Both the position numbers and the translations under genes were made by a program. From Hydractinia symbiolongicarpus (lineage: Eukaryota > Cnidaria > Hydrozoa > Anthoathecata > Hydractiniidae): a DNA stretch of 64,000 nt. The DNA is taken from NCBI RefSeq assembly GCF_029227915.1, contig NC_079875.1, positions 14,383,001 through 14,447,000 of the forward strand, given 5' to 3'. The notes beneath the pieces were generated by a model. It was not told where the DNA came from and made no database searches. It saw only the letters and a program-made list of their open reading frames with translations. This document shows, piece after piece, positions 1 through 64,000 of this stretch; the first letter of the stretch is position 1, and every line of letters starts with the position of its first letter.

Positions 1-62
1 TGTTCTATTTGCTATAACAATCAGTTCCCTAGTAATTCCATCACAAACGACAAACATATTTG

Positions 63-178
63 TCGTTTCCATCGGAAAAACAAACATTCGTCGTTTCCAT
101 CGCAAAACACACGTTCATCGTTTTCATCGCAAAACACAAGTTCGTCGTTTCCATCGCAAAACACACATTCGTCGTTTA
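63..178. repeat. 27-bp minisatellite
   Basis: About four and a half units with the core TCGTTTCCATCGCAAAACAC start at 63, 91, 118, 145 and 172, giving spacings of 28, 27, 27 and 27 bp. The units differ by a few substitutions. The minus strand stays open across it as a nine-residue periodic peptide, which is a by-product of a period divisible by three. No gene context is seen. Confidence 0.85.
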
Positions 179-229
179 TTTCATTAATTTGTATTGTTTT
201 AATCTTTGACAAATAAATGGCCTGCCTGC

Positions 230-680
230 CACATTACAGTTGGAATTTCTAACAAGAATCCTCGAACACTTATTCAGTCATTTACCGTACTAAAAACTGT
301 GGGTTTTGATCCAAATATATGAAGTTCTTCTTAAAAAATAGCTGAACCTTAATATGAGGTTTTGCAAAATCTACTTTATTTTTAATGCTTTACTTAATCT
401 TTTAAATAATAAAACTTTTTCTGTTGCCGTTTAACTATGTAGTCTTGCAGTCTAATCTTAAAATACAACACAATTATATTATAGTGACTTGCTTTTATAA
501 AAGGCACCGATTTTTATATGCTATCCCGCGACATGGGTAACTCTCCAGTCCTTTCGTTTTTAACATGACATAGGTCCACATTCTCTATCTTCTCATTTTC
601 CTTGGAATAGCAAGCATTCAGACGTTTTGCTTTTCTTAATAACAAAGGATAATAGTTCATGGTTTCTCCACAACATACAT
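230..680. other. Unannotated AT-rich spacer
   Basis: No ORF, RNA gene or repeat is recognised between the minisatellite and the first satellite monomers. Degenerate satellite-like monomers begin to appear near 680. Confidence 0.6.
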
Positions 681-2100
681 AAATATCCAGACTTTACATA
701 TTTTCCCATGGAATAGATACATATCCAATCTTTCATTTAACAGGGTTTCCGATGACATAGATTAATATCAAAATTTACCAGGTTTTCCATCACATAGAAT
801 AATATCCAGACTGTAACAGGTTTTTCCATGACATTGATAAATATCCAGACTGTAACAGGTTTTCCATGACATACAGAAATATCCCAACTTTAAAAGGTAT
901 CCCAGAGAATAATATCCAGATGGTAAAGGATTTCCTACGATGTAGATTAATATCCACACTCAAACAAATTTTCCATGACACAGATTGATGTCCTGACTTA
1001 ACAGATTTTTTCATGACATAGATTAACATCCAGACTGTAACAGGTTTTTCGGTGACATAGAGAAATAACAGGTATTTAACAGACTTTACCAGGCATTCCA
1101 GAGAATAATGTCCAGACGGTAAAGGATTTCCCACGACGTGGATTAATATCTAAAGTTAACGGGGTTTTGCATAACATAGATTAATATCCAGACTTTAACA
1201 GATTTCCATGACATAGATAAACATCCAGACTGTAAAGGGTTTTTCCATGACATTGGTTAATATCCAGATCTTAACAGGTTTTTCCAGAGATTAATATTCA
1301 CACTTTGATACGTTTGCGGTGACACAAATTGATATACAGACTTTAACAGATTTTCCATGACATAAATAAATATCCAGACTGCAACAAATTTTTCAATGAC
1401 ACAGATTGACGTCCTGACTTTAACAGATTTTTCCATGACATAGATTAACATCCAGACTGTAACAGGTTTTTCCATGACATAGATGAACATTCAGACTTTA
1501 ACAGATTTTTCCATGACATAGATAAATATCCGGACTTTAGCAGATTTTTCATGACATAGATAAATATCCGGACTTTAAGAGGTATTCCAAAGAATAATAT
1601 CCAGACGGTAGAGGATTTCCCTGACAGATAAATTTCCAGACCTTAACAGGTTTTTCACCATACGATTAATATCCACACTTTGATAGGCTTTACATGACAA
1701 ACACTGAGATCCAGACCTTAACAGATTTTCCATGACATAGATAAATATCCAGACTGCAACAAATTTTTCAACGACACAGATTGATGTCCTGACTTTAACA
1801 GATTTTTCCATGACATAGATTAACATCCTGACTGTAACAGGTTTTTCCATGACATAGATGAACATTCAGACTTTAACAGGTTTTTCCAGAGATTAATATT
1901 CAGACGTTAAATGATTTCTCACCTGGTAGATTAATATCTAAATTTAACGGGGTTTTGCATAACATAGATTAATATCCAGACTTTAACAGATTTCCATGAC
2001 ATAGATAAACATCCAGATTGTAAAGTGTTTTTTCATGACAGAGAGAAATATCCAGACTTTAGCAGATTTTTCATGACATAGATAAATATCCGGACTTTAA

Positions 2101-5100
2101 GAGGTATTCCAAAGAATAATATCCAGACGGTAGAGGATTTCCCTGACAGATAAATTTCCAGACCTTAACAGGTTTTCCACCATACGATTAATATCCACAC
2201 TTTGATAGGCTTTACATGACAAACACTGAGATCGAGACTTTAACAGATTTTCCATGACATAAATAAATATCCAGACTGTAACAAATTTTTCAATGACATA
2301 GATTAATATCCAGACTTTAACAGATTTCCATGACATAGATAAACATCCAGACTGTAACAGGTTTTTCCATGACATTGTTTAATATTCAGATTTTAACAGG
2401 TTTTTCCAGAGATTAATATTCACACTTCGATATGTTTTCCGTGACACAAATTGATATACAAACTTTAACAGATTTCCGTGACACAGATTGATATGCAAAC
2501 TTTAACAGATTTCCCATGACATAGATAAATATCCAGACTTTAGCAGATTTTTCATGACATAGATAAATGTCCGGACTTTAAGAGGTATTCCAAAGAATAA
2601 TATCCAGACGGTAGAGGATTTCCCTGACAGATAAATTTCCAGACCTTAATAGATTTTCCACCACACGATTAATATCCACACTTTGATAGGCTTTACATGA
2701 CAAACACTGAGATCCAGACTTTAACAGATTTTCCATGACATAAATAAATATCCAGACTGCAACAAATTTTTCAATGACACAGATTGATGTCCTGACTTTA
2801 ACAGATTTTTCCATGAGATAGATTAACATCCAGACTGTAACAGGTTTTTCCATGACATAGATGAACATCCAGACTTTAACAGGTTTTTCCATAGATTAAT
2901 ATTCAGACGTTAAAGGATTTCCCACCGGGTAGATTAATATCTAAATTTAACGGAGTTTTGCATAACATAGATTAATATCCAGACTTTAACAGATTTCCAT
3001 GACATAGATAAACACCCAGACTGTAACAGGTTTTTCCATGACATTGGTTAATATCCAGATTTTAACAGGTTTTTCCAGAGATTAATATTCATACTTTGAT
3101 AGGTTTTCCGTGACACAAATTGATATACAAACTTTAACAGATTTCCATGACATAGATTAATATCCAAACTTTAACAGATTTCCTATGACATAGATAAATA
3201 TCCAGACTTTAACAGATTTCCCATGACATAGATAAATATCCAGAATTTGACAGGTTTTTCATGAGATAGAGAAATATCCAGACTTTAGCAGATTTTTCAC
3301 GACATAGATAAATATCCGGACTTTAAGAGGTATTCCAAAGAATAATATCCAGACGGTAGAGGATTTCCCTGACAGATAAATTTCCAGACCTTAACAGATT
3401 TTCCACCATACGATTAATATCCACACTTTGATAGGCTTTACATGACAAACACTGAGATCCAGACTTTAACAGATTTTCCATGACATAAATAAATATCCAG
3501 ACTGCAACAAATTTTTCAATGACATAGATTAATATCCAAACTTTAACAGATTTCCTATGACATAGATAAATATCCAGACTTTAACAGATTTCCCATGACA
3601 TAGATAAATATCCAGACTTTGACAGGTTTTTCATGAGATAGAGAAATATCCAGACTTTAGCAGATTTTTCACGACATAGATAAATATCCGGACTTTAAGA
3701 GGTATTCCAAAGAATAATATCCAGACGGTAGAGGATTTCCCTGACAGATAAATTTCCAGACCTTAATAGATTTTCCACCACACGATTAATATCCACACTT
3801 TGATAGGCTTTACATGACAAACACTGAGATCCAGACTTTAACAGATTTTCCATGACATAAATAAATATCCAGACTGCAACAAATTTTTCAATGACATAGA
3901 TTAATATCCAGACTTTAACAGATTTCCATGACATAGATAAACATCCAGACTGTAACAGGTTTTTCCATGACATTGTTTAATATTCAGATTTTAACAGGTT
4001 TTTCCAGAGATTAATATTCACACTTCGATATGTTTTCCGTGACACAAATTGATATACAAACTTTAACAGATTTCCGTGACACAGATTGATATGCAAACTT
4101 TAACAGATTTCCCATGACATAGATAAATATCCAGACTTTAGCAGATTTTTCATGACATAGATAAATGTCCGGACTTTAAGAGGTATTCCAAAGAATAATA
4201 TCCAGACGGTAGAGGATTTCCCTGACAGATAAATTTCCAGACCTTAATAGATTTTCCACCACACGATTAATATCCACACTTTGATAGGCTTTACATGACA
4301 AACACTGAGATCCAGACTTTAACAGATTTTCCATGACATAAATAAATATCCAGACTGCAACAAATTTTTCAATGACACAGATTGATGTCCTGACTTTAAC
4401 AGATTTTTCCATGAGATAGATTAACATCCAGACTGTAACAGGTTTTTCCATGACATAGATGAACATCCAGACTTTAACAGGTTTTTCCATAGATTAATAT
4501 TCAGACGTTAAAGGATTTCCCACCGGGTAGATTAATATCTAAATTTAACGGAGTTTTGCATAACATAGATTAATATCCAGACTTTAACAGATTTCCATGA
4601 CATAGATAAACACCCAGACTGTAACAGGTTTTTCCATGACATTGGTTAATATCCAGGTTTTAACAGGTTTTTCCAGAGATTAATATTCATACTTTGATAG
4701 GTTTTCCGTGACACAAATTGATATACAAACTTTAACAGATTTCCATGACATAGATTAATATCCAAACTTTAACAGATTTCCTATGACATAGATAAATATC
4801 CAGACTTTAACAGATTTCCCATGACATAGATAAATATCCAGAATTTGACAGGTTTTTCATGAGATAGAGAAATATCCAGACTTTAGCAGATTTTTCACGA
4901 CATAGATAAATATCCGGACTTTAAGAGGTATTCCAAAGAATAATATCCAGACGGTAGAGGATTTCCCTGACAGATAAATTTCCAGACCTTAACAGATTTT
5001 CCACCATACGATTAATATCCACACTTTGATAGGCTTTACATGACAAACACTGAGATCCAGACTTTAACAGATTTTCCATGACATAAATAAATATCCAGAC

Positions 5101-5296
5101 TGCAACAAATTTTTCAATGACATAGATTAATATCCAAACTTTAACAGATTTCCTATGACATAGATAAATATCCAGACTTTAACAGATTTCCCATGACATA
5201 GATAAATATCCAGACTTTGACAGGTTTTTCATGAGATAGAGAAATATCCAGACTTTAGCAGATTTTTCACGACATAGATAAATATCCGGACTTTAA
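2101..5296. repeat. Super-HOR, two 1598-bp copies
   Basis: The marker spacing series 481-745-372 occurs twice in succession, so markers at 2101, 2582, 3327 and 3699 each recur 1598 bp later (3699, 4180, 4925, 5297). By eye the two copies differ at only a handful of bases, so this is a recent tandem duplication of a block of about 43 monomers. The series is broken after 5297, where the next spacing is 559. Confidence 0.9.
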
Positions 5297-6857
5297 GAGG
5301 TATTCCAAAGAATAATATCCAGACGGTAGAGGATTTCCCTGACAGATAAATTTCCAGACCTTAATAGATTTTCCACCACACGATTAATATCCACACTTTG
5401 ATAGGCTTTACATGACAAACACTGAGATCCAGACTTTAACAGATTTTCCATGACATAAATAAATATCCAGACTGCAACAAATTTTTCAATGACACAGATT
5501 GATGTCCTGACTTTAAAATATTTTTCCATGACATAGATTAACATCCAGACTGTAACAGGTTTTTCCATGACATAGATGAACATCCAGACTTTAACAGGTT
5601 TTTCCATAGATTAATATTCATACTTTGATACGTTTTCCGTGACACAAATTGATATACAAACTTTAACAGATTTCCATGACATAGATTAATATCCAAACTT
5701 TAACAGATTTCCTATGACATAGATAAATATCCAGACTTTAACAGATTTCCCATGACATAGATAAATATCCAGACTTTGACAGGTTTTTCATGAGATAGAG
5801 AAATATCCAGATTTTAGCAGATTTTTCACGACATAGATAAATATCCGGACTTTAAGAGGTATTCCAAAGAATAATATCCAGACGGTAGAGGATTTCCCTG
5901 ACAGATAAATTTCCAGACCTTAACAGATTTTCCACCATACGATTAATATCCACACTTTGATAGGCTTTACATGACAAACACTGAGATCCAGACCTTAACA
6001 GATTTTCCATGACATAGATAAATATCCAGACTGCAACAAATTTTTCAATGACACAGATTGATGTCCTGACTTTAACAGATTTTTCCATGAAATAGATTAA
6101 TATCCAAACTTTAACAGATTTCCCATGACATAGATAAATATCCAGACTTTAACAGGTTTTTCCAGAGATTAATATTCAGACGTTAAATGATTTCTCACCT
6201 GGTAGATTAATATCTAAATTTAACGGGGTTTTGCAAAACATAGATTAATATCCAGACTTTAACAGATTTCCATGACATAGATAAACATCCAGACTGTAAA
6301 GTGTTTTTTCATGACAGAGAGAAATATCCAGACTTTAGCAGATTTTTCATGACATAGATAAATATCCGGACTTTAAGAGGTATTCCAAAGAATAATATCC
6401 AGACGGTAGAGGATTTCCCTGACAGATAAATTTCCAGACCTTAACAGGTTTTCCACCATACGATTAATATCCACACTTTGATAGGCTTTACATGACAAAC
6501 ACTGAGATCCAGACTTTAACAGATTTTCCATGACATAAATAAATATCCAGACTGCAACAAATTTTTCAATGACACAGATTAATATCCAGACTTTAACAGA
6601 TTTCCATGACATAGATAAACATCCAGACTGTAACAGGTTTTGCCATGACATTGATTAATATTCAGATTTTAACAGGTTTTTCCAGAGATTAATATTCACA
6701 CTTCGATATGTTTTCCGTGACACAAATTGATATACAAACTTTAACAGATTTCCGTGACACAGATAGATATGCAAACTTTAACAGATTTCCCATGACATAG
6801 ATAAATATCCAGACTTTAGCAGATTTTTCATGACATAGATAAATGTCCGGACTTTAA

Positions 6858-7975
6858 GAGGTATTCCAAAGAATAATATCCAGACGGTAGAGGATTTCCC
6901 TGACAGATAAATTTCCAGACCTTAATGGATTTTCCACCACACGATTAATATCCACACTTTGATAGGCTTTACATGACAAACACTGAGATCCAGACTTTAA
7001 CAGATTTTCCATGACATAAATAAATATCCAGACTGCAACAAATTTTTCAATGACACAGATTGTTGTCCTGACTTTAACAGATTTTTCCATGACATAGATT
7101 AACATCCAGACTGTAACAGGTTTTTCCATGACATAGATGAACATCCAGACTTTAACAGGTTTTTCCATAGATTAATATTCATACTTTGATACGTTTTCCG
7201 TGACACAAATTGATATACAAACTTTAACAGATTTCCATGACATAGATTAATATCCAAACTTTAACAGATTTCCTATGACATAGATAAATATCCAGACTTT
7301 AACAGATTTCCCATGACATAGATAAATATCCAGACTTTGACAGGTTTTTCATGAGATAGAGAAATATCCAGACTTTAGCAGATTTTTCACGACATAGATA
7401 AATATCCGGACTTTAAGAGGTATTCCAAAGAATAATATCCAGACGGTAGAGGATTTCCCTGACAGATAAATTTCCAGACCTTAATAGATTTTCCACCACA
7501 CGATTAATATCCACACTTTGATAGGCTTTACATGACAAACACTGAGATCCAGACTTTAACAGATTTTCCATGACATAAATAAATATCCAGACTGCAACAA
7601 ATTTTTCAATGACACAGATTGATGTCGTGACTTTAACAGATTTTTCCATGACATAGATTAACATCCAGACTGTAACAGGTTTTTCCATGACATAGATGAA
7701 CATCCAGACTTTAACAGGTTTTTCCATAGATTAATATTCATACTTTGATACGTTTTCCGTGACACAAATTGATATACAAACTTTAACAGATTTCCATGAC
7801 ATAGATTAATATCCAAACTTTAACAGATTTCCTATGACATAGATAAATATCCAGACTTTAACAGATTTCCCATGACATAGATAAATATCCAGACTTTGAC
7901 AGGTTTTTCATGAGATAGAGAAATATCCAGACTTTAGCAGATTTTTCACGACATAGATAAATATCCGGACTTTAA
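6858..7975. repeat. Tandem 559-bp HOR pair
   Basis: Two successive 559-bp units (6858-7416 and 7417-7975), each about 15 monomers, are nearly identical. The unit at 5297-5855 has the same length and closely related sequence. Confidence 0.85.
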
Positions 7976-10660
7976 GAGGTATTCCAAAGAATAATATCCA
8001 GACGTTAGAGGATTTCCCTGACAGATAAATTTCCAGACCTTAACAGATTTTCCACCATACGATTAATATCCACACTTTGATAGGCTTTACATGACAAACA
8101 CTGAGATCCAGACCTTAACAGATTTTCCATGACATAGATAAATATCCAGACTGCAACAAATTTTTCAATGACACAGATTGATGTCCTGACTTTAACAGAT
8201 TTTTCCATGAAATAGATTAATATCCAAACTTTAACAGATTTCCCATGACATAGATAAATATCCAGACTTTAACAGATTTCCCATGACATAGATAAATATC
8301 CAGACTTTGACAGGTTTTTCATGACATAGAGAAATATCCAGACTTTAGCAGATTTTTCACGACATAGATAAATATCCGGACTTTAAGAGGTATTCCAAAG
8401 AATAATATCCAGACGGTAGAGGATTTCCCTGACAGATAAATTTCCAGACCTTAACAGATTTTCCACCATACGATTAATATCCACACTTTGATAGGCTTTA
8501 CATGACAAACACTGAGATCCAGACCTTAACAGATTTACCATGACATAGATAAATATCCAGACTGCAACAAATTTTTCAACGACACAGATTGATGTCCTGA
8601 CTTTAACAGATTTTTCCATGACATAGATTAACATCCTGACTGTAACAGGTTTTTCCATGACATAGATGAACATTCAGACTTTAACAGGTTTTTCCAGAGA
8701 TTAATATTCAGACGTTAAATGATTTCTCACCCGGTAGATTAATATCTAAATTTAACGGGGTTTTGCATAACATAGATTAATATCCAGACTTTAACAGATT
8801 TCCATGACATAGATAAACATCCAGACTGTAAAGTGTTTTTTCATGACAGAGAGAAATATCCAGACTTTAGCAGATTTTTCATGACATAGATAAATATCCG
8901 GACTTTAAGAGGTATTCCAAAGAATAATATCCAGACGGTAGAGGATTTCCCTGACAGATAAATTTCCAGACCTTAACAGGTTTTCCACCATACGAGTAAT
9001 ATCCACACTTTGATAGGCTTTACATGACAAACACTGAGATCGAGACTTTAACAGATTTTCCATGACATAAATAAATATCCAGACTGTAACAAATTTTTCA
9101 ATGACACAGATTAATATGCAGACTTTAACAGATTTCCATGAAATAGATTAATATCCAAACTTTAACAGATTTCCTATGACATAGATAAATATCCAGACTT
9201 TAACAGATTTCCCATGACATAGATAAATATCCAGACTTTGACAGGTTTTTCATGAGATAGAGAAATATCCAGACTTTAGCAGATTTTTCACGACATAGAT
9301 AAATATCCGGACTTTAAGAGGTATTCCAAAGAATAATATCCAGACGTTAGAGGATTTCCCTGACAGATAAATTTTCAGACCTTAACAGATTTTCCACCAT
9401 ACGATTAATATCCACACTTTGATAGGCTTTACATGACAAACACTGAGATCCAGACCTTAACAGATTTTCCATGACATAGATAAATATCCAGACTGCAACA
9501 AATTTTTCAATGACACAGATTGATGTCCTGACTTTAACAGATTTTTCCATGAAATAGATTAATATCCAAACTTTAACAGATTTCCCATGACATAGATAAA
9601 TATCCAGACTTTAACAGATTTCCCATGACATAGATAAATATCCAGACTTTGACAGGTTTTTCATGACATAGAGAAATATCCAGACTTTAGCAGATTTTTC
9701 ACGACATAGATAAATATCCGGACTTTAAGAGGTATTCCAAAGAATAATATCCAGACGGTAGAGGATTTCCCTGACAGATAAATTTCCAGACCTTAACAGA
9801 TTTTCCACCATACGATTAATATCCACACTTCGATAGGCTTTACATGACAAACACTGAGATCCAGACCTTAACAGATTTACCATGACATAGATAAATATCC
9901 AGACTGCAACAAATTTTTCAACGACACAGATTGATGTCCTGACTTTAACAGATTTTTCCATGACATAGATTAACATCCTGACTGTAACAGGTTTTTCCAT
10001 GACATAGATGAACATTCAGACTTTAACAGGTTTTTCCAGAGATTAATATTCAGACGTTAAATGATTTCTCACCTGGTAGATTAATATCTAAATTTAACGG
10101 GGTTTTGCATAACATAGATTAATATCCAGACTTTAACAGATTTCCATGACATAGATAAACATCCAGACTGTAAAGTGTTTTTTCATGACAGAGAGAAATA
10201 TCCAGACTTTAGCAGATTTTTCATGACATAGATAAATATCCGGACTTTAAGAGGTATTCTAAAGAATAATATCCAGACGGTAGAGGATTTCCCTGACAGA
10301 TAAATTTCCAGACCTTAACAGGTTTTCCACCATACGAGTAATATCCACACTTTGATAGGCTTTACATGACAAACACTGAGATCGAGACTTTAACAGATTT
10401 TCCATGACATAAATAAATATCCAGACTGTAACAAATTTTTCAATGACACAGATTAATATCCAGACTTTAACAGATTTCCATGACATAGATAAACATCCAG
10501 ACTGTAAAGGGTTTTTTTATGACATTGGTTAATATCCAGATTTTAACAGGTTTTTCCAGAGATTAATATTCATACTTTGATACGTTTTCCGTGACACAAA
10601 TTGATATACAAACTTTAACAGATTTTCATGACATAGATTAATATCCAAACTTTAACAGAT
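7976..10660. repeat. Super-HOR, 1342-bp period
   Basis: Marker spacings 411-522-409 are followed by 411-522, so markers at 7976, 8387 and 8909 recur exactly 1342 bp later at 9318, 9729 and 10251. The first copy ends at 9317. The second is traceable to about 10.6 kb before it diverges. This super-unit differs from the 1598-bp one, so two amplification events of different length occurred in one array. Confidence 0.85.
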
Positions 10661-12379
10661 TTCCCATGACATAGATAAATATCCAGACTTTGACAGGTTT
10701 TCCATGACATAGATTAATATTCAGACTTTGACAGGTTTTTCATGACATAGAGAAATATCCAAACTTTAACAGATTTCCCATGACATAGATAAATATCCAG
10801 ACTTTAACAGATTTCCCATGACATAGATAAATATCCGGACTTTACCAGGTTTCCCATGACATAGATTAATATCCAGACATTACCAGGTTTTTTCATGACA
10901 TAGAAAAATATCCAGACTTTAGCAGATTCTTCATGACATAGATAAATGTCCGGACTTTGAGAGGTATTCCAAAGATTAATATCCAGACGGTAGAGGATTT
11001 CCCTGACAGATAAATTTCCAGACCTTAACAGATTTTCCACCATACGATTAATATCCACACTTTGATAGGCTTTACATGACAAACACTGAGATCCAGACCT
11101 TAACAGATTTTCCATGACATAGATAAATATCCAGACTGCAACAAATTTTTCAATGACACAGATTGATGTCCTGACTTTAACAGATTTTTCCATGACATAG
11201 ATTAATATCCAAACTTTAACAGATTTCCCATGACATAGATAAATATCCAGACTTTAACAGATTTCCATGACATAGATAAATATCCAGACTGTAACAGGTT
11301 TTTCCATGACATTGATTAATATTCAGATTTTAACAGGTTTTTCCAGAGATTAATATTCACACTTTGATACGTTTTCCGTGATACAAACTGATATACAAAC
11401 TTTAACAGATTTCCATGACATAGATTAATATCCAAACTTTAACTGATTTCCCATGACATAGATAAATATCCACACTTTGATAGGCTTTACATGACAAACA
11501 CTAAGATCCAGACTTTAACAGATTTTCCATGACATAAATAAATATCCAGACTGCAACAAATTTTTCAATGACACAGATTGATGTCCTGACTTTAACAGAT
11601 TTTCCATGACATGATTAACATCCAGACTGTAACAGGTTTTTCCATGACATAGATGAACATCCAGACTTTAACAGGTTTTTCCAGAGATTAATGTTCAGAC
11701 CTTAAAGGATTTCCCACCTGGTAGATTAATATCTAAATATAACGGGGTTTTGCATAACATAGATTAATATCCAGACTTTAACAGATTTCCATGACATAGA
11801 TAAACATCCAGACTATAACAGGTTTTTCCATGACATTGGTTAATATCCAGATTTTAACAGGTTTTTCCAGAGATTAATATTCACACTTTGATAGGTTTTC
11901 CGTGACACAGATTGATATGCAAACTTTAACAGATTTCCCGTGACATAGATAAATATCCAGACTTTGACAGGTTTTCCATGTCATAGGTTAATATCCTGAC
12001 TTTAAGAGGTATTCCAAAGAATAACATCCAGATGGTAGAGGATTTCCCTGACGGATAAATTTCCAGACCTTAACAGGTTTTCCACCATACGATTAATATA
12101 CACACTTTGATAGGTTTTACATGACAAACATTGAGATCCAGACTTTAACAGATTTTCATGATGGAGATTAATATCCAGATTTTAACAGATTATTCCATGA
12201 CATGGATTAATATCCAGATTTTAACAGGTTTTCCATGACATAGAATAATATCCAAACTTTAACAGTTTCCACGACGGAGATGAATATCCAGACCTTAACA
12301 GGTTTCCACCACACAATTAATATCCAGATTTAACAGGTTTTCAATGACATAGATTATTATCCAGACTTTAAGAGGCTTT

Positions 12380-14575
12380 TTTCTTGATCATGTTGTTGCT
12401 GTTGATATCCCTGACTAAGTTTTTTTCCAAACAATTGTTAATAACTATCTATTCCTAAAACGAGTCCTCACTTTTCTATGTCTGTAAAAAAATACTAAAA
12501 CTTGTACATTAAAACATAATATTCATGGCAATAGCTACAATCTTTTTCCTTTCTTAATCTATTCTAAGACAATCCATTTTTGATGTGATAATGAAGAATT
12601 AAGCATTACAATCGAGTCTCAATAAAGCTTTTCCTTTTTCATATCTGCAATCCTTAATCAGTATTTAGCTTTGGCGAATGCTGATCTTTAATTGAGCCAT
12701 GTGTAACTTGTCATTGATCACCATTGACTATTACATTCGCCTGACAAATGTTGCCTTTCTAAGCTTTTAACTAATATTCAAGTTTGCTAGCGTCATTAAT
12801 ACAAAACAATGACTTTGCAAAACAGTTAACACAACTCCACATAAAGCCATTGTAATGAGCCATACAGTCATAAAAAATTTTTAATTTTATTTTTAATTAT
12901 TTTTTGCAAATCATGATTTTTTGATCATATTAAATAAATAAATTGCAAAATACAGAAAATGTTTCACGCAAGCTTTCACTAACTTTTTTATGTAATGTTA
13001 CAAAATAGCAGACAAGCATTTTCATCCTACATTGTACTGGTATAAAAATTTTACACATATAAATAAAGATATTTACCCTAATTACACGATCTCTCCTCAG
13101 AAAGCAATAGTAACCCACTGTAGAAACGCAGGGTAAAACGGGATGATGTGGAAGTTAGTTTTATAGCTTAAGAAATAGTTATGAAATGTTTTTCATACAA
13201 CAGTATTAATCATATATTCTTAATTATGTTGGGAGAAATTTAAGCAGATTAAATTTCACAGAACTTAAATTTCAACAGTAAACCAATTTGTCAAAATTTT
13301 CAGGGTATTATAGAAATTAGGTTAATAAAAAAAACTATAATTATACCCACATAAAATCTGTTCAATTCAATTTAGCAGTAAACAACAAGCAAATATTCCC
13401 TTGGATGCCATTTTCAGAGTTTTATTAAAATTTATGAAATTTTAATTCTTGTGAAAGTCAATCTTTTTAAAGTATGTAAGGACCAAAGCCACAAGAAACA
13501 GATAGTCTGAAGTTTTCTTTGTAGAGGGGTGGTTCTAAAAACGCTACTGCAGAATTTTTTAAATGGCCCCTACATAGAAAGGTTGTCTGCTCAAATATGC
13601 CCTTAACGGTCTTTTGTGAGCAACTGATGCTGGTATGTTTCACATTGCATAATAGGATTAATCAGATGAGATTGAAAAAGCATCATTTTGCTTATACAGA
13701 TAAAAATTGAACTGCTTTGATATTACCTGTCTTGCACAAGGAAATTTTTTTATCCCCAAAGATTAGAGAAAGTGTGTGTATTGCAGTCCAAAGTAGTTTC
13801 CATAAAAATGTTATTAGCCTGACAAATTCGTCATTCAAGACAAACCCATCCGTTAGATGTGGGTTCGTTATGAGCCATTATGGTTAGATTTGGTACAAAC
13901 AGAATTAAGCTTTTGATGTAGTAGTTCTACATGCTTCAAATGTGATCCTAGCATCTCATTATGGCCAGTAACAGGCACTCAACTTAGTATCTAGACGGTC
14001 CAATAATTTTAGGTTATTCCAGGTGCCAATGTCAGTCCACAGACAAGCTAATGTCACAATGTATTAGTGGAAGACAATAAAAAAGGAAATTTATGCATTG
14101 AATTTAGCTTGATATAGCTGTGTTCATATCATAAACATCATTTTAAGCCATAAAATAAGAAGCTATTATATAGCTATTATAAAACTAGCACTGCAAAGTA
14201 TTATTTTTCGAACAAAACCACCATGAAGTTGTGAATACTAATATTACTTTAGTTGCTGCAACAGGGGTGTTTTACATAAAACAAAACGTTTGTTTTTATT
14301 TGCAGCAAAGTCTTCGTGAAATAAAAGATATCTGATATGCTTTCAAGGATAATATCATGAAAATTCTGATGCAGTAGTTTACTTATGTGGGGCAATAAAC
14401 CTATGTAAACTAGATCTTTAAAATCAGTTTAATAAACATGTTGCTCTAACATGTTATGACTGGTTCATTTAGCCTGAATCTTTAATTAGTATGATCACAA
14501 GCCTAGAACGACTCATTACTGTCTTGTAAAGCCCTACTCATAAATCATATGATTTCATGTCAGAAGTTGTTCTCC
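12380..14575. other. Non-coding AT-rich DNA
   Basis: I see no convincing exon, RNA gene or transposon. The short ORF at 12930-13118 has no recognisable content. Confidence 0.5.
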
Positions 14576-14672
14576 TTGGTACCAGATCTGTCAAAAATAG
14601 TTTGCAATATACGCCTTTTTCTTAAGACTGGTCCAAAAACACCCTATAACAAGTTTCAAGCCAATAACCCAT
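14576..14672 (+). repeat. Dispersed 97-bp repeat, copy 1
   Basis: Shares TTGGTACCAGA near its start and AAGTTTCAAGCCAATAACCC near its end, with conserved spacing, with 17137-17233 in the same orientation. The copies differ by substitutions throughout, so they are old. Probably a fragment of an interspersed element. No ends or target duplications are visible. Confidence 0.75.
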
Positions 14673-16437
14673 ATTGTACTAATATTGTACTTCTGATTTT
14701 CACAATATAAGGCTATGGGATATTCACCCAGAGTACCAATTGACTTCTCATATTAGCCTTTGAAATGTTACCTTGCATTATTTAAGATCATAAAACATGT
14801 ACATTTCCAAACAATCCTAAACAACGTGAAGAATTATTTCTTGCGAAAATGTACAGTACAGTTTACTTGTAGCACTAAATACGGCATATGTCAGATTTCT
14901 AGGCTAACATTATTAGCCTTCTACAATATGGCATGATACCTAATGATAGTTTTTTAAGGATATGTGGCTATAACATATTGGACCATTACCTTTTAATTAT
15001 GCTGACAACGACCTTATTTTAGCTTATCTGAAACAACAAATACATGAATGCCTGCAAAATCTATCTGGGATTTGTCTTTGATAAGGATGTGCCTTGCAAT
15101 TTATTGCCTTTTAATGTTATTATTTCCTAGAAAGAATATTGTTTCTTAAAGCACTATTTTGTGGGTCACCTACTTGCCTCAGCTACCAAGGTTTTAGCCT
15201 GGCCCCATGTTCAGTGGCTAACTTGTTTTTGACCTAAAACTCTGTCAGAGGCCTTAACAAATCCGTTGGTGTAACAAAATGTAAAGTCCAGCTGCCCTAC
15301 TCTCTAGTTTTCTTCACCAAGATATTATTACATAATTCTTGTGATGTCAGGGAATAAACACGTAAACCACATATCCTGGTAAATGGGTCAAACCTTATTT
15401 GCATCTTATTATTGACAGGGCACTACAAAAAATAAAAAAGGATATTAAAGCCAGAAGCGTTGTCAATCAGACCCTATCTCTGTTTCTTATGACTACGCCT
15501 GAAAAAGATATGCATCATACTTTATAAATGAACGGCAAGTCATATTTGAATTAATTGTATACAAAAAAATAGAGCCAGAAAATGTTTCAGGATCCAAAAA
15601 TTTCCAATGAAACTTTTTATGGCTAAAAAACAAGGAATAAACTCAAATCAATCAATTTGTATCCAACAAGTTGAGAATTTTAATTGAGTAAAGAAGAGTC
15701 TATTCGAGATGTTTCTAGGCTTCCTAATTTAAATTTACCATATATGAGTATAAACACATATCTTTTATCAAGTTTAAAATTATGATAAATAGCAGTATTC
15801 CCATTAAAGCAACATTTAAATTTAAAAAAAATTCACAAATATGAACATCTAGACGCTAGATTTTTAAATTAAAAATATCTTAAAAAAATATTTAAGATAT
15901 AAAACTAAGTCCCACAACAATTTCCTTTTTTCTCCCTACCCCCCTCCACCAATGCCAGATGGGTGGAATACAAGATGAACACTGGCAAAAGTCTCTCAAA
16001 AATTAATCTCCACTTATAAATACATAGTCATTAATAGGCAACGCCAAATACAACATTGGTGAGGCCATTTAAAACTGTGCCTGCGGGGCCTGGAAGTAAG
16101 TGCACACACAGTCAGGAAGAATGAGGATCAACTGGCGATATAAAAAAAGGTGCTCTCCAGTTGCACCTTCTTGCCCCCATCAAATAGGCCTTCATCTAAT
16201 TTTACTGTAGAAAAAACAAAACAAATCCATGGCCTGAACCAGAATAGACAATCTTTATTGCTCACTATGGCTGACAAATTAAATAGGTTTATTAGCACTC
16301 TTTACGCAAACAAAAATTCCTTCTTATATGTTTGATATTATTTAGGAACAGTGTACTAAGTTATGGTTTTGCATATATTTTTAATTAGTTGAGCCAAACA
16401 TCATACTGTACCGATGCATGTTTTCTATGATTCAGGA
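14673..16437. other. Non-coding AT-rich DNA
   Basis: Nothing recognised. The ORF at 16150-16335 has no family resemblance and I do not support it. Confidence 0.5.
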
Positions 16438-16743
16438 ATGGTCCATACCAAGCCAAATTTAAATGATTTAAAGGATTTAAATGAATTGAGGGATTTGATT
16501 GATTTTACTAACTAGGTTCAGATTTCACTAAACATAGTTGAAAAAACATGTAAAAATTCAAAAAAATTATTTAATACTAATAATGAAGAAACAGAAGATG
16601 AAACTATAGATTTAATAGAGGATGAAAATGAGGTCGCAAAAACGTATGATAAAGAGAAAGTTTTTGAAATTAGGAGTAACAACGGCTTAACACTCATTCC
16701 TAAATATTGTAAAAGAAAAGCCATAAAAACAATAACTAATTGA
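16438..16743 (+). pseudogene. Acidic ORF remnant with internal stop
   Basis: An open frame from the ATG at 16438 runs to a TGA at 16741-16743 but carries one in-frame TAG at 16513-16515. The translation is coding-like: a leucine/aspartate-rich start, then an acidic stretch with EETEDETIDLIEDENEV, then a basic end (KYCKRKAIKT). The TAG could be bypassed if the preceding TTTTACTAACTAG acts as a splice acceptor. It lies directly upstream of a BEL/Pao-like gag remnant and is probably part of the same decayed element, though I do not recognise it as a specific family. Confidence 0.35.
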
Positions 16744-16904
16744 AAGTACAGAAACTTAACAGGAATGTCGAATGTCGTGAACGACTATCTGTTCTAAGTC
16801 GATTTCACAACGATGTTAGAAGTTTATGTAGCCTTGGTTTGAGCAGCAAAAGTTATGAATCACTTTTGTCAAGTTTGGTTGTGGAAAAACTCCCTCATAT
16901 ATAA
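16740..16904 (+). pseudogene. BEL/Pao-type gag (DUF1759-like) remnant
   Basis: A 54-codon frame ending at TAA 16902-16904 contains HNDVRSLCSLGLSSKSYESL followed by LVVEKLP. This resembles the conserved segment of the DUF1759 gag domain of BEL/Pao LTR retrotransposons, where a helix with VRSLxxLG is followed by YxSLLxxxLLxKLP. Coding similarity may continue in another frame after 16902 (KKYKFALKI), which suggests a frameshift. No LTRs, protease or reverse transcriptase were found nearby, so this is a short orphan fragment. Confidence 0.45.
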
Positions 16905-17136
16905 AGAAATATAAGTTTGCCCTTAAAATTATTTTCTAACAGCTCAATTGTAGCATTTGTCAGAACAAGGATGCCAGAAGAGTAAATAGTAAACAGTTTC
17001 ACTGTTTTAAAAACTTGCATCTTATAATACTGCTTGAATGCTTACCAGGTTAGACCAAATAATAAATAAATTAAGAAATAAGTTAAGAAATATATACATA
17101 TAATTATTGGTACATACATTTATGTTGTTGTTTTGC

Positions 17137-17233
17137 TTGGTACCAGACCTGTAAAAAATAGTTTGCAATATATTCTTTGTTCTTAAGACTAGTCCAAAAA
17201 CACCCCATAAAAAGTTTCAAGCCAATAACCCAT
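17137..17233 (+). repeat. Dispersed 97-bp repeat, copy 2
   Basis: Second copy of the repeat at 14576-14672, same orientation. It is followed at about 17240-17330 by an AT-rich sequence with TAATACCTGTAAACGTCTGT, which may be the end of another interspersed element. Confidence 0.75.
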
Positions 17234-17527
17234 CTATATTATAATACCTGTAAACGTCTGTCTGTCACGCAAAATGAATAAATGAATAATTAATAAAATG
17301 AACGTATATACATACATTTATTCATAGCGACAAAATAGCACCGTGCGTGATCCATTGGACACATTGTCCAATTTGTATGCGTAACCTGCAAAGTAATGAA
17401 AAATAATATTAGTTAAATCTGCTCCTTTCACGATTCTGAATAGTATTGCTTAATTATTTATGCAGAACATAATGCAGATAAGTGATACTAGGTACATCTG
17501 TAAATGTTTATCAAATTAGCATAGACA

Positions 17528-17558
17528 CCCCCCCCCCAGCATTGGGGGGGGGCGGGGG
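17528..17558. repeat. C-run/G-run inverted homopolymers
   Basis: A run of about ten C is followed six bases later by a run of nine or ten G, a C and five more G. It can form a hairpin or a G-quadruplex and is the most GC-rich spot of the left half. No further function can be read from it. Confidence 0.7.
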
Positions 17559-19270
17559 TAAGTCTCGTTGCAGCTAAAAAGTCATTACATAATATGAATG
17601 AAAAAAACTCTCTTTCCCTCAATATTAAAATTGCTGAAATTGCAGAAAATTCTAAACTTTAATTTATAACCAACCATTAAAAGAGAATTACCATAATTAA
17701 GTTACCAAAGACATGGATATTAAATTTTTATTTTAAAAGGTGCTCGTCTGTTGTGATTATTCTGGTCATCAGATTACTACAAACCATACATATCCCTGAG
17801 ACATGTAATATTATAGACTGCAGCATAGGCAGTAAAAAGTCCACTGAGACCACTAAAATTTTTTTATGTGCATTTTCGTACAGCTAAGCTAGCTATTTGA
17901 GCTTAGCGAGGCTTATTCTCTGATGTCAATAGTGTGGGCCTATAAAAAATTTCAACCATTTCCCTTGTATATAGGTGAAATTTTAATTTGAATACCAATA
18001 AGCGTTTGAACTAAAGGCACTCAAACAGTCATTTTTTGTGCACACAGCTAAATAACAAAGGCAAATTATGTCCGAGAAAAAGTGGTAAGCACAATCCATT
18101 GGACAAAAATAGCATGTGCAATCTCATGTGCAATGTGACAGATCGCAATGAAAATTTCCACATTAGTGAGACAAAACAGATAAAAAGGTTTTGGTTTGAA
18201 GTTTCCAGGCTACCAAATTGCTTGTGCTATGGAATAATTGTCTCTTGTGATTTTTCGTTACAGAAATTATATTATAGTTGTCGTAAAAATGTCTGTGATA
18301 TGTGTTAGCTAGCTAAAAATGACAACGATAAACGCTATGATAAGCAGCACTGAATGTAATTATCCAGCGTTGTTTATTAAAATCAGATTTCCTATCACAG
18401 TAGTAGCTACAGTAAGAAATATACTTTCAATGAAAGAACAACAGAGAAGGCTATACCTACCTACCTTTTGGGCTACATATTTTTGACCGATGAAAAACAT
18501 CAAGCAACACAGATTAACTTAAAAAAATGATTTAATTTTTAGTTTGCTAGTTACCTTTCGTGTTTTTATCACGGTATAAAGATGTTGTCTCTACTGTTTT
18601 TATTAATATCCCTGATGTGAAATTTAATATGTTGTTTACAAACATAGAAAAACTCATCAGAACATGTTTATTTATTATATTACGGTGATCGAATTATCCA
18701 ATTTAAAGACGCTGCATTGCCCTTTTATTTATAATATGTATAACGGCTGCTTTTTTTCTTGATAGTACAGTAAAAAATGCTCCAAATACACGGTCTTTGT
18801 AATTTTTAAACAATCAAAAAGTTGCGTTTTTAATGGAAAACAAAAAACAAAGTATACAGGGCGTGCATAGCCACTTTCATTGTGTTAGAAGAACACGAGC
18901 CTCAACAAAGTATGGACAGATCTGTCATAAATAAGAACAATTCAGGGGAGGAGGGGTTCAGAAAAGTTATGTTCCACTATTCAAAACAAAAAAATAGAAA
19001 TGAGACTAAAAAATAATTTAAAAATAAATAAAAAAGCGAAGTTTCAAAAAACAAATAAATTAAATTTCAGTTTGAGATTTTTTAGAAATTAATTTCTAAG
19101 GCAATTTACTTTAGTATTATTGACTGTTTTGCCTTGCCTACTCCCTGGCCTTGTCTTGCTAGTTCCTCTTTAATTGTTCCTTGCTGTTTTGTGCTTTTTC
19201 TGCCCTTACCAAGCTTGCTAAGTTAAAAATATATAATATTAAATCGTTTTATTGGACAAAATAGAACACG
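17559..19270. other. Non-coding AT-rich DNA
   Basis: No supported gene. The ORF at 18036-18308 shows no family motif and no flanking splice or promoter signal, so I leave it out. This is where the missing 3' exon of the minus-strand cupin gene might lie, but I could not find it. Confidence 0.45.
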
Positions 19271-19274
19271 AGAA

Positions 19275-19345
19275 TTCAACTTATATTACGTTTCGACTAA
19301 AAGTAGCATCTACTATGTCTCGCCTTCAAACCTAGGAGACCTAAT
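19275..19345 (-). ncRNA. Possible hammerhead-like relic of a Penelope-like tail
   Basis: On the minus strand GTAGATGCTACTTTTAGTCG is followed by AAACGTAATATAAG. The arrangement GATG, short stem, CGAAAC resembles the conserved core (CUGAUGA, stem II, GAAA) of hammerhead ribozymes known from Penelope-like elements and retrozymes, but the first core box is imperfect. It lies 1 kb from a Penelope-like element. Low confidence: I could not fold it. Confidence 0.2.
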
Positions 19346-19973
19346 TAACACGCAAGTGTAATTGTAAATAAAGCAAGTAGTTGTAACCCTGTGGAAAAAC
19401 CCACACGCACCCTGTTAGTATGATTACCTCACATAAAATCTGAAAAAAAAAGATTCACACAGATATTTAAAGCTTGGATATTATTATATAGACATACAGG
19501 TTTTATACAAATAGAGATCTTTATAACAAAATTTCACTTAAGTAAAATACTTTAAATTAAAAAGACACTCATGGACAATTATAAATTCAAAGTCTCGTAA
19601 GAGAAACACTAACAGTACTAAATTGGAGGAGCCATTTAATTAAGAATGCATGAGTGTGTTTGTTAATTGGCATGTGATTTTGTACAGTAATTATTTTATC
19701 AAATTAATACCATAAAAAAAAAATCAGTCAAATCAGTCAAAAAAAAAAAAAAAAAAAAAGCAAAATGCTGACAAATGTGTAAATAATTTTGAGGATTTTC
19801 GGCAAGTTTTTAACCTCATTTACATAAGCCTAAATTCTTGTGTACCACATTAGTGTTAATTGCCATTTTATCACACTTTAATGGCAAAAAAAAACCTTAA
19901 AACTATTGTCAAACAGCATCAACGAATGTATATAGTTGTTAATAACCTAATTTGGAAATGTAAAAGACTTTAC

Positions 19974-20067
19974 CTTTTGGGACATGGAAGCAATCACCCT
20001 TTTCCAAGTCAATGAAAACTTTTTCTGATAAATTTATCCTGACATCCCCATCAATCGCATAAAATGA
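19974..20067 (-). CDS. Cupin exon, C-terminal half (CENP-C/Mif2-like)
   Basis: A 94-nt exon with acceptor TTTTCTAG and donor GTAAAG. Starting in phase 0 it encodes 31 residues beginning SFYAIDGDVRINL and ending LEKGDCFHVPK, leaving one nucleotide for the next codon. The pattern [FY]-Y-x-hydrophobic-x-G-D-V, an alternating beta stretch, then G-D-x-F-x-V-P is the hallmark of the C-terminal cupin of CENP-C/Mif2, which dimerises the protein at the inner kinetochore. It follows directly in phase from the exon at 22840. The expected last strand (G-N-x-Y-x-I-x-N in the family) is on a further exon not found in the window. Other RmlC-like cupins are the alternative reading. Confidence 0.65.
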
Positions 20068-20252
20068 CTAGAAAAAAAGACAAACATTTCATTTACAATA
20101 AAAAGACACAGCATAACAATAAGCTGAAACATCATTACTTTTCATAACCTTACATCCCACTACATTGCATGCAAAAACCACGATTAAAAATTAAACTTTG
20201 GTAAAAAACTTTCTTGGTAGAAACAATGTGAATGTAATTCAGCAATTTTTGA
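20068..20252 (-). other. Intron sequence flanking the Penelope-like insertion
   Basis: Intron between the two cupin exons (20068-22839). This part holds a pyrimidine-rich acceptor tract on the minus strand and nothing else recognisable. Confidence 0.5.
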
Positions 20253-20885
20253 GAGAAGGATCAACAATGTATATATGTTTTGACAATATATATCGGATTT
20301 AACTCCAATTCAGGTCAATCACTAAAACAGAATATAAAAAACAGTTAAACTGTTTGCTAAAGATATACACAGCTAAAAAGTATTTACATACTTACAAGTA
20401 AAATTCATTTTAAAAAAAGCTTATTCACTAACATAAATTGTGTCATGATATATAGTGTGTTGGTTGTCTCAAAGGACATTCAACATAAAGGAAATTATAT
20501 TTTTATTGTTAGTGTGCGGCTTTTGTACTCATCCCTTGTGTTTATTGAAAGTTTTAATAGCTTCATATGGAGAGCCTCCAGATTCATTAATTTAAATACA
20601 TTACTGTTGTAGTCAATTATTTTCATATCACTAAAAGAAGGTTGCACATTACATGAATTAAAATGCATTTTCACGGGTTTTCCCTCTTGAATATGTTCTT
20701 TAAATCGCGTAATCAAATGTCGAGCTGTCTGACCAACAGAGCACGACTTACGTGATTTGGTAGACTACGTGACTTTTGAACAATTTCTCTACTCTCTGTT
20801 TTGAGTTAGGGAAGGAAGGATCGAACCTTTCGTATTCTTGAGATCACTTTACAGGGAGCATCTATTTGTCTAAGGGAACGTTCCG
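20253..20885 (-). pseudogene. Inverted 3' fragment of the Penelope-like element
   Basis: Reverse complement of about 22241-22808 with many substitutions. The minus strand encodes a truncated GIY-YIG C-terminal part with VGQTARHLITRFKEHIQEGK and a cysteine-containing HFNSC motif, followed by the same 3' untranslated tail as the right end. It is not functional by itself. Confidence 0.8.
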
Positions 20886-20889
20886 AGAA

Positions 20890-21955
20890 ATGCTGTTTTA
20901 GAAAACTTTGACAAAAATGATCTTCTTGCGGAGCTAGACGATCTTTTACGCTATTGCAAAAGAAACAAAGTAAGTGATGAAGTTATGACTGATATCAAAG
21001 TTAAAACACTGGCTTACGTCCAACGTTGTCAAAAACAGAAGAATTCACATAACATACAAATGACACTTCGTTACTTAAAGGAGAACAATCGTTCGATAAA
21101 GGGATCAGCATTTGTTTAATGGAATGTAGTGTATATAAAGAAAAACTTGATAAAATTATTAAGCTCCCGCAATTCAAAAAATATGAAAAAACTCGGAAGA
21201 ATGCAAAACACCCTATCCTGAAAAAGGTGGAGCGCATTGTTGAACTTTTGCAAGGCTTGAAAGGCTCGAACAAGATCAGTGAATCATTGTATGACAAACT
21301 CAAACTTATCGGAAGCCAACCACCGCGACTATATGGCTTGGCAAAAGTCCATAAAACTGACAAACCATTAAGGCCAGTTCTTGCGATTGCGATCGAATGT
21401 CGAAGAATGTAAAATTAGTACATCAACAATATCTGAGTCTCTTGGAGAAATAAACTTGAATGAGGATGAAGAAGTCATTAGTTTTGATGTAAGCTCATCG
21501 TCGTGGAAGCAATAAATCATTGTGCTTACCTGCTATACTCTGGAAAGTACGAACAACCCCCTGTTTCAAAGGAGACTTTTGTAAAGCAGTCAATCATGTG
21601 CAGTTGCGACGTCTTGATGTTGACACACAACGGTATATATTGACAGGATGGTTTGGCTATGGGCAGTCCTCCAGCGCCCAATTTTGTCAACGGTTGGCTG
21701 AGCAAGTTCGATCCTAGAATCAAAGGGGTTGCCAAGTTGTATGCAAGGTATATGGATGATATTCTTCGCGATATTAGGTCCGGCCAAATTGATGAAAAAC
21801 TTGCGGAAATAAATGAACACCACCCACAGCTAAGCTTTACTATTGAACATGAAAAATATGCTACAATTCCATTTCTCGATATGAAGCTCGCAACAAAGGA
21901 AAGCTATTGTCAACATGGTATACCAAAGACTCTGGTACGGGACTTACAATGAATT
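20890..21955 (+). pseudogene. Penelope-like reverse transcriptase, frameshifted
   Basis: Pieces in several frames carry the conserved motifs in order: a lysine-rich N-terminal region (about 20900-21120), LYGLAKVHKTDKPLRPVLA near 21325-21385, GSPPAPNFVNG near 21660, and the catalytic box ARYMDDIL near 21745-21765, followed by PFLDMKL near 21870. The motif spacing fits the Penelope-clade reverse transcriptase, which primes on nicked DNA. Frame breaks include a stop near 21117 and shifts around 21410-21650, so the copy is dead. Confidence 0.8.
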
Positions 21956-22196
21956 GTCAAACCTTCGCACCGATTAAATACAAACGATCTGTTGTTTCCG
22001 GGATGGTCTGCAGAATTTACAACTCATGCAGCACACAGGCAAACGTTCACGAAAGTCTGAACAAGGCAAAAACGATACTTGAACATAACCAATACCCTGC
22101 TTCGTTCTATAACCCTATCATTGAAAAGACATCAGACAAGATCATGCACTGAAAAAAGAGACAGAGATCTAAGAGCACGAGACGAGCAAGAACAAA

Positions 22197-22606
22197 TTGA
22201 TTTTTCTTCAATATAGGGGAAAAGTCACTGATAATTTTGAACGTTGCCTTAGACAAATAGATGCTCCCTGTAAAGTGATCTCAACAATACGAAAGGTTCA
22301 ATCCATCCTTCCCTCACTCAAAACACCTGTAGAGGAATTGTTCAAAAGTCACGTAGTCTACCAAATCACATGTTCACGATGTCAGTCGTGCTATGTTGGG
22401 CAGACAGCTCGACATTTGATTACGCGATTAAAGAACATATTCAAGAGGGAAAACCTGTGAAAATGCATTTTAATTCATGTAAAGTGCAACCTTCTTTTAG
22501 TGCTATAAAAATAATTGACTCCCACAGTAATGTGTTTAAATTAATGACTCAGGAAGCTCTCCATATGAAGCTATTAAAACCTTCAATAAACACAAGGGAT
22601 GAGTAA
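22197..22606 (+). pseudogene. GIY-YIG endonuclease domain of the Penelope-like element
   Basis: Two overlapping frames together give the domain: CRQ-type linker, then VVYQITCSRCQSCYVGQTAR, and after a frameshift near 22430 the continuation EHIQEGKPVKMHFNSC. The Cys-x2-Cys-x2-Cys followed by YVGQT is typical of the GIY-YIG nuclease fused to Penelope reverse transcriptases, which nicks the target DNA. The TGA at 22604 closes the frame. Confidence 0.8.
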
Positions 22607-22839
22607 AAAGCCGCACACTAACGATAAAAATATAATATCCTTTATGTTGAATGTCCTTTGAGACAACCAACACACTACATATCATGACACAATTTATGTT
22701 AGTGAATAAGCTTTTTTAAATGAATTTTACTTGTAAGTATGTAAATATATTATTTAGCTGTGTATGTATATATATTGTCAAAACATATATACATTGTTGA
22801 TCCTTCTCTAAAAAAAAAAAAAATTAATAAAAAACTTAC

Positions 22840-22991
22840 GATATCTTTTTGGGCATAGAGGAACCCCTTTTCGCCATATTCCATGAGATAGATATGCCCT
22901 AGAGTACCCTTGGGTGTCACCAATGCTGGTGACACCCACGCGGCCATACTCAAATGCGACAGTTCTTTTGCCATAGTTTTTTTACCATACA
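22840..22991 (-). CDS. Cupin exon, N-terminal half (CENP-C/Mif2-like)
   Basis: A 152-nt exon with acceptor ACATTTAG and donor GTAAGTTTT. After two nucleotides completing a split codon it encodes 50 residues, starting YGKKTMAKELSHLSM, with a middle VTPKGTLGHIYL and ending GFLYAQKDI in phase 0. Joined to the exon at 19974 it reads KDI-SFYAIDGDV. This gives the family pattern of a first beta strand (G-x-L/I), a polar loop, then D-I/F-x-F-Y-x-x-x-G-D. That order matches the region just before and into the CENP-C cupin. A methionine inside could start a shorter product, but the upstream exon at 24196 is in phase. Confidence 0.65.
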
Positions 22992-22999
22992 CTAAATGT

Positions 23000-24190
23000 T
23001 AATTCAAATTATATTCAGTTATAAATATATTCAATTATATTATTATATATTTTTTTTGAATAAATATAGGCGAACATTCCTTTAAGCTTAGAAAACTTGA
23101 TAACAAAATTAAAAAAAAAAAAAAATTTGCTTTTTGCTTTTATTAACAACGCAGAGTTTAACAAATGCCAGTAAATTGACACAAAGATTTTTTATCAATG
23201 TAATGTTTAGTGAAGTTTTGAAGGATTTATCGATTTAGGCTCAAACTGACAGTTTTCTTCAGACTATTATTTTAAGGAGAAGTAACCTCAAACATATGCA
23301 AATATTCTTCGACTACACATTTGTAATTCAACTTATACAATCAGCAAAATAACACATATCTTTGTAAAAACCTTCTTTTTAAAAAAAAGCGTGTATAATA
23401 ATTATAATTCAACAAATTTCTAATTAAGGTTATTACTATGGACTAGCACTGGTTATGATCAGAAACTGAAAAAATATGCTCAAATCTTTCGTTTAAACAA
23501 TAGCTCATTAACTATTTTGTTAATTTCAATAGAAAAAACTTAGCAAAAGTTGGACATGTCGAACTACACTTTCTGAACTAAAAAACGTCACCAAATCCTT
23601 TTAAAATTGCAAAGGGTTCAGAATAACAAAATGAGCGTAGTAAACATGTAGTTCTTACAAAATCGATAAAATTTTTAGCTGAAAAAAATAGGTATTTCAA
23701 GTTTTTTTTGTTATAGCTACTGGGTTTTTTTTAAATGAAAAATTAGAGCTTACCCCCCCCTTTAAGAACAAAGAAACAATGTTAGTTTTGATTAATTGTC
23801 CCACTATTTTCTTACTAAAAATTTAAATTAGCTATGTACTCTGGTTATCATGTTTATTTCTTTAGCAGGGTAGACACAGATTTAAAAGTTCATAATTTCT
23901 CAGTAGATTTGAGGAGACTTTAAGGTCACATTTTAGGAGAAAAGACTAAAAAAAGACTAAAAAACTATTCCGAATTTTAGGACAAAATAAAGCGTGACTA
24001 ATTAAGTCTTTTCATTTTTAATTTTAACACAATTTTGACTATATATGATTAAAATCTTATTTCAATTCAAATTTTAAATGCTCAATAAAAGTGAATTTAA
24101 ATTATTTGTTAATTCCAAATTTTAGATAATTTCCAAATTCAATATATGTACCTGGTAATATCCAAGAACAAAACAAAAACAGAACTTAAA
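23000..24190. other. Intron/AT-rich spacer
   Basis: Between the exons at 22840 and 24196 of the minus-strand gene. No other gene or repeat is recognised. Confidence 0.5.
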
Positions 24191-24195
24191 CTTAC

Positions 24196-24229
24196 ATGGC
24201 TTATATGGTTGCTTTTCACACGATGCTGC
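24196..24229 (-). CDS. 34-nt exon of the cupin gene
   Basis: Acceptor TTCTTACAG, donor GTAAGTTTA, both close to consensus. Phase 0 at its start and one nucleotide over at its end, encoding AASCEKQPYKP plus T, which completes a leucine codon with the TG of the exon at 22840. Open only in a way that fits the next exon, which supports it. No domain recognised. Confidence 0.6.
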
Positions 24230-27000
24230 CTGTAAGAATGAGCAAAAAATATAAATTTATGTCATGAACGGCAATAGCAAGTAAACCTAAACAAAACCAA
24301 GATAGGAATAAAACTTAATTTAAACAACCTGGAAGAGAGAAATGTATAACAATAACACAAATGTTTGATTAATATCACTAACTGATGTCGCTGAATTGAA
24401 AAAAATATATCCCTGGAACTGCAGAAAGTTGCTGAATCTATTTATATTGATACTTTAATAATTTTGTGTGTAGATAACACTTGAACAGAATGAAAAATCG
24501 TGACACAATTAAATTGCAATGAACCCTGTTATCATCAATATTTAGCAAATTAACATAAAAAAATAAATATATATTTTTTAAAAAAACCCTTTCCTACCCA
24601 GACAGGCCTAAAAATCAAACAAAATTTCAGAAATAAGTTTTAATTATATCCATTCTTTAGTATAAATTGTTGAAAATTGATAAATAATAAATAAAAGAAG
24701 CTGACTTTCTATCTTTTAAAAAGAATAATACTTTTTTTAACATATTTGTTGTCTGATCAATAGATTTTTCGGCCAGGAGACATCTATTAATAATAATAAT
24801 ATTTTTTGCCCTCAAGAAAAGGACAGGGAAGTAGAGCACTTATAAGAATTTCTCTATACTTTCTTCATAATATCAAGGTGTATGGTTTAAATGCCATCTT
24901 ATATAATAAAACGTAGTGTCTGTGATAGTGGATGTGTTCATTTACCTGCTGATAAAAGAAAATGTTTTATTTTTCAACTTCCTAGATGTTACGGCACTAA
25001 TGTCAATTACTTAAATAAGATTAGCGAAACTATTGCATTGCCCTTTTAAGTTTAAGGATAAATAACTTAAAAACAATTGGAAATAATTTCATTATCTCCT
25101 GCGACAGATTGACTCAAAGAGAGAATGCTATGCGAGGAAAATTTGGTGGAATATATATAACCATTCAGGTGTTCCAAAAGTGTCACATTTTAGGGGTTTA
25201 TACACCAATTAGGTCATAAATACACCAATTTGTTTTAACAGGTTATGGAATTTGTTAAGTGCCCTTGGAAGTGTGTTTATAGGTCTATTTTTTACGAAAT
25301 TTACACCGACATTTTTTCTGACAGTGCATTTCACTTGTACTGGGACATGAAATCCCTACCTAATTCCTGTGGAGGCCTTGGCAACTTATGTATAATCTTA
25401 ATAAAGTTTCTCTGAATTCCCATGTAGCTTAAAGTATTTTAAAGTACTAAATAATTTCTAAGTATCCAAATGATAAACAAAAAAACTTCTGTTGTTGAAT
25501 AAAGTGGTTAGTCCAGGATACAACTAAGAATTATCTTAAATATTGAAATATGGTGTGAACTTTAACCATCTGCTTTAATTCACCTAGATTTTACAAATAT
25601 AAAGATTTCAACTGCATTGATAAGGCATAATGTTATAACCAAGGCACAAATGAAAAGCAGTAATCGAGCTGCACAATCATTTTTGATCAATTAACTCTTT
25701 AATATAAGTGTTGCGGAAGGAAACAACTTGCAAAAGGTGACAACGAAATAGATGTCCACACAAAAACAACATTACTGTCTGGGATCTGATGGACTTTGTT
25801 GGTCAGTCTTTTTGCAATGCACAACACCCTTTTTTATCTGTTTTAACTGATATGGTATATGAAATGAAGCTTAACACATTAGCTGCAGCTTTTTCCATGG
25901 CAGACTGTTCAATAATGGCAGGTAAACACAAAACACAAAAATAAAAAATACTACAAGTAAACTTATAACTGTGTGTACCTTCGAAAATACAGGGAAGATG
26001 TAAATTAAAATGCTTTGCACTATCTTATGCCACATCCACCAATGGAGAAGAAATATAACCCAACAAAACATTGCCTTGTTTGCTCTTGTAAAAAAAGGAA
26101 ACACGTTATGCCTCAAGCCTGTCCCACCTTTTTTTGTTGCCCAATGCTTCAAAAAATATCATAACCAACAATATTATTTTATCCATTGGTCAAATTAGTG
26201 TTATTGCATCATTTAAATGTTTTCTTTTTTTTTATCTGCCTTTATAACCATTTTGCGACATCAGAAATTTTGACCAACTATTGTACATAATTGCACAGGA
26301 AAACACTTAAAAGGTTTGAAGTTGAAAAGTTTGATATTATACAGAACAGAACTAAAACTAAAATCTCTGACTAAATAAGTATACTCGTAGTTGACAGTGA
26401 GCTGCTAAAAATTTTCAAGAATGCAAAAGAGAAATAGTCATGAAAAAATGCTGAAAAATGTCTTTCGGTGTAAATTGGACCAAGCATTGCAAAAATATTG
26501 CGGATAAAAACTTAACTTTTTAAAACTTAATTAAACTTAAGTACCAATTACAGTCAACCCTTGCTACAATAGCCACTTGTGCCAGGTGTTTGTAAAAGAC
26601 AGAACATGTTGAAAGACAAAAGTCAAATGTTTTATGTTAAAATAATTAATGACTTCTTTCTTTTATCTGGTACGCTGGTACTTCACAAGTATTCAGTTTG
26701 TAGTTGGCATGCATTAATACAATTGCTTATGCAATCAGGACACCTGTAACTTTACTTCACCTACATAACTTTTTCTTTTTGTTCAGTTTTTTTCACACAT
26801 ACATCCCTTGAAGTACTTCCTATTACAATGCTCTGTCTAATCCACATTCACAATTTCCGTTGTCTCTGTATAACTAATTTTTTTGTTCAGTTCCTTTTCC
26901 CACATTTCTTGACGTACTTTCTATTACATTGCTCTGTCTAAACCACAATCACAATTTCCGTTGTCTCTTTAGAACATAATCAACAAGACAAATTTCTTAC
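24230..27000. other. Intron sequence with an old ~100-bp tandem duplication
   Basis: No supported exon. At about 26768-26870 and 26878-26975 two diverged copies share GCTCTGTCTAA, CACAATTTCCGTTGTCTCT and flanking TTTGTTCAG. The shared markers are 101 bp apart. The ORFs near 25871-26198 on both strands are unsupported. Confidence 0.5.
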
Positions 27001-27018
27001 GTCCCATATATTCCGTCT
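27001..27018 (-). CDS. Possible 18-nt micro-exon
   Basis: Acceptor CAACATATTAG and a strong donor GTAAGAAAT enclose 18 nt. In phase 0, as required between the exons at 28157 and 24196, it would add RRNIWD. The acceptor tract is only moderately pyrimidine-rich, so it may be skipped or false. Skipping it keeps the frame. Confidence 0.35.
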
Positions 27019-28156
27019 CTAATATGTTGCAATATATTTCTGATAATAGAGCAATATTGCAGGTGCATAAGAACTTTATGCTTAAATTTGTCTATCCATT
27101 GCATCCATTGTTTATAGTGTGTAAAACAACTGAGAAAGAAATGTATAGGGTATCGTACTCTGACAAACCGTTACATAAATATGAAGTTTTTAAGGTTTTT
27201 TGATGGCATCATAAACGTGTTAATTTCAGACGTCTAGGTTGTCCTTACTTATCCATGGGGTGAAAAATGACAGTGACATCTTACGAAACTGGCCACAATA
27301 AAATTGAAACATAAAACTAACATGATATGCTACAGCGGCGAGCAATAATTTTTTTGACTGCTATTGAGGTTGTGGTGAAGCTAGAGACACATATATTCAA
27401 ATTGGAGAAGTGGCTCTTTTAGGCCAGTTCAACTACTCTACTAAAATAGGAGAGGTGTATATTCTAAAGTAGTTATTATAAGCTGTTGGTTGTTAATGAG
27501 CAGTGGCCATTACCACAAGTTTGTTTGGCTGTATTTAATAGAACATTGTGCTCAAGTTTATTCAAAACAGGATATTGAAGAGATTAAAGCATCTCATATC
27601 CTTGTCAGTTGGTAATCAAAAGCATTAAAACTGAAAAAAATAAAATGTGATAACTGTTGTAACGCTAAATATTAAGTGTCTTTCTTATGCTAAATTCACA
27701 CTGAAAAACAGTTGTGCATCACGGCATGTCTTCACCACATATAGTAGCCATTTAAATTTGGATAGAATCTAAATATGCTGCAGCATTTTGGGTTGTCAAA
27801 TGGTGAAATTAGCATTTTTCATTGTTATCCTTTTTTGCTATTGTATATAAAAATTGAACATAAACACAAAATACAAAAACCATGCAGTGACGTGACATAC
27901 CACAAGGGACTGCGTTTTCAGTGTGAATTTAACTTTAGAGATTTATAAAAAAGAATTTGCCTAATAAAAACCCAACAGCATTCCAGAACACTTTAAAAAA
28001 GTAATCTTACTTTAGGAATATTAATAATTTTACATTTTTTTGCTTTAGCAGGTTAATTGCTAAAAATCTCCTAACAACTTAGTTGCAGATCACAGGTAGA
28101 GAATATTGTAAAAATGAAACTAAAAAAATTGTAGGATTTTTTATTAAAAAACTTAC

Positions 28157-28182
28157 ATCAATAAACGAGTCATCAATTATAT
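28157..28182 (-). CDS. 26-nt acidic micro-exon
   Basis: Acceptor TTTTTATTTAG and donor GTAAGTTTTT, both strong. It starts with two nucleotides of a split codon (phase 1) and ends in phase 0, encoding IIDDSFID. It is one of the few exons here that changes phase, converting the phase-1 chain upstream into the phase-0 junction downstream. Confidence 0.6.
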
Positions 28183-28404
28183 CTAAATAAAAAACAACAA
28201 CAATTTTTAAGTTTATTTTTACCGTTATGTATTTGATCGAATAGCGGTTCGGAAGAAACACAAAAACTTTGCATTTCGCGGAAAAAACTTTTGCAGACAA
28301 GCAATTTGGAATTTTTTTACAAGAAATAACTTTCGCGGACCGATAATGAAGCATTAAAAAACAGTATGAAACAGAGGATATGAATGTTGTAATTATTTTA
28401 TCAC

Positions 28405-28437
<33 letters not shown>

Positions 28438-29058
28438 TAATATTCTTAGTCTATGATTATAATGCCTTTTCAATCTTCCGAAATTTCATCAGCCTTTTGA
28501 ATGAAAATTATTTTTCGCTGACCAAAAATTACAAAAATTACTGTTCTGCTTCTTTATCACCTTTCTTATAATTTCTAACTCAGCCAATTAAAAAATAAGT
28601 AAAAAAAATAAGACAATGATACTTGTTTTTGCTTTAATGAGTAGTTAAATACAATTAGCATAAAAGCTTTCACTGGTAAAAAAAATTTACAAAAAAATTC
28701 GCGGATACACGTTTTAGAAGAATTCGTGGGAAAAAACTTTTGTGGACAATACGTTTTAGAAAATTTTGCGAAAAAGCCTCAAAAACCTTGAAAATTTCTT
28801 CCAGCGCGCAAGTTTCTTCCTTTAAAGTATGTTATAAAGTACTATCCAAAAACTTCAAAAGACTATAAAATTACTAACAAATAATGAGAGCAACTAAGTG
28901 TTTTACAATACACAATGAAAAACAATGACAAGAGAAAAATGTATCCATAAAAATCTGACTGGTCAAAACAGATTTTTCTAAAGCAGTATGTTTATTATAT
29001 AGAACCTTCTATACTCAGAAGAAACAGACTTTACTATAATGAAAATAAAGAAATATAC

Positions 29059-29091
29059 CTGTGGTTTCGAAGTCAGAGTTGTTTTGAACAT
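29059..29091 (-). CDS. 33-nt micro-exon, phase 1-1
   Basis: Acceptor ATTCTTTTAG and donor GTATATTTC. In phase 1 it encodes VQNNSDFETT with split codons on both sides; joined to the next exon it reads ETT-D-IIDDSFID, an acidic serine/threonine stretch. It is also open in phase 0. Phase 1 is chosen because both neighbours require it. Confidence 0.6.
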
Positions 29092-29842
29092 CTAAAAGAA
29101 TAGATTAGATATATAACATACTAAAATAACATCACAACATTTTTCACTGTTGGTTAGGTAAACAATTTACACAATTCTGCATTGAATTAAAAATTGAAAT
29201 AAAATATGGAAATTCCCATAAAGAAAAAGACTTTTATTTTTATTTAATCGCAATAGAGCAATTGGCTCAGCTACGCTTGTTTTTTTTTCAAGAGTAAAAT
29301 GTTGCATCATGTGGTTCACGATAATCTTTGTGGAGCTAAAATTTCTTTTCATTTTCCTGAAGAACAGCCGTTGTTAAAAAAAAGCATAACATGAGAAAAA
29401 AAATTTTTTTGAAGATCAGTAAAAAAAGAATTAATAGTACAAAATTTGATGTACATTTAATTTGACAATAGAGAAAAAGAATTTAGCTTGGTAAATTTAA
29501 ATTCAACTCTTTAAGTATTCGGCGAAGAGTTAAATTATGTAAATGTCATGAAAGATGGCTGCTATAAAACAAAAATTAAATTTTACTACACAAAAGAAAA
29601 AAATGACTTTTTTCGAAAAACATTTTTATTGAAAAATGTAATGACAAAATTATTATTATGTAGTGTTAGTTTAAAAAAAATGAATAAAAAATTAGAATGT
29701 TAAAAGTAAAAGTTCTAAAAAAAATTAATTTGGGTGATTTTAGACCAAAATCGCAAAATTTTACCAAATGTTCATAATCCTAACCTTGAAAACTGGCAAA
29801 AATTCTCACCTCGAAAGCTGGTAACTTTAAAACTATACTTAC

Positions 29843-29860
29843 TAAACATTGGTTTGTTAT
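29843..29860 (-). CDS. 18-nt micro-exon, phase 1-1
   Basis: Acceptor TTTTTTTCAG and donor GTAAGTATAG, both near-consensus. In phase 1 it encodes NKPMF with split codons at both borders. Strong signals make it one of the better single micro-exon calls outside the arrays. Confidence 0.6.
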
Positions 29861-30202
29861 CTGAAAAAAAAAAATAACTCCTTACATCAAATAAAATCAA
29901 AGTATACATTTAATAAAACGCTTGCTTAACTCCCACAATATAAGTTTAACATCATTTTTTACCCTTTTAAGCACTAAAAAACAACAGATTTTTCAGAATC
30001 GAAAGTTTGAACTTTGTCACACACTGTTAATAGAATAAACTGTGTTGCATGTTAAATTACTAAAAATTTAAATTTGTGATAAAACAACTTTTCTGTATAT
30101 AGCTTTTCACAAAATAAATAATAAATACACGCAAAAAAACCAACTGTACAGTGTCTGTCATATAATTCAAAAATATAAAGCCAACAAAAAAAATCAATTT
30201 AC

Positions 30203-30229
30203 CAGTTTGCTGGTCAACGAGTTTCATTT
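30203..30229 (-). CDS. 27-nt micro-exon, phase 1-1
   Basis: Acceptor TTTTTCTTTATAG and donor GTAAATTGAT. Of the three phases only phase 1 is free of stops, encoding MKLVDQQT. It joins as QQT-D-NKPMF to the exon at 29843. It sits 125 bp from the end of the TA-target transposon. Confidence 0.6.
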
Positions 30230-30572
30230 CTATAAAGAAAAACATCTTTCAATAAAAAAAGGCTGAAAGTCATCAACTTAATAACACTGGTTAAAAACAG
30301 ACAGCATTCCTTATACAAAATACAATAAAAAAATAATTAGTCCTACAGAGATACAGTATTGGAAAAAGGTTGTTTAACATTGCGCTTCGCGTATCGCGAC
30401 GGTATTCTCGATCCGCGATAGACGTTTTTTTACTTTCAAATTGTATTGGGAGGGCTTCGCAATGCATTTGTCTCGATATCATTCTCGAAGTTATCGAGGC
30501 CATTAACACATTTCCATAATAGAACTATTTTAAACATAAGAGTGTTTTCAACAATGATTGATGTTCAAATAC

Positions 30573-30628
30573 AATTAAATACACACAATCTCTGTCGTTA
30601 ACCTTACAGAGATTGTGTGTACTTAATT
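30573..30628. repeat. Long hairpin inside the TA element
   Basis: Arms 30573-30595 and 30606-30628 (core ACACACAATCTCTGT) pair at 22 of 23 positions around a 10-nt loop. It lies in the subterminal part of the element and may be a nested fold-back or a transposase-related structure. Confidence 0.8.
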
Positions 30629-30740
30629 AGATTTATATGAACTATATTTCCACATGTCTGGTTGATCTTACACACTTTCAAAAATCTTGTTTATGCAGCA
30701 AATGTTTTTATTTTACACGGGCTTCTTATAACAATCGTCG

Positions 30741-30998
30741 TTAAAAAATGTACCTGCAAATATGGTCAAACATCCTACGTAAATATTTATAATAGCTTCT
30801 TGTTTGTTTTAACTCTGTAATGTGACCATAAAGCTCATACCGCACATCGTGGATTAAAAACTTTGCCGTAGCGAACACTTTTGACACACGATGACTGCTA
30901 TCAAAGAAGGATATTTTTCCCATCATCCCCTCTTGATTGCTGATTATTTGTTCAAGCACTGACTGTATGTTTGTTTGATTTTTTTCCAATTGTTCCAA
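30741..30998 (-). pseudogene. Last exon-like ORF of the TA element
   Basis: About 85 codons, beginning LEQLEKNQTNIQSVLEQI, a likely coiled-coil, followed by a mixed alpha region with FLIHDVRYELYGHITELKQ and ending at a possible donor (GTACATTTT after DHICR). An acceptor-like TCTTTAG lies just upstream but would enter another frame. I do not recognise the family. It appears to be part of the gene that also includes 31089-32110. Confidence 0.4.
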
Positions 30999-31088
30999 TC
31001 ATGTGTCTAAAGATAAAAGAAAATGTTTAGTTTAACTAATACTTACACCTTTTTATGTGAGAAACAATTTTTTTACAAAATTAATAAA

Positions 31089-31412
31089 CTAAAACAGTGG
31101 AACAATGTCGTTTGGCAATGATGCACATGTTGGAAAATTAATAATGCTACATACACTAAATTCCAATTGTGATCGGTGGTGGTTACGTTCTTGTATTGTT
31201 GTCAAATGATGAGTATCAGTAACACGTGGCTGAAACTCCTCCACACTGCTTTTATGCATAACAAATGTGTCCGGTACATTAAGTTCACGTAGTACGTAGT
31301 TAACAACGCCAATTAAATATTCGATACATTTATTCAAATTTTCAGGTGGGGAAGCAGGTATATGTAATTGTAATTGATGGTCCGCAACTTCTCCAACTTT
31401 GATTACATCAGC
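31089..31412 (-). pseudogene. Exon-like ORF of the TA element
   Basis: After an acceptor (TTTTTTTAG at about 31413-31421) the frame encodes ADVIKVGEVADHQLQLHI, then a helical part with CIEYLIGVVNYVLRELNVPD and a basic/polar end. Phase does not match the exon upstream without a stop, which suggests a lost base. Function unknown. Confidence 0.4.
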
Positions 31413-31567
31413 CTAAAAAAATAATAATTAAATTAAATTAAGCAAGGTTATCTTTATATTCCTTAAATATTCTTAAAATAAGGTTTTTTTTTATCTCTGA
31501 AGCCATTTGTTGTTATATCGTTGGTTCTTAAAAAAAATGTGCAATAAAAAAGTAAAATAACATACCA

Positions 31568-31912
31568 AATTTTTTTGTCACAATTCTTTTTGCTTTTTTA
31601 TGTGCAGGTTGTTTTTTGCATTGTTTTTCGGTTACTACGTCTGCTTCCTCATCCTCCGAAGCCCCCCCCCCTGACATTTTTTCAATCGCTTCTACGATCT
31701 TTCTTTTTTTGCTGCTATCATCTTTGACACCTTTTTAATATTTTTTTTTTTGATCTTTTCCTTTACTTTCTCCTTTTTCCAATAGGTCAGCAATTGTTTC
31801 TTGTAATACACTGTCGGATTCTCCTCACTCAAAAATGACACTAAAAACTTATCCTTGTTCTTTGGATCTTCATAATATTCTTTTAACTTTTGATGCAAAA
31901 TTGTGTCATCAT
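31568..31912 (-). pseudogene. Lysine-rich exon of the TA element, frameshifted
   Basis: Follows acceptor TTATTTAG and joins in phase to the exon at 32002 (GG-DDDTILHQKLKEYYED). Contains FLVSFLSEENPTVYYKKQL and a strongly basic stretch. The frame breaks in the A-run near 31706, after which another frame continues as IVEAIEKMSGGG, then an acidic patch and KKAKRIVTKKF before a donor GTATGTT. The ten-C run at 31662-31671 encodes the glycines. Confidence 0.45.
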
Positions 31913-32001
31913 CTAAATAATAAAAATGTTTTTACCCAGTCTTTGAAGAAATGCTTCATTTTTAAAACTTTTTTTGTATTGCCTAAGTAAAAATTACTTA
32001 C

Positions 32002-32110
32002 CGCCTAAAAAAATAATTTCACCTGATTCTTTTTTCTTTCCTAAGGAAACCAGTACTTCCACTCCAACTTCAAAAATCTCATTCACAATGTATTTTGTTG
32101 GTAAAACCAT
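32002..32110 (-). pseudogene. Possible first exon of the second ORF in the TA element
   Basis: ATG at 32108-32110 opens a 36-codon exon starting MVLPTKYIVNEIFEVGVEV and ending GEIIFLGG at donor GTAAGTAAT. It is in phase with the exon at 31912. Family not recognised; it could be a protein carried by the transposon or a captured host gene. Confidence 0.45.
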
Positions 32111-32299
32111 TAAGGTTTTATCACGAGGAAAATAAAATAATCAAGAACGAAAAGTTTTCAATAGTTGATGTATATACATTTTTAACGATGTTGATTCAGT
32201 GTTGAATAACTGGATACTGTTAAAAATGTGAAAATATTTTTCTATTTGTAATGTGAAAGATAAAATCATTACCGCGCGCATCGAGTTCGGTGTACAGAA

Positions 32300-32584
32300 T
32301 GGTTAAAATAATGATCTTACCCACAGAAGTACACTCGTCATTTTTTTCCATCGAAATGTTGATGAAGTTCATTACGTCGACATTGACCAATCTTTTTCTA
32401 CCTGATTTTGGCTTATTTGCAACTGAGCCCATTGTATTAATTTTAAAATAATATTCAAAACTGTCTGTCTCGACACAACTATATTCTCAGCAGTGAGAAC
32501 TCCCACAATATCAGCGTGTTTTTTATGAAATTTATATACAGCGGTTATTCTCTGTTTTGTATATAAAGACAGTGGTGGAGCCAT
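32300..32584 (-). pseudogene. Tc1-type helix-turn-helix DNA-binding region, frameshifted
   Basis: From ATG 32582-32584 the frame reads MAPPLSLYTKQRITAVYKFH, then ENIVVSRQTVLNIIL, a helix-turn-helix like those of Tc1/mariner transposases. A one-base frame change near 32450 leads to INTMGSVANKPKSGRKRLV, matching the family's linker with its GRPR-like basic hook. A donor GTAAGATC follows at 32320. The catalytic domain that should come next was not recognised. Confidence 0.55.
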
Positions 32585-33631
32585 ATTTTCTGCTTGAGAT
32601 GGTTTTGCTTTAACTGTCTTATGATGATGGTTAGGCTCGCTTTTATGAAATAAATAAAAGAACGGGCTGATCAAAGTATTTTACTTCCCTATTATCATAC
32701 CGAAATTTTTATTCTTTTCAATTTAAAACATTGTATTTTTTATCTTTCTTTTGAAAAAAATATAAACGGTTGTTATCTCACGTATATCTTATCCTAGCTA
32801 TTAGAAAGCACTACCAAACTCATCCCCAAGTTCCATTTCCTAGCAAAACCTATTTCATAAAAATAACATATGTCTGAAGTTGTAATGTAAAGACTGAAAA
32901 GCACGACCATGATCTTTTTAATTCAATTTTTTACTCACTTAAGTAGTCGCGCAATGGGATTGAAACGAAAAAATAAACAAGTTTAAAATATAAAGCTGGT
33001 ATGCTTGCTGTATGCTTTTGACTTTATTAGCATAGCTCATCGAAAGTCTCTGTTTTAAAAAATACATGTGCTTAGAAATAATAAAGCAAAGTTTACGGCT
33101 GTTCAATGCTTGGAATTTAGTAAAAGTAAAGTCTGTTTACACGAGACCTAAAGTAAACTCAGCCAAAAATTTAAACACCCCGGTTACTTTAGTATATCGG
33201 AACACGCGCCCCTGAATATTATTTGTATTGCACGTAGAAAGAAAGAAGAATGTTTTTGGGATCATAAGTTGAGTATTATTTTTATCTGATTCCTCAGTAA
33301 CAGAAAAAAAATACATTGAAGAAGTAATGCGCTAGGTTTACTTCAATAAATACGAAAGTTTAAAAATTTCTTATAAAAAACAAATATTTAAAATAAAATA
33401 AAAAAAAAAAGTAGCGGTGTTTGAAACAAAAAAAAACTTTCTCTTCATTTTCATTAACACCTACCATTGTAACACATCGAGACGGATTTTGCCACAATAC
33501 TAGATTCTCCATAGATCGCAACAACTTATTTTAATTGTTTCTTATTATTATAAACATGGTACATCGCGTATCGAGGAAGTCCGCTTACGTTGCGTGCTCG
33601 ATATGTTAAACAACCTTTTTCCATTACTGTA

Positions 33632-34951
33632 GTAATAAAAAACAAAAAAAAGCACAGAAATGTTTTTACCAGCTCGTGAGTTTGTATTAGAACACAAATG
33701 TGTTCCACAAGAATGGAAATTTTTTACCTCTTTAAGCAACGAAACAGGAGTAGTTGTGTGTTAGAATCTCTTCTAGGTATCTATTTTTACTTTTATTATT
33801 TGCTGTTATAAATTTTATTTTTTAAAAAAGATAAGTATTCAAAAGCATTTTTAAATTAACTCGTAAAGTAAAGGTGTTTCCACCAAAGTTTACAAAAGTG
33901 AATGTAGCCAGAATTAGGGTCTCCCCAAATGCCTGGAAAGGGGTCTACAAAAAATAGAATTTCCGAAACATTACGTAAGAGAAAAACAAAGATTTTTATT
34001 GATAATCAACTTTCTGCGTTTCTTTTCTTGGCTTCACTTTCAAGGAATTTTCCGTTCAAGAAGATCCCACAAATCAATTTTGAAAAAAAACTGCATAGTG
34101 TGTAATAGATATTATTGCCTCTGTGAATAGCAAAATATGTTGTGTCTAACTTCGTAACAGAAATCGAAATCTGATAAAGAGCTTTTTGTAAATTATATTT
34201 GCGAGTTTTTTTTTACGTATATCATGTGCATTAACCTTGTAGTTACAACACTAACAATGGAAACTCTAAATCATTATCTGAAAAAGATTATTTTACAGGC
34301 AAAGAAAATCAATGATGTTAGTCAATTGCCTTAGTCAACATGCAATGCTGGACTATTATTTCAATCTCTTTAATAATAGCCGCATTTTGCTGTCTTTGCG
34401 CGGACCCCCCGCTTAGTTAGAAAATCGTGCTACGGAAACACGAATATCAAATGCGATATATTTTTATCCACTTTGTTGCCACAGGTAAATTTAAAGGACG
34501 GGCGAACTAGTGGATTTTTTCACGGGCTAACGACTAGTTCCTAATTATATTGTGAAATGGAAAAGTTCCTATGGAAGTCAATGACGCAAGACTTTGATTG
34601 TGGCCCTGATCCAGGGTTTGTAAAAAACAACAATGTCTTTAAGAGGGGGCTTTTTCCCCTTGAATAGCTTTCTAAAATAGGTTTGACTACAAGCTTAATC
34701 TTATAAGTGTTTCATTAGCAATTGAAAGTAAACTTGATAAAAAAGTAATTTCTAATAAGCATGTGTAGTGCATATAATCTTGTACTTAGACATTTTCTGT
34801 CTATTATGTAATGCTACTTAAAAATGTGAGAATATAGAGTAATATAAGAGGTAAAGCTAATTTGTAATTTTAGAAACAAGCTCATCAATCTTGAGAAGCT
34901 GTAACATATATACATTGTAGCACAGCCACAATGCGCAAACAGTGAAATAAA
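33632..34951. other. Intron/AT-rich spacer
   Basis: No supported feature between the TA element and the palindrome at 34952. Confidence 0.5.
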
Positions 34952-34988
34952 CTTGGCCTGATGGGGTGTCACACCTCATAAGGCCAAG
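34952..34988. repeat. 37-bp near-perfect palindrome
   Basis: Arms of 18 nt, CTTGGCCTGATGGGGTGT and ACACCTCATAAGGCCAAG, pair at 16 of 18 positions around a single C. It is GC-richer than its surroundings and could form a stable hairpin in DNA or RNA. No loop for a terminator or miRNA is present. Function unknown. Confidence 0.8.
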
Positions 34989-34989
34989 C

Positions 34990-35757
34990 TGCAAAGCTTG
35001 ATTGAGACTAGATTCCCATCAGAAACATATTAGGCGGCACAAATTGGTACGAACACACTTTCTAGTTATTCTCTTTTTCATCGCATAGATTTAGAAATCA
35101 ACTAATAGATTGCATGCACCAGTCGTAGTCATTATTTGCATTGAAAATGTGTCAACAACAAAAACACAAGCAAATGCGCTTTGTGTCCCAAAAATCTTCA
35201 GCTTCACAAGTTTTGTTTTGTTAGTTTTTTATGCTATTAAAAGGCACCACCTTAACTTCCTGAAGAGTTTCCAAATTGTTATGCAGTTTTGGACACCATT
35301 CAAATGTTTGATCTAATCCCAATAAACACAGCAGAATTTTTTTTTCAATTTACTTCATTAATTCCACATTGTCGTCAAAATTTGATAACAGAATATTGCC
35401 ATATTTCAAATTTGATTTCATATGTTAGTAAATTATTTTACAAGCAATAGAAAACCATTGCCTTATAAGAGCGATCATTTTTTATTGCCTAAACATTTAC
35501 ACCAAAAATTCTGTTATCCCTATCTTGGTGATAAATTTTATCGGCTTGTGTGAGCCAAGTTTAACTGCTTTCTCTAGTTCGCACTATATATTTTTAAAAT
35601 AGTATGACTTTTTTGTCAAAAATTATGAGACAGTTACTGGGGCAAAGGGGAATTTCCTTAAAAAAATGATAAAACGAATGAATAATTTGTTTCTTTAAGG
35701 TAACATGGAAATAAATAAAAAATATGCAGAAAATTGAAGGGAAAATAAAAAAATTAC
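34990..35757. other. Intron sequence
   Basis: AT-rich, with no supported exon. The plus-strand ORF at 35110-35316 has no recognisable content. Confidence 0.45.
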
Positions 35758-35802
35758 CATGCGTCAGTTCCTTCCCTATTCTTCCAGGTAGAATATCCAA
35801 AT
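35758..35802 (-). CDS. 45-nt exon, phase 1-1
   Basis: Acceptor AAATCTAAAAG-complement reads CTTTTAG and the donor is GTAATTTTTT. Phase 1, encoding LDILPGRIGKELTH with split codons at both ends. It joins in frame to the exon at 35917 (NST-Y-LDILPG). No family motif. Confidence 0.55.
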
Positions 35803-35916
35803 CTAAAAGCAAGCACAGCACTATAGTGTACTTTAACATTTATATAGAAGTGTATAGGATGAGTTGATTGACCAAGTATAAACCTCATAGGGTGCAAACA
35901 CTTATGAAAAACTTAC

Positions 35917-35952
35917 ATGTGCTATTTTTTGACCTTTCTCTGAGTATTTCAG
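35917..35952 (-). CDS. 36-nt exon, phase 1-1
   Basis: Acceptor TTTGTTATAG and a strong donor GTAAGTTTTT. Phase 1 gives EILRERSKNST. Joined to 38442 it reads MSL-A-EILRERSKNST. Only 115 bp of intron separates it from the next exon. Confidence 0.6.
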
Positions 35953-36745
35953 CTATAACAAAAACATGATAAATTAAATGTAATAATACAAAATTTATAA
36001 GTTTTTTTTTACGTTTTTTTTCTTTAGAAAATTAATCTTTTTTAGGATTTGAAGTCACATGTGCAATGCAATGGCTTAATAATTTAATTAAAAATATTAG
36101 TGTCAATATATTGTCGCCTACTGACGTTAATCTGTTTTATTGTATTGGCATCAAAATATTGTCTAATTTTCTTACACTATTACTACTTTAGCTGTTAAAG
36201 ACAGACATAATAATATATAGATTAAATGCTTATACAACCTTAAGATACAAAAATAATATCTATTTTAATGGAGGGTAAAAATTTTTTTGTTATCCCACTA
36301 TCTAACTCTTTTACAGAGATCTCAGAGATCTATTTATTCTCTTGTAAAACGTCTAAATTAGTGAACATAAAATATGTATTGTTTTGGACTCTACTATTTC
36401 TTTTTCTTGACCGCTGCTTCGACCGTCTGTTTTATTAAGAAATTTAAAATGAAGTCCAGCTTCTTTGTGAGATGTGACCCTATTACGTAAGATTTATGGC
36501 TCAGCTAGGATTATTAACTTTTATAGCCAAAAACAAATAATGTCATCACTGAAATTTAAAAAAAAATTCTGTTTAATTTTTTAAAAAATGTAATTCAACA
36601 TGATATACTCCCATAGTTAAGCATTAATAAAAAAATAAATATTGTATTAACAACAGGTGTGTATGATTGTGCTGTGAGAATACATCTTATCTGGCTATAA
36701 CAGTTAATAAATGTAGCAAACCGGAAATAATGTGTAAAAGGGTCA
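35953..36745. other. Intron sequence
   Basis: No feature recognised. Confidence 0.5.
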
Positions 36746-36956
36746 CAGGGTGACCACTAATAAAATGAGAACAAAAGTAAGGATATTAAGGAGAATTAAG
36801 GAGACAAATTGACATTTTTAAAGGATATTTTGCTGCAAATAAGAATAATATTAAAAAAAGGACAAAAAATTTTTCAATTTTTTCAAGTATGTTTAAATAC
36901 TTTCAAGATTTTATTTTTCTAAGGATATTTAAGGAATTTAAGGAGTGGTCACCCTG
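36746..36956. mobile_element. hAT-like MITE
   Basis: A 211-bp element with perfect 13-bp terminal inverted repeats, CAGGGTGACCACT at the left and its complement at the right. The interior is AT-rich without coding capacity. CAGGG ends are common in hAT elements. The flanks (AAGGGTCA and GGTTATGT) do not form a clear 8-bp duplication, so the family call is tentative. Confidence 0.65.
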
Positions 36957-37640
36957 GGTTATGTACCACAAAAAAAACGTGAAGATAATTTAAAAAAATT
37001 TAACGAAAAAGAAGTTCCAAATCATGATTGGGGTGGCAAGTTGTAACCAAAAGGGGATCTATCATTGAGAATCTTATGCATAGTTTTCAGTTAAGTCCAG
37101 CTGGTAAAATTCTTTATGTAGCTAATACAGAAAAGTTTGATAACACAAACTTTAAGGTTCCAAAGACGCAGTAGATTTGATAATAGCCCAAAGAGCTATT
37201 ATCAAGTTATTTTAAGTTTACTTTCAAAATAACTTTTGAACTATGTTGATGGATAAAGCTTTACACAAAAAAAATTTCTTTGACTGTCATTTTCGTCCTT
37301 AATTTTTTATAGTGTTCTAGTTCTCAGTAGATTTGGCTCAACTAAGACACTGGATTACCAGGTTTCCATGTGTAATGTTAACATATAAATCTTTAAGCAA
37401 ACAGAATGTTTGCACTAGAACATGAACAAAAATGTTCAGATACATGAAAAATTTATACAATAAATATATTAGAATTATATGTTATATTTACTAAAGAAAA
37501 AAGAGTATAAAAGGAAACAGGAATAAATGAAAAGTGGAATTTACCACACTGTATAGATGCAAATGACAATAATTAAGTCACCAAAAAGTCACAATAAAAA
37601 TTTTTTTGTTATGTTTTGTTGTTACCGGTCTGGACTTTCC

Positions 37641-37722
37641 AAGCGGGCAATACGGGTTTTTAGGCATTCTGATTGACTTAGCGCTCTTGACAACGGGCCA
37701 ATATTTTTCAGTATTGCCCGTC
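37641..37722. repeat. Short GC-richer inverted repeat
   Basis: CGGGCAATAC at 37644-37653 is mirrored by GTATTGCCCG at 37711-37720, with a further CGGGCCAATA in between. Likely the core of a small decayed fold-back element inside an intron. Confidence 0.55.
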
Positions 37723-38441
37723 GTAATGGTAGCTTAAAATGTAAACAAGCGCGAAAAGAAGTTTCAAAAAGTATTGGAAATGATTATATATCTAACCCCC
37801 ACAATACATTGTGAGACTTGATAAAAACAATGATCTGAAATCCAGTTTTATCAAAAATACTAAACACAACACAACGAAATTATTAAAACAAATACGTCTC
37901 CTCTCATTTTAAGACTTATTCCTTCAGATTTTAGGTTATTTAGTCAATATAAAACTTGTTGAAGCCCATGTTTTTTTGTCCAGCTAGTTAACAAAAATGA
38001 CTTTAATATTCATTGCCAGTGACGAACATCGTAATGTTTTGTTTACAAGGACTTATTGTAAAGGAACATTCAAATTCTGCATAGAATGTCAGATTTTAGA
38101 CAGGACTGTTTCGAATTTTGATCTCAAGTGTTAACAAAAGTAGTGCTACTGAATTATATTACAAAAACACTAACGGAAAATGTTATTTTTTATTCTTATA
38201 AATTGCAATCTCAGACATTGCATTGACCTCGCAAGCTCGGTCGACACTTAGACCTGAGGCCATTTTTTCCGGCACAACCCGGGGTACTCGGTTATTATTG
38301 TACTATTTTTATACTTTAAGCAATACCAAATTTTTACATTATTCTTGAATCCCTTTCCTGCAATGACTTGTCTTTTTTGGCTCACAGAGTAAAAAACTAA
38401 GCTTTAAATGCACAGGCAAATGCAAAAAAACCAAAACGTAC

Positions 38442-38495
38442 CCAAGCTCATGTTGTTTTCTCTCCCGGAAGGAGGCAACATAATCTGCTCGTCCA
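38442..38495 (-). CDS. 54-nt exon at the 3' border of micro-exon array 1
   Basis: Acceptor TCTATTTTAG and donor GTACGTTTTG. Phase 1 encodes DEQIMLPPSGRENNMSL with split codons at both ends. Phase 0 has a stop, while phase 2 is also open. Phase 1 is chosen because all array micro-exons upstream and the exon at 35917 downstream require it. It is the first unique exon after the repeated ones. Confidence 0.6.
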
Positions 38496-38751
38496 CTAAA
38501 ATAGAATAAACAAAGACATTAATAAAACAGTGAGTTGGGTCATTATTGTGTGAAAACAGACAAGACTTAACACATACTCATTACCTACAATACTTATGTC
38601 AACCTACAACACTTATTTTAAAAATTATCGGACTGGAGGAAAACAGTCAGGCATTTGTTTATACATTGACTTATGTTCACTGTCTTACCCCATGAAAACC
38701 ATGCTGCGTAATTGCAGATACAACTACAAAAACAGAAATGGCAAAACTTAT

Positions 38752-38768
38752 CTAAGCTCTTGTTTTCT
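38752..38768 (-). pseudogene. Decayed micro-exon copy
   Basis: Related to the 18-nt family but 17 nt long and with ATAAGT in place of a GT donor. Phase 1 would hit a stop. Equivalent decayed copies with the same ATAAG or ATAAT donor change lie near 40359, 40772, 41464 and 42657. Confidence 0.5.
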
Positions 38769-38869
38769 CTTAAAAAGATTTAGAAAAAACGTTAAAAAAC
38801 AATTAAAGTGACATTAAGAATAGAATAACTAGGGGAAGTTGTACAGAATGATATGCAGCAAGAACTAAC

Positions 38870-38893
38870 CTTCTGGCACCACTGCTGTTGTGA
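38870..38893 (-). CDS. 24-nt micro-exon (TTAVVPE), copy 1
   Basis: Acceptor TTTTTATTCTAG after a pyrimidine tract, donor GTTAGTTC. Phase 1-1: split valine codon, TTAVVPE, then G. Phase 0 is also open, but sister families exclude it. Confidence 0.6.
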
Positions 38894-39178
38894 CTAGAAT
38901 AAAAAGGATGAAGACATTAAAACGATGAGTTAAGACAAAAGCAAACAAAACTATGCTTTGTTATAGTAGGCCATTATTGTGTGACAACAGACAAGACGTA
39001 ACCTACAATACCTACAATACTTATGTTTGCAGATTATCTGTTTAGAGTTTTTTATTTTGAAGAAAAATCGTTAAAGTGACTCTTAAAATAACTGAAGAAA
39101 ATGGGTAAAAAAAAACATTTTTCCCCCTGACAGTAACCATAACATGCAGCTACCGCAAATACAAGTGTAAGAGCTCAC

Positions 39179-39196
39179 CTACACTCTGCCTTTTGC
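39179..39196 (-). CDS. 18-nt micro-exon a (KRQSV), copy 1
   Basis: Acceptor CTTCTTATCTTTTTAG and strong donor GTGAGCTC. Phase 1 reads KRQSV flanked by split glycine codons. Phase 0 ends in TAG. Confidence 0.6.
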   Translation of the reverse strand, partial: AKGRV

Positions 39197-39411
39197 CTAA
39201 AAAGATAAGAAGGAAAAACCTTGATATTTTCATAGATTTTTTAAAGGGGTAAATATTAGATTCAGTCTCACTGATACTTCAAATTCTTAAATGTTCAAAG
39301 AACTTGAAATAACTAGAGGAAGTTCTGTTTTCACGTTATACTTAGGATGTATTTTCTGTTTCACACTACAATTAACATGCTGCTAACTTAAATACAAGTG
39401 CAAAGGCTCAC

Positions 39412-39429
39412 CTACGCTCTTCCTTTTCC
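39412..39429 (-). CDS. 18-nt micro-exon b (KRKSV), copy 1
   Basis: Acceptor TTAATTATTTTTAG, donor GTGAGCC. Phase 1 reads KRKSV. It is a paralogue of micro-exon a, differing mainly in Q to K. Confidence 0.6.
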   Translation of the reverse strand, partial: GKGRA

Positions 39430-39463
39430 CTAAAAATAATTAAATAGGAATGTAAAAAATTAT

Positions 39464-39481
39464 CTAAGCTCTTTGTTGTCT
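39464..39481 (-). pseudogene. Micro-exon copy with lost donor
   Basis: Eighteen nucleotides, open in phase 1 (TTKSL) and with an acceptor-like TTTTTAAG, but followed by ATAATT instead of GT. The same sequence recurs at 41464-41481. Confidence 0.45.
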
Positions 39482-39899
39482 CTTAAAAAGACTATAAGGA
39501 AAAACAGTAAATATTTCCAATGACTTTTTGAATAAGCTAACTACATCCCTTACTTAAAGCAAGGGTAAAATTGGATTTAGTCTTACTTATACTTCGTATT
39601 TCGAAGATGTTGGTATAAATATATGTTTATCCTTATACGCAACAACATTTTAGATATTAAAGAGCAACATGCGAAGTTATGTTCACAGTGAAGTTGACTC
39701 TTGTATGCCGCGAACACTAACAGCCAAATTATAGTCATGTTGTCATCATTTACATACAATTTTTGAAGATTAGAATAAAGATTTTCCATTAAAAGAAACT
39801 TTTATTCAAATCAACTATCTTCCTAACAAAATAATAATAGGAAAAGTGCAACACACTTGACTAAAGGCAGTTGTGCAGAATAAAAAGGCAAGAATTAAC

Positions 39900-39929
39900 C
39901 TTTAATTTTGGGTACATCTGTTTTGGCAA
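39900..39929 (-). CDS. 30-nt micro-exon a (AKTDVPKIK), copy 1
   Basis: Acceptor CCATTCCATTTTAG, donor GTTAATTC. Phase 1 encodes AKTDVPKIK between split codons. Phase 2 contains TAA. Confidence 0.6.
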
Positions 39930-40054
39930 CTAAAATGGAATGGATAAAGACATCAATGAAACGTTAAGAATAGAATAACAAAATAATGCCTGCAGGAAAA
40001 GTGCAACACACTTGACTAAAGGCAGTTGTGCAAAATAATAAGGCAAGAACTAAC

Positions 40055-40084
40055 CGTTAATTTTGGGAACTTCCGTTTCTGCGA
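40055..40084 (-). CDS. 30-nt micro-exon b (AETEVPKIN), copy 1
   Basis: Acceptor CCATTCCATTTTAG, donor GTTAGTTC. Phase 1 encodes AETEVPKIN, a paralogue of micro-exon a with charge changes (K to E, D to E, K to N). The two lie 125 bp apart. Confidence 0.6.
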
Positions 40085-40478
40085 CTAAAATGGAATGGAT
40101 AAAGACATCAATGAAATGTCAAGTTAAAACAATGCAACAAAACCATCCTTTGTTATAGTAGGTCATCATTGTGCGAAAACAGACAAGGCGCAACTAACAC
40201 TCAACACCTACAACACTTATTTTAAAAATTATCAGACTGGAGGAAAACAGTCTTGCATTTGTTTACACATAACATTGACTTATGTTCACTGTCTCATCCC
40301 ACGAAAACCTTGCTGCGTAATTGCAGATACAACTACAAAAACAGAAATGGCAAAACTTATCTAAGCTCCTGTTTTCTCTTAAAAAGATTTAGAAAAAACG
40401 ATAAAAAACAATTAAAGTGACATTAAGAATAGAATAACTAGGGGAAGTTGTACAGAATGATATACAGCAAGAACTAAC

Positions 40479-40502
40479 CTTCTGGCACCACTGCTGTTGT
40501 AA
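40479..40502 (-). CDS. 24-nt micro-exon (TTAVVPE), copy 2
   Basis: Same borders as copy 1. One base differs (second position of the exon, C to T), which falls in the third position of the split valine codon and is silent. Confidence 0.6.
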
Positions 40503-40891
40503 CTAGAATAAAATGGACGAAGACATTAAAACGATGGGTTAGGACAAAAGCAAACAAAACTATGCTTTGTTATAGTAGGCCATTATTGTGTTACAACAGA
40601 CAAGACTTAACCTACAAGACCTATAATACTTATTTTAAAAATTATCGGACTGGAGGAAAACAGTCTTGCATTTGTTTATACATAACATTGACTTATGTTC
40701 ACTGTCTCATCCCACAAGAAGCATACTGCGTAATTGCAGATACAACTACAAAAACAGAAATGGCAAAACTTATCTAAGCTCTTGTTTTCTCTTAAAAAGA
40801 TTTAGAAAAAACGATAAAAAACAATTAAAGTGACAATAAGAATAGAATAACTAGGGGAAGTTGTACAGAATGATATAGAGCAAGAACTAAC

Positions 40892-40915
40892 CTTCTGGCA
40901 CCACTGCTGTTGTGA
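40892..40915 (-). CDS. 24-nt micro-exon (TTAVVPE), copy 3
   Basis: Identical exon to copy 1, 413 bp from copy 2, forming a local extra duplication of the 24-nt unit. Confidence 0.6.
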
Positions 40916-41179
40916 CTAGAATAAAATGGATGAAGACATTAAAACGATGGGTTAGGACAAAAGCAAACAAAACTATGCTTTGTTATAGTAGGCCATTATT
41001 GTGTGACAATAGACAAGACTTAACCTACAATACTTATGTTTTCAGATTATCTGTCTAGAGTTTTTTATTTTGAAGAAAAATCGTTAAAGTGACTCTTAAA
41101 ATAACTGAAGAAAATGGTTTTTTTCCCCTGACAGTAACTATAACATGCTGCTACCGCAAATACAAGTGTAAGAGCTCAC

Positions 41180-41197
41180 CTACACTCTGCCTTTTGC
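41180..41197 (-). CDS. 18-nt micro-exon a (KRQSV), copy 2
   Basis: Identical exon and borders to 39179-39196, 2001 bp away. Confidence 0.6.
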   Translation of the reverse strand, partial: AKGRV

Positions 41198-41411
41198 CTA
41201 AAAAGATAAGAAGGAAAAAACTTATATTTTCATAGATTTTTTAAAGGGGTAAATAATAGATTCAGTCTCATTGATACTTCAAATTCTTAAATGTTCAAAG
41301 AACTTGAAATAACTAGAGGAAGTTCTGTTTTTACGTTATACTTAGGATGTATTTTCTGTTTCACACTACAATTAACATGCTGCTAACTTAAATACAAGTT
41401 TAAAGGCTCAC

Positions 41412-41429
41412 CTACGCTCTTCCTTTTCC
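41412..41429 (-). CDS. 18-nt micro-exon b (KRKSV), copy 2
   Basis: Identical exon to 39412-39429, exactly 2000 bp away. Confidence 0.6.
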   Translation of the reverse strand, partial: GKGRA

Positions 41430-41899
41430 CTAAAAATAATTAAATAGGAATGTAAAAAATTATCTAAGCTCTTTGTTGTCTCTTAAAAAGACTATAAGGA
41501 AAAACAGTAAATATTTCCAATGACTTTTTGAATAAGCTAACTACATCCCTTACTTAAAGCAAGGGTAAAATTGGATTTAGTCTTACTTATACTTCGTATT
41601 TCGAAGATGTTGGTATAAATATATGTTTATCCTTATACGCAACAACATTTTAGATATTAAAGAGCAACATGCGAAGTTATGTTCACAGTGAAGTTGACTC
41701 TTGTATGCCGCGAACACTAACAGCCAAATTATAGTCATGTTGTCATCATTTACATACAATTTTTGAAGATTAGAATAAAGATTTTCCATTAAAAGAAACT
41801 TTTATTCAAATCAACTATCTTCCTAACAAAATAATAATAGGAAAAGTGCAACACACTTGACTAAAGGCAGTTGTGCAGAATAAAAAGGCAAGAATTAAC

Positions 41900-41929
41900 C
41901 TTTAATTTTGGGTACATCTGTTTTGGCAA
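41900..41929 (-). CDS. 30-nt micro-exon a (AKTDVPKIK), copy 2
   Basis: Identical exon to 39900-39929, exactly 2000 bp away. Confidence 0.6.
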
Positions 41930-42054
41930 CTAAAATGGAATGGATAAAGACATCAATGAAACGTTAAGAATAGAATAACAAAATAATGCCTTCAGGAAAA
42001 GTGCAACACACTTGACTAAAGGCAGTTGTGCAAAATAATAAGGCAAGAACTAAC

Positions 42055-42084
42055 CGTTAATTTTGGGAACTTCTGTTTCCGCGA
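42055..42084 (-). CDS. 30-nt micro-exon b (AETEVPKIN), copy 2
   Basis: Differs from 40055-40084 at two bases, both third codon positions in phase 1 (GCA/GCG and ACG/ACA), so the peptide is unchanged. Confidence 0.6.
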
Positions 42085-42369
42085 CTAAAATGGAATGGAT
42101 AAAGACATCAATGAAATGTCAAGTTAAAACAATGCAACAAAACCATCCTTTGTTATAGTAGGTCATGATTGTGTGACAACAGACAAGACTTGATCTACAA
42201 TACCTACAATACTTATGTTTGCAGATTATCTGTCTAGAGTTTTTTATTTTGAAGAAAAATTGTTAAAGTGACTCTTAAAATAACTGAAGAAAATGGGTGA
42301 AAAAAAACATTTTTCCCCTGACAGTAACTATAACATGCTGCTACCACAAATACAAGTGTAAGAGCTCAC

Positions 42370-42387
42370 CTACGCTCTGCCTTTTGC
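42370..42387 (-). CDS. 18-nt micro-exon a (KRQSV), copy 3
   Basis: Differs from the other copies at one base, AGT to AGC, silent for serine in phase 1. Donor GTGAGCTC is kept. The acceptor is TTATCATTTTAG. Confidence 0.6.
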   Translation of the reverse strand, partial: AKGRA

Positions 42388-42603
42388 CTAAAATGATAAG
42401 AAGGAAAAACCTTAGATATTTTCATAGATTTTTTAAAGGGTTAAATATTAGATTCAGTCTCACTGATACTTCAAATTCTTAAATGTTCAAAGAACTTGAA
42501 ATAACTAGAGGAAGTTCTGTTTTCACGTTATGCTTAAGATGTATTTTCTGTTTCACACTACAATTAACATGCTGCTAATTTAAATACAAGTGTAAAGGCT
42601 CAC

Positions 42604-42621
42604 CTACGCTCTTCCTTTTCC
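42604..42621 (-). CDS. 18-nt micro-exon b (KRKSV), copy 3
   Basis: Identical exon to the other b copies. The acceptor is preceded by TTAATTGTTTTTAG. Confidence 0.6.
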   Translation of the reverse strand, partial: GKGRA

Positions 42622-42842
42622 CTAAAAACAATTAAACAGGAATGTAAAAAATTATCTAAGCTCTTTGTTGTCTCTTAAAAAGACTATAAGGAAAAACGGT
42701 AAATATTTCCAATGACTTTTTGAATAAGCTAACTACATCCCTTACTTAAAGCAAGGGTAAAATTGGATTTAGTCTTACTTATACTTCGTATTGCGAAGAT
42801 GCTGGTATAAATATGTGTTTATCCTTATACGCAACAACATTT

Positions 42843-42873
42843 TTTAATTTTGGGAACTTCCGTTTTTGCGACA
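42843..42873 (-). pseudogene. Decayed 30-nt micro-exon b
   Basis: Clear homology to micro-exon b, but the acceptor AG is changed to TG, the donor is lost and an internal base is altered. It marks the junction of a deletion between modules. Confidence 0.6.
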
Positions 42874-43203
42874 AAAATGGAATGGATAAAGACATCAAGA
42901 AATGTCAAGTTAAAACAATGCAACAAAACCATGCTTCGTTATAGTAGGTCATTATTGTGTGAAAACAGACAAGACGCAACTAACACTCAACACCTACATC
43001 ACTTATTTTAAAAATTATCGGACTAAAGGAAAACAGTCTTGCATTTGTTTATACATAACATTGACTTATGTTCACTGTTCTCATCCCATGAAAACCATGC
43101 TGCGTAAATGCAGATAGAAAAAACGATAAAAAACAATTAAAGTTACATTAAGAACAGAATTACTAGGGGAAGTTGTACAGAATGATATACAGCAAAAACT
43201 AAC

Positions 43204-43227
43204 CTTCTGGCACCACTGCTGTTGTGA
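43204..43227 (-). CDS. 24-nt micro-exon (TTAVVPE), copy 4
   Basis: Same exon as copy 1 with acceptor TTTATTTTAG and donor GTTAGTTT. It is the most upstream intact micro-exon of array 1. Confidence 0.6.
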
Positions 43228-43439
43228 CTAAAATAAAATGGATAAAGACATTAAAACGTGTAAAAACCGACAAGACGCAGCACATGTGCCATACCTACAA
43301 TACTTATTTTACAGATTATTAGTTTCATGTTTTGTATTTGGGAAAATAGTCTTGCATTTGTTTATACATAACATTGACTTTTGTTTACTATCTCACACCA
43401 TAAAAAACCATGCGGCAAATGCAGAAACTATTGCAAAAA

Positions 43440-44363
43440 CAAGAATATCAAATTTATCTAACTTCTTCGCTTTCTTTAAAAAAGAGTAGAAGGAGAAACT
43501 TTAGAAAAATCAATGAAGTGGCTCTTAGAACAACTAGAGGACATTGTACAGAATGATACAGCAACAACTGCCTATGTGTTTTTAATATTTGTTTCTTAGA
43601 CAATAAAATAGTATGGATAAACACATGAATAAAACGATGAGTTGAAACAATAATAAAAGAAACCTTGCTTTGTTTTAGTAGGTCATTATTGTAAGAAACA
43701 TACAACACAGAACGCATATGTAATACCTACAATACCTATGCTTACAAATTTTCAGTTTTGCATTCCTGTATTTTGGAGGATAAGCTTTGATTTGTTTTTA
43801 CATTGCATTAAATGTGTTTTCTAATTCATACTACAGAAAACATGCTGTAACTGCAGACACAAATGCAAGATTGTCAAAACTCACCTAAGTTTTGCTTTTA
43901 TTCCAAAAACGATAAAGAAAAACGTTTTTTTAAATATGCTAACTACACCTCTCATTAAAAGCAAGGATAAAATTGGATTCAGTCTTACTGATAATTAGTA
44001 TTTTGAAGATATTGGTCTGGACAAACATTATGCACAACAACATTTGAGATGAACGGGGGCAATTTACCAGAAGTTATTTTCATAGTGCAGTTAACTCTTG
44101 TATGTAGTGTAGCACATAAAAGATGTAAGAAGAATTTATAGCTATTTTGTCATAGATTACCTACAATTTGTTATAGTTACAAAAAAGTTTTTTTTGTAAA
44201 ATCGCTATCTTCTTAAAAAAATACTGCCCACAGGAAAAGTGTTGATATTTTAATGTGATAAAAATAAATAAATGATAATAACCTTTTAGAGTCCAGACTG
44301 AAGCAATGCAGTAGTTTTGTTACACATAGTAAAACAGAACAACAATTTATATTAAGCACTTAC
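43440..44363 (-). other. Decayed upstream flank of array 1
   Basis: Diverged module pieces: an 18-nt-like copy with an ATAAAT donor near 43455, and one near 43881-43899 that keeps a GTGAGTTT donor but has lost its acceptor (TTTTTGG). No intact micro-exon is seen until 44364. Confidence 0.5.
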
Positions 44364-44411
44364 AAAATGACGTATATTGAAACCGTTCGGGTGGTTTTCT
44401 TTTCCTAGTTG
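44364..44411 (-). CDS. 48-nt basic exon upstream of array 1
   Basis: Acceptor TTTTTTTAG and donor GTAAGTGC, both strong. Phase 1 encodes TRKRKPPERFQYTSF. Phase 0 is also open, but phase 1 is needed by the array. The KR-rich start could be part of a nuclear localisation signal. The pattern R-K-R-K-P-P-x-x-F recalls the core of the CENP-C motif but lacks its conserved tryptophan and following residues, so I do not assign it. Confidence 0.55.
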
Positions 44412-47400
44412 CTAAAAAAATTTATTAAAAAAAGTATTTTACAGGAAATTATTAAAATTTTCATGGACAGTATATGGTACCAAATAAAAAAATATATTTA
44501 CATTTTCTTAATACCACAGAGTCACACGATTGTTCGGAATCTGAAACTAGATGTTAAAAAAATTATTAAATAAATGTGTTAAACTAATTTGCCTTAACAC
44601 CATCTATAACACCTCTCCCAAGAAAAATAATGATATGGACAATCACAGAGGAAATTTTTATTTGTACAGTAAAAACTATTGAAAAAAACTTTATTGACCT
44701 AAGCTATGATTTTCAACAATGCTTTTGTTTTTGTTAAAGCATCATAATATTTGTTTTACTCATTAAGAATTATGTCAATGCATGTTTTCCTTTTTTTTAT
44801 GCATGTTCCTTGCTACAAAATACACGCAAAAATAGAACACAAGAACTTGGTTGACCTAAATGAAATTTTTAGCAGTGCTTCCATTTTCGTTGGTGCATAA
44901 CATTTTTTCTTCTCAAAATTAAGTCAATGACTTATGTTGTTTTTTCCAACGCCTTCTTTATGCATTTTTCTTGCTGAAAGATTAAAGTTTCTATATATAC
45001 AGAGGTGTGGCACCCGAGGATTAAATATGCTGATATCAGCATCAAAAATCTTAAAATCATAAGACAAAACCACATTTTTTCATTATATTGGAATTTGTGA
45101 ACGAGACGCAACTAAATTTTGCGGTGGGAAGCTAAGGAATCACTGCCTGGAACTGAAGACATGCAAGGAAATGCTATGAGTAGTACAAGAGAAAGAAGAG
45201 GAAGCTCTAAATATTTTTTTTTTCATTTGATTTACAAGAATTTGAGGTACCACACAATGAGAAGTAAAGAACAGAAACGCCTTTCTTATATTTATTTTAA
45301 GCTACGTATACGCATTTTAAGCTACATAGGACTATGCCAGCACTCCAGGGGCATTAAATAAGTAAGTGATAAAATACAAGTAATAGGCACCAATATATAT
45401 TATTTTTTATGTAGCTAGTTACATAAACGATTTTTCAAGGTATTCTGTCATTTCAAGTAAGATAGATACCTAGATATTTAGACCTCCCATTTGGACCTCC
45501 TATAGCAGTGAAGACTTGAGTATATAGGTAGTTAGTTAGGTATACAAAGTATTGCATGTTGTCAGGACAAACACAAACCTATATTTCATAAATAAATTTC
45601 TGCAAATGTCCAGGTTTCTTTTATCAAACAGAAACCTATTTTTCAAATTGCTGTAGATTTTTAGGTTTCTTTTATGAAATAACATAATTTGGCAAAGTAT
45701 TCACTTGGAGCGGGAAGACCCAAAGTCTCTATCCAGGTTAAAACTTAGTACAGGGTAAACTGTGTCACACGGAGGACACTTATATAATGTGTTGCAAATC
45801 CAGTGGAGCACTTATAGCATTAAAGGTATAATATATTATTCATAAACCAACTATTGTTCCTTCTGCAAAGCAAATACAGTTGTTTAGCATTTTTCATTTT
45901 GCATAAGTTCCTGTGGATATTCCAAAATTATTTGTGGGTGTTGCAGATCCAGGTGAACATAAAATACCGTTCACTTTGTTTTTATATGGCAAAAAAATTT
46001 GATTATGCTTCAAAATCACATTCCCACTTTTTCTGAGATGGATAAGGTATTTGGTCTTAAACTGGGCCAAATTTTATCTGTTTGAATTATTTTAATCCTG
46101 AGAATCCTTTGAATGTTTTCTGTACACGTGGCTTGTCAAAATTGATATGCTTTAAAGAACAGTTTATCGGAGTCTCCGAAAATGGCTAAATTCAGGAACA
46201 CAGAAACTATGTGGTAGTAAGTTTCAAGTCATTATTTCAATTTCTACTGAAGTAATAGGACTTTTACTTAGTACAGTTTTGGCATAGTTTTTCATACCGC
46301 TGACACCAAAATGACTGCAGGGATTTTTTTAAAAAGTTGTTGCATAGCTTAAATGACATTAGGATAAGGACGGAAAAGTTACGGTGGGACTTGGGTTTTA
46401 AACCTTCCCTGCAAGAAATTTTAAAAATAATAAATCACAAAATTGCAAAAGTTTATCTTAAAAATTTTTAATTTTGGTTAATGTGAAAGTAATCCACATG
46501 AAAAAGTTTCTCATGTTTTTTATGAAAAAATCTTCCATATTACCCATATAGGGTAACTTGATGAACAATGAATTTTCAACTTAAGCTTTGACTTTTGACC
46601 CAGCTAAAAAGGTTGGTTTTGTCTTTTCATACTTAGAGGTTGTTGACACGTGAAATCTAATCCGGGATGAGTTCATGCCTGTCTCTAGTGAAAATCCTCA
46701 CAGCATTTACATGCTTAAGGCCGGAAAAAAATATGAAGTAAGAGGTTGGTTGTAACTTTTTTTGTTAATTTATATATCTTCAAAGTTTTTTATATATTCA
46801 TCTTTATATTATTCGATCATCGATCATGGTTCTTATGTTTTTATACGAGAAAGTGTTTTAAAGTTGCACACCATTTTAATGTTATGCCTGCTGTATAAAA
46901 TGATGTTGTCTGTTTACTTCGACAATTATTTATTTTATTATCTATTTTTATATCTATATCTAGCCAATGTTTTGTTTCTAGCAAAAACAGCTTCTCTCAG
47001 AAGAATTGATTGTTTCTATGTTGCTCTGCTAGTTGTATTAATAATACTACTAGCCGAAGTCCAGTGGAAGAATCCACTGAACACAGTAATTTGAATTTTT
47101 TTAAAAGTCACAATTTGCATTATTCTATATCTATAACCGCTGAAACAAAACGTCCAAATAATAAGCATGTGCGGCAATAAAAAAATAAAAATAAAAGAGA
47201 AAAAAAGCACAGGGATTGAGGTTGCTTACAATCTCCATTATTATACTTATACCCGCTGAAACAAAACGGTAAAATATAAGCAGGTTCAACAATAAAATAA
47301 AAATAATTTAAAATAAAAATGCAGAAGGTCTAACACAATCGAAGATGTCTCACAACGGTTATGTAAAAAGCTAAATCTGCAAAAACTATATACTTGCTCT

Positions 47401-50400
47401 GCCATGCCAGAAGTGCACCAGGGGAAATAGTATACCAGACATTAGAAAAAATCGTTAAGTCACGCAAAATTTTCACAACGTACAGTTTCTAATGCATCAT
47501 ACCAAATTAGCTATTTAGTCTATCGCATACAGCAACCCTCCCATTGTGCAAACATGCCGTGCATGATAACAATGCAGTGTTTTCGAATTTAAGAATCAAA
47601 TATATTTCAAACAGTAATGTAACAGAGGTAAAAATTGATATAACTTTGTTTACATTAGGGTTTGTTATAACGACATCAACCACTTCGAACCGTTAAAAAC
47701 AGTAACAACGGAAAAATTACTTTTTACATTTTATATATATTCTTCTCTACAATATACACGCTGTATTTTAAAATGGTCCTGCAAGATTTGCAATTATGTA
47801 AATAGCAAACATTAAAGTTACTAAGTGTTTTTTTTCTCATTTCAGCCTTCATGTTCTTAACTTTTCCTGGAGAGAAAAAAGGTTCAGTTTGTGAGATATA
47901 TACGCAATAAAAAAGTAAACTTCTAATTAAATTTGTGCATCATAGAAATTTTTATATCTTGCTATAGCTATTGGCAATTTTTTTATATTTAGAACAAACA
48001 GTCTAGATTAGACAATTTCTTAGAATATTCTAAACTTTTGACCCATTGCTTAAAGTATATATAGTCTTACAAAAAATGTTCTTAACTTTTTTGACAAATG
48101 CTATCCTCATTATTCTCAATATTTTCTTAACATGACTATGGCCTGAAAATATACAATGCCTTAATAAAATAAGGCTTGCTATAAGTTGCTAAAGCTTTTG
48201 GCAAATTCTTTTATATTTATTTAAAACAATCGAGGTTGGAAATATTTTAAGATATCTTTAACTGACCCTGACTATATTCTTACAAAAAAATATGTTCAGG
48301 CTGAAGACAATACATATTTTAACTTCACATTTAAGGGAAAGTTTAGCTGGAAGCGTGTAAACAACTTGAAAACGTTATTCACCTAAATTCATTTCCCTAC
48401 CAGATAATCTAAACAACACACCTGGTTTCTTTTGCTTTCTCAGTAGTAGCTAACGTTCTCTGGATAAAAGTCTAATCAGTTTTTTACTTTGATTACTAAA
48501 CTTTGCTTTATCCCAAAGAAAACAAATTGAAAATGTATAGCTAGCAACAATTGTTTGATACATTTCTAATCAGTTCTCTTTTTGATGTTATATCATCGTA
48601 CGCTTTTCTTTTTTATAACAAATATTTCTGGCAACAACATAAACATTTTTTTTATTCTCGCTCAACAACAACAGTCGCTCTACAACTACAAGTTTTGTTC
48701 TTTACATCTTAGATTTGAATTATCATTCGAATTTGACAGTTTTTTTTAAAAAAGAAAGAAACCTCGGTCCCAGAACACAAAAATGATAGGAGAAACAAAT
48801 AAGCTTTAATCTAACCTCATGATGAGTAAACATTGTTTGAAATAACCTTTTACAGGATTACTTTAAAAAGAGACAACTTTCTTCGCTTCGGTTTTCATTT
48901 TTCAGTTAATTAACTTTGTTTCCGTGAGATACAACGCGCACATGGTAAACCGGGGGTAAAATTAAATTATTCTATCTATAACGCACAGCGAGGCTATTAC
49001 AACAATAAAACAAATAAAAACATTTGAAAATAAAATAAAAATTAGCTTTAATAAAACAAGGAAAAAGAGTTTTATTTTTTAAAGAAATAAGAAAAGAGAA
49101 TTAAATATTTACATAGTAACCCCCTGACTTGCGTTTTTTTTAACATGGTAAATTTTAGCGTAACGCCACATCGTAAGAAAGTGACCCGTGATTTGTGTGA
49201 CATGGCCTCACCGTGCGCACACACACAAGGCGTATTAATATATAGATATGTAACTGAACAGAAGAGATACTATACTTAAACTTGTCGATAAAACTGTGAT
49301 CAACAATATTACACTTCTTCTCTCAGGCGCACTCATTCTACGTTTCTTGTTTGACCTTTCTACTCACAAATTAAAAAGTATCACTTCGAATTACCGTACG
49401 CAAATAATGTTGCATCCTGGGATGAGATTATGGGGGTGAAAATATGCTGATTTCATTCCACCTTGGAATGAGGTTACTCATGCCAGGGTGAAAATATGCT
49501 GATTTCATCAGCATATGTGTAAACACTTCTCGTTTCATCACCAGACGAGTTTCCTCCCAGGATGAGATTTCATCCTGCCTACGTGTAAACGTGGTCTTAG
49601 TCTGGCTAGTTATAGCGAAAAAGTTTAATATTCAAACTTGACCTATTTTACCTAGTATTAAGTAATAAATGCTTTTTTTTAATCCTAAATTCACTATAGG
49701 GTAGGTTAGCTACCCATAAGAACAACGTCAAGGCTGTTCTCTTTAGTAAACAAACCCATGGCCTTTTTGTAATAAGTACCAAATTTTATGTGTGCACTTC
49801 TTGCGCAAGTGTAACCAAAGTGCTCCGTACGTAAATCCTAAAAATTGTGGCAATGGGTCACTCTTTACGAATGACACCACGTAAGAAAGATACTGTGCTT
49901 TGCTATTTCCGTAACCTATACCAAGATTTTGTTGTGATATATATCAGAATTGTTTTTAATAAAAAAATTAAAACAGGACACTGGTAAATTTTGCTCCAAA
50001 ACTCATGCAACAAAATTTTTCTTGCCTTTGCCTAAAAAATTAGATTGTGGTTGTGGCTTGGATATATACTCCTTACTAAGCATCACTGGCCCTGCTTCTA
50101 CAGCCTATGCCTGACAGCCACAATAAGAAAAATATTTTTCAGAAGTTTTTAGAGAGTTTCTAGTAGTGTCCTTACACAACCATACCAGTTAAAGAAACTT
50201 GAGTGACTTCAACTCAAAGTTCAAAAAAATTCAATAAATACATTTTAAAATTAGATAGGCTGTTAAAACGTTTTTACATTTTGCCTTCACCTACAGCCAC
50301 CATCATGCAGCCAGAACAGGGTTTCCACTTTTTTTATATTTTTGGTTATGTGGAGAAAAAAAAATTAGTTTTTTAGAGATTTTAAATTATTTAAAGTGTA

Positions 50401-51528
50401 ACTTAAAGTCCCAAGAATTAATAATGTCAAAGGAATTACAAAAGGTTAAAAAAATTACATTGACAGGGAATTCAATACGAAAACCTAATGTGTGCTGCCA
50501 ATCACATGCATAATAAACACATATTTAAAATTTTAAATGTGCAATATTTGATTATAATGTAAGAGATTTGTTATTTTTCCCTCTAAAATTGAAATAAACT
50601 TTTGAAGACTATTTTTTACCTAAAAGAAAGGGCTTTGGAACATGTTGGAGTTTCACCACTATTGGTAAGAGGGTTACTATTTGCCATAACAGAGCAGACA
50701 CTCGATATGCATAAGATTTTTCAATTTAAGGCTCAAAACATGCTTGAAATAATTTTGTCTTGGTACACAAAGAGTAGGAGAAAAAAATAAATTTCAAACT
50801 TGAATGATAAGCCATTAAATTCAAGGCAAACAAAGAAAAAATTAATTCTAAACCTTAATCATGGAAATTTTTACTCACCACACGAACTTTGGGCCTCATG
50901 TGTAATCTAAATGTAAATACCCTAAATGTTAAATGTTTTTCATATAATTTAATAAAAATTCGGTTCTGACCGTTGCAATTAATTAATTAATTTTCACATG
51001 CAATTCAGTGCTGATCAGGACAAATTCTCCAGGTAAGAGAAAAATTTATTAAAGTTTACACATACCATTTCTTTAGGATGTTGACTGCATTCATCCTAAA
51101 ATGAAACAAGATGTATGATATACGTAACCTCGCAAATAAAGTTTACAAAAGAGCTGTCTATCAGATTCTGATTTCTGTTACTATGTTAGATACAACATAT
51201 TTTGCTATTCAGATAGGCAATAATATTTGTTACACACTATGCGGTTATTTTTTAAAATTGATTTGTGAGATCTTCTTGAACCACAAAATTCCTAGAAATT
51301 TTAATTTTCAATTGGTCAGTCTGGGGTAAACTGACTGACAGGAAGAAGAAAGACCACAAGCCCTACCTAAAGTTTGCGAAATTTAGGAAATTTAGTACAC
51401 TCCACAAAAAAAGAATGGGTATATAAGAGAGTCACTCAGTGAGAAAAAGCAAAATAAAAAAAATAATATACGAGAAATCTTAATTGTTCGAAATATATTA
51501 CCAGAACTGTCACAAACAACAAACTTCA
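44412..51528. other. Intergenic or long intron, few features
   Basis: About 7 kb with no convincing exon on either strand. The ORFs at 45119-45361 and 46762-47094 show AT-driven composition and no motif. Within it, 47127-47200 and 47243-47313 are related AT-rich repeats sharing CCGCTGAAACAAAAC and a CAATAAAAATAAAA-like tail, possibly ends of a short interspersed element. Confidence 0.5.
49437..49516. repeat. Short direct and inverted repeats
   Basis: GTGAAAATATGCTGATTTCA occurs twice, about 51 bp apart. The second copy continues into a perfect palindrome, ATATGCTGAT-TTC-ATCAGCATAT (49494-49516). CATCCTGGGATGAGAT-like words surround it. Probably the core of a degraded fold-back element. Confidence 0.6.
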
Positions 51529-51531
51529 TTA

Positions 51532-51577
51532 AGGCCAATATCCACACACGGAAAACGTTCCGCGGACCGGACCGGAT
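51532..51577 (+). repeat. Harbinger left terminal inverted repeat
   Basis: 46 bp, GC-rich (CCGCGGACCGGACCGGAT at its inner end), identical to the complement of 54312-54357. Confidence 0.95.
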
Positions 51578-51771
51578 CAAACGAAAACAAAGCTTTGCGC
51601 ATGCTCATTGTTAGTTCATTGCGCAATCAAAACGGAAAATTGTCCGGTCCAGAAGCCAGAAGAAAGTTGAAATGTTTTCAACTTTTTTTCTGATCCGCGG
51701 AGCGACTAGCATTTTTGACCAATAACAAGCTACAAAAAAATAATCACGTGATATCAACAAACCACCAGAGC

Positions 51772-52259
51772 ATGCTCAAATCAAAAATGGCGCAGCAACA
51801 AACAGCAGAGCAGCATGCTGCTATGGAAGATGAAAATGCAGCACAAATGCTAAGTTATGCTTGGCAATTACAACAACTTGGTCGGTTTAACATAAGCATG
51901 GCTAACGATGAAGCGTCTCAAGCTCCCACAGTTCCTCTGAGTTTCCAGCGAAGACATATATCAAACCCCAACACTTCATCATCATCAAGCAACAACAACA
52001 ACAACAACAATGTCTTGCTGTTGTCATCACCAGAATCTACTGCAACTTTTACCACCCCTTCTTTAGCACCTCAAATTCAGACTGAGGTTGATAAGGGTGA
52101 CGAGGAAGTCGATTCTAACTTTCTTGAAGTGTCACTTGCTTCTAGAATTGTGGATATAATGCCTAGCTATCCTTGTCTGTGGAAAACTAATCAAAGGTCA
52201 TACAAAGATATTAACAAAAAAGATCAAGCCTGGACTGAAATATCAGCTGGGGGCATCTG
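51772..52259 (+). CDS. Harbinger MADF-BESS protein, exon 1
   Basis: From the first ATG (51772; a second is at 51787) the frame gives an N-terminal glutamine/alanine region, a serine-asparagine run (SSSSSNNNNNNN), an acidic linker, and from about residue 123 the first half of a MADF domain: LASRIVDIMPSYPCLW, then DQAWTEIS. MADF proteins of Harbinger elements bind the terminal repeats and bring the transposase to nuclear DNA. The exon ends at donor GTAAGATT (52260). In this frame it ends with two spare bases and would read a stop directly after splicing, whereas exon 2 expects one spare base. Reading the last bases in the next frame gives LGAS-VEKIKYDW, the normal MADF continuation. A one-base indel between about 52235 and 52250 therefore probably disables this gene. 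Confidence 0.8.
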
Positions 52260-52362
52260 GTAAGATTTTTTTGTTCAGTTCCCTATGGAAGACATGTGCA
52301 AAATTAATTTCAGTTGATAGATTAGCTATATTAATTTTGCTTTAATGTTTGTTTTGTTTTAG

Positions 52363-52862
52363 TTGAAAAAATCAAATATGATTGGTCAAAAATACGAGAA
52401 AATTATCGCAAGTGCTTGAAAAAGAGAGACGCGAGAACGAAATCTGGTGCAGGATATGACAAGCTGCCCACTTGTAATTTTTTTAAAGAACTTAGATTTC
52501 TGTCAGACTCATTGAGCAACAAGGTAACAGATAGCAACATTTTAAACAGTGATAGTGGTAGTGTGATTGATGTAGCTAGCAGCGAAACCAGTGAAGTTTC
52601 GGATGATGTTATAATATCGAACAAATGTAAAAAAAAAAAAAGGAGTAATGATGATGCTCAAATTAGTTTAATTGATGCTGCTCTCCTTCAAACGTTAAAC
52701 AAAGTAAACGAGAAACCGAATGCAAGACGTGAAGAGACAGATCCCGACACTCTGTTTTGTTTGAGTTTAGTGTCATCCTTATCAGCATTAACACCACAAC
52801 AAAATGCTCTAGCTAAGCTGAAGCTTCAGCAGGTACTTTATGACATTAAGTATGCTGCATAG
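52363..52862 (+). CDS. Harbinger MADF-BESS protein, exon 2
   Basis: After acceptor TTTTGTTTTAG the frame finishes the MADF domain (VEKIKYDWSKIRENYRKC), continues into a basic KSGAGYDKLPTC segment and a serine/acidic linker with a lysine cluster (KCKKKKRS), and ends with a BESS-type motif: DTLFCLSLVSSLSALTPQQ followed by a helix and the stop TAG 52860-52862. BESS motifs mediate protein-protein contacts. The gene is convergent with the transposase, 86 bp apart. Exon 2 itself is intact. Confidence 0.8.
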
Positions 52863-52948
52863 AAAGACACGTAAACAAACTTTGTTCTTATTGCTTTTGT
52901 TTTGTGTACATATTTACATCCTTGTATTATATATAAATATATATGTCG

Positions 52949-54223
52949 TTAATTGTCTGCATCAAAATCATCAGAAGTCTTATGTGTGTATTCCCATTGC
53001 CAAGGTACTGATCCAATTTGAGAGTTAAAATAATCACAGAATTTATCTCTTACAACTTTTGCATCATTTGTATAATTGTTAGATCCTACTCTTGGTATGT
53101 CTACTAAGCCTTTATATCCATCAATTTCTTGTCGCCATTGACCCTGCCTTGTTTTTGTATCTGCTAAGCCAGGGGGACAATACCCATTGTCATAGATTAA
53201 AAAATTATGCAAAGACACAGCTGCCTTTGTGACAATTTTAACATTTTCAGGCGAACTGATAATTGGTCTTCTGAACAACCTAAACCTTGATGCCATAATT
53301 CCAAAAGAGTTTTCAATAACTCTTCTAGCTCGCGAAATCCGATAATTACATATTCGTTTTGTATCATCTAGCACAGCTCGTGGGTATGGCTTTACTAAAT
53401 TTACTTTCAGGGGAAAAGCTTCGTCCCCAACTATAACATAAGGCACGACTTGTGAACTATGAGGTAAAGGACAAGGTGCAGGGAAGTTTAATGAATTACT
53501 GGTAATGGCCTGACCAATATTGCTAGCTGCAAAAACGCTACCATCGCTTTCTCTGCCACTGTCCCCAATGTCAACTAACGTAAATTCGTATCTAGAGTTA
53601 CAGATAGCCATCAGCACAATACTGTGCGTTTTCTTGTAATTAAAGTACGATGATCCTGAGCGCGGGGGTGCTTGCATAACAATGTGTTTTCCATCAATTG
53701 CACCAACACAATTTGGAAAGTTCCATTCCTGTTCAAACCCCTCGGCAATTTGTAACCATTCTTCTTCCAAATTTGGTGCTTTTATGTAGTCGTGCTCGAG
53801 TAATTTTTCCCAAATTGCCTCGCATGTTTCTTTAATAATTCGTCCTACTGTCGAAATTCCTACGCGATAGCTACTTGAAATTGTAACGTGAGAATCACCA
53901 GTTGATAAGTATCTTAGTGTAATACACAATCTTTCAGAAGGACCTATGGGCTCACGTGCTGCAGTAGTAGATTTCGTTATAAATGGGGCTATGAGGTTGA
54001 GAAGTTCTTCGTATCTTGTAGGAGACATACGAAACTGTTTGTAAAAAAATTCATGATCATGGATCCTAAGTTCTTGAATTAATTGATGATATTCTCCTTT
54101 CGCCTTTCTTTCCAAAAATATTTTTCTTACCCACATCCTATGTTTACGCTTATGTGAATGTGTTACTTGCAGTTGACGTTTTTTAATTAGAAGAACTAGA
54201 AGAAGCACATGGTTTTCATCCAT
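52949..54223 (-). CDS. PIF/Harbinger DDE transposase (HARBI1-like)
   Basis: A single 424-residue ORF without breaks, the usual length for the family. A basic N-terminus (about residues 14-45) and a helix-turn-helix-like region with VGISTVGRIIKETCEAIW (121-138) precede the DDE_Tnp_4 nuclease fold. This shows CVGAIDGKHI with D177, VDIGDSG with D218 and D221, VIVGDEAFPL with D267, and RVIENSFGI with E304, fitting an RNase-H-like catalytic core for cut-and-paste transposition at TWA sites. Its C-terminal tail is acidic. ATG 54221-54223 is the first in frame, 88 bp inside the right terminal repeat. It looks functional by sequence, although its MADF partner here seems frameshifted. Confidence 0.95.
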   Translation of the reverse strand: MDENHVLLLVLLIKKRQLQVTHSHKRKHRMWVRKIFLERKAKGEYHQLIQELRIHDHEFFYKQFRMSPTRYEELLNLIAPFITKSTTAAREPIGPSERLCITLRYLSTGDSHVTISSSYRVGISTVGRIIKETCEAIWEKLLEHDYIKAPNLEEEWLQIAEGFEQEWNFPNCVGAIDGKHIVMQAPPRSGSSYFNYKKTHSIVLMAICNSRYEFTLVDIGDSGRESDGSVFAASNIGQAITSNSLNFPAPCPLPHSSQVVPYVIVGDEAFPLKVNLVKPYPRAVLDDTKRICNYRISRARRVIENSFGIMASRFRLFRRPIISSPENVKIVTKAAVSLHNFLIYDNGYCPPGLADTKTRQGQWRQEIDGYKGLVDIPRVGSNNYTNDAKVVRDKFCDYFNSQIGSVPWQWEYTHKTSDDFDADN

Positions 54224-54311
54224 GTTGTTATTATTGTCGTAGCAACGTAAAAACTAATTTTCGTTCTTCGACGTACTGGAACGGAACGGACTGGAACAGA
54301 TTTTTATCGTT

Positions 54312-54357
54312 ATCCGGTCCGGTCCGCGGAACGTTTTCCGTGTGTGGATATTGGCCT
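54312..54357 (-). repeat. Harbinger right terminal inverted repeat
   Basis: Exact inverted copy of 51532-51577, followed by the TTA duplication. Confidence 0.95.
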
Positions 54358-54360
54358 TTA

Positions 54361-56220
54361 AAAAGAATCCTGTGCACTTATGGCACGGAGACAAATAACA
54401 AAAACGGAGTTGAAAAACTTACATTCTTTCGCTATGTTAGTGTGTCTACATTCACTTTTGTAAACTTTTGTAGGAACAGTTTTACCTTACCAGTTAGGTA
54501 AAAAATGCTTTTGAAAGCTTATCTTATCTTTTTAAGAAATAAAATTTATCACAGCAAAGAAAAAAAAAATAGTTACCAAGATTATATCTGAACACAGGAC
54601 TACCCCGGTTTCGGTGCTCAGAGAGGCAAAAATGTCCATTCTTGTGGGACACATTTGCTTTTTAATACCAGCTCATAAACTTGTAACGTATTTTGACAAA
54701 TAGTGTGAGCTTATATTGCATTGTTAAAAAGTGCTTAAAATAACTCTTTGGTAGATGAAATCATTGTGGAATTATGCGTTTTTATTATTTTTGAATTTGT
54801 ATTTGTTTTGCATTTAACTTCAGCCTGATCTTAATTAAAATCAATTATAATTAAAATAGGGGTGAAATTTAGGACTACGCATTGGTAAATTTCATAAACA
54901 ACTTTTTAAATGTATCACACAACAAAATAAATACTTAATCATGATCAATTACCTTCTTTGTTGATTGTACTTGTACTGTGAAATCAATTTCTAAAGTATG
55001 TATTGTACAAACAATTAAACAATGAAAGATGAATACCAAATTGAAAATTACATGCTAAACACCAAGCTGACATTTTTTTAAAATAGGAATACTTCAGCAC
55101 TGTAAATCCTCTAATTTACAAGCACTGACAAATAAGCTATTTTACAACCATTACTTCAGTATAATGTACTTTTTACATCCCTAAGCTTCAACGAAAAACT
55201 GTGTTCAGTTTAAAATAACACATAGTGAAAAAAAACATTTTAGCATGCGCGTTCCTGCCAAAAAAAGGGGAAATATGCTGATAAAATACTGACCTAGATA
55301 TCAAAAGGAAATGTACATCCCTTAACATGGTTAAAATAACTGATGACAGAAAGTGTAAAAATTGCTATTGCTCAAACATGGCAGAGCTTTTAAAAAAAAT
55401 AAGACTTAACCAACTTTTTAAACTCTGCATACTTTATTTCTTTTAAAAATTGAGAATGTATATGTTAAGACAACACTGTGCAGATAAAACACAATAAAAT
55501 ATATGACACACAATTCTTAACTACTATTCCCCGATACTTGTTTTCTGTTATTCAACCCCATGTTATTTCTTTTTTTCTCCTCACAAAATAAAATTAAACA
55601 TACGAAATGAAAGTAAAAATCATGCAGTAATCCTTTTTCGTGTTTACCCTCAGGGTGAGCTTGTTCGTTTTACACCTCTGGTTAAGTTCACTATGTAACT
55701 CAAATGTTTTCCCCTCTGGATGAACTCTAAACCTTGGGCAAATTTTCACATGTAGCCATAACTGAACACAAATTATTCTGTCAAAAATACCAGAGAAAAC
55801 AGTCCGAACTTGCCAGGAGCTAAATTAGGCCAACTTTCGTAAGACTATTAGAACTTAACAATCTTAAGAAGAATTAATTATATTTACTTGTCCATCAAAA
55901 ATGCCTATTTACATCCGCAGCAGTTTTATTCCCACTAAAATAAAACCGTCTTATCCGTTCAAAAAAGTAAAAAGATTACAGCTTATCTTCATGAATCTCT
56001 TGAGCTGAACTTGACATAGCACAGAATATTTGATCAAATTTTTAAAAAGTTTAGAATTTCACTGTATAAAGATTTTGCTTCTGCCACATAAGCGTGGTAC
56101 TTTCTTTGATATAAGATAATCATTTTTCCCAGATAATTGGTCACAATTTAGCCTTTCTAATTCAAGTTTTGGCACTTAACAATTGCGAAGGCGAAAGTTT
56201 TCATATTATTAGAATTTCAT
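54361..56220. other. Spacer between Harbinger and array 2
   Basis: AT-rich with no supported gene. A possible tiny exon before GTAAGTTTTT at about 54420 (minus strand) was considered but has no independent support. Confidence 0.45.
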
Positions 56221-56353
56221 GATTTATCTAAATTGAATTTGTGAAAGTTCATCTCTTGTTTTCTTTCTTAATTTAACTGCTGTGAAGGGCAGCATGTGAT
56301 CACAAAACAAAATATATTTTGTATTTTGTTTTATGATCACATGTAAATGTAAA

Positions 56354-56399
56354 GCAGGCAAAAAGCAGGCAAAGAGCAGGCAAAAAGCAGGCAAAGAGC
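56354..56399. repeat. Short minisatellite GCAGGCAAAAA
   Basis: Four tandem units of 11 bp (AGCAGGCAAAA/GAGCAGGCAAA), absent from the other units of the array. Confidence 0.8.
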
Positions 56400-56527
56400 A
56401 TTGAAATTGAATAATTACAAATACATTCTGCATCCACCTTCCAAACCAATGCAATATTTAAAACTAAAAAGCCTTATGAGATGCGGTAGTTGAAATAAAA
56501 CAGTTAAATCAAAAAGGAAGTGAATAA

Positions 56528-56566
56528 ACTTAATGTTATTGCTATTTTCCGCTAAAACACTCCTAT
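56528..56566 (-). pseudogene. Dead copy of the 39-nt micro-exon
   Basis: Homologous to the 39-nt exon at 57893, but the outer acceptor AG has become TG and the GTAAGT donor is replaced. It marks the decayed left edge of array 2. Confidence 0.5.
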
Positions 56567-57224
56567 TATCCGCAAAATAACAAGAAGGAATAACGTCAAA
56601 AATAAGAATTAACTTCTCAGTACCAATCACATAAAAACATAGAGCTCTCCATAACCAAATTTGTCTTAAAATGACAGCCAAATTTTAACCCTGTGCTAAA
56701 GGCGCGCAAAATACTGACTGAGGATATAAGACAGACAAAAATTCCATGATACAGAAATGTGTATGGGTGAACACATAGATTTGCATTATGGGCTAACGCC
56801 TTAGTCACGAGCTGCATTATAAAGCTATGAAACAGTTATGAAGGCTAAATCTGCCCTATTTGATATAGTACTTGTTCTTGTCTTCATACAGTCAATTTTG
56901 TTACCACTTTCTTGCAACTGCTATTATCAAATAACATAAGCACAATACCTGGGAAACCTTTACACACAAGTACAAAAATAGTTTTCTTTGACAAACATTC
57001 ATGATTTTTGAAATTAAACCCTTTAAAATATTCAGAAATGTTTTTCTGTCCCACTTAATACAATCTTGTGCAGCTAGGGTAATAAGTGGAGTAGTCACTT
57101 CACAAAGTTAAGAGCTCGTTCAGTCAAACCCCTTGCTGGCATAATTTGATTTTGCTTTATGTTGACTGGGGTGGAGTCTTCATTTTCAAAAAACAAGACT
57201 AAAAAAGAATAAGAATAATCAAAC

Positions 57225-57251
57225 CTTCTTCCTGCCTCTCTGAAGACAATA
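57225..57251 (-). CDS. 27-nt micro-exon (LSSERQEE), copy 1, type A
   Basis: Acceptor TTTATTTTAG, donor GTTTGATT (weak). Phase 1 encodes LSSERQEE between split codons. All three phases are open, so the phase is set by the sister exon family only. Confidence 0.4.
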
Positions 57252-57892
57252 CTAAAATAAATAAAAAAAATAGTTAAACCCCCTTGCCCGAGATAAACTG
57301 TGATTTGTGGTGCTGATGGCTAAATTTACCTAAGCTATTAAAAAAAGGACGCAAGATTGCACAGGCAAGGTTTTTTTTGCAAAGGACCACTGCTTTGTCA
57401 TTGCGAAAAAACCATTTACCATGTGCCAAGTTGAGTGGTTGATTACAGCCCTTAAGTTGTAGTGCTTGTGACAAGAGACTTCAATTTATACAGTGATAGG
57501 TACGCGGGTAAGATGTAACAGGAGAACAAATCTTACACACTAGATCTTTGTTACAGGCAAAACGCTATAACTGCAGAATCAAAAGTGAACTGCACTCTGC
57601 AACTTGTTTTTTCACTGCTGCAGTTTGATGATGAGTGTTAAATAATGTACCAAACGAAGAAAACGCTAATGACAACTCTGGTGTGATATATTCAAGAATC
57701 TCTAGCACAACCTACTGGGTGACCAGATTAAAAGTGCTACCCCTTTCATTAGAAATACAGGCTCTTATTGCATTAAAAACTTTCCAAACCTTCCACACAC
57801 CTTCCAAACCAATGCCAGATTTAAAACTAAAAAACCTTGTGATGTGGCAGTTGAAATAAAACAGTCAAATAAAAAAGGATAAATAAACTTAC

Positions 57893-57931
57893 CTTTTCTC
57901 CTATTTGCCGCTAAAATACTCCTATTATCCG
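57893..57931 (-). CDS. 39-nt micro-exon with tandem acceptors, copy 1
   Basis: Outer acceptor CCATCTTGTTATTTTAG gives a 39-nt exon. A second AG 21 nt inside (GTATTTTAG) gives an 18-nt exon. Donor GTAAGTTTA is strong. Both forms keep phase 1: the long form reads DNRSILAANRRK, the short one ANRRK. The two halves resemble each other (CGGATAATAGGAG and CGGCAAATAGGAG), so the exon itself arose by duplication. Confidence 0.5.
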
Positions 57932-58591
57932 CTAAAATAACAAGATGGAATAACGTCAAAAATAAGAATTAACTTATCAGCACCAATCACATAAAAACAT
58001 AGAGCTCTTCATAACCAAATTTTGCCTTAAGATTACAGTCAAATATTAACCTTGTGCTAAAGACACGCAAAATACTGACTAAGGATATAAGACGAACAAA
58101 AATTCCATAATACAGAAATGTGTATGATGGGTGAACACATAGATTTGCATTATGGGCTAACCTCTTAGTCACGAGCTGTATTATAAAGCTATGAAACAGT
58201 TATGAGGGCTAAATCTGCCCTATGTGATATAGTACTTGTTCTTATTGTCTTCATACAGTCAATTTTGTTACCACTTTCTTGCAACTGCTGTTATCAAAAA
58301 ACAAAAGCGAAATACCTAGGAAACCTTTACACACAAGTACAAAAATAGTTTTGTTTGACAAACATTCATGATTTTCCAAATTATACCCTTCAAAATTTTC
58401 AGAAATTTTTTTCTGTCCCACTTAATACAATCTTGTGCGGCTAGGGTAATAAGTGGAGTAGTCAGTTCACAAAGATAAGAGCTTGTTCAGTCAAACCCCC
58501 TGCTGGCATAATTTGATCTCACTTTATGTTGACTGGGGTGGAGTCTTCATTTTCAAAAAACAAGACTAAAAGAGAATAAGAATAATCAAAC

Positions 58592-58618
58592 CTCCTTCCT
58601 GCCTCTCTGAACACAAAA
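58592..58618 (-). CDS. 27-nt micro-exon (LCSERQEG), type B
   Basis: As 57225 but with several amino-acid changes. Acceptor TTTTTTTTAG, donor GTTTGATT. Confidence 0.4.
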
Positions 58619-59259
58619 CTAAAAAAAATAAGAAAAATAGTTAAACCCCCTTGCCCGAGATAAACTGTGATTTGTGGTGCTGATGGCTAAATTTACCTAA
58701 GCTATTAAAAAAAGGACGCAAGGTTGCACAGGCAAGGTTTTTTTTGCAAAGGACCACTGCTTTGTCATTGCGAAAAAACCATTTACCATGTGCCAAGTTG
58801 AGTGGTTGATTACAGCCCTTAAGTTGTAGTGCTTGTGACAAGAGACTTCAATTTATACAGTGATAGGTACGCGGGTAAGATGTAACAGGAGAACAAATCT
58901 TACACACTAGATCTTTGTTACAGGCAAAACGCTATAACTGCAGAATTAAAAGTGAACTGCACTCTGCAACTTGTTTTTTCACTGCTGCAGTTTGATGATG
59001 AGTGTTAAATAATGTACCAAACGAAGAAAACGCTAATGACAACTCTGGTGTGATATATTCAAGAATCTCTAGCACAACCTACTGGGTGACCAGATTAAAA
59101 GTGCTACCCCTTTCATTAGAAATACAGGCTCTTATTGCATTAAAAACTTTCCAAACCTTCCACACACCTTCCAAACCAATGCCAGATTTAAAACTAAAAA
59201 GCCTTGTGATGTGGCAGTTGAAATAAAACAGTCAAATAAAAAAGGATAAATAAACTTAC

Positions 59260-59298
59260 CTTTTCTCCTATTTGCCGCTAAAATACTCCTATTATCCG
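59260..59298 (-). CDS. 39-nt micro-exon, copy 2
   Basis: Identical to 57893-57931, 1367 bp away, same tandem acceptors and donor. Confidence 0.5.
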
Positions 59299-59956
59299 CT
59301 AAAATAACAAGATGGAATAACGTCAAAAATAAGAATTAACTTATCAGCACCAATCACATAAAAACATAGAGCTCTTCATAACCAAATTTTGCCTTAAGAT
59401 TAGAGTCAAATATTAACCTTGTGCTAAAGACACGCAAAATACTGACTAAGGATATAAGACGAACAAAAATTCCATAATACAGAAATGTGTATGATGGGTG
59501 AACACATAGATTTGCATTATGGGCTAACCTCTTAGTCACGAGCTGTATTATAAAGCTATGAAACAGTTATGAGGGCTAAATCTGCCCTATGTGATATAGT
59601 ACTTGTTCTTATTGTCTTCATACAGTCAATTTTGTTACCACTTTCTTGCAACTGCTATTATCAAATAACATAAGCACAATACCTGGGAAACCTTTACACA
59701 CAAGTACAAAAATAGTTTTCTTTGACAAACATTCATGATTTTTGAAATTAAACCCTTTAAAATATTCAGAAATGTTTTTCTGTCCCACTTAATACAATCT
59801 TGTGCAGCTAGGGTAATAAGTGGAGTAGTCACTTCACAAGTTAAGAGCTCGTTCAGTCAAACCCCTTGCTGGCATAATTTGATTTTGCTTTATGTTGACT
59901 GGGGTGGAGTCTTCATTTTCAAAAACAAGACTAAAAAAGAATAAGAATAATCAAAC

Positions 59957-59983
59957 CTTCTTCCTGCCTCTCTGAAGACAATA
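59957..59983 (-). CDS. 27-nt micro-exon (LSSERQEE), copy 2, type A
   Basis: Identical to 57225-57251, 2732 bp away. Confidence 0.4.
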
Positions 59984-60624
59984 CTAAAATAAATAAAAAA
60001 AATAGTTAAACCCCCTTGCCCGAGATAAACTGTGATTTGTGGTGTTGATGGCTAAATTTACCTAAGCTATTAAAAAAAGGACGCAAGGTTGCACAGGCAA
60101 GGTTTTTTTTGCAAAGGACCACTGCTTTGTCATTGCGAAAAAACCATTTACCATGTGCCAAGTTGAGTGGTTGATTACAGCCCTTAAGTTGTAGTGCTTG
60201 TGACAAGAGACTTCAATTTATACAGTGATAGGTACGCGGGTAAGATGTAACAGGAGAACAAATCTTACACACTAGATCTTTGTTACAGGCAAAACGCTAT
60301 AACTGCAGAATCAAAAGTGAACTGCACTCTGCAACTTGTTTTTTCACTGCTGCAGTTTGATGATGAGTGTTAAATAATGTACCAAACGAAGAAAACGCTA
60401 ATGACAACTCTGGTGTGATATATTCAAGAATCTCTAGCACAACCTACTGGGTGACCAGATTAAAAGTGCTACCCCTTTCATTAGAAATACAGGCTCTTAT
60501 TGCATTAAAAACTTTCCAAACCTTCCACACACCTTCCAAACCAATGCCAGATTTAAAACTAAAAAGCCTTGTGATGTGGCAGTTGAAATAAAACAGTCAA
60601 ATAAAAAAGGATAAATAAACTTAC

Positions 60625-60663
60625 CTTTTCTCCTATTTGCCGCTAAAATACTCCTATTATCCG
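60625..60663 (-). CDS. 39-nt micro-exon, copy 3
   Basis: Identical to 57893-57931, 2732 bp away. Confidence 0.5.
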
Positions 60664-61323
60664 CTAAAATAACAAGATGGAATAACGTCAAAAATAAGAA
60701 TTAACTTATCAGCACCAATCACATAAAAACATAGAGCTCTTCATAACCAAATTTTGCCTTAAGATTACAGTCAAATATTAACCTTGTGCTAAAGACACGC
60801 AAAATACTGACTAAGGATATAAGACGAACAAAAATTCCATAATACAGAAATGTGTATGATGGGTGAACACATAGATTTGCATTATGGGCTAACCTCTTAG
60901 TCACGAGCTGTATTATAAAGCTATGAAACAGTTATGAGGGCTAAATCTGCCCTATGTGATATAGTACTTGTTCTTATTGTCTTCATACAGTCAATTTTGT
61001 TACCACTTTCTTGCAACTGCTGTTATCAAAAAACAAAAGCGAAATACCTAGGAAACCTTTACACACAAGTACAAAAATAGTTTTGTTTGACAAACATTCA
61101 TGATTTTCCAAATTATACCCTTCAAAATTTTCAGAAATTTTTTTCTGTCCCACTTAATACAATCTTGTGCGGCTAGGGTAATAAGTGGAGTAGTCAGTTC
61201 ACAAAGATAAGAGCTTGTTCAGTCAAACCCCCTGCTGGCATAATTTGATCTCACTTTATGTTGACTGGGGTGGAGTCTTCATTTTCAAAAAACAAGACTA
61301 AAAGAGAATAAGAATAATCAAAC

Positions 61324-61350
61324 CTCCTTCCTGCCTCTCTGAACACAAAA
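61324..61350 (-). CDS. 27-nt micro-exon (LCSERQEG), copy 2, type B
   Basis: Identical exon to 58592-58618, 2732 bp away. The unit that follows is shortened. Confidence 0.4.
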
Positions 61351-61610
61351 CTAAAAAAAATAAGAAATAGTTAAACCCCCTTGCTGCCATAAACTGTGAT
61401 TTGTGGTGCTGACGGCTAAATTTACCTACTGAGTGAACAGATTGAAAGTGCTACCCCTTTCATTAGAAATACAGGCTTTTATTGCATTAAGAGCCTTCTA
61501 AACCTTCCACACACCTTTCAAACCAATGCCAGATTTAGAATTAAAAAGCCTGATGTGATGTAGTAGTTGAAATAAAACAGTTTAATATAAAAGGAAGTCA
61601 ATAAACTTAC

Positions 61611-61649
61611 CTTTTCTCTTATTCACCGCTACATTACTCCTACTTTCCA
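61611..61649 (-). CDS. 39-nt micro-exon, diverged copy
   Basis: Eight or so substitutions relative to the other copies, yet both the outer acceptor TTGTTATTTTAG and the donor GTAAGTTT are kept. Phase 1 stays open (ESRSNVAVNKRK) while phase 0 of the short form gains a TGA. This is the best evidence that phase 1 is the real one in array 2. Confidence 0.5.
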
Positions 61650-62309
61650 CTAAAATAACAACAAGGAATAACGTCAAAAATAAGAATTAACTTCTCAGCA
61701 CCAATCACATAAAAACATAGAGCTCCCCATAACCAAATTTTGTCTTAAAATGACAGCCAAATCTCAACCTTGCGCTAAAGATGCGCAAAATGCTGACTGA
61801 GGATATAACACGGACAAAAATTCCATAATACAAAAATGTGTATGATGGGTGAACACATAGATTTGCATTATGGGCTAACGCCTTAGTCACGAGCTGTATT
61901 ATAAAGCTATGAAACAGTTATGAGGGCTAAATCTGCCCTATGTGATATAGTACTTGTTCTTATTGTCTTCATACAGTCAATTTTGTTACCACTTTCTTGC
62001 AACTGCTATTATCAAATAACATAAGCACAATACCTGGGAAACCTTTACACACAAGTACAAAAATAGTTTTCTTTGACAAACATTCATGATTTTTGAAATT
62101 AAACCCTTTAAAATATTCAGAAATGTTTTTCTGTCCCACTTAATACAATCTTGTGCAGCTAGGGTAATAAGTGGAGTAGTCACTTCACAAAGTTAAGAGC
62201 TCGTTCAGTCAAACCCCTTGCTGGCATAATTTGATTTTGCTTTATGTTGACTGGGGTGGAGTCTTCATTTTCAAAAAACAAGACTAAAAAAGAATAAGAA
62301 TAATCAAAC

Positions 62310-62336
62310 CTTCTTCCTGCCTCTCTGAAGACAATA
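62310..62336 (-). CDS. 27-nt micro-exon (LSSERQEE), copy 3, type A
   Basis: Identical to 57225-57251. Confidence 0.4.
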
Positions 62337-62977
62337 CTAAAATAAATAAAAAAAATAGTTAAACCCCCTTGCCCGAGATAAACTGTGATTTGTGGTGCTG
62401 ATGGCTAAATTTACCTAAGCTATTAAAAAAAGGACGCAAGGTTGCACAGGCAAGGTTTTTTTTGCAAAGGACCACTGCTTTGTCATTGCGAAAAAACCAT
62501 TTACCATGTGCCAAGTTGAGTGGTTGATTACAGCCCTTAAGTTGTAGTGCTTGTGACAAGAGACTTCAATTTATACAGTGATAGGTACGCGGGTAAGATG
62601 TAACAGGAGAACAAATCTTACACACTAGATCTTTGTTACAGGCAAAACGCTATAACTGCAGAATTAAAAGTGAACTGCACTCTGCAACTTGTTTTTTCAC
62701 TGCTGCAGTTTGATGATGAGTGTTAAATAATGTACCAAACGAAGAAAACGCTAATGACAACTCTGGTGTGATATATTCAAGAATCTCTAGCACAACCTAC
62801 TGGGTGACCAGATTAAAAGTGCTACCCCTTTCATTAGAAATACAGGCTCTTATTGCATTAAAAACTTTCCAAACCTTCCACACACCTTCCAAACCAATGC
62901 CAGATTTAAAACTAAAAAGCCTTGTGATGTGGCAGTTGAAATAAAACAGTCAAATAAAAAAGGATAAATAAACTTAC

Positions 62978-63016
62978 CTTTTCTCCTATTTGCCGCTAAA
63001 ATACTCCTATTATCCG
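62978..63016 (-). CDS. 39-nt micro-exon, copy 4
   Basis: Identical to 57893-57931. Confidence 0.5.
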
Positions 63017-63676
63017 CTAAAATAACAAGATGGAATAACGTCAAAAATAAGAATTAACTTCTCAGCACCAATCACATAAAAACATAGAGCTCCCCATAAC
63101 CAAATTTTGTCTTAAAAAGACAGCCAAATCTCAACCTTGCGCTAAAGATGCGCAAAATGCTGACTGAGGATATAACACGGACAAAAATTCCATAATACTG
63201 AAATGTGTATGATGGGTGAACACATAGATTTGCATTATGGGCTAACGCCTTAGTCACGAGCTGCATTATAAAGCTATGAAACAGTTATGAGGGCTAAATC
63301 TGCCCTATGTGATATAGTACTTGTTCTTATTGTCTTCATACAGTCAATTTTGTTACCACTTTCTTGCAACTGCTGCTTTCAAAAAACAAAAGCGAAATAC
63401 CTACGAAACCTTTACACACAAGTACAAAAATAGTTTTGTTTGACAAACATTCATGATTTTCCAAATTATACCCTTCAAAATTTTCAGAAATTTTTTTCTG
63501 TCCCACTTAATACAATCTTGTGCAGCTAGGGTAATAAGTGGAGTAGTCACTTCACAAAGTTAAGAGCTCGTTCAGTCAAACCCCTTGCTGGCATAATTTG
63601 ATTTTGCTTTATGTTGACTGGGGTGGAGTCTTCATTTTCAAAAAACAAGACTAAAAAAGAATAAGAATAATCAAAC

Positions 63677-63703
63677 CTTCTTCCTGCCTCTCTGAAGACA
63701 ATA
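63677..63703 (-). CDS. 27-nt micro-exon (LSSERQEE), copy 4, type A
   Basis: Identical exon to 57225-57251; the acceptor tract is ATTTTTTTTAG. The array continues past the window edge. Confidence 0.4.
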
Positions 63704-64000
63704 CTAAAAAAAATATAAAAAAAAATAGTTAAACCCCCTTGCCGAGATAAACTGTGATTTGTGGTGCTGATGGCTAAATTTACCTAAGCTATTAAAAAAA
63801 GGATGCAAGGTTGCACAGGCAAGGTTTTTTTGCAAAGGACCACTGCTTTGTCATTGCGAAAAAACCATTTACCATGTGCCAAGTTGAGTGGTTGATTACA
63901 GTCCTTAAGTTGTAGTGCTTGTGACAAGAGACTTTATTTTATACAGTGATAGGTACGCGGGTAAGATGTAACAGGAGAACAAATCTTACACACTAGATCT

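Follow-up and report, generated by a model that had tools for sequence, protein, structure and literature searches.

An array of putative micro-exons in a CENP-C-like gene of the hydrozoan Hydractinia symbiolongicarpus

Results

Micro-exon array and gene model

The window analysed here, a stretch of 64,000 nucleotides from the colonial hydroid Hydractinia symbiolongicarpus, carries on its minus strand an array of 14 intact micro-exons (four of 24 nt, four of 30 nt and six of 18 nt), and every border proposed in the first-pass annotation was found again. As had been claimed, each has an AG acceptor, preceded by a T-rich tract, and a GT donor, all 14 lengths are multiples of three, and phase 1 is the only one open throughout, with a stop in phase 0 of the 18-nt exons and in phase 2 of the 30-nt exons. 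In the order of the minus strand, the array starts with A1 (43204..43227; 24 nt, VTTAVVPE, the first residue becoming F when joined after exon u2), D1 (42604..42621; 18 nt, GKRKSV), E1 (42370..42387; 18 nt, GKRQSV), B1 (42055..42084; 30 nt, VAETEVPKIN) and C1 (41900..41929; 30 nt, VAKTDVPKIK), and continues with D2 (41412..41429; 18 nt), E2 (41180..41197; 18 nt), A2 (40892..40915; 24 nt), A3 (40479..40502; 24 nt, with a synonymous TC/TT variant), B2 (40055..40084; 30 nt), C2 (39900..39929; 30 nt), D3 (39412..39429; 18 nt), E3 (39179..39196; 18 nt) and A4 (38870..38893; 24 nt). The gttaat donor of the type C micro-exons is weak (score -0.5 with a simple donor matrix). A decayed type B copy on the same strand (42842..42871) has an acceptor reading ...ttttg and lacks the GT donor; it is also decayed at a second locus (C1:18060936) and absent from the NCBI protein LOC130644563. 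When a 351-base piece of the array was compared with the genome, all 14 matches fell at the two copies of the CENP-C-like locus.

Further minus-strand exons flank the array. The putative 5' border is exon e1 (51066..51095), which reads GATGAATGCAGTCAACATCCTAAAGAAATG followed by GT and is adjoined upstream by an in-frame TAG; its last ATG agrees with the start of LOC130644563. Next are e2 (50879..50906; ITHEAQSSC, phase 0-1), u1 (44502..44546; 45 nt, phase 1-1, VSDSEQSCDSVVLRK), whose acceptor was placed by residues VS of LOC130644563, and u2 (44364..44411; 48 nt, phase 1-1), which encodes the basic segment TRKRKPPERFQYTSF. Downstream of the array, exons d1 (38442..38495; 54 nt, VDEQIMLPPSGRENNMSL), d2 (35917..35952; 36 nt), d3 (35758..35802; 45 nt), d4 (30203..30229; 27 nt), d5 (29843..29860; 18 nt) and d6 (29059..29091; 33 nt) are all of phase 1-1, and the stretch upstream of d1 (38599-38538) is related to those upstream of micro-exons A4 and B1. 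Exons d7 (28157..28182; 26 nt, phase 1-0) and d8 (24196..24229; 34 nt, phase 0-1) lead to three cupin exons, c1 (22840..22991; 152 nt), c2 (19974..20067; 94 nt) and c3 (17318..17385), the last of which contains the stop codon. The phase of the micro-exons thus runs on through the flanking exons and reaches a stop codon after the cupin domain. Of the 1014 coding nt of LOC130644563, 612 lie in phase 1-1 exons no longer than 54 nt.

Evidence for coding capacity and a second copy of the locus

The locus is present once more on the same scaffold, 3.63 Mb away, where it has 18 intact micro-exons, compared to the 14 of the window copy, in a different order. Splicing of 13 of these 18 at the same borders yielded the LOC130644563 protein (338 aa) letter for letter, and the identity of its borders supports the earlier proposal of phase 1-1 micro-exons in a gene whose 3' end encodes a cupin. 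An E copy of the second locus with the acceptor TTTTAA, not TTTTAG, is omitted from this protein. When the 32 micro-exons of the two loci are compared, six of six variable columns lie at codon position 3 of phase 1, for which the chance is (1/3)^6 = 0.0014 for one named phase, and the residue is altered at two of them (N/K and D/E); none of the four variable columns inside the window changes the residue in phase 1 (chance ~0.012, for transitions). As the second-copy borders rebuild LOC130644563 and the variable columns sit at third positions, the micro-exons of the array look coding from their sequence. Between the two copies, the other coding exons showed 2 differences in 738 positions versus 388 in 32084 for the introns (Fisher p 0.015), and the micro-exons were not significantly less diverged than the array introns (2/324 vs. 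68/5544, p 0.44).

The differences between LOC130644563 and the window were first read as those of two species or alleles, a reading that was set aside when the protein was mapped to the second copy on the same scaffold. The introns of the two copies diverge by 1.21%, and because this is near the heterozygosity published for Hydractinia (1.33% in the available text of PMC11067881), the copies are probably two haplotypes. True paralogues, produced by a recent duplication of megabase size, would be compatible with the presence of both copies on one scaffold, 3.63 Mb apart, but we consider them improbable, given the closeness of the intron mismatches to that heterozygosity and the fact that the stretches and probes sampled keep their order between 11.91 to 14.55 and 15.5 to 18.18 Mb, at an offset of 3.59-3.64 Mb. 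A mobile element is present in one copy of the locus and absent from the other, as could occur with haplotypes or with paralogues.

Relationship of the protein to CENP-C

The C-terminal cupin is of the CENP-C type (PF11699, 32.5 bits with a cut-off of 29), a family that was also detected in the 332-aa gene model (29.7 bits) and in the precomputed annotation of LOC130644563. The best solved match of the cupin was the 'Centromere protein C' chain 7xhn_C (E 1.3e-4), and the top three were all CENP-C chains. The CENP-C motif has been given as RxxRxxxxPLxYW (PMC4830207); neither of two full patterns of the canonical motif had a match in the six frames of the window, and the loose form RRS.R was found once, elsewhere. 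Within LOC130644563, the best 14-residue candidate, RKSTRKRKPPERFQ, is without YW; shuffled sequences reached it in 137 of 2000 cases, and reached the best candidate of 23 residues in 604 of 2000. A motif candidate in exon u2 was set aside, as its likeness was non-significant in the shuffle test. Because the canonical motif was not found, the gene is filed here as CENP-C-like. Putative fish CENP-C proteins likewise retain only part of the motif, according to the portion of that work available.

A Pfam scan of a model starting at u1 did not recognise a MIS12-binding part; 41 residues precede the array in LOC130644563, a short protein as a whole (338 aa). No solved structure matched the u1-u2 peptide, and AlphaFold gave an uninformative pLDDT of 36 for LOC130644563 with no alignment supplied. 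A protein-collection search with the cupin only returned no candidate, probably owing to length limits, and the 332-aa model found LOC130644563; another match, P0002 (a JGI record; 36% over one-quarter of the query), a protein full of TDVP-like repeats, was set aside. The six-frame family search gave no match and missed the window gene itself; a further CENP-C gene split into exons might likewise have escaped it.

The small margin of PF11699 above its cut-off (3.5 bits, or 0.7 on the longer model), the lack of a canonical motif and the length of 338 aa would all fit a divergent relative of CENP-C that does not work as such. This is unlikely in our opinion, since CENP-C chains occupy the three top places among the solved relatives of the cupin, and since the 17 genome matches of exon c1 consist of these two loci and 15 others, which lie in clusters of fragments or copies, several with stops. 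The idea that the C4 clusters of cupin-exon fragments are mRNA retrocopies keeping spliced micro-exons was dropped; there the spliced model matches just c1, c2 and the edge of c3.

Discussion

Origin of the modules

The 14 micro-exons had been sorted into five families; all of the exons were confirmed. The families are alike including their flanks (72% for A-B, 86% for B-C and 87% for D-E), so that about two ancestral exons are involved and the 14 lengths do not count as independent observations. Tandem homology within the array, with a 413-bp unit at 93% matches, also indicates at the sequence level that the micro-exons arose when about two ancestral modules were duplicated in tandem. One type of ancestral phase 1-1 micro-exon would have given rise to VAETEVPKIN or VTTAVVPE, and the other to GKR[KQ]SV. 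Exon and flank homology and the decayed copies show multiplication in tandem, presumably caused by unequal crossing-over. As the lengths are multiples of three and both borders are of phase 1, copies can be gained, lost, silenced at a splice site or skipped without frameshift, and the earlier statement that the frame is kept whichever micro-exons join or drop holds true for the sequence. Taken as a whole, the explanation that we consider likely is that the run in this CENP-C-like gene multiplied from about two ancestral modules, making a basic segment.

Putative role of the encoded segment

Joined together, all 14 micro-exons encode 108 residues with a net charge of +13, and in the gene model they would form a basic segment that follows the basic exon u2 and precedes the C-terminal cupin. 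Individually, the D and E modules carry +3 and +2, A and B -1 each, B* 0, and C and C* +2 each, to be compared with the alternation of an acidic and a basic exon in grass CENP-C. The segment may be a flexible linker that makes contact with DNA of the centromere, RNA or nucleosomes, a behaviour known for the duplicated exons in maize CENPC. Mitotic kinases may act on the R-[KQ]-S-V modules, which we take to fit an Aurora-B-like consensus. Module number, varying probably between haplotypes, could be nearly neutral or could track rapidly changing centromeres, and the array may let a chromosome-segregation protein alter its length and charge quickly.

A serious competitor, to which we give somewhat less than an even chance, is that the micro-exons are real and always spliced in but their number is without function, a disordered linker tolerating length drift by tandem duplication. 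The variation in number and order of near-identical copies between loci with a 1.21% intron difference, the persistence of decayed copies and a micro-exon divergence not significantly below that of the array introns would be expected from such drift, whereas the confinement of all six variable columns to third positions, and the synonymy of the four in the window, at ~0.012 by chance, argue against it. At the other extreme, we put forward only as a speculation that Hydractinia CENP-C is a kinetochore linker tunable in length and charge, with allelic micro-exon number and block-wise skipping setting the number of basic, kinase-responsive GKR[KQ]SV modules per molecule, fast turnover under centromere conflict and optional modules added by the upstream array described below.

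Free skipping of the micro-exons in transcripts is weakly suggested by the sequence. LOC130644563, the single annotated isoform, is five micro-exons short of the 18 intact ones at its own locus; this absence fits the skipping of one block, and the collapse of identical copies in transcript assembly can also explain it. A generator of diversity like the schistosome micro-exon genes, producing many isoforms by regulated skipping, would agree with these five absences and with every micro-exon being of phase 1-1 and a multiple of three. It seems to us a poor bet, as the absent five amount to one repeat block for which three alternative omissions yield an identical protein, such an omission is expected if assembly collapses identical repeats, and one isoform only was seen.

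Comparison with known systems

Recurrent duplication of an exon pair is known for grass CENP-C (Talbert et al., 2004, PMC549713; Du et al., 2010, PMC2816676), and binding to DNA and RNA has been shown for the duplicated exons of maize CENPC (PMC2816676, PMC549713). To judge from the accessible parts of these papers, grass CENP-C is the closest known system and a better comparison than schistosome micro-exon genes: neighbouring exons are duplicated or lost in tandem in a poorly conserved middle region, two module types, one of them basic, take turns, and copy number varies among close relatives. In contrast, the grass exons encode 25-38 residues and those of Hydractinia 6-10, a single pair is present three times in tandem in rice, compared to 14 and 18 exons here, and nucleic-acid binding is known for the plant protein, whereas the array of this animal is known from sequence.

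The likeness to schistosome micro-exon genes (MEGs) noted in the first-pass annotation stands for the architecture, as in both cases mostly tiny symmetrical coding exons make skipping frame-safe (Philippsen et al., 2015, PMC4350168), but not for secretion or lineage. In the text available, every MEG product carries a signal peptide and the MEGs seem to be confined to platyhelminths (PMC4350168), whereas Hydractinia is a cnidarian and its CENP-C-like protein has no signal peptide, the N-terminus MITHEAQSSCVSDSEQSCDS being without a hydrophobic stretch by inspection. The exon duplications of Hydractinia and grasses are presumed to be of independent origin. We know of no case of one micro-exon per MELT motif in Spc105/KNL1. 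This is also a kinetochore protein in which a variable number of short motifs sets behaviour; the MELT motifs bind Bub3-Bub1 (Roy et al., 2020, PMC7292645, in the portion available).

The exon duplication known in CENP-C of grasses seems to have a counterpart in an animal, with exons of 6-10 codons and module numbers that differ between two copies, probably haplotypes of the same genome. If true, this would provide a laboratory animal for studying possible effects of the number of CENP-C modules on meiotic drive or the strength of centromeres. Near-identical exons of 18-30 nt in a long run also represent a demanding case for splicing and gene annotation.

A possible second array

A possible and uncertain second micro-exon array lies at 56-64 kb. 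Five intact 39-nt intervals on the minus strand (57893..63016), open only in phase 1, are putative exons (63016-62978, 61649-61611, 60663-60625, 59298-59260 and 57931-57893). They are absent from the annotated protein LOC130644563, and a search of proteins of ~222-705 aa with the 39-nt array gave no match at E up to 10. The intervals belong to tandem units of ~1 to 1.37 kb, and a decayed copy is located near 56572.

Organization of the micro-exon array

The first-pass annotation had described 14 intact micro-exons on the minus strand, and these were borne out between 43227 and 38870, where they run A D E B C D E A A B C D E A (type A, 24 nt; types B and C, 30 nt; types D and E, 18 nt). As had also been claimed, AG precedes and GT follows every one of them, all lengths are multiples of three (24, 18 or 30 nt), and phase 1 is the sole phase open throughout, with stops in phase 0 for the 18-nt exons and in phase 2 for the 30-nt exons. 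A further type B copy, at 42871, has decayed and lacks both the acceptor and the donor. The array contains a 413-bp unit in 2.2 repeats (93%), and a longer block reappears about 2 kb away (93.5%). When exons are aligned together with their flanks, types B and C share 86%, D and E 87%, and A and B 72%; a stretch 5′ of d1, the first exon downstream of the array, is akin to those upstream of A4 and B1. When a 351-base piece of the array was searched in the genome, the matches among the best candidates scored (14) fell only in the window copy and in a second copy of the locus, 3.63 Mb away on the same scaffold.

Agreement with an annotated protein

Without reference to any annotated protein, exons were chained by phase from 44.5 to 17.3 kb, giving an open model of 332 residues in which the last three exons (c1 to c3) encode the cupin. 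Against the protein collection, 2 of 1528 candidates matched this model at E ≤0.001, the convincing one being NCBI 'uncharacterized protein LOC130644563 [Hydractinia symbiolongicarpus]', of 338 aa and with PF11699. Exon c1 is 100% identical in the second copy, at C1:18039553-18039704.

In the second copy, 18 micro-exons are intact and follow one another as A D E A B C D B* C* D E A A B C D E A (B* and C* are variants of B and C). Joining the first 13 reproduced LOC130644563 letter for letter, with the start codon and the acceptor of u1, a 45-nt exon upstream of the array, taken from that protein. Five micro-exons are left out of LOC130644563, for which three equivalent choices fit, and the sole type E copy with a mutated acceptor is also absent. 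As the micro-exon borders had been set before the protein was viewed, the annotation counts as an independent use of the borders described in the first-pass annotation. RefSeq models generally draw on RNA-seq.

A CENP-C-like gene

The proposal that the gene ends in a cupin held: in a comparison with Pfam CENP-C_C, which has a cut-off of 29, this part scored 32.5 bits and the whole model 29.7 bits. The best three solved relatives of the cupin are CENP-C chains, the top one being 7xhn_C (943 aa, E 1.3e-4), which we take to be the human chain. An AlphaFold run without alignment was uninformative. Eight of the 13 non-array exons of the 332-residue model are phase 1-1 and no longer than 54 nt. As a search for the canonical CENP-C motif in this gene did not find it, the gene is named CENP-C-like, rather than CENP-C. 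Hydractinia echinata has a CENP-A gene (PMC5011920), so the genus should also possess a CENP-C. The intron between c1 and c2 holds, at 20500-22600, pieces resembling a Penelope-like element, whose reverse transcriptase and GIY-YIG matches each fall short of the Pfam cut-off.

Variation among micro-exons and between copies

Pooling the micro-exons of both loci (14 + 18 = 32) revealed six variable columns, all six at the third codon position in phase 1. The four that vary within the window are all synonymous (chance about 0.012, counting transitions only), and the other two, from B* and C*, change residues (N/K and D/E). Between copies, with gaps excluded, 2 of 738 aligned sites differ in the non-array coding exons versus 388 of 32084 in introns (p 0.015); the difference between micro-exons (2/324) and array introns (68/5544) was not significant.

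Haplotypes or two genes

Where sampled, the two regions are collinear at an offset of 3.59-3.64 Mb (11.91-14.55 Mb vs. 15.5-18.18 Mb of scaffold C1). Direct alignments of sampled stretches across this offset gave mostly 92-99.9% identity, and two scored probes 88% and 96%. The intron mismatch between copies, 1.21%, is near the published heterozygosity of 1.33% (PMC11067881). Judged from sequence, the two loci are probably haplotypes set consecutively in the assembly, the large collinear duplication representing uncollapsed haplotypes; if so, the counts of 14 and 18 micro-exons would belong to two alleles, and genes of this region would stand twice in the assembly. The array differences between the copies consist of whole blocks, the expected outcome of unequal crossing-over, which we infer to be their cause.

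A PIF/Harbinger-like element at 51533-54357 marks a recent insertion difference: it is present in the window copy and absent from the second, which has an empty site. The element has terminal inverted repeats, together with what looks like a target duplication of TTA. It contains a DDE transposase ORF (52949-54253, minus strand) and MADF and BESS ORFs (51694-52862, plus strand). Downstream of the CENP-C-like gene, 736-12380 is a 38-bp minisatellite of about 300 copies; its counterpart in the second copy seems to be shorter.

A possible second array

A row of tandem units, roughly 1 to 1.37 kb long, lies at 56.3-64 kb, and on the minus strand every unit contains one exon-like 39-nt interval, bounded by TTATTTTAG and GTAAGT and open in phase 1 only; the row closes with a decayed copy. 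In that phase the intervals would encode ADNRSILAANRRK (four times) and VESRSNVAVNKRK (once), and the stretch of the second copy examined has at least five further intervals (AESRSIVAVNKRK four times, AENRSILAANRRK once). The units lie 5′ of the annotated start and are absent from the annotated protein. Set against the others, the 39-nt exon of the variant unit has 8 differences in 39 sites, its flanks have 15 to 24 in 236, and 7 of its 13 residues are changed; therefore, this exon is either fast evolving or non-coding. The units at 56300-64000 are a possible second micro-exon array, differing between copies.

Possible role of the array

Inclusion of all micro-exons would add 108 residues with a net charge of +13 in the window copy, with R-x-S-V six times and VP[KE] eight times, and 142 residues (+17) in the second copy; the array segment of LOC130644563 has 102 residues (+12). 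The DNA/RNA-binding part of maize CENPC corresponds to duplicated exons 9-12 (PMC2816676), and an acidic-basic exon pair was duplicated repeatedly in grass CENP-C (PMC549713). By analogy, the micro-exon segment could have a DNA/RNA-binding kind of role. By likeness to a consensus, R-[KQ]-S-V may be kinase sites. In a literature collection with few subscription journals, CENP-C was not found together with micro-exon, nor Hydractinia with CENP-C, and tandem or duplicated micro-exons matched a single paper, on plant gene families.

Other cupin-exon copies

Two clusters on scaffold C4 (L014-L017; 1.79 and 10.38 Mb) consist of cupin-exon pieces of the CENP-C-like gene in tandem, 73-79% identical and several carrying stops: a piece of a kinetochore-like gene turned into a local repeat. 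On scaffold C1, L018 and L019 (26.57 and 28.31 Mb) hold copies of c1 and c2, with c3 recognised at 26.57 Mb only; c2 has an in-frame stop and the c1-c2 gap is about 147 nt in both, which are probably pseudogenes of a relative.
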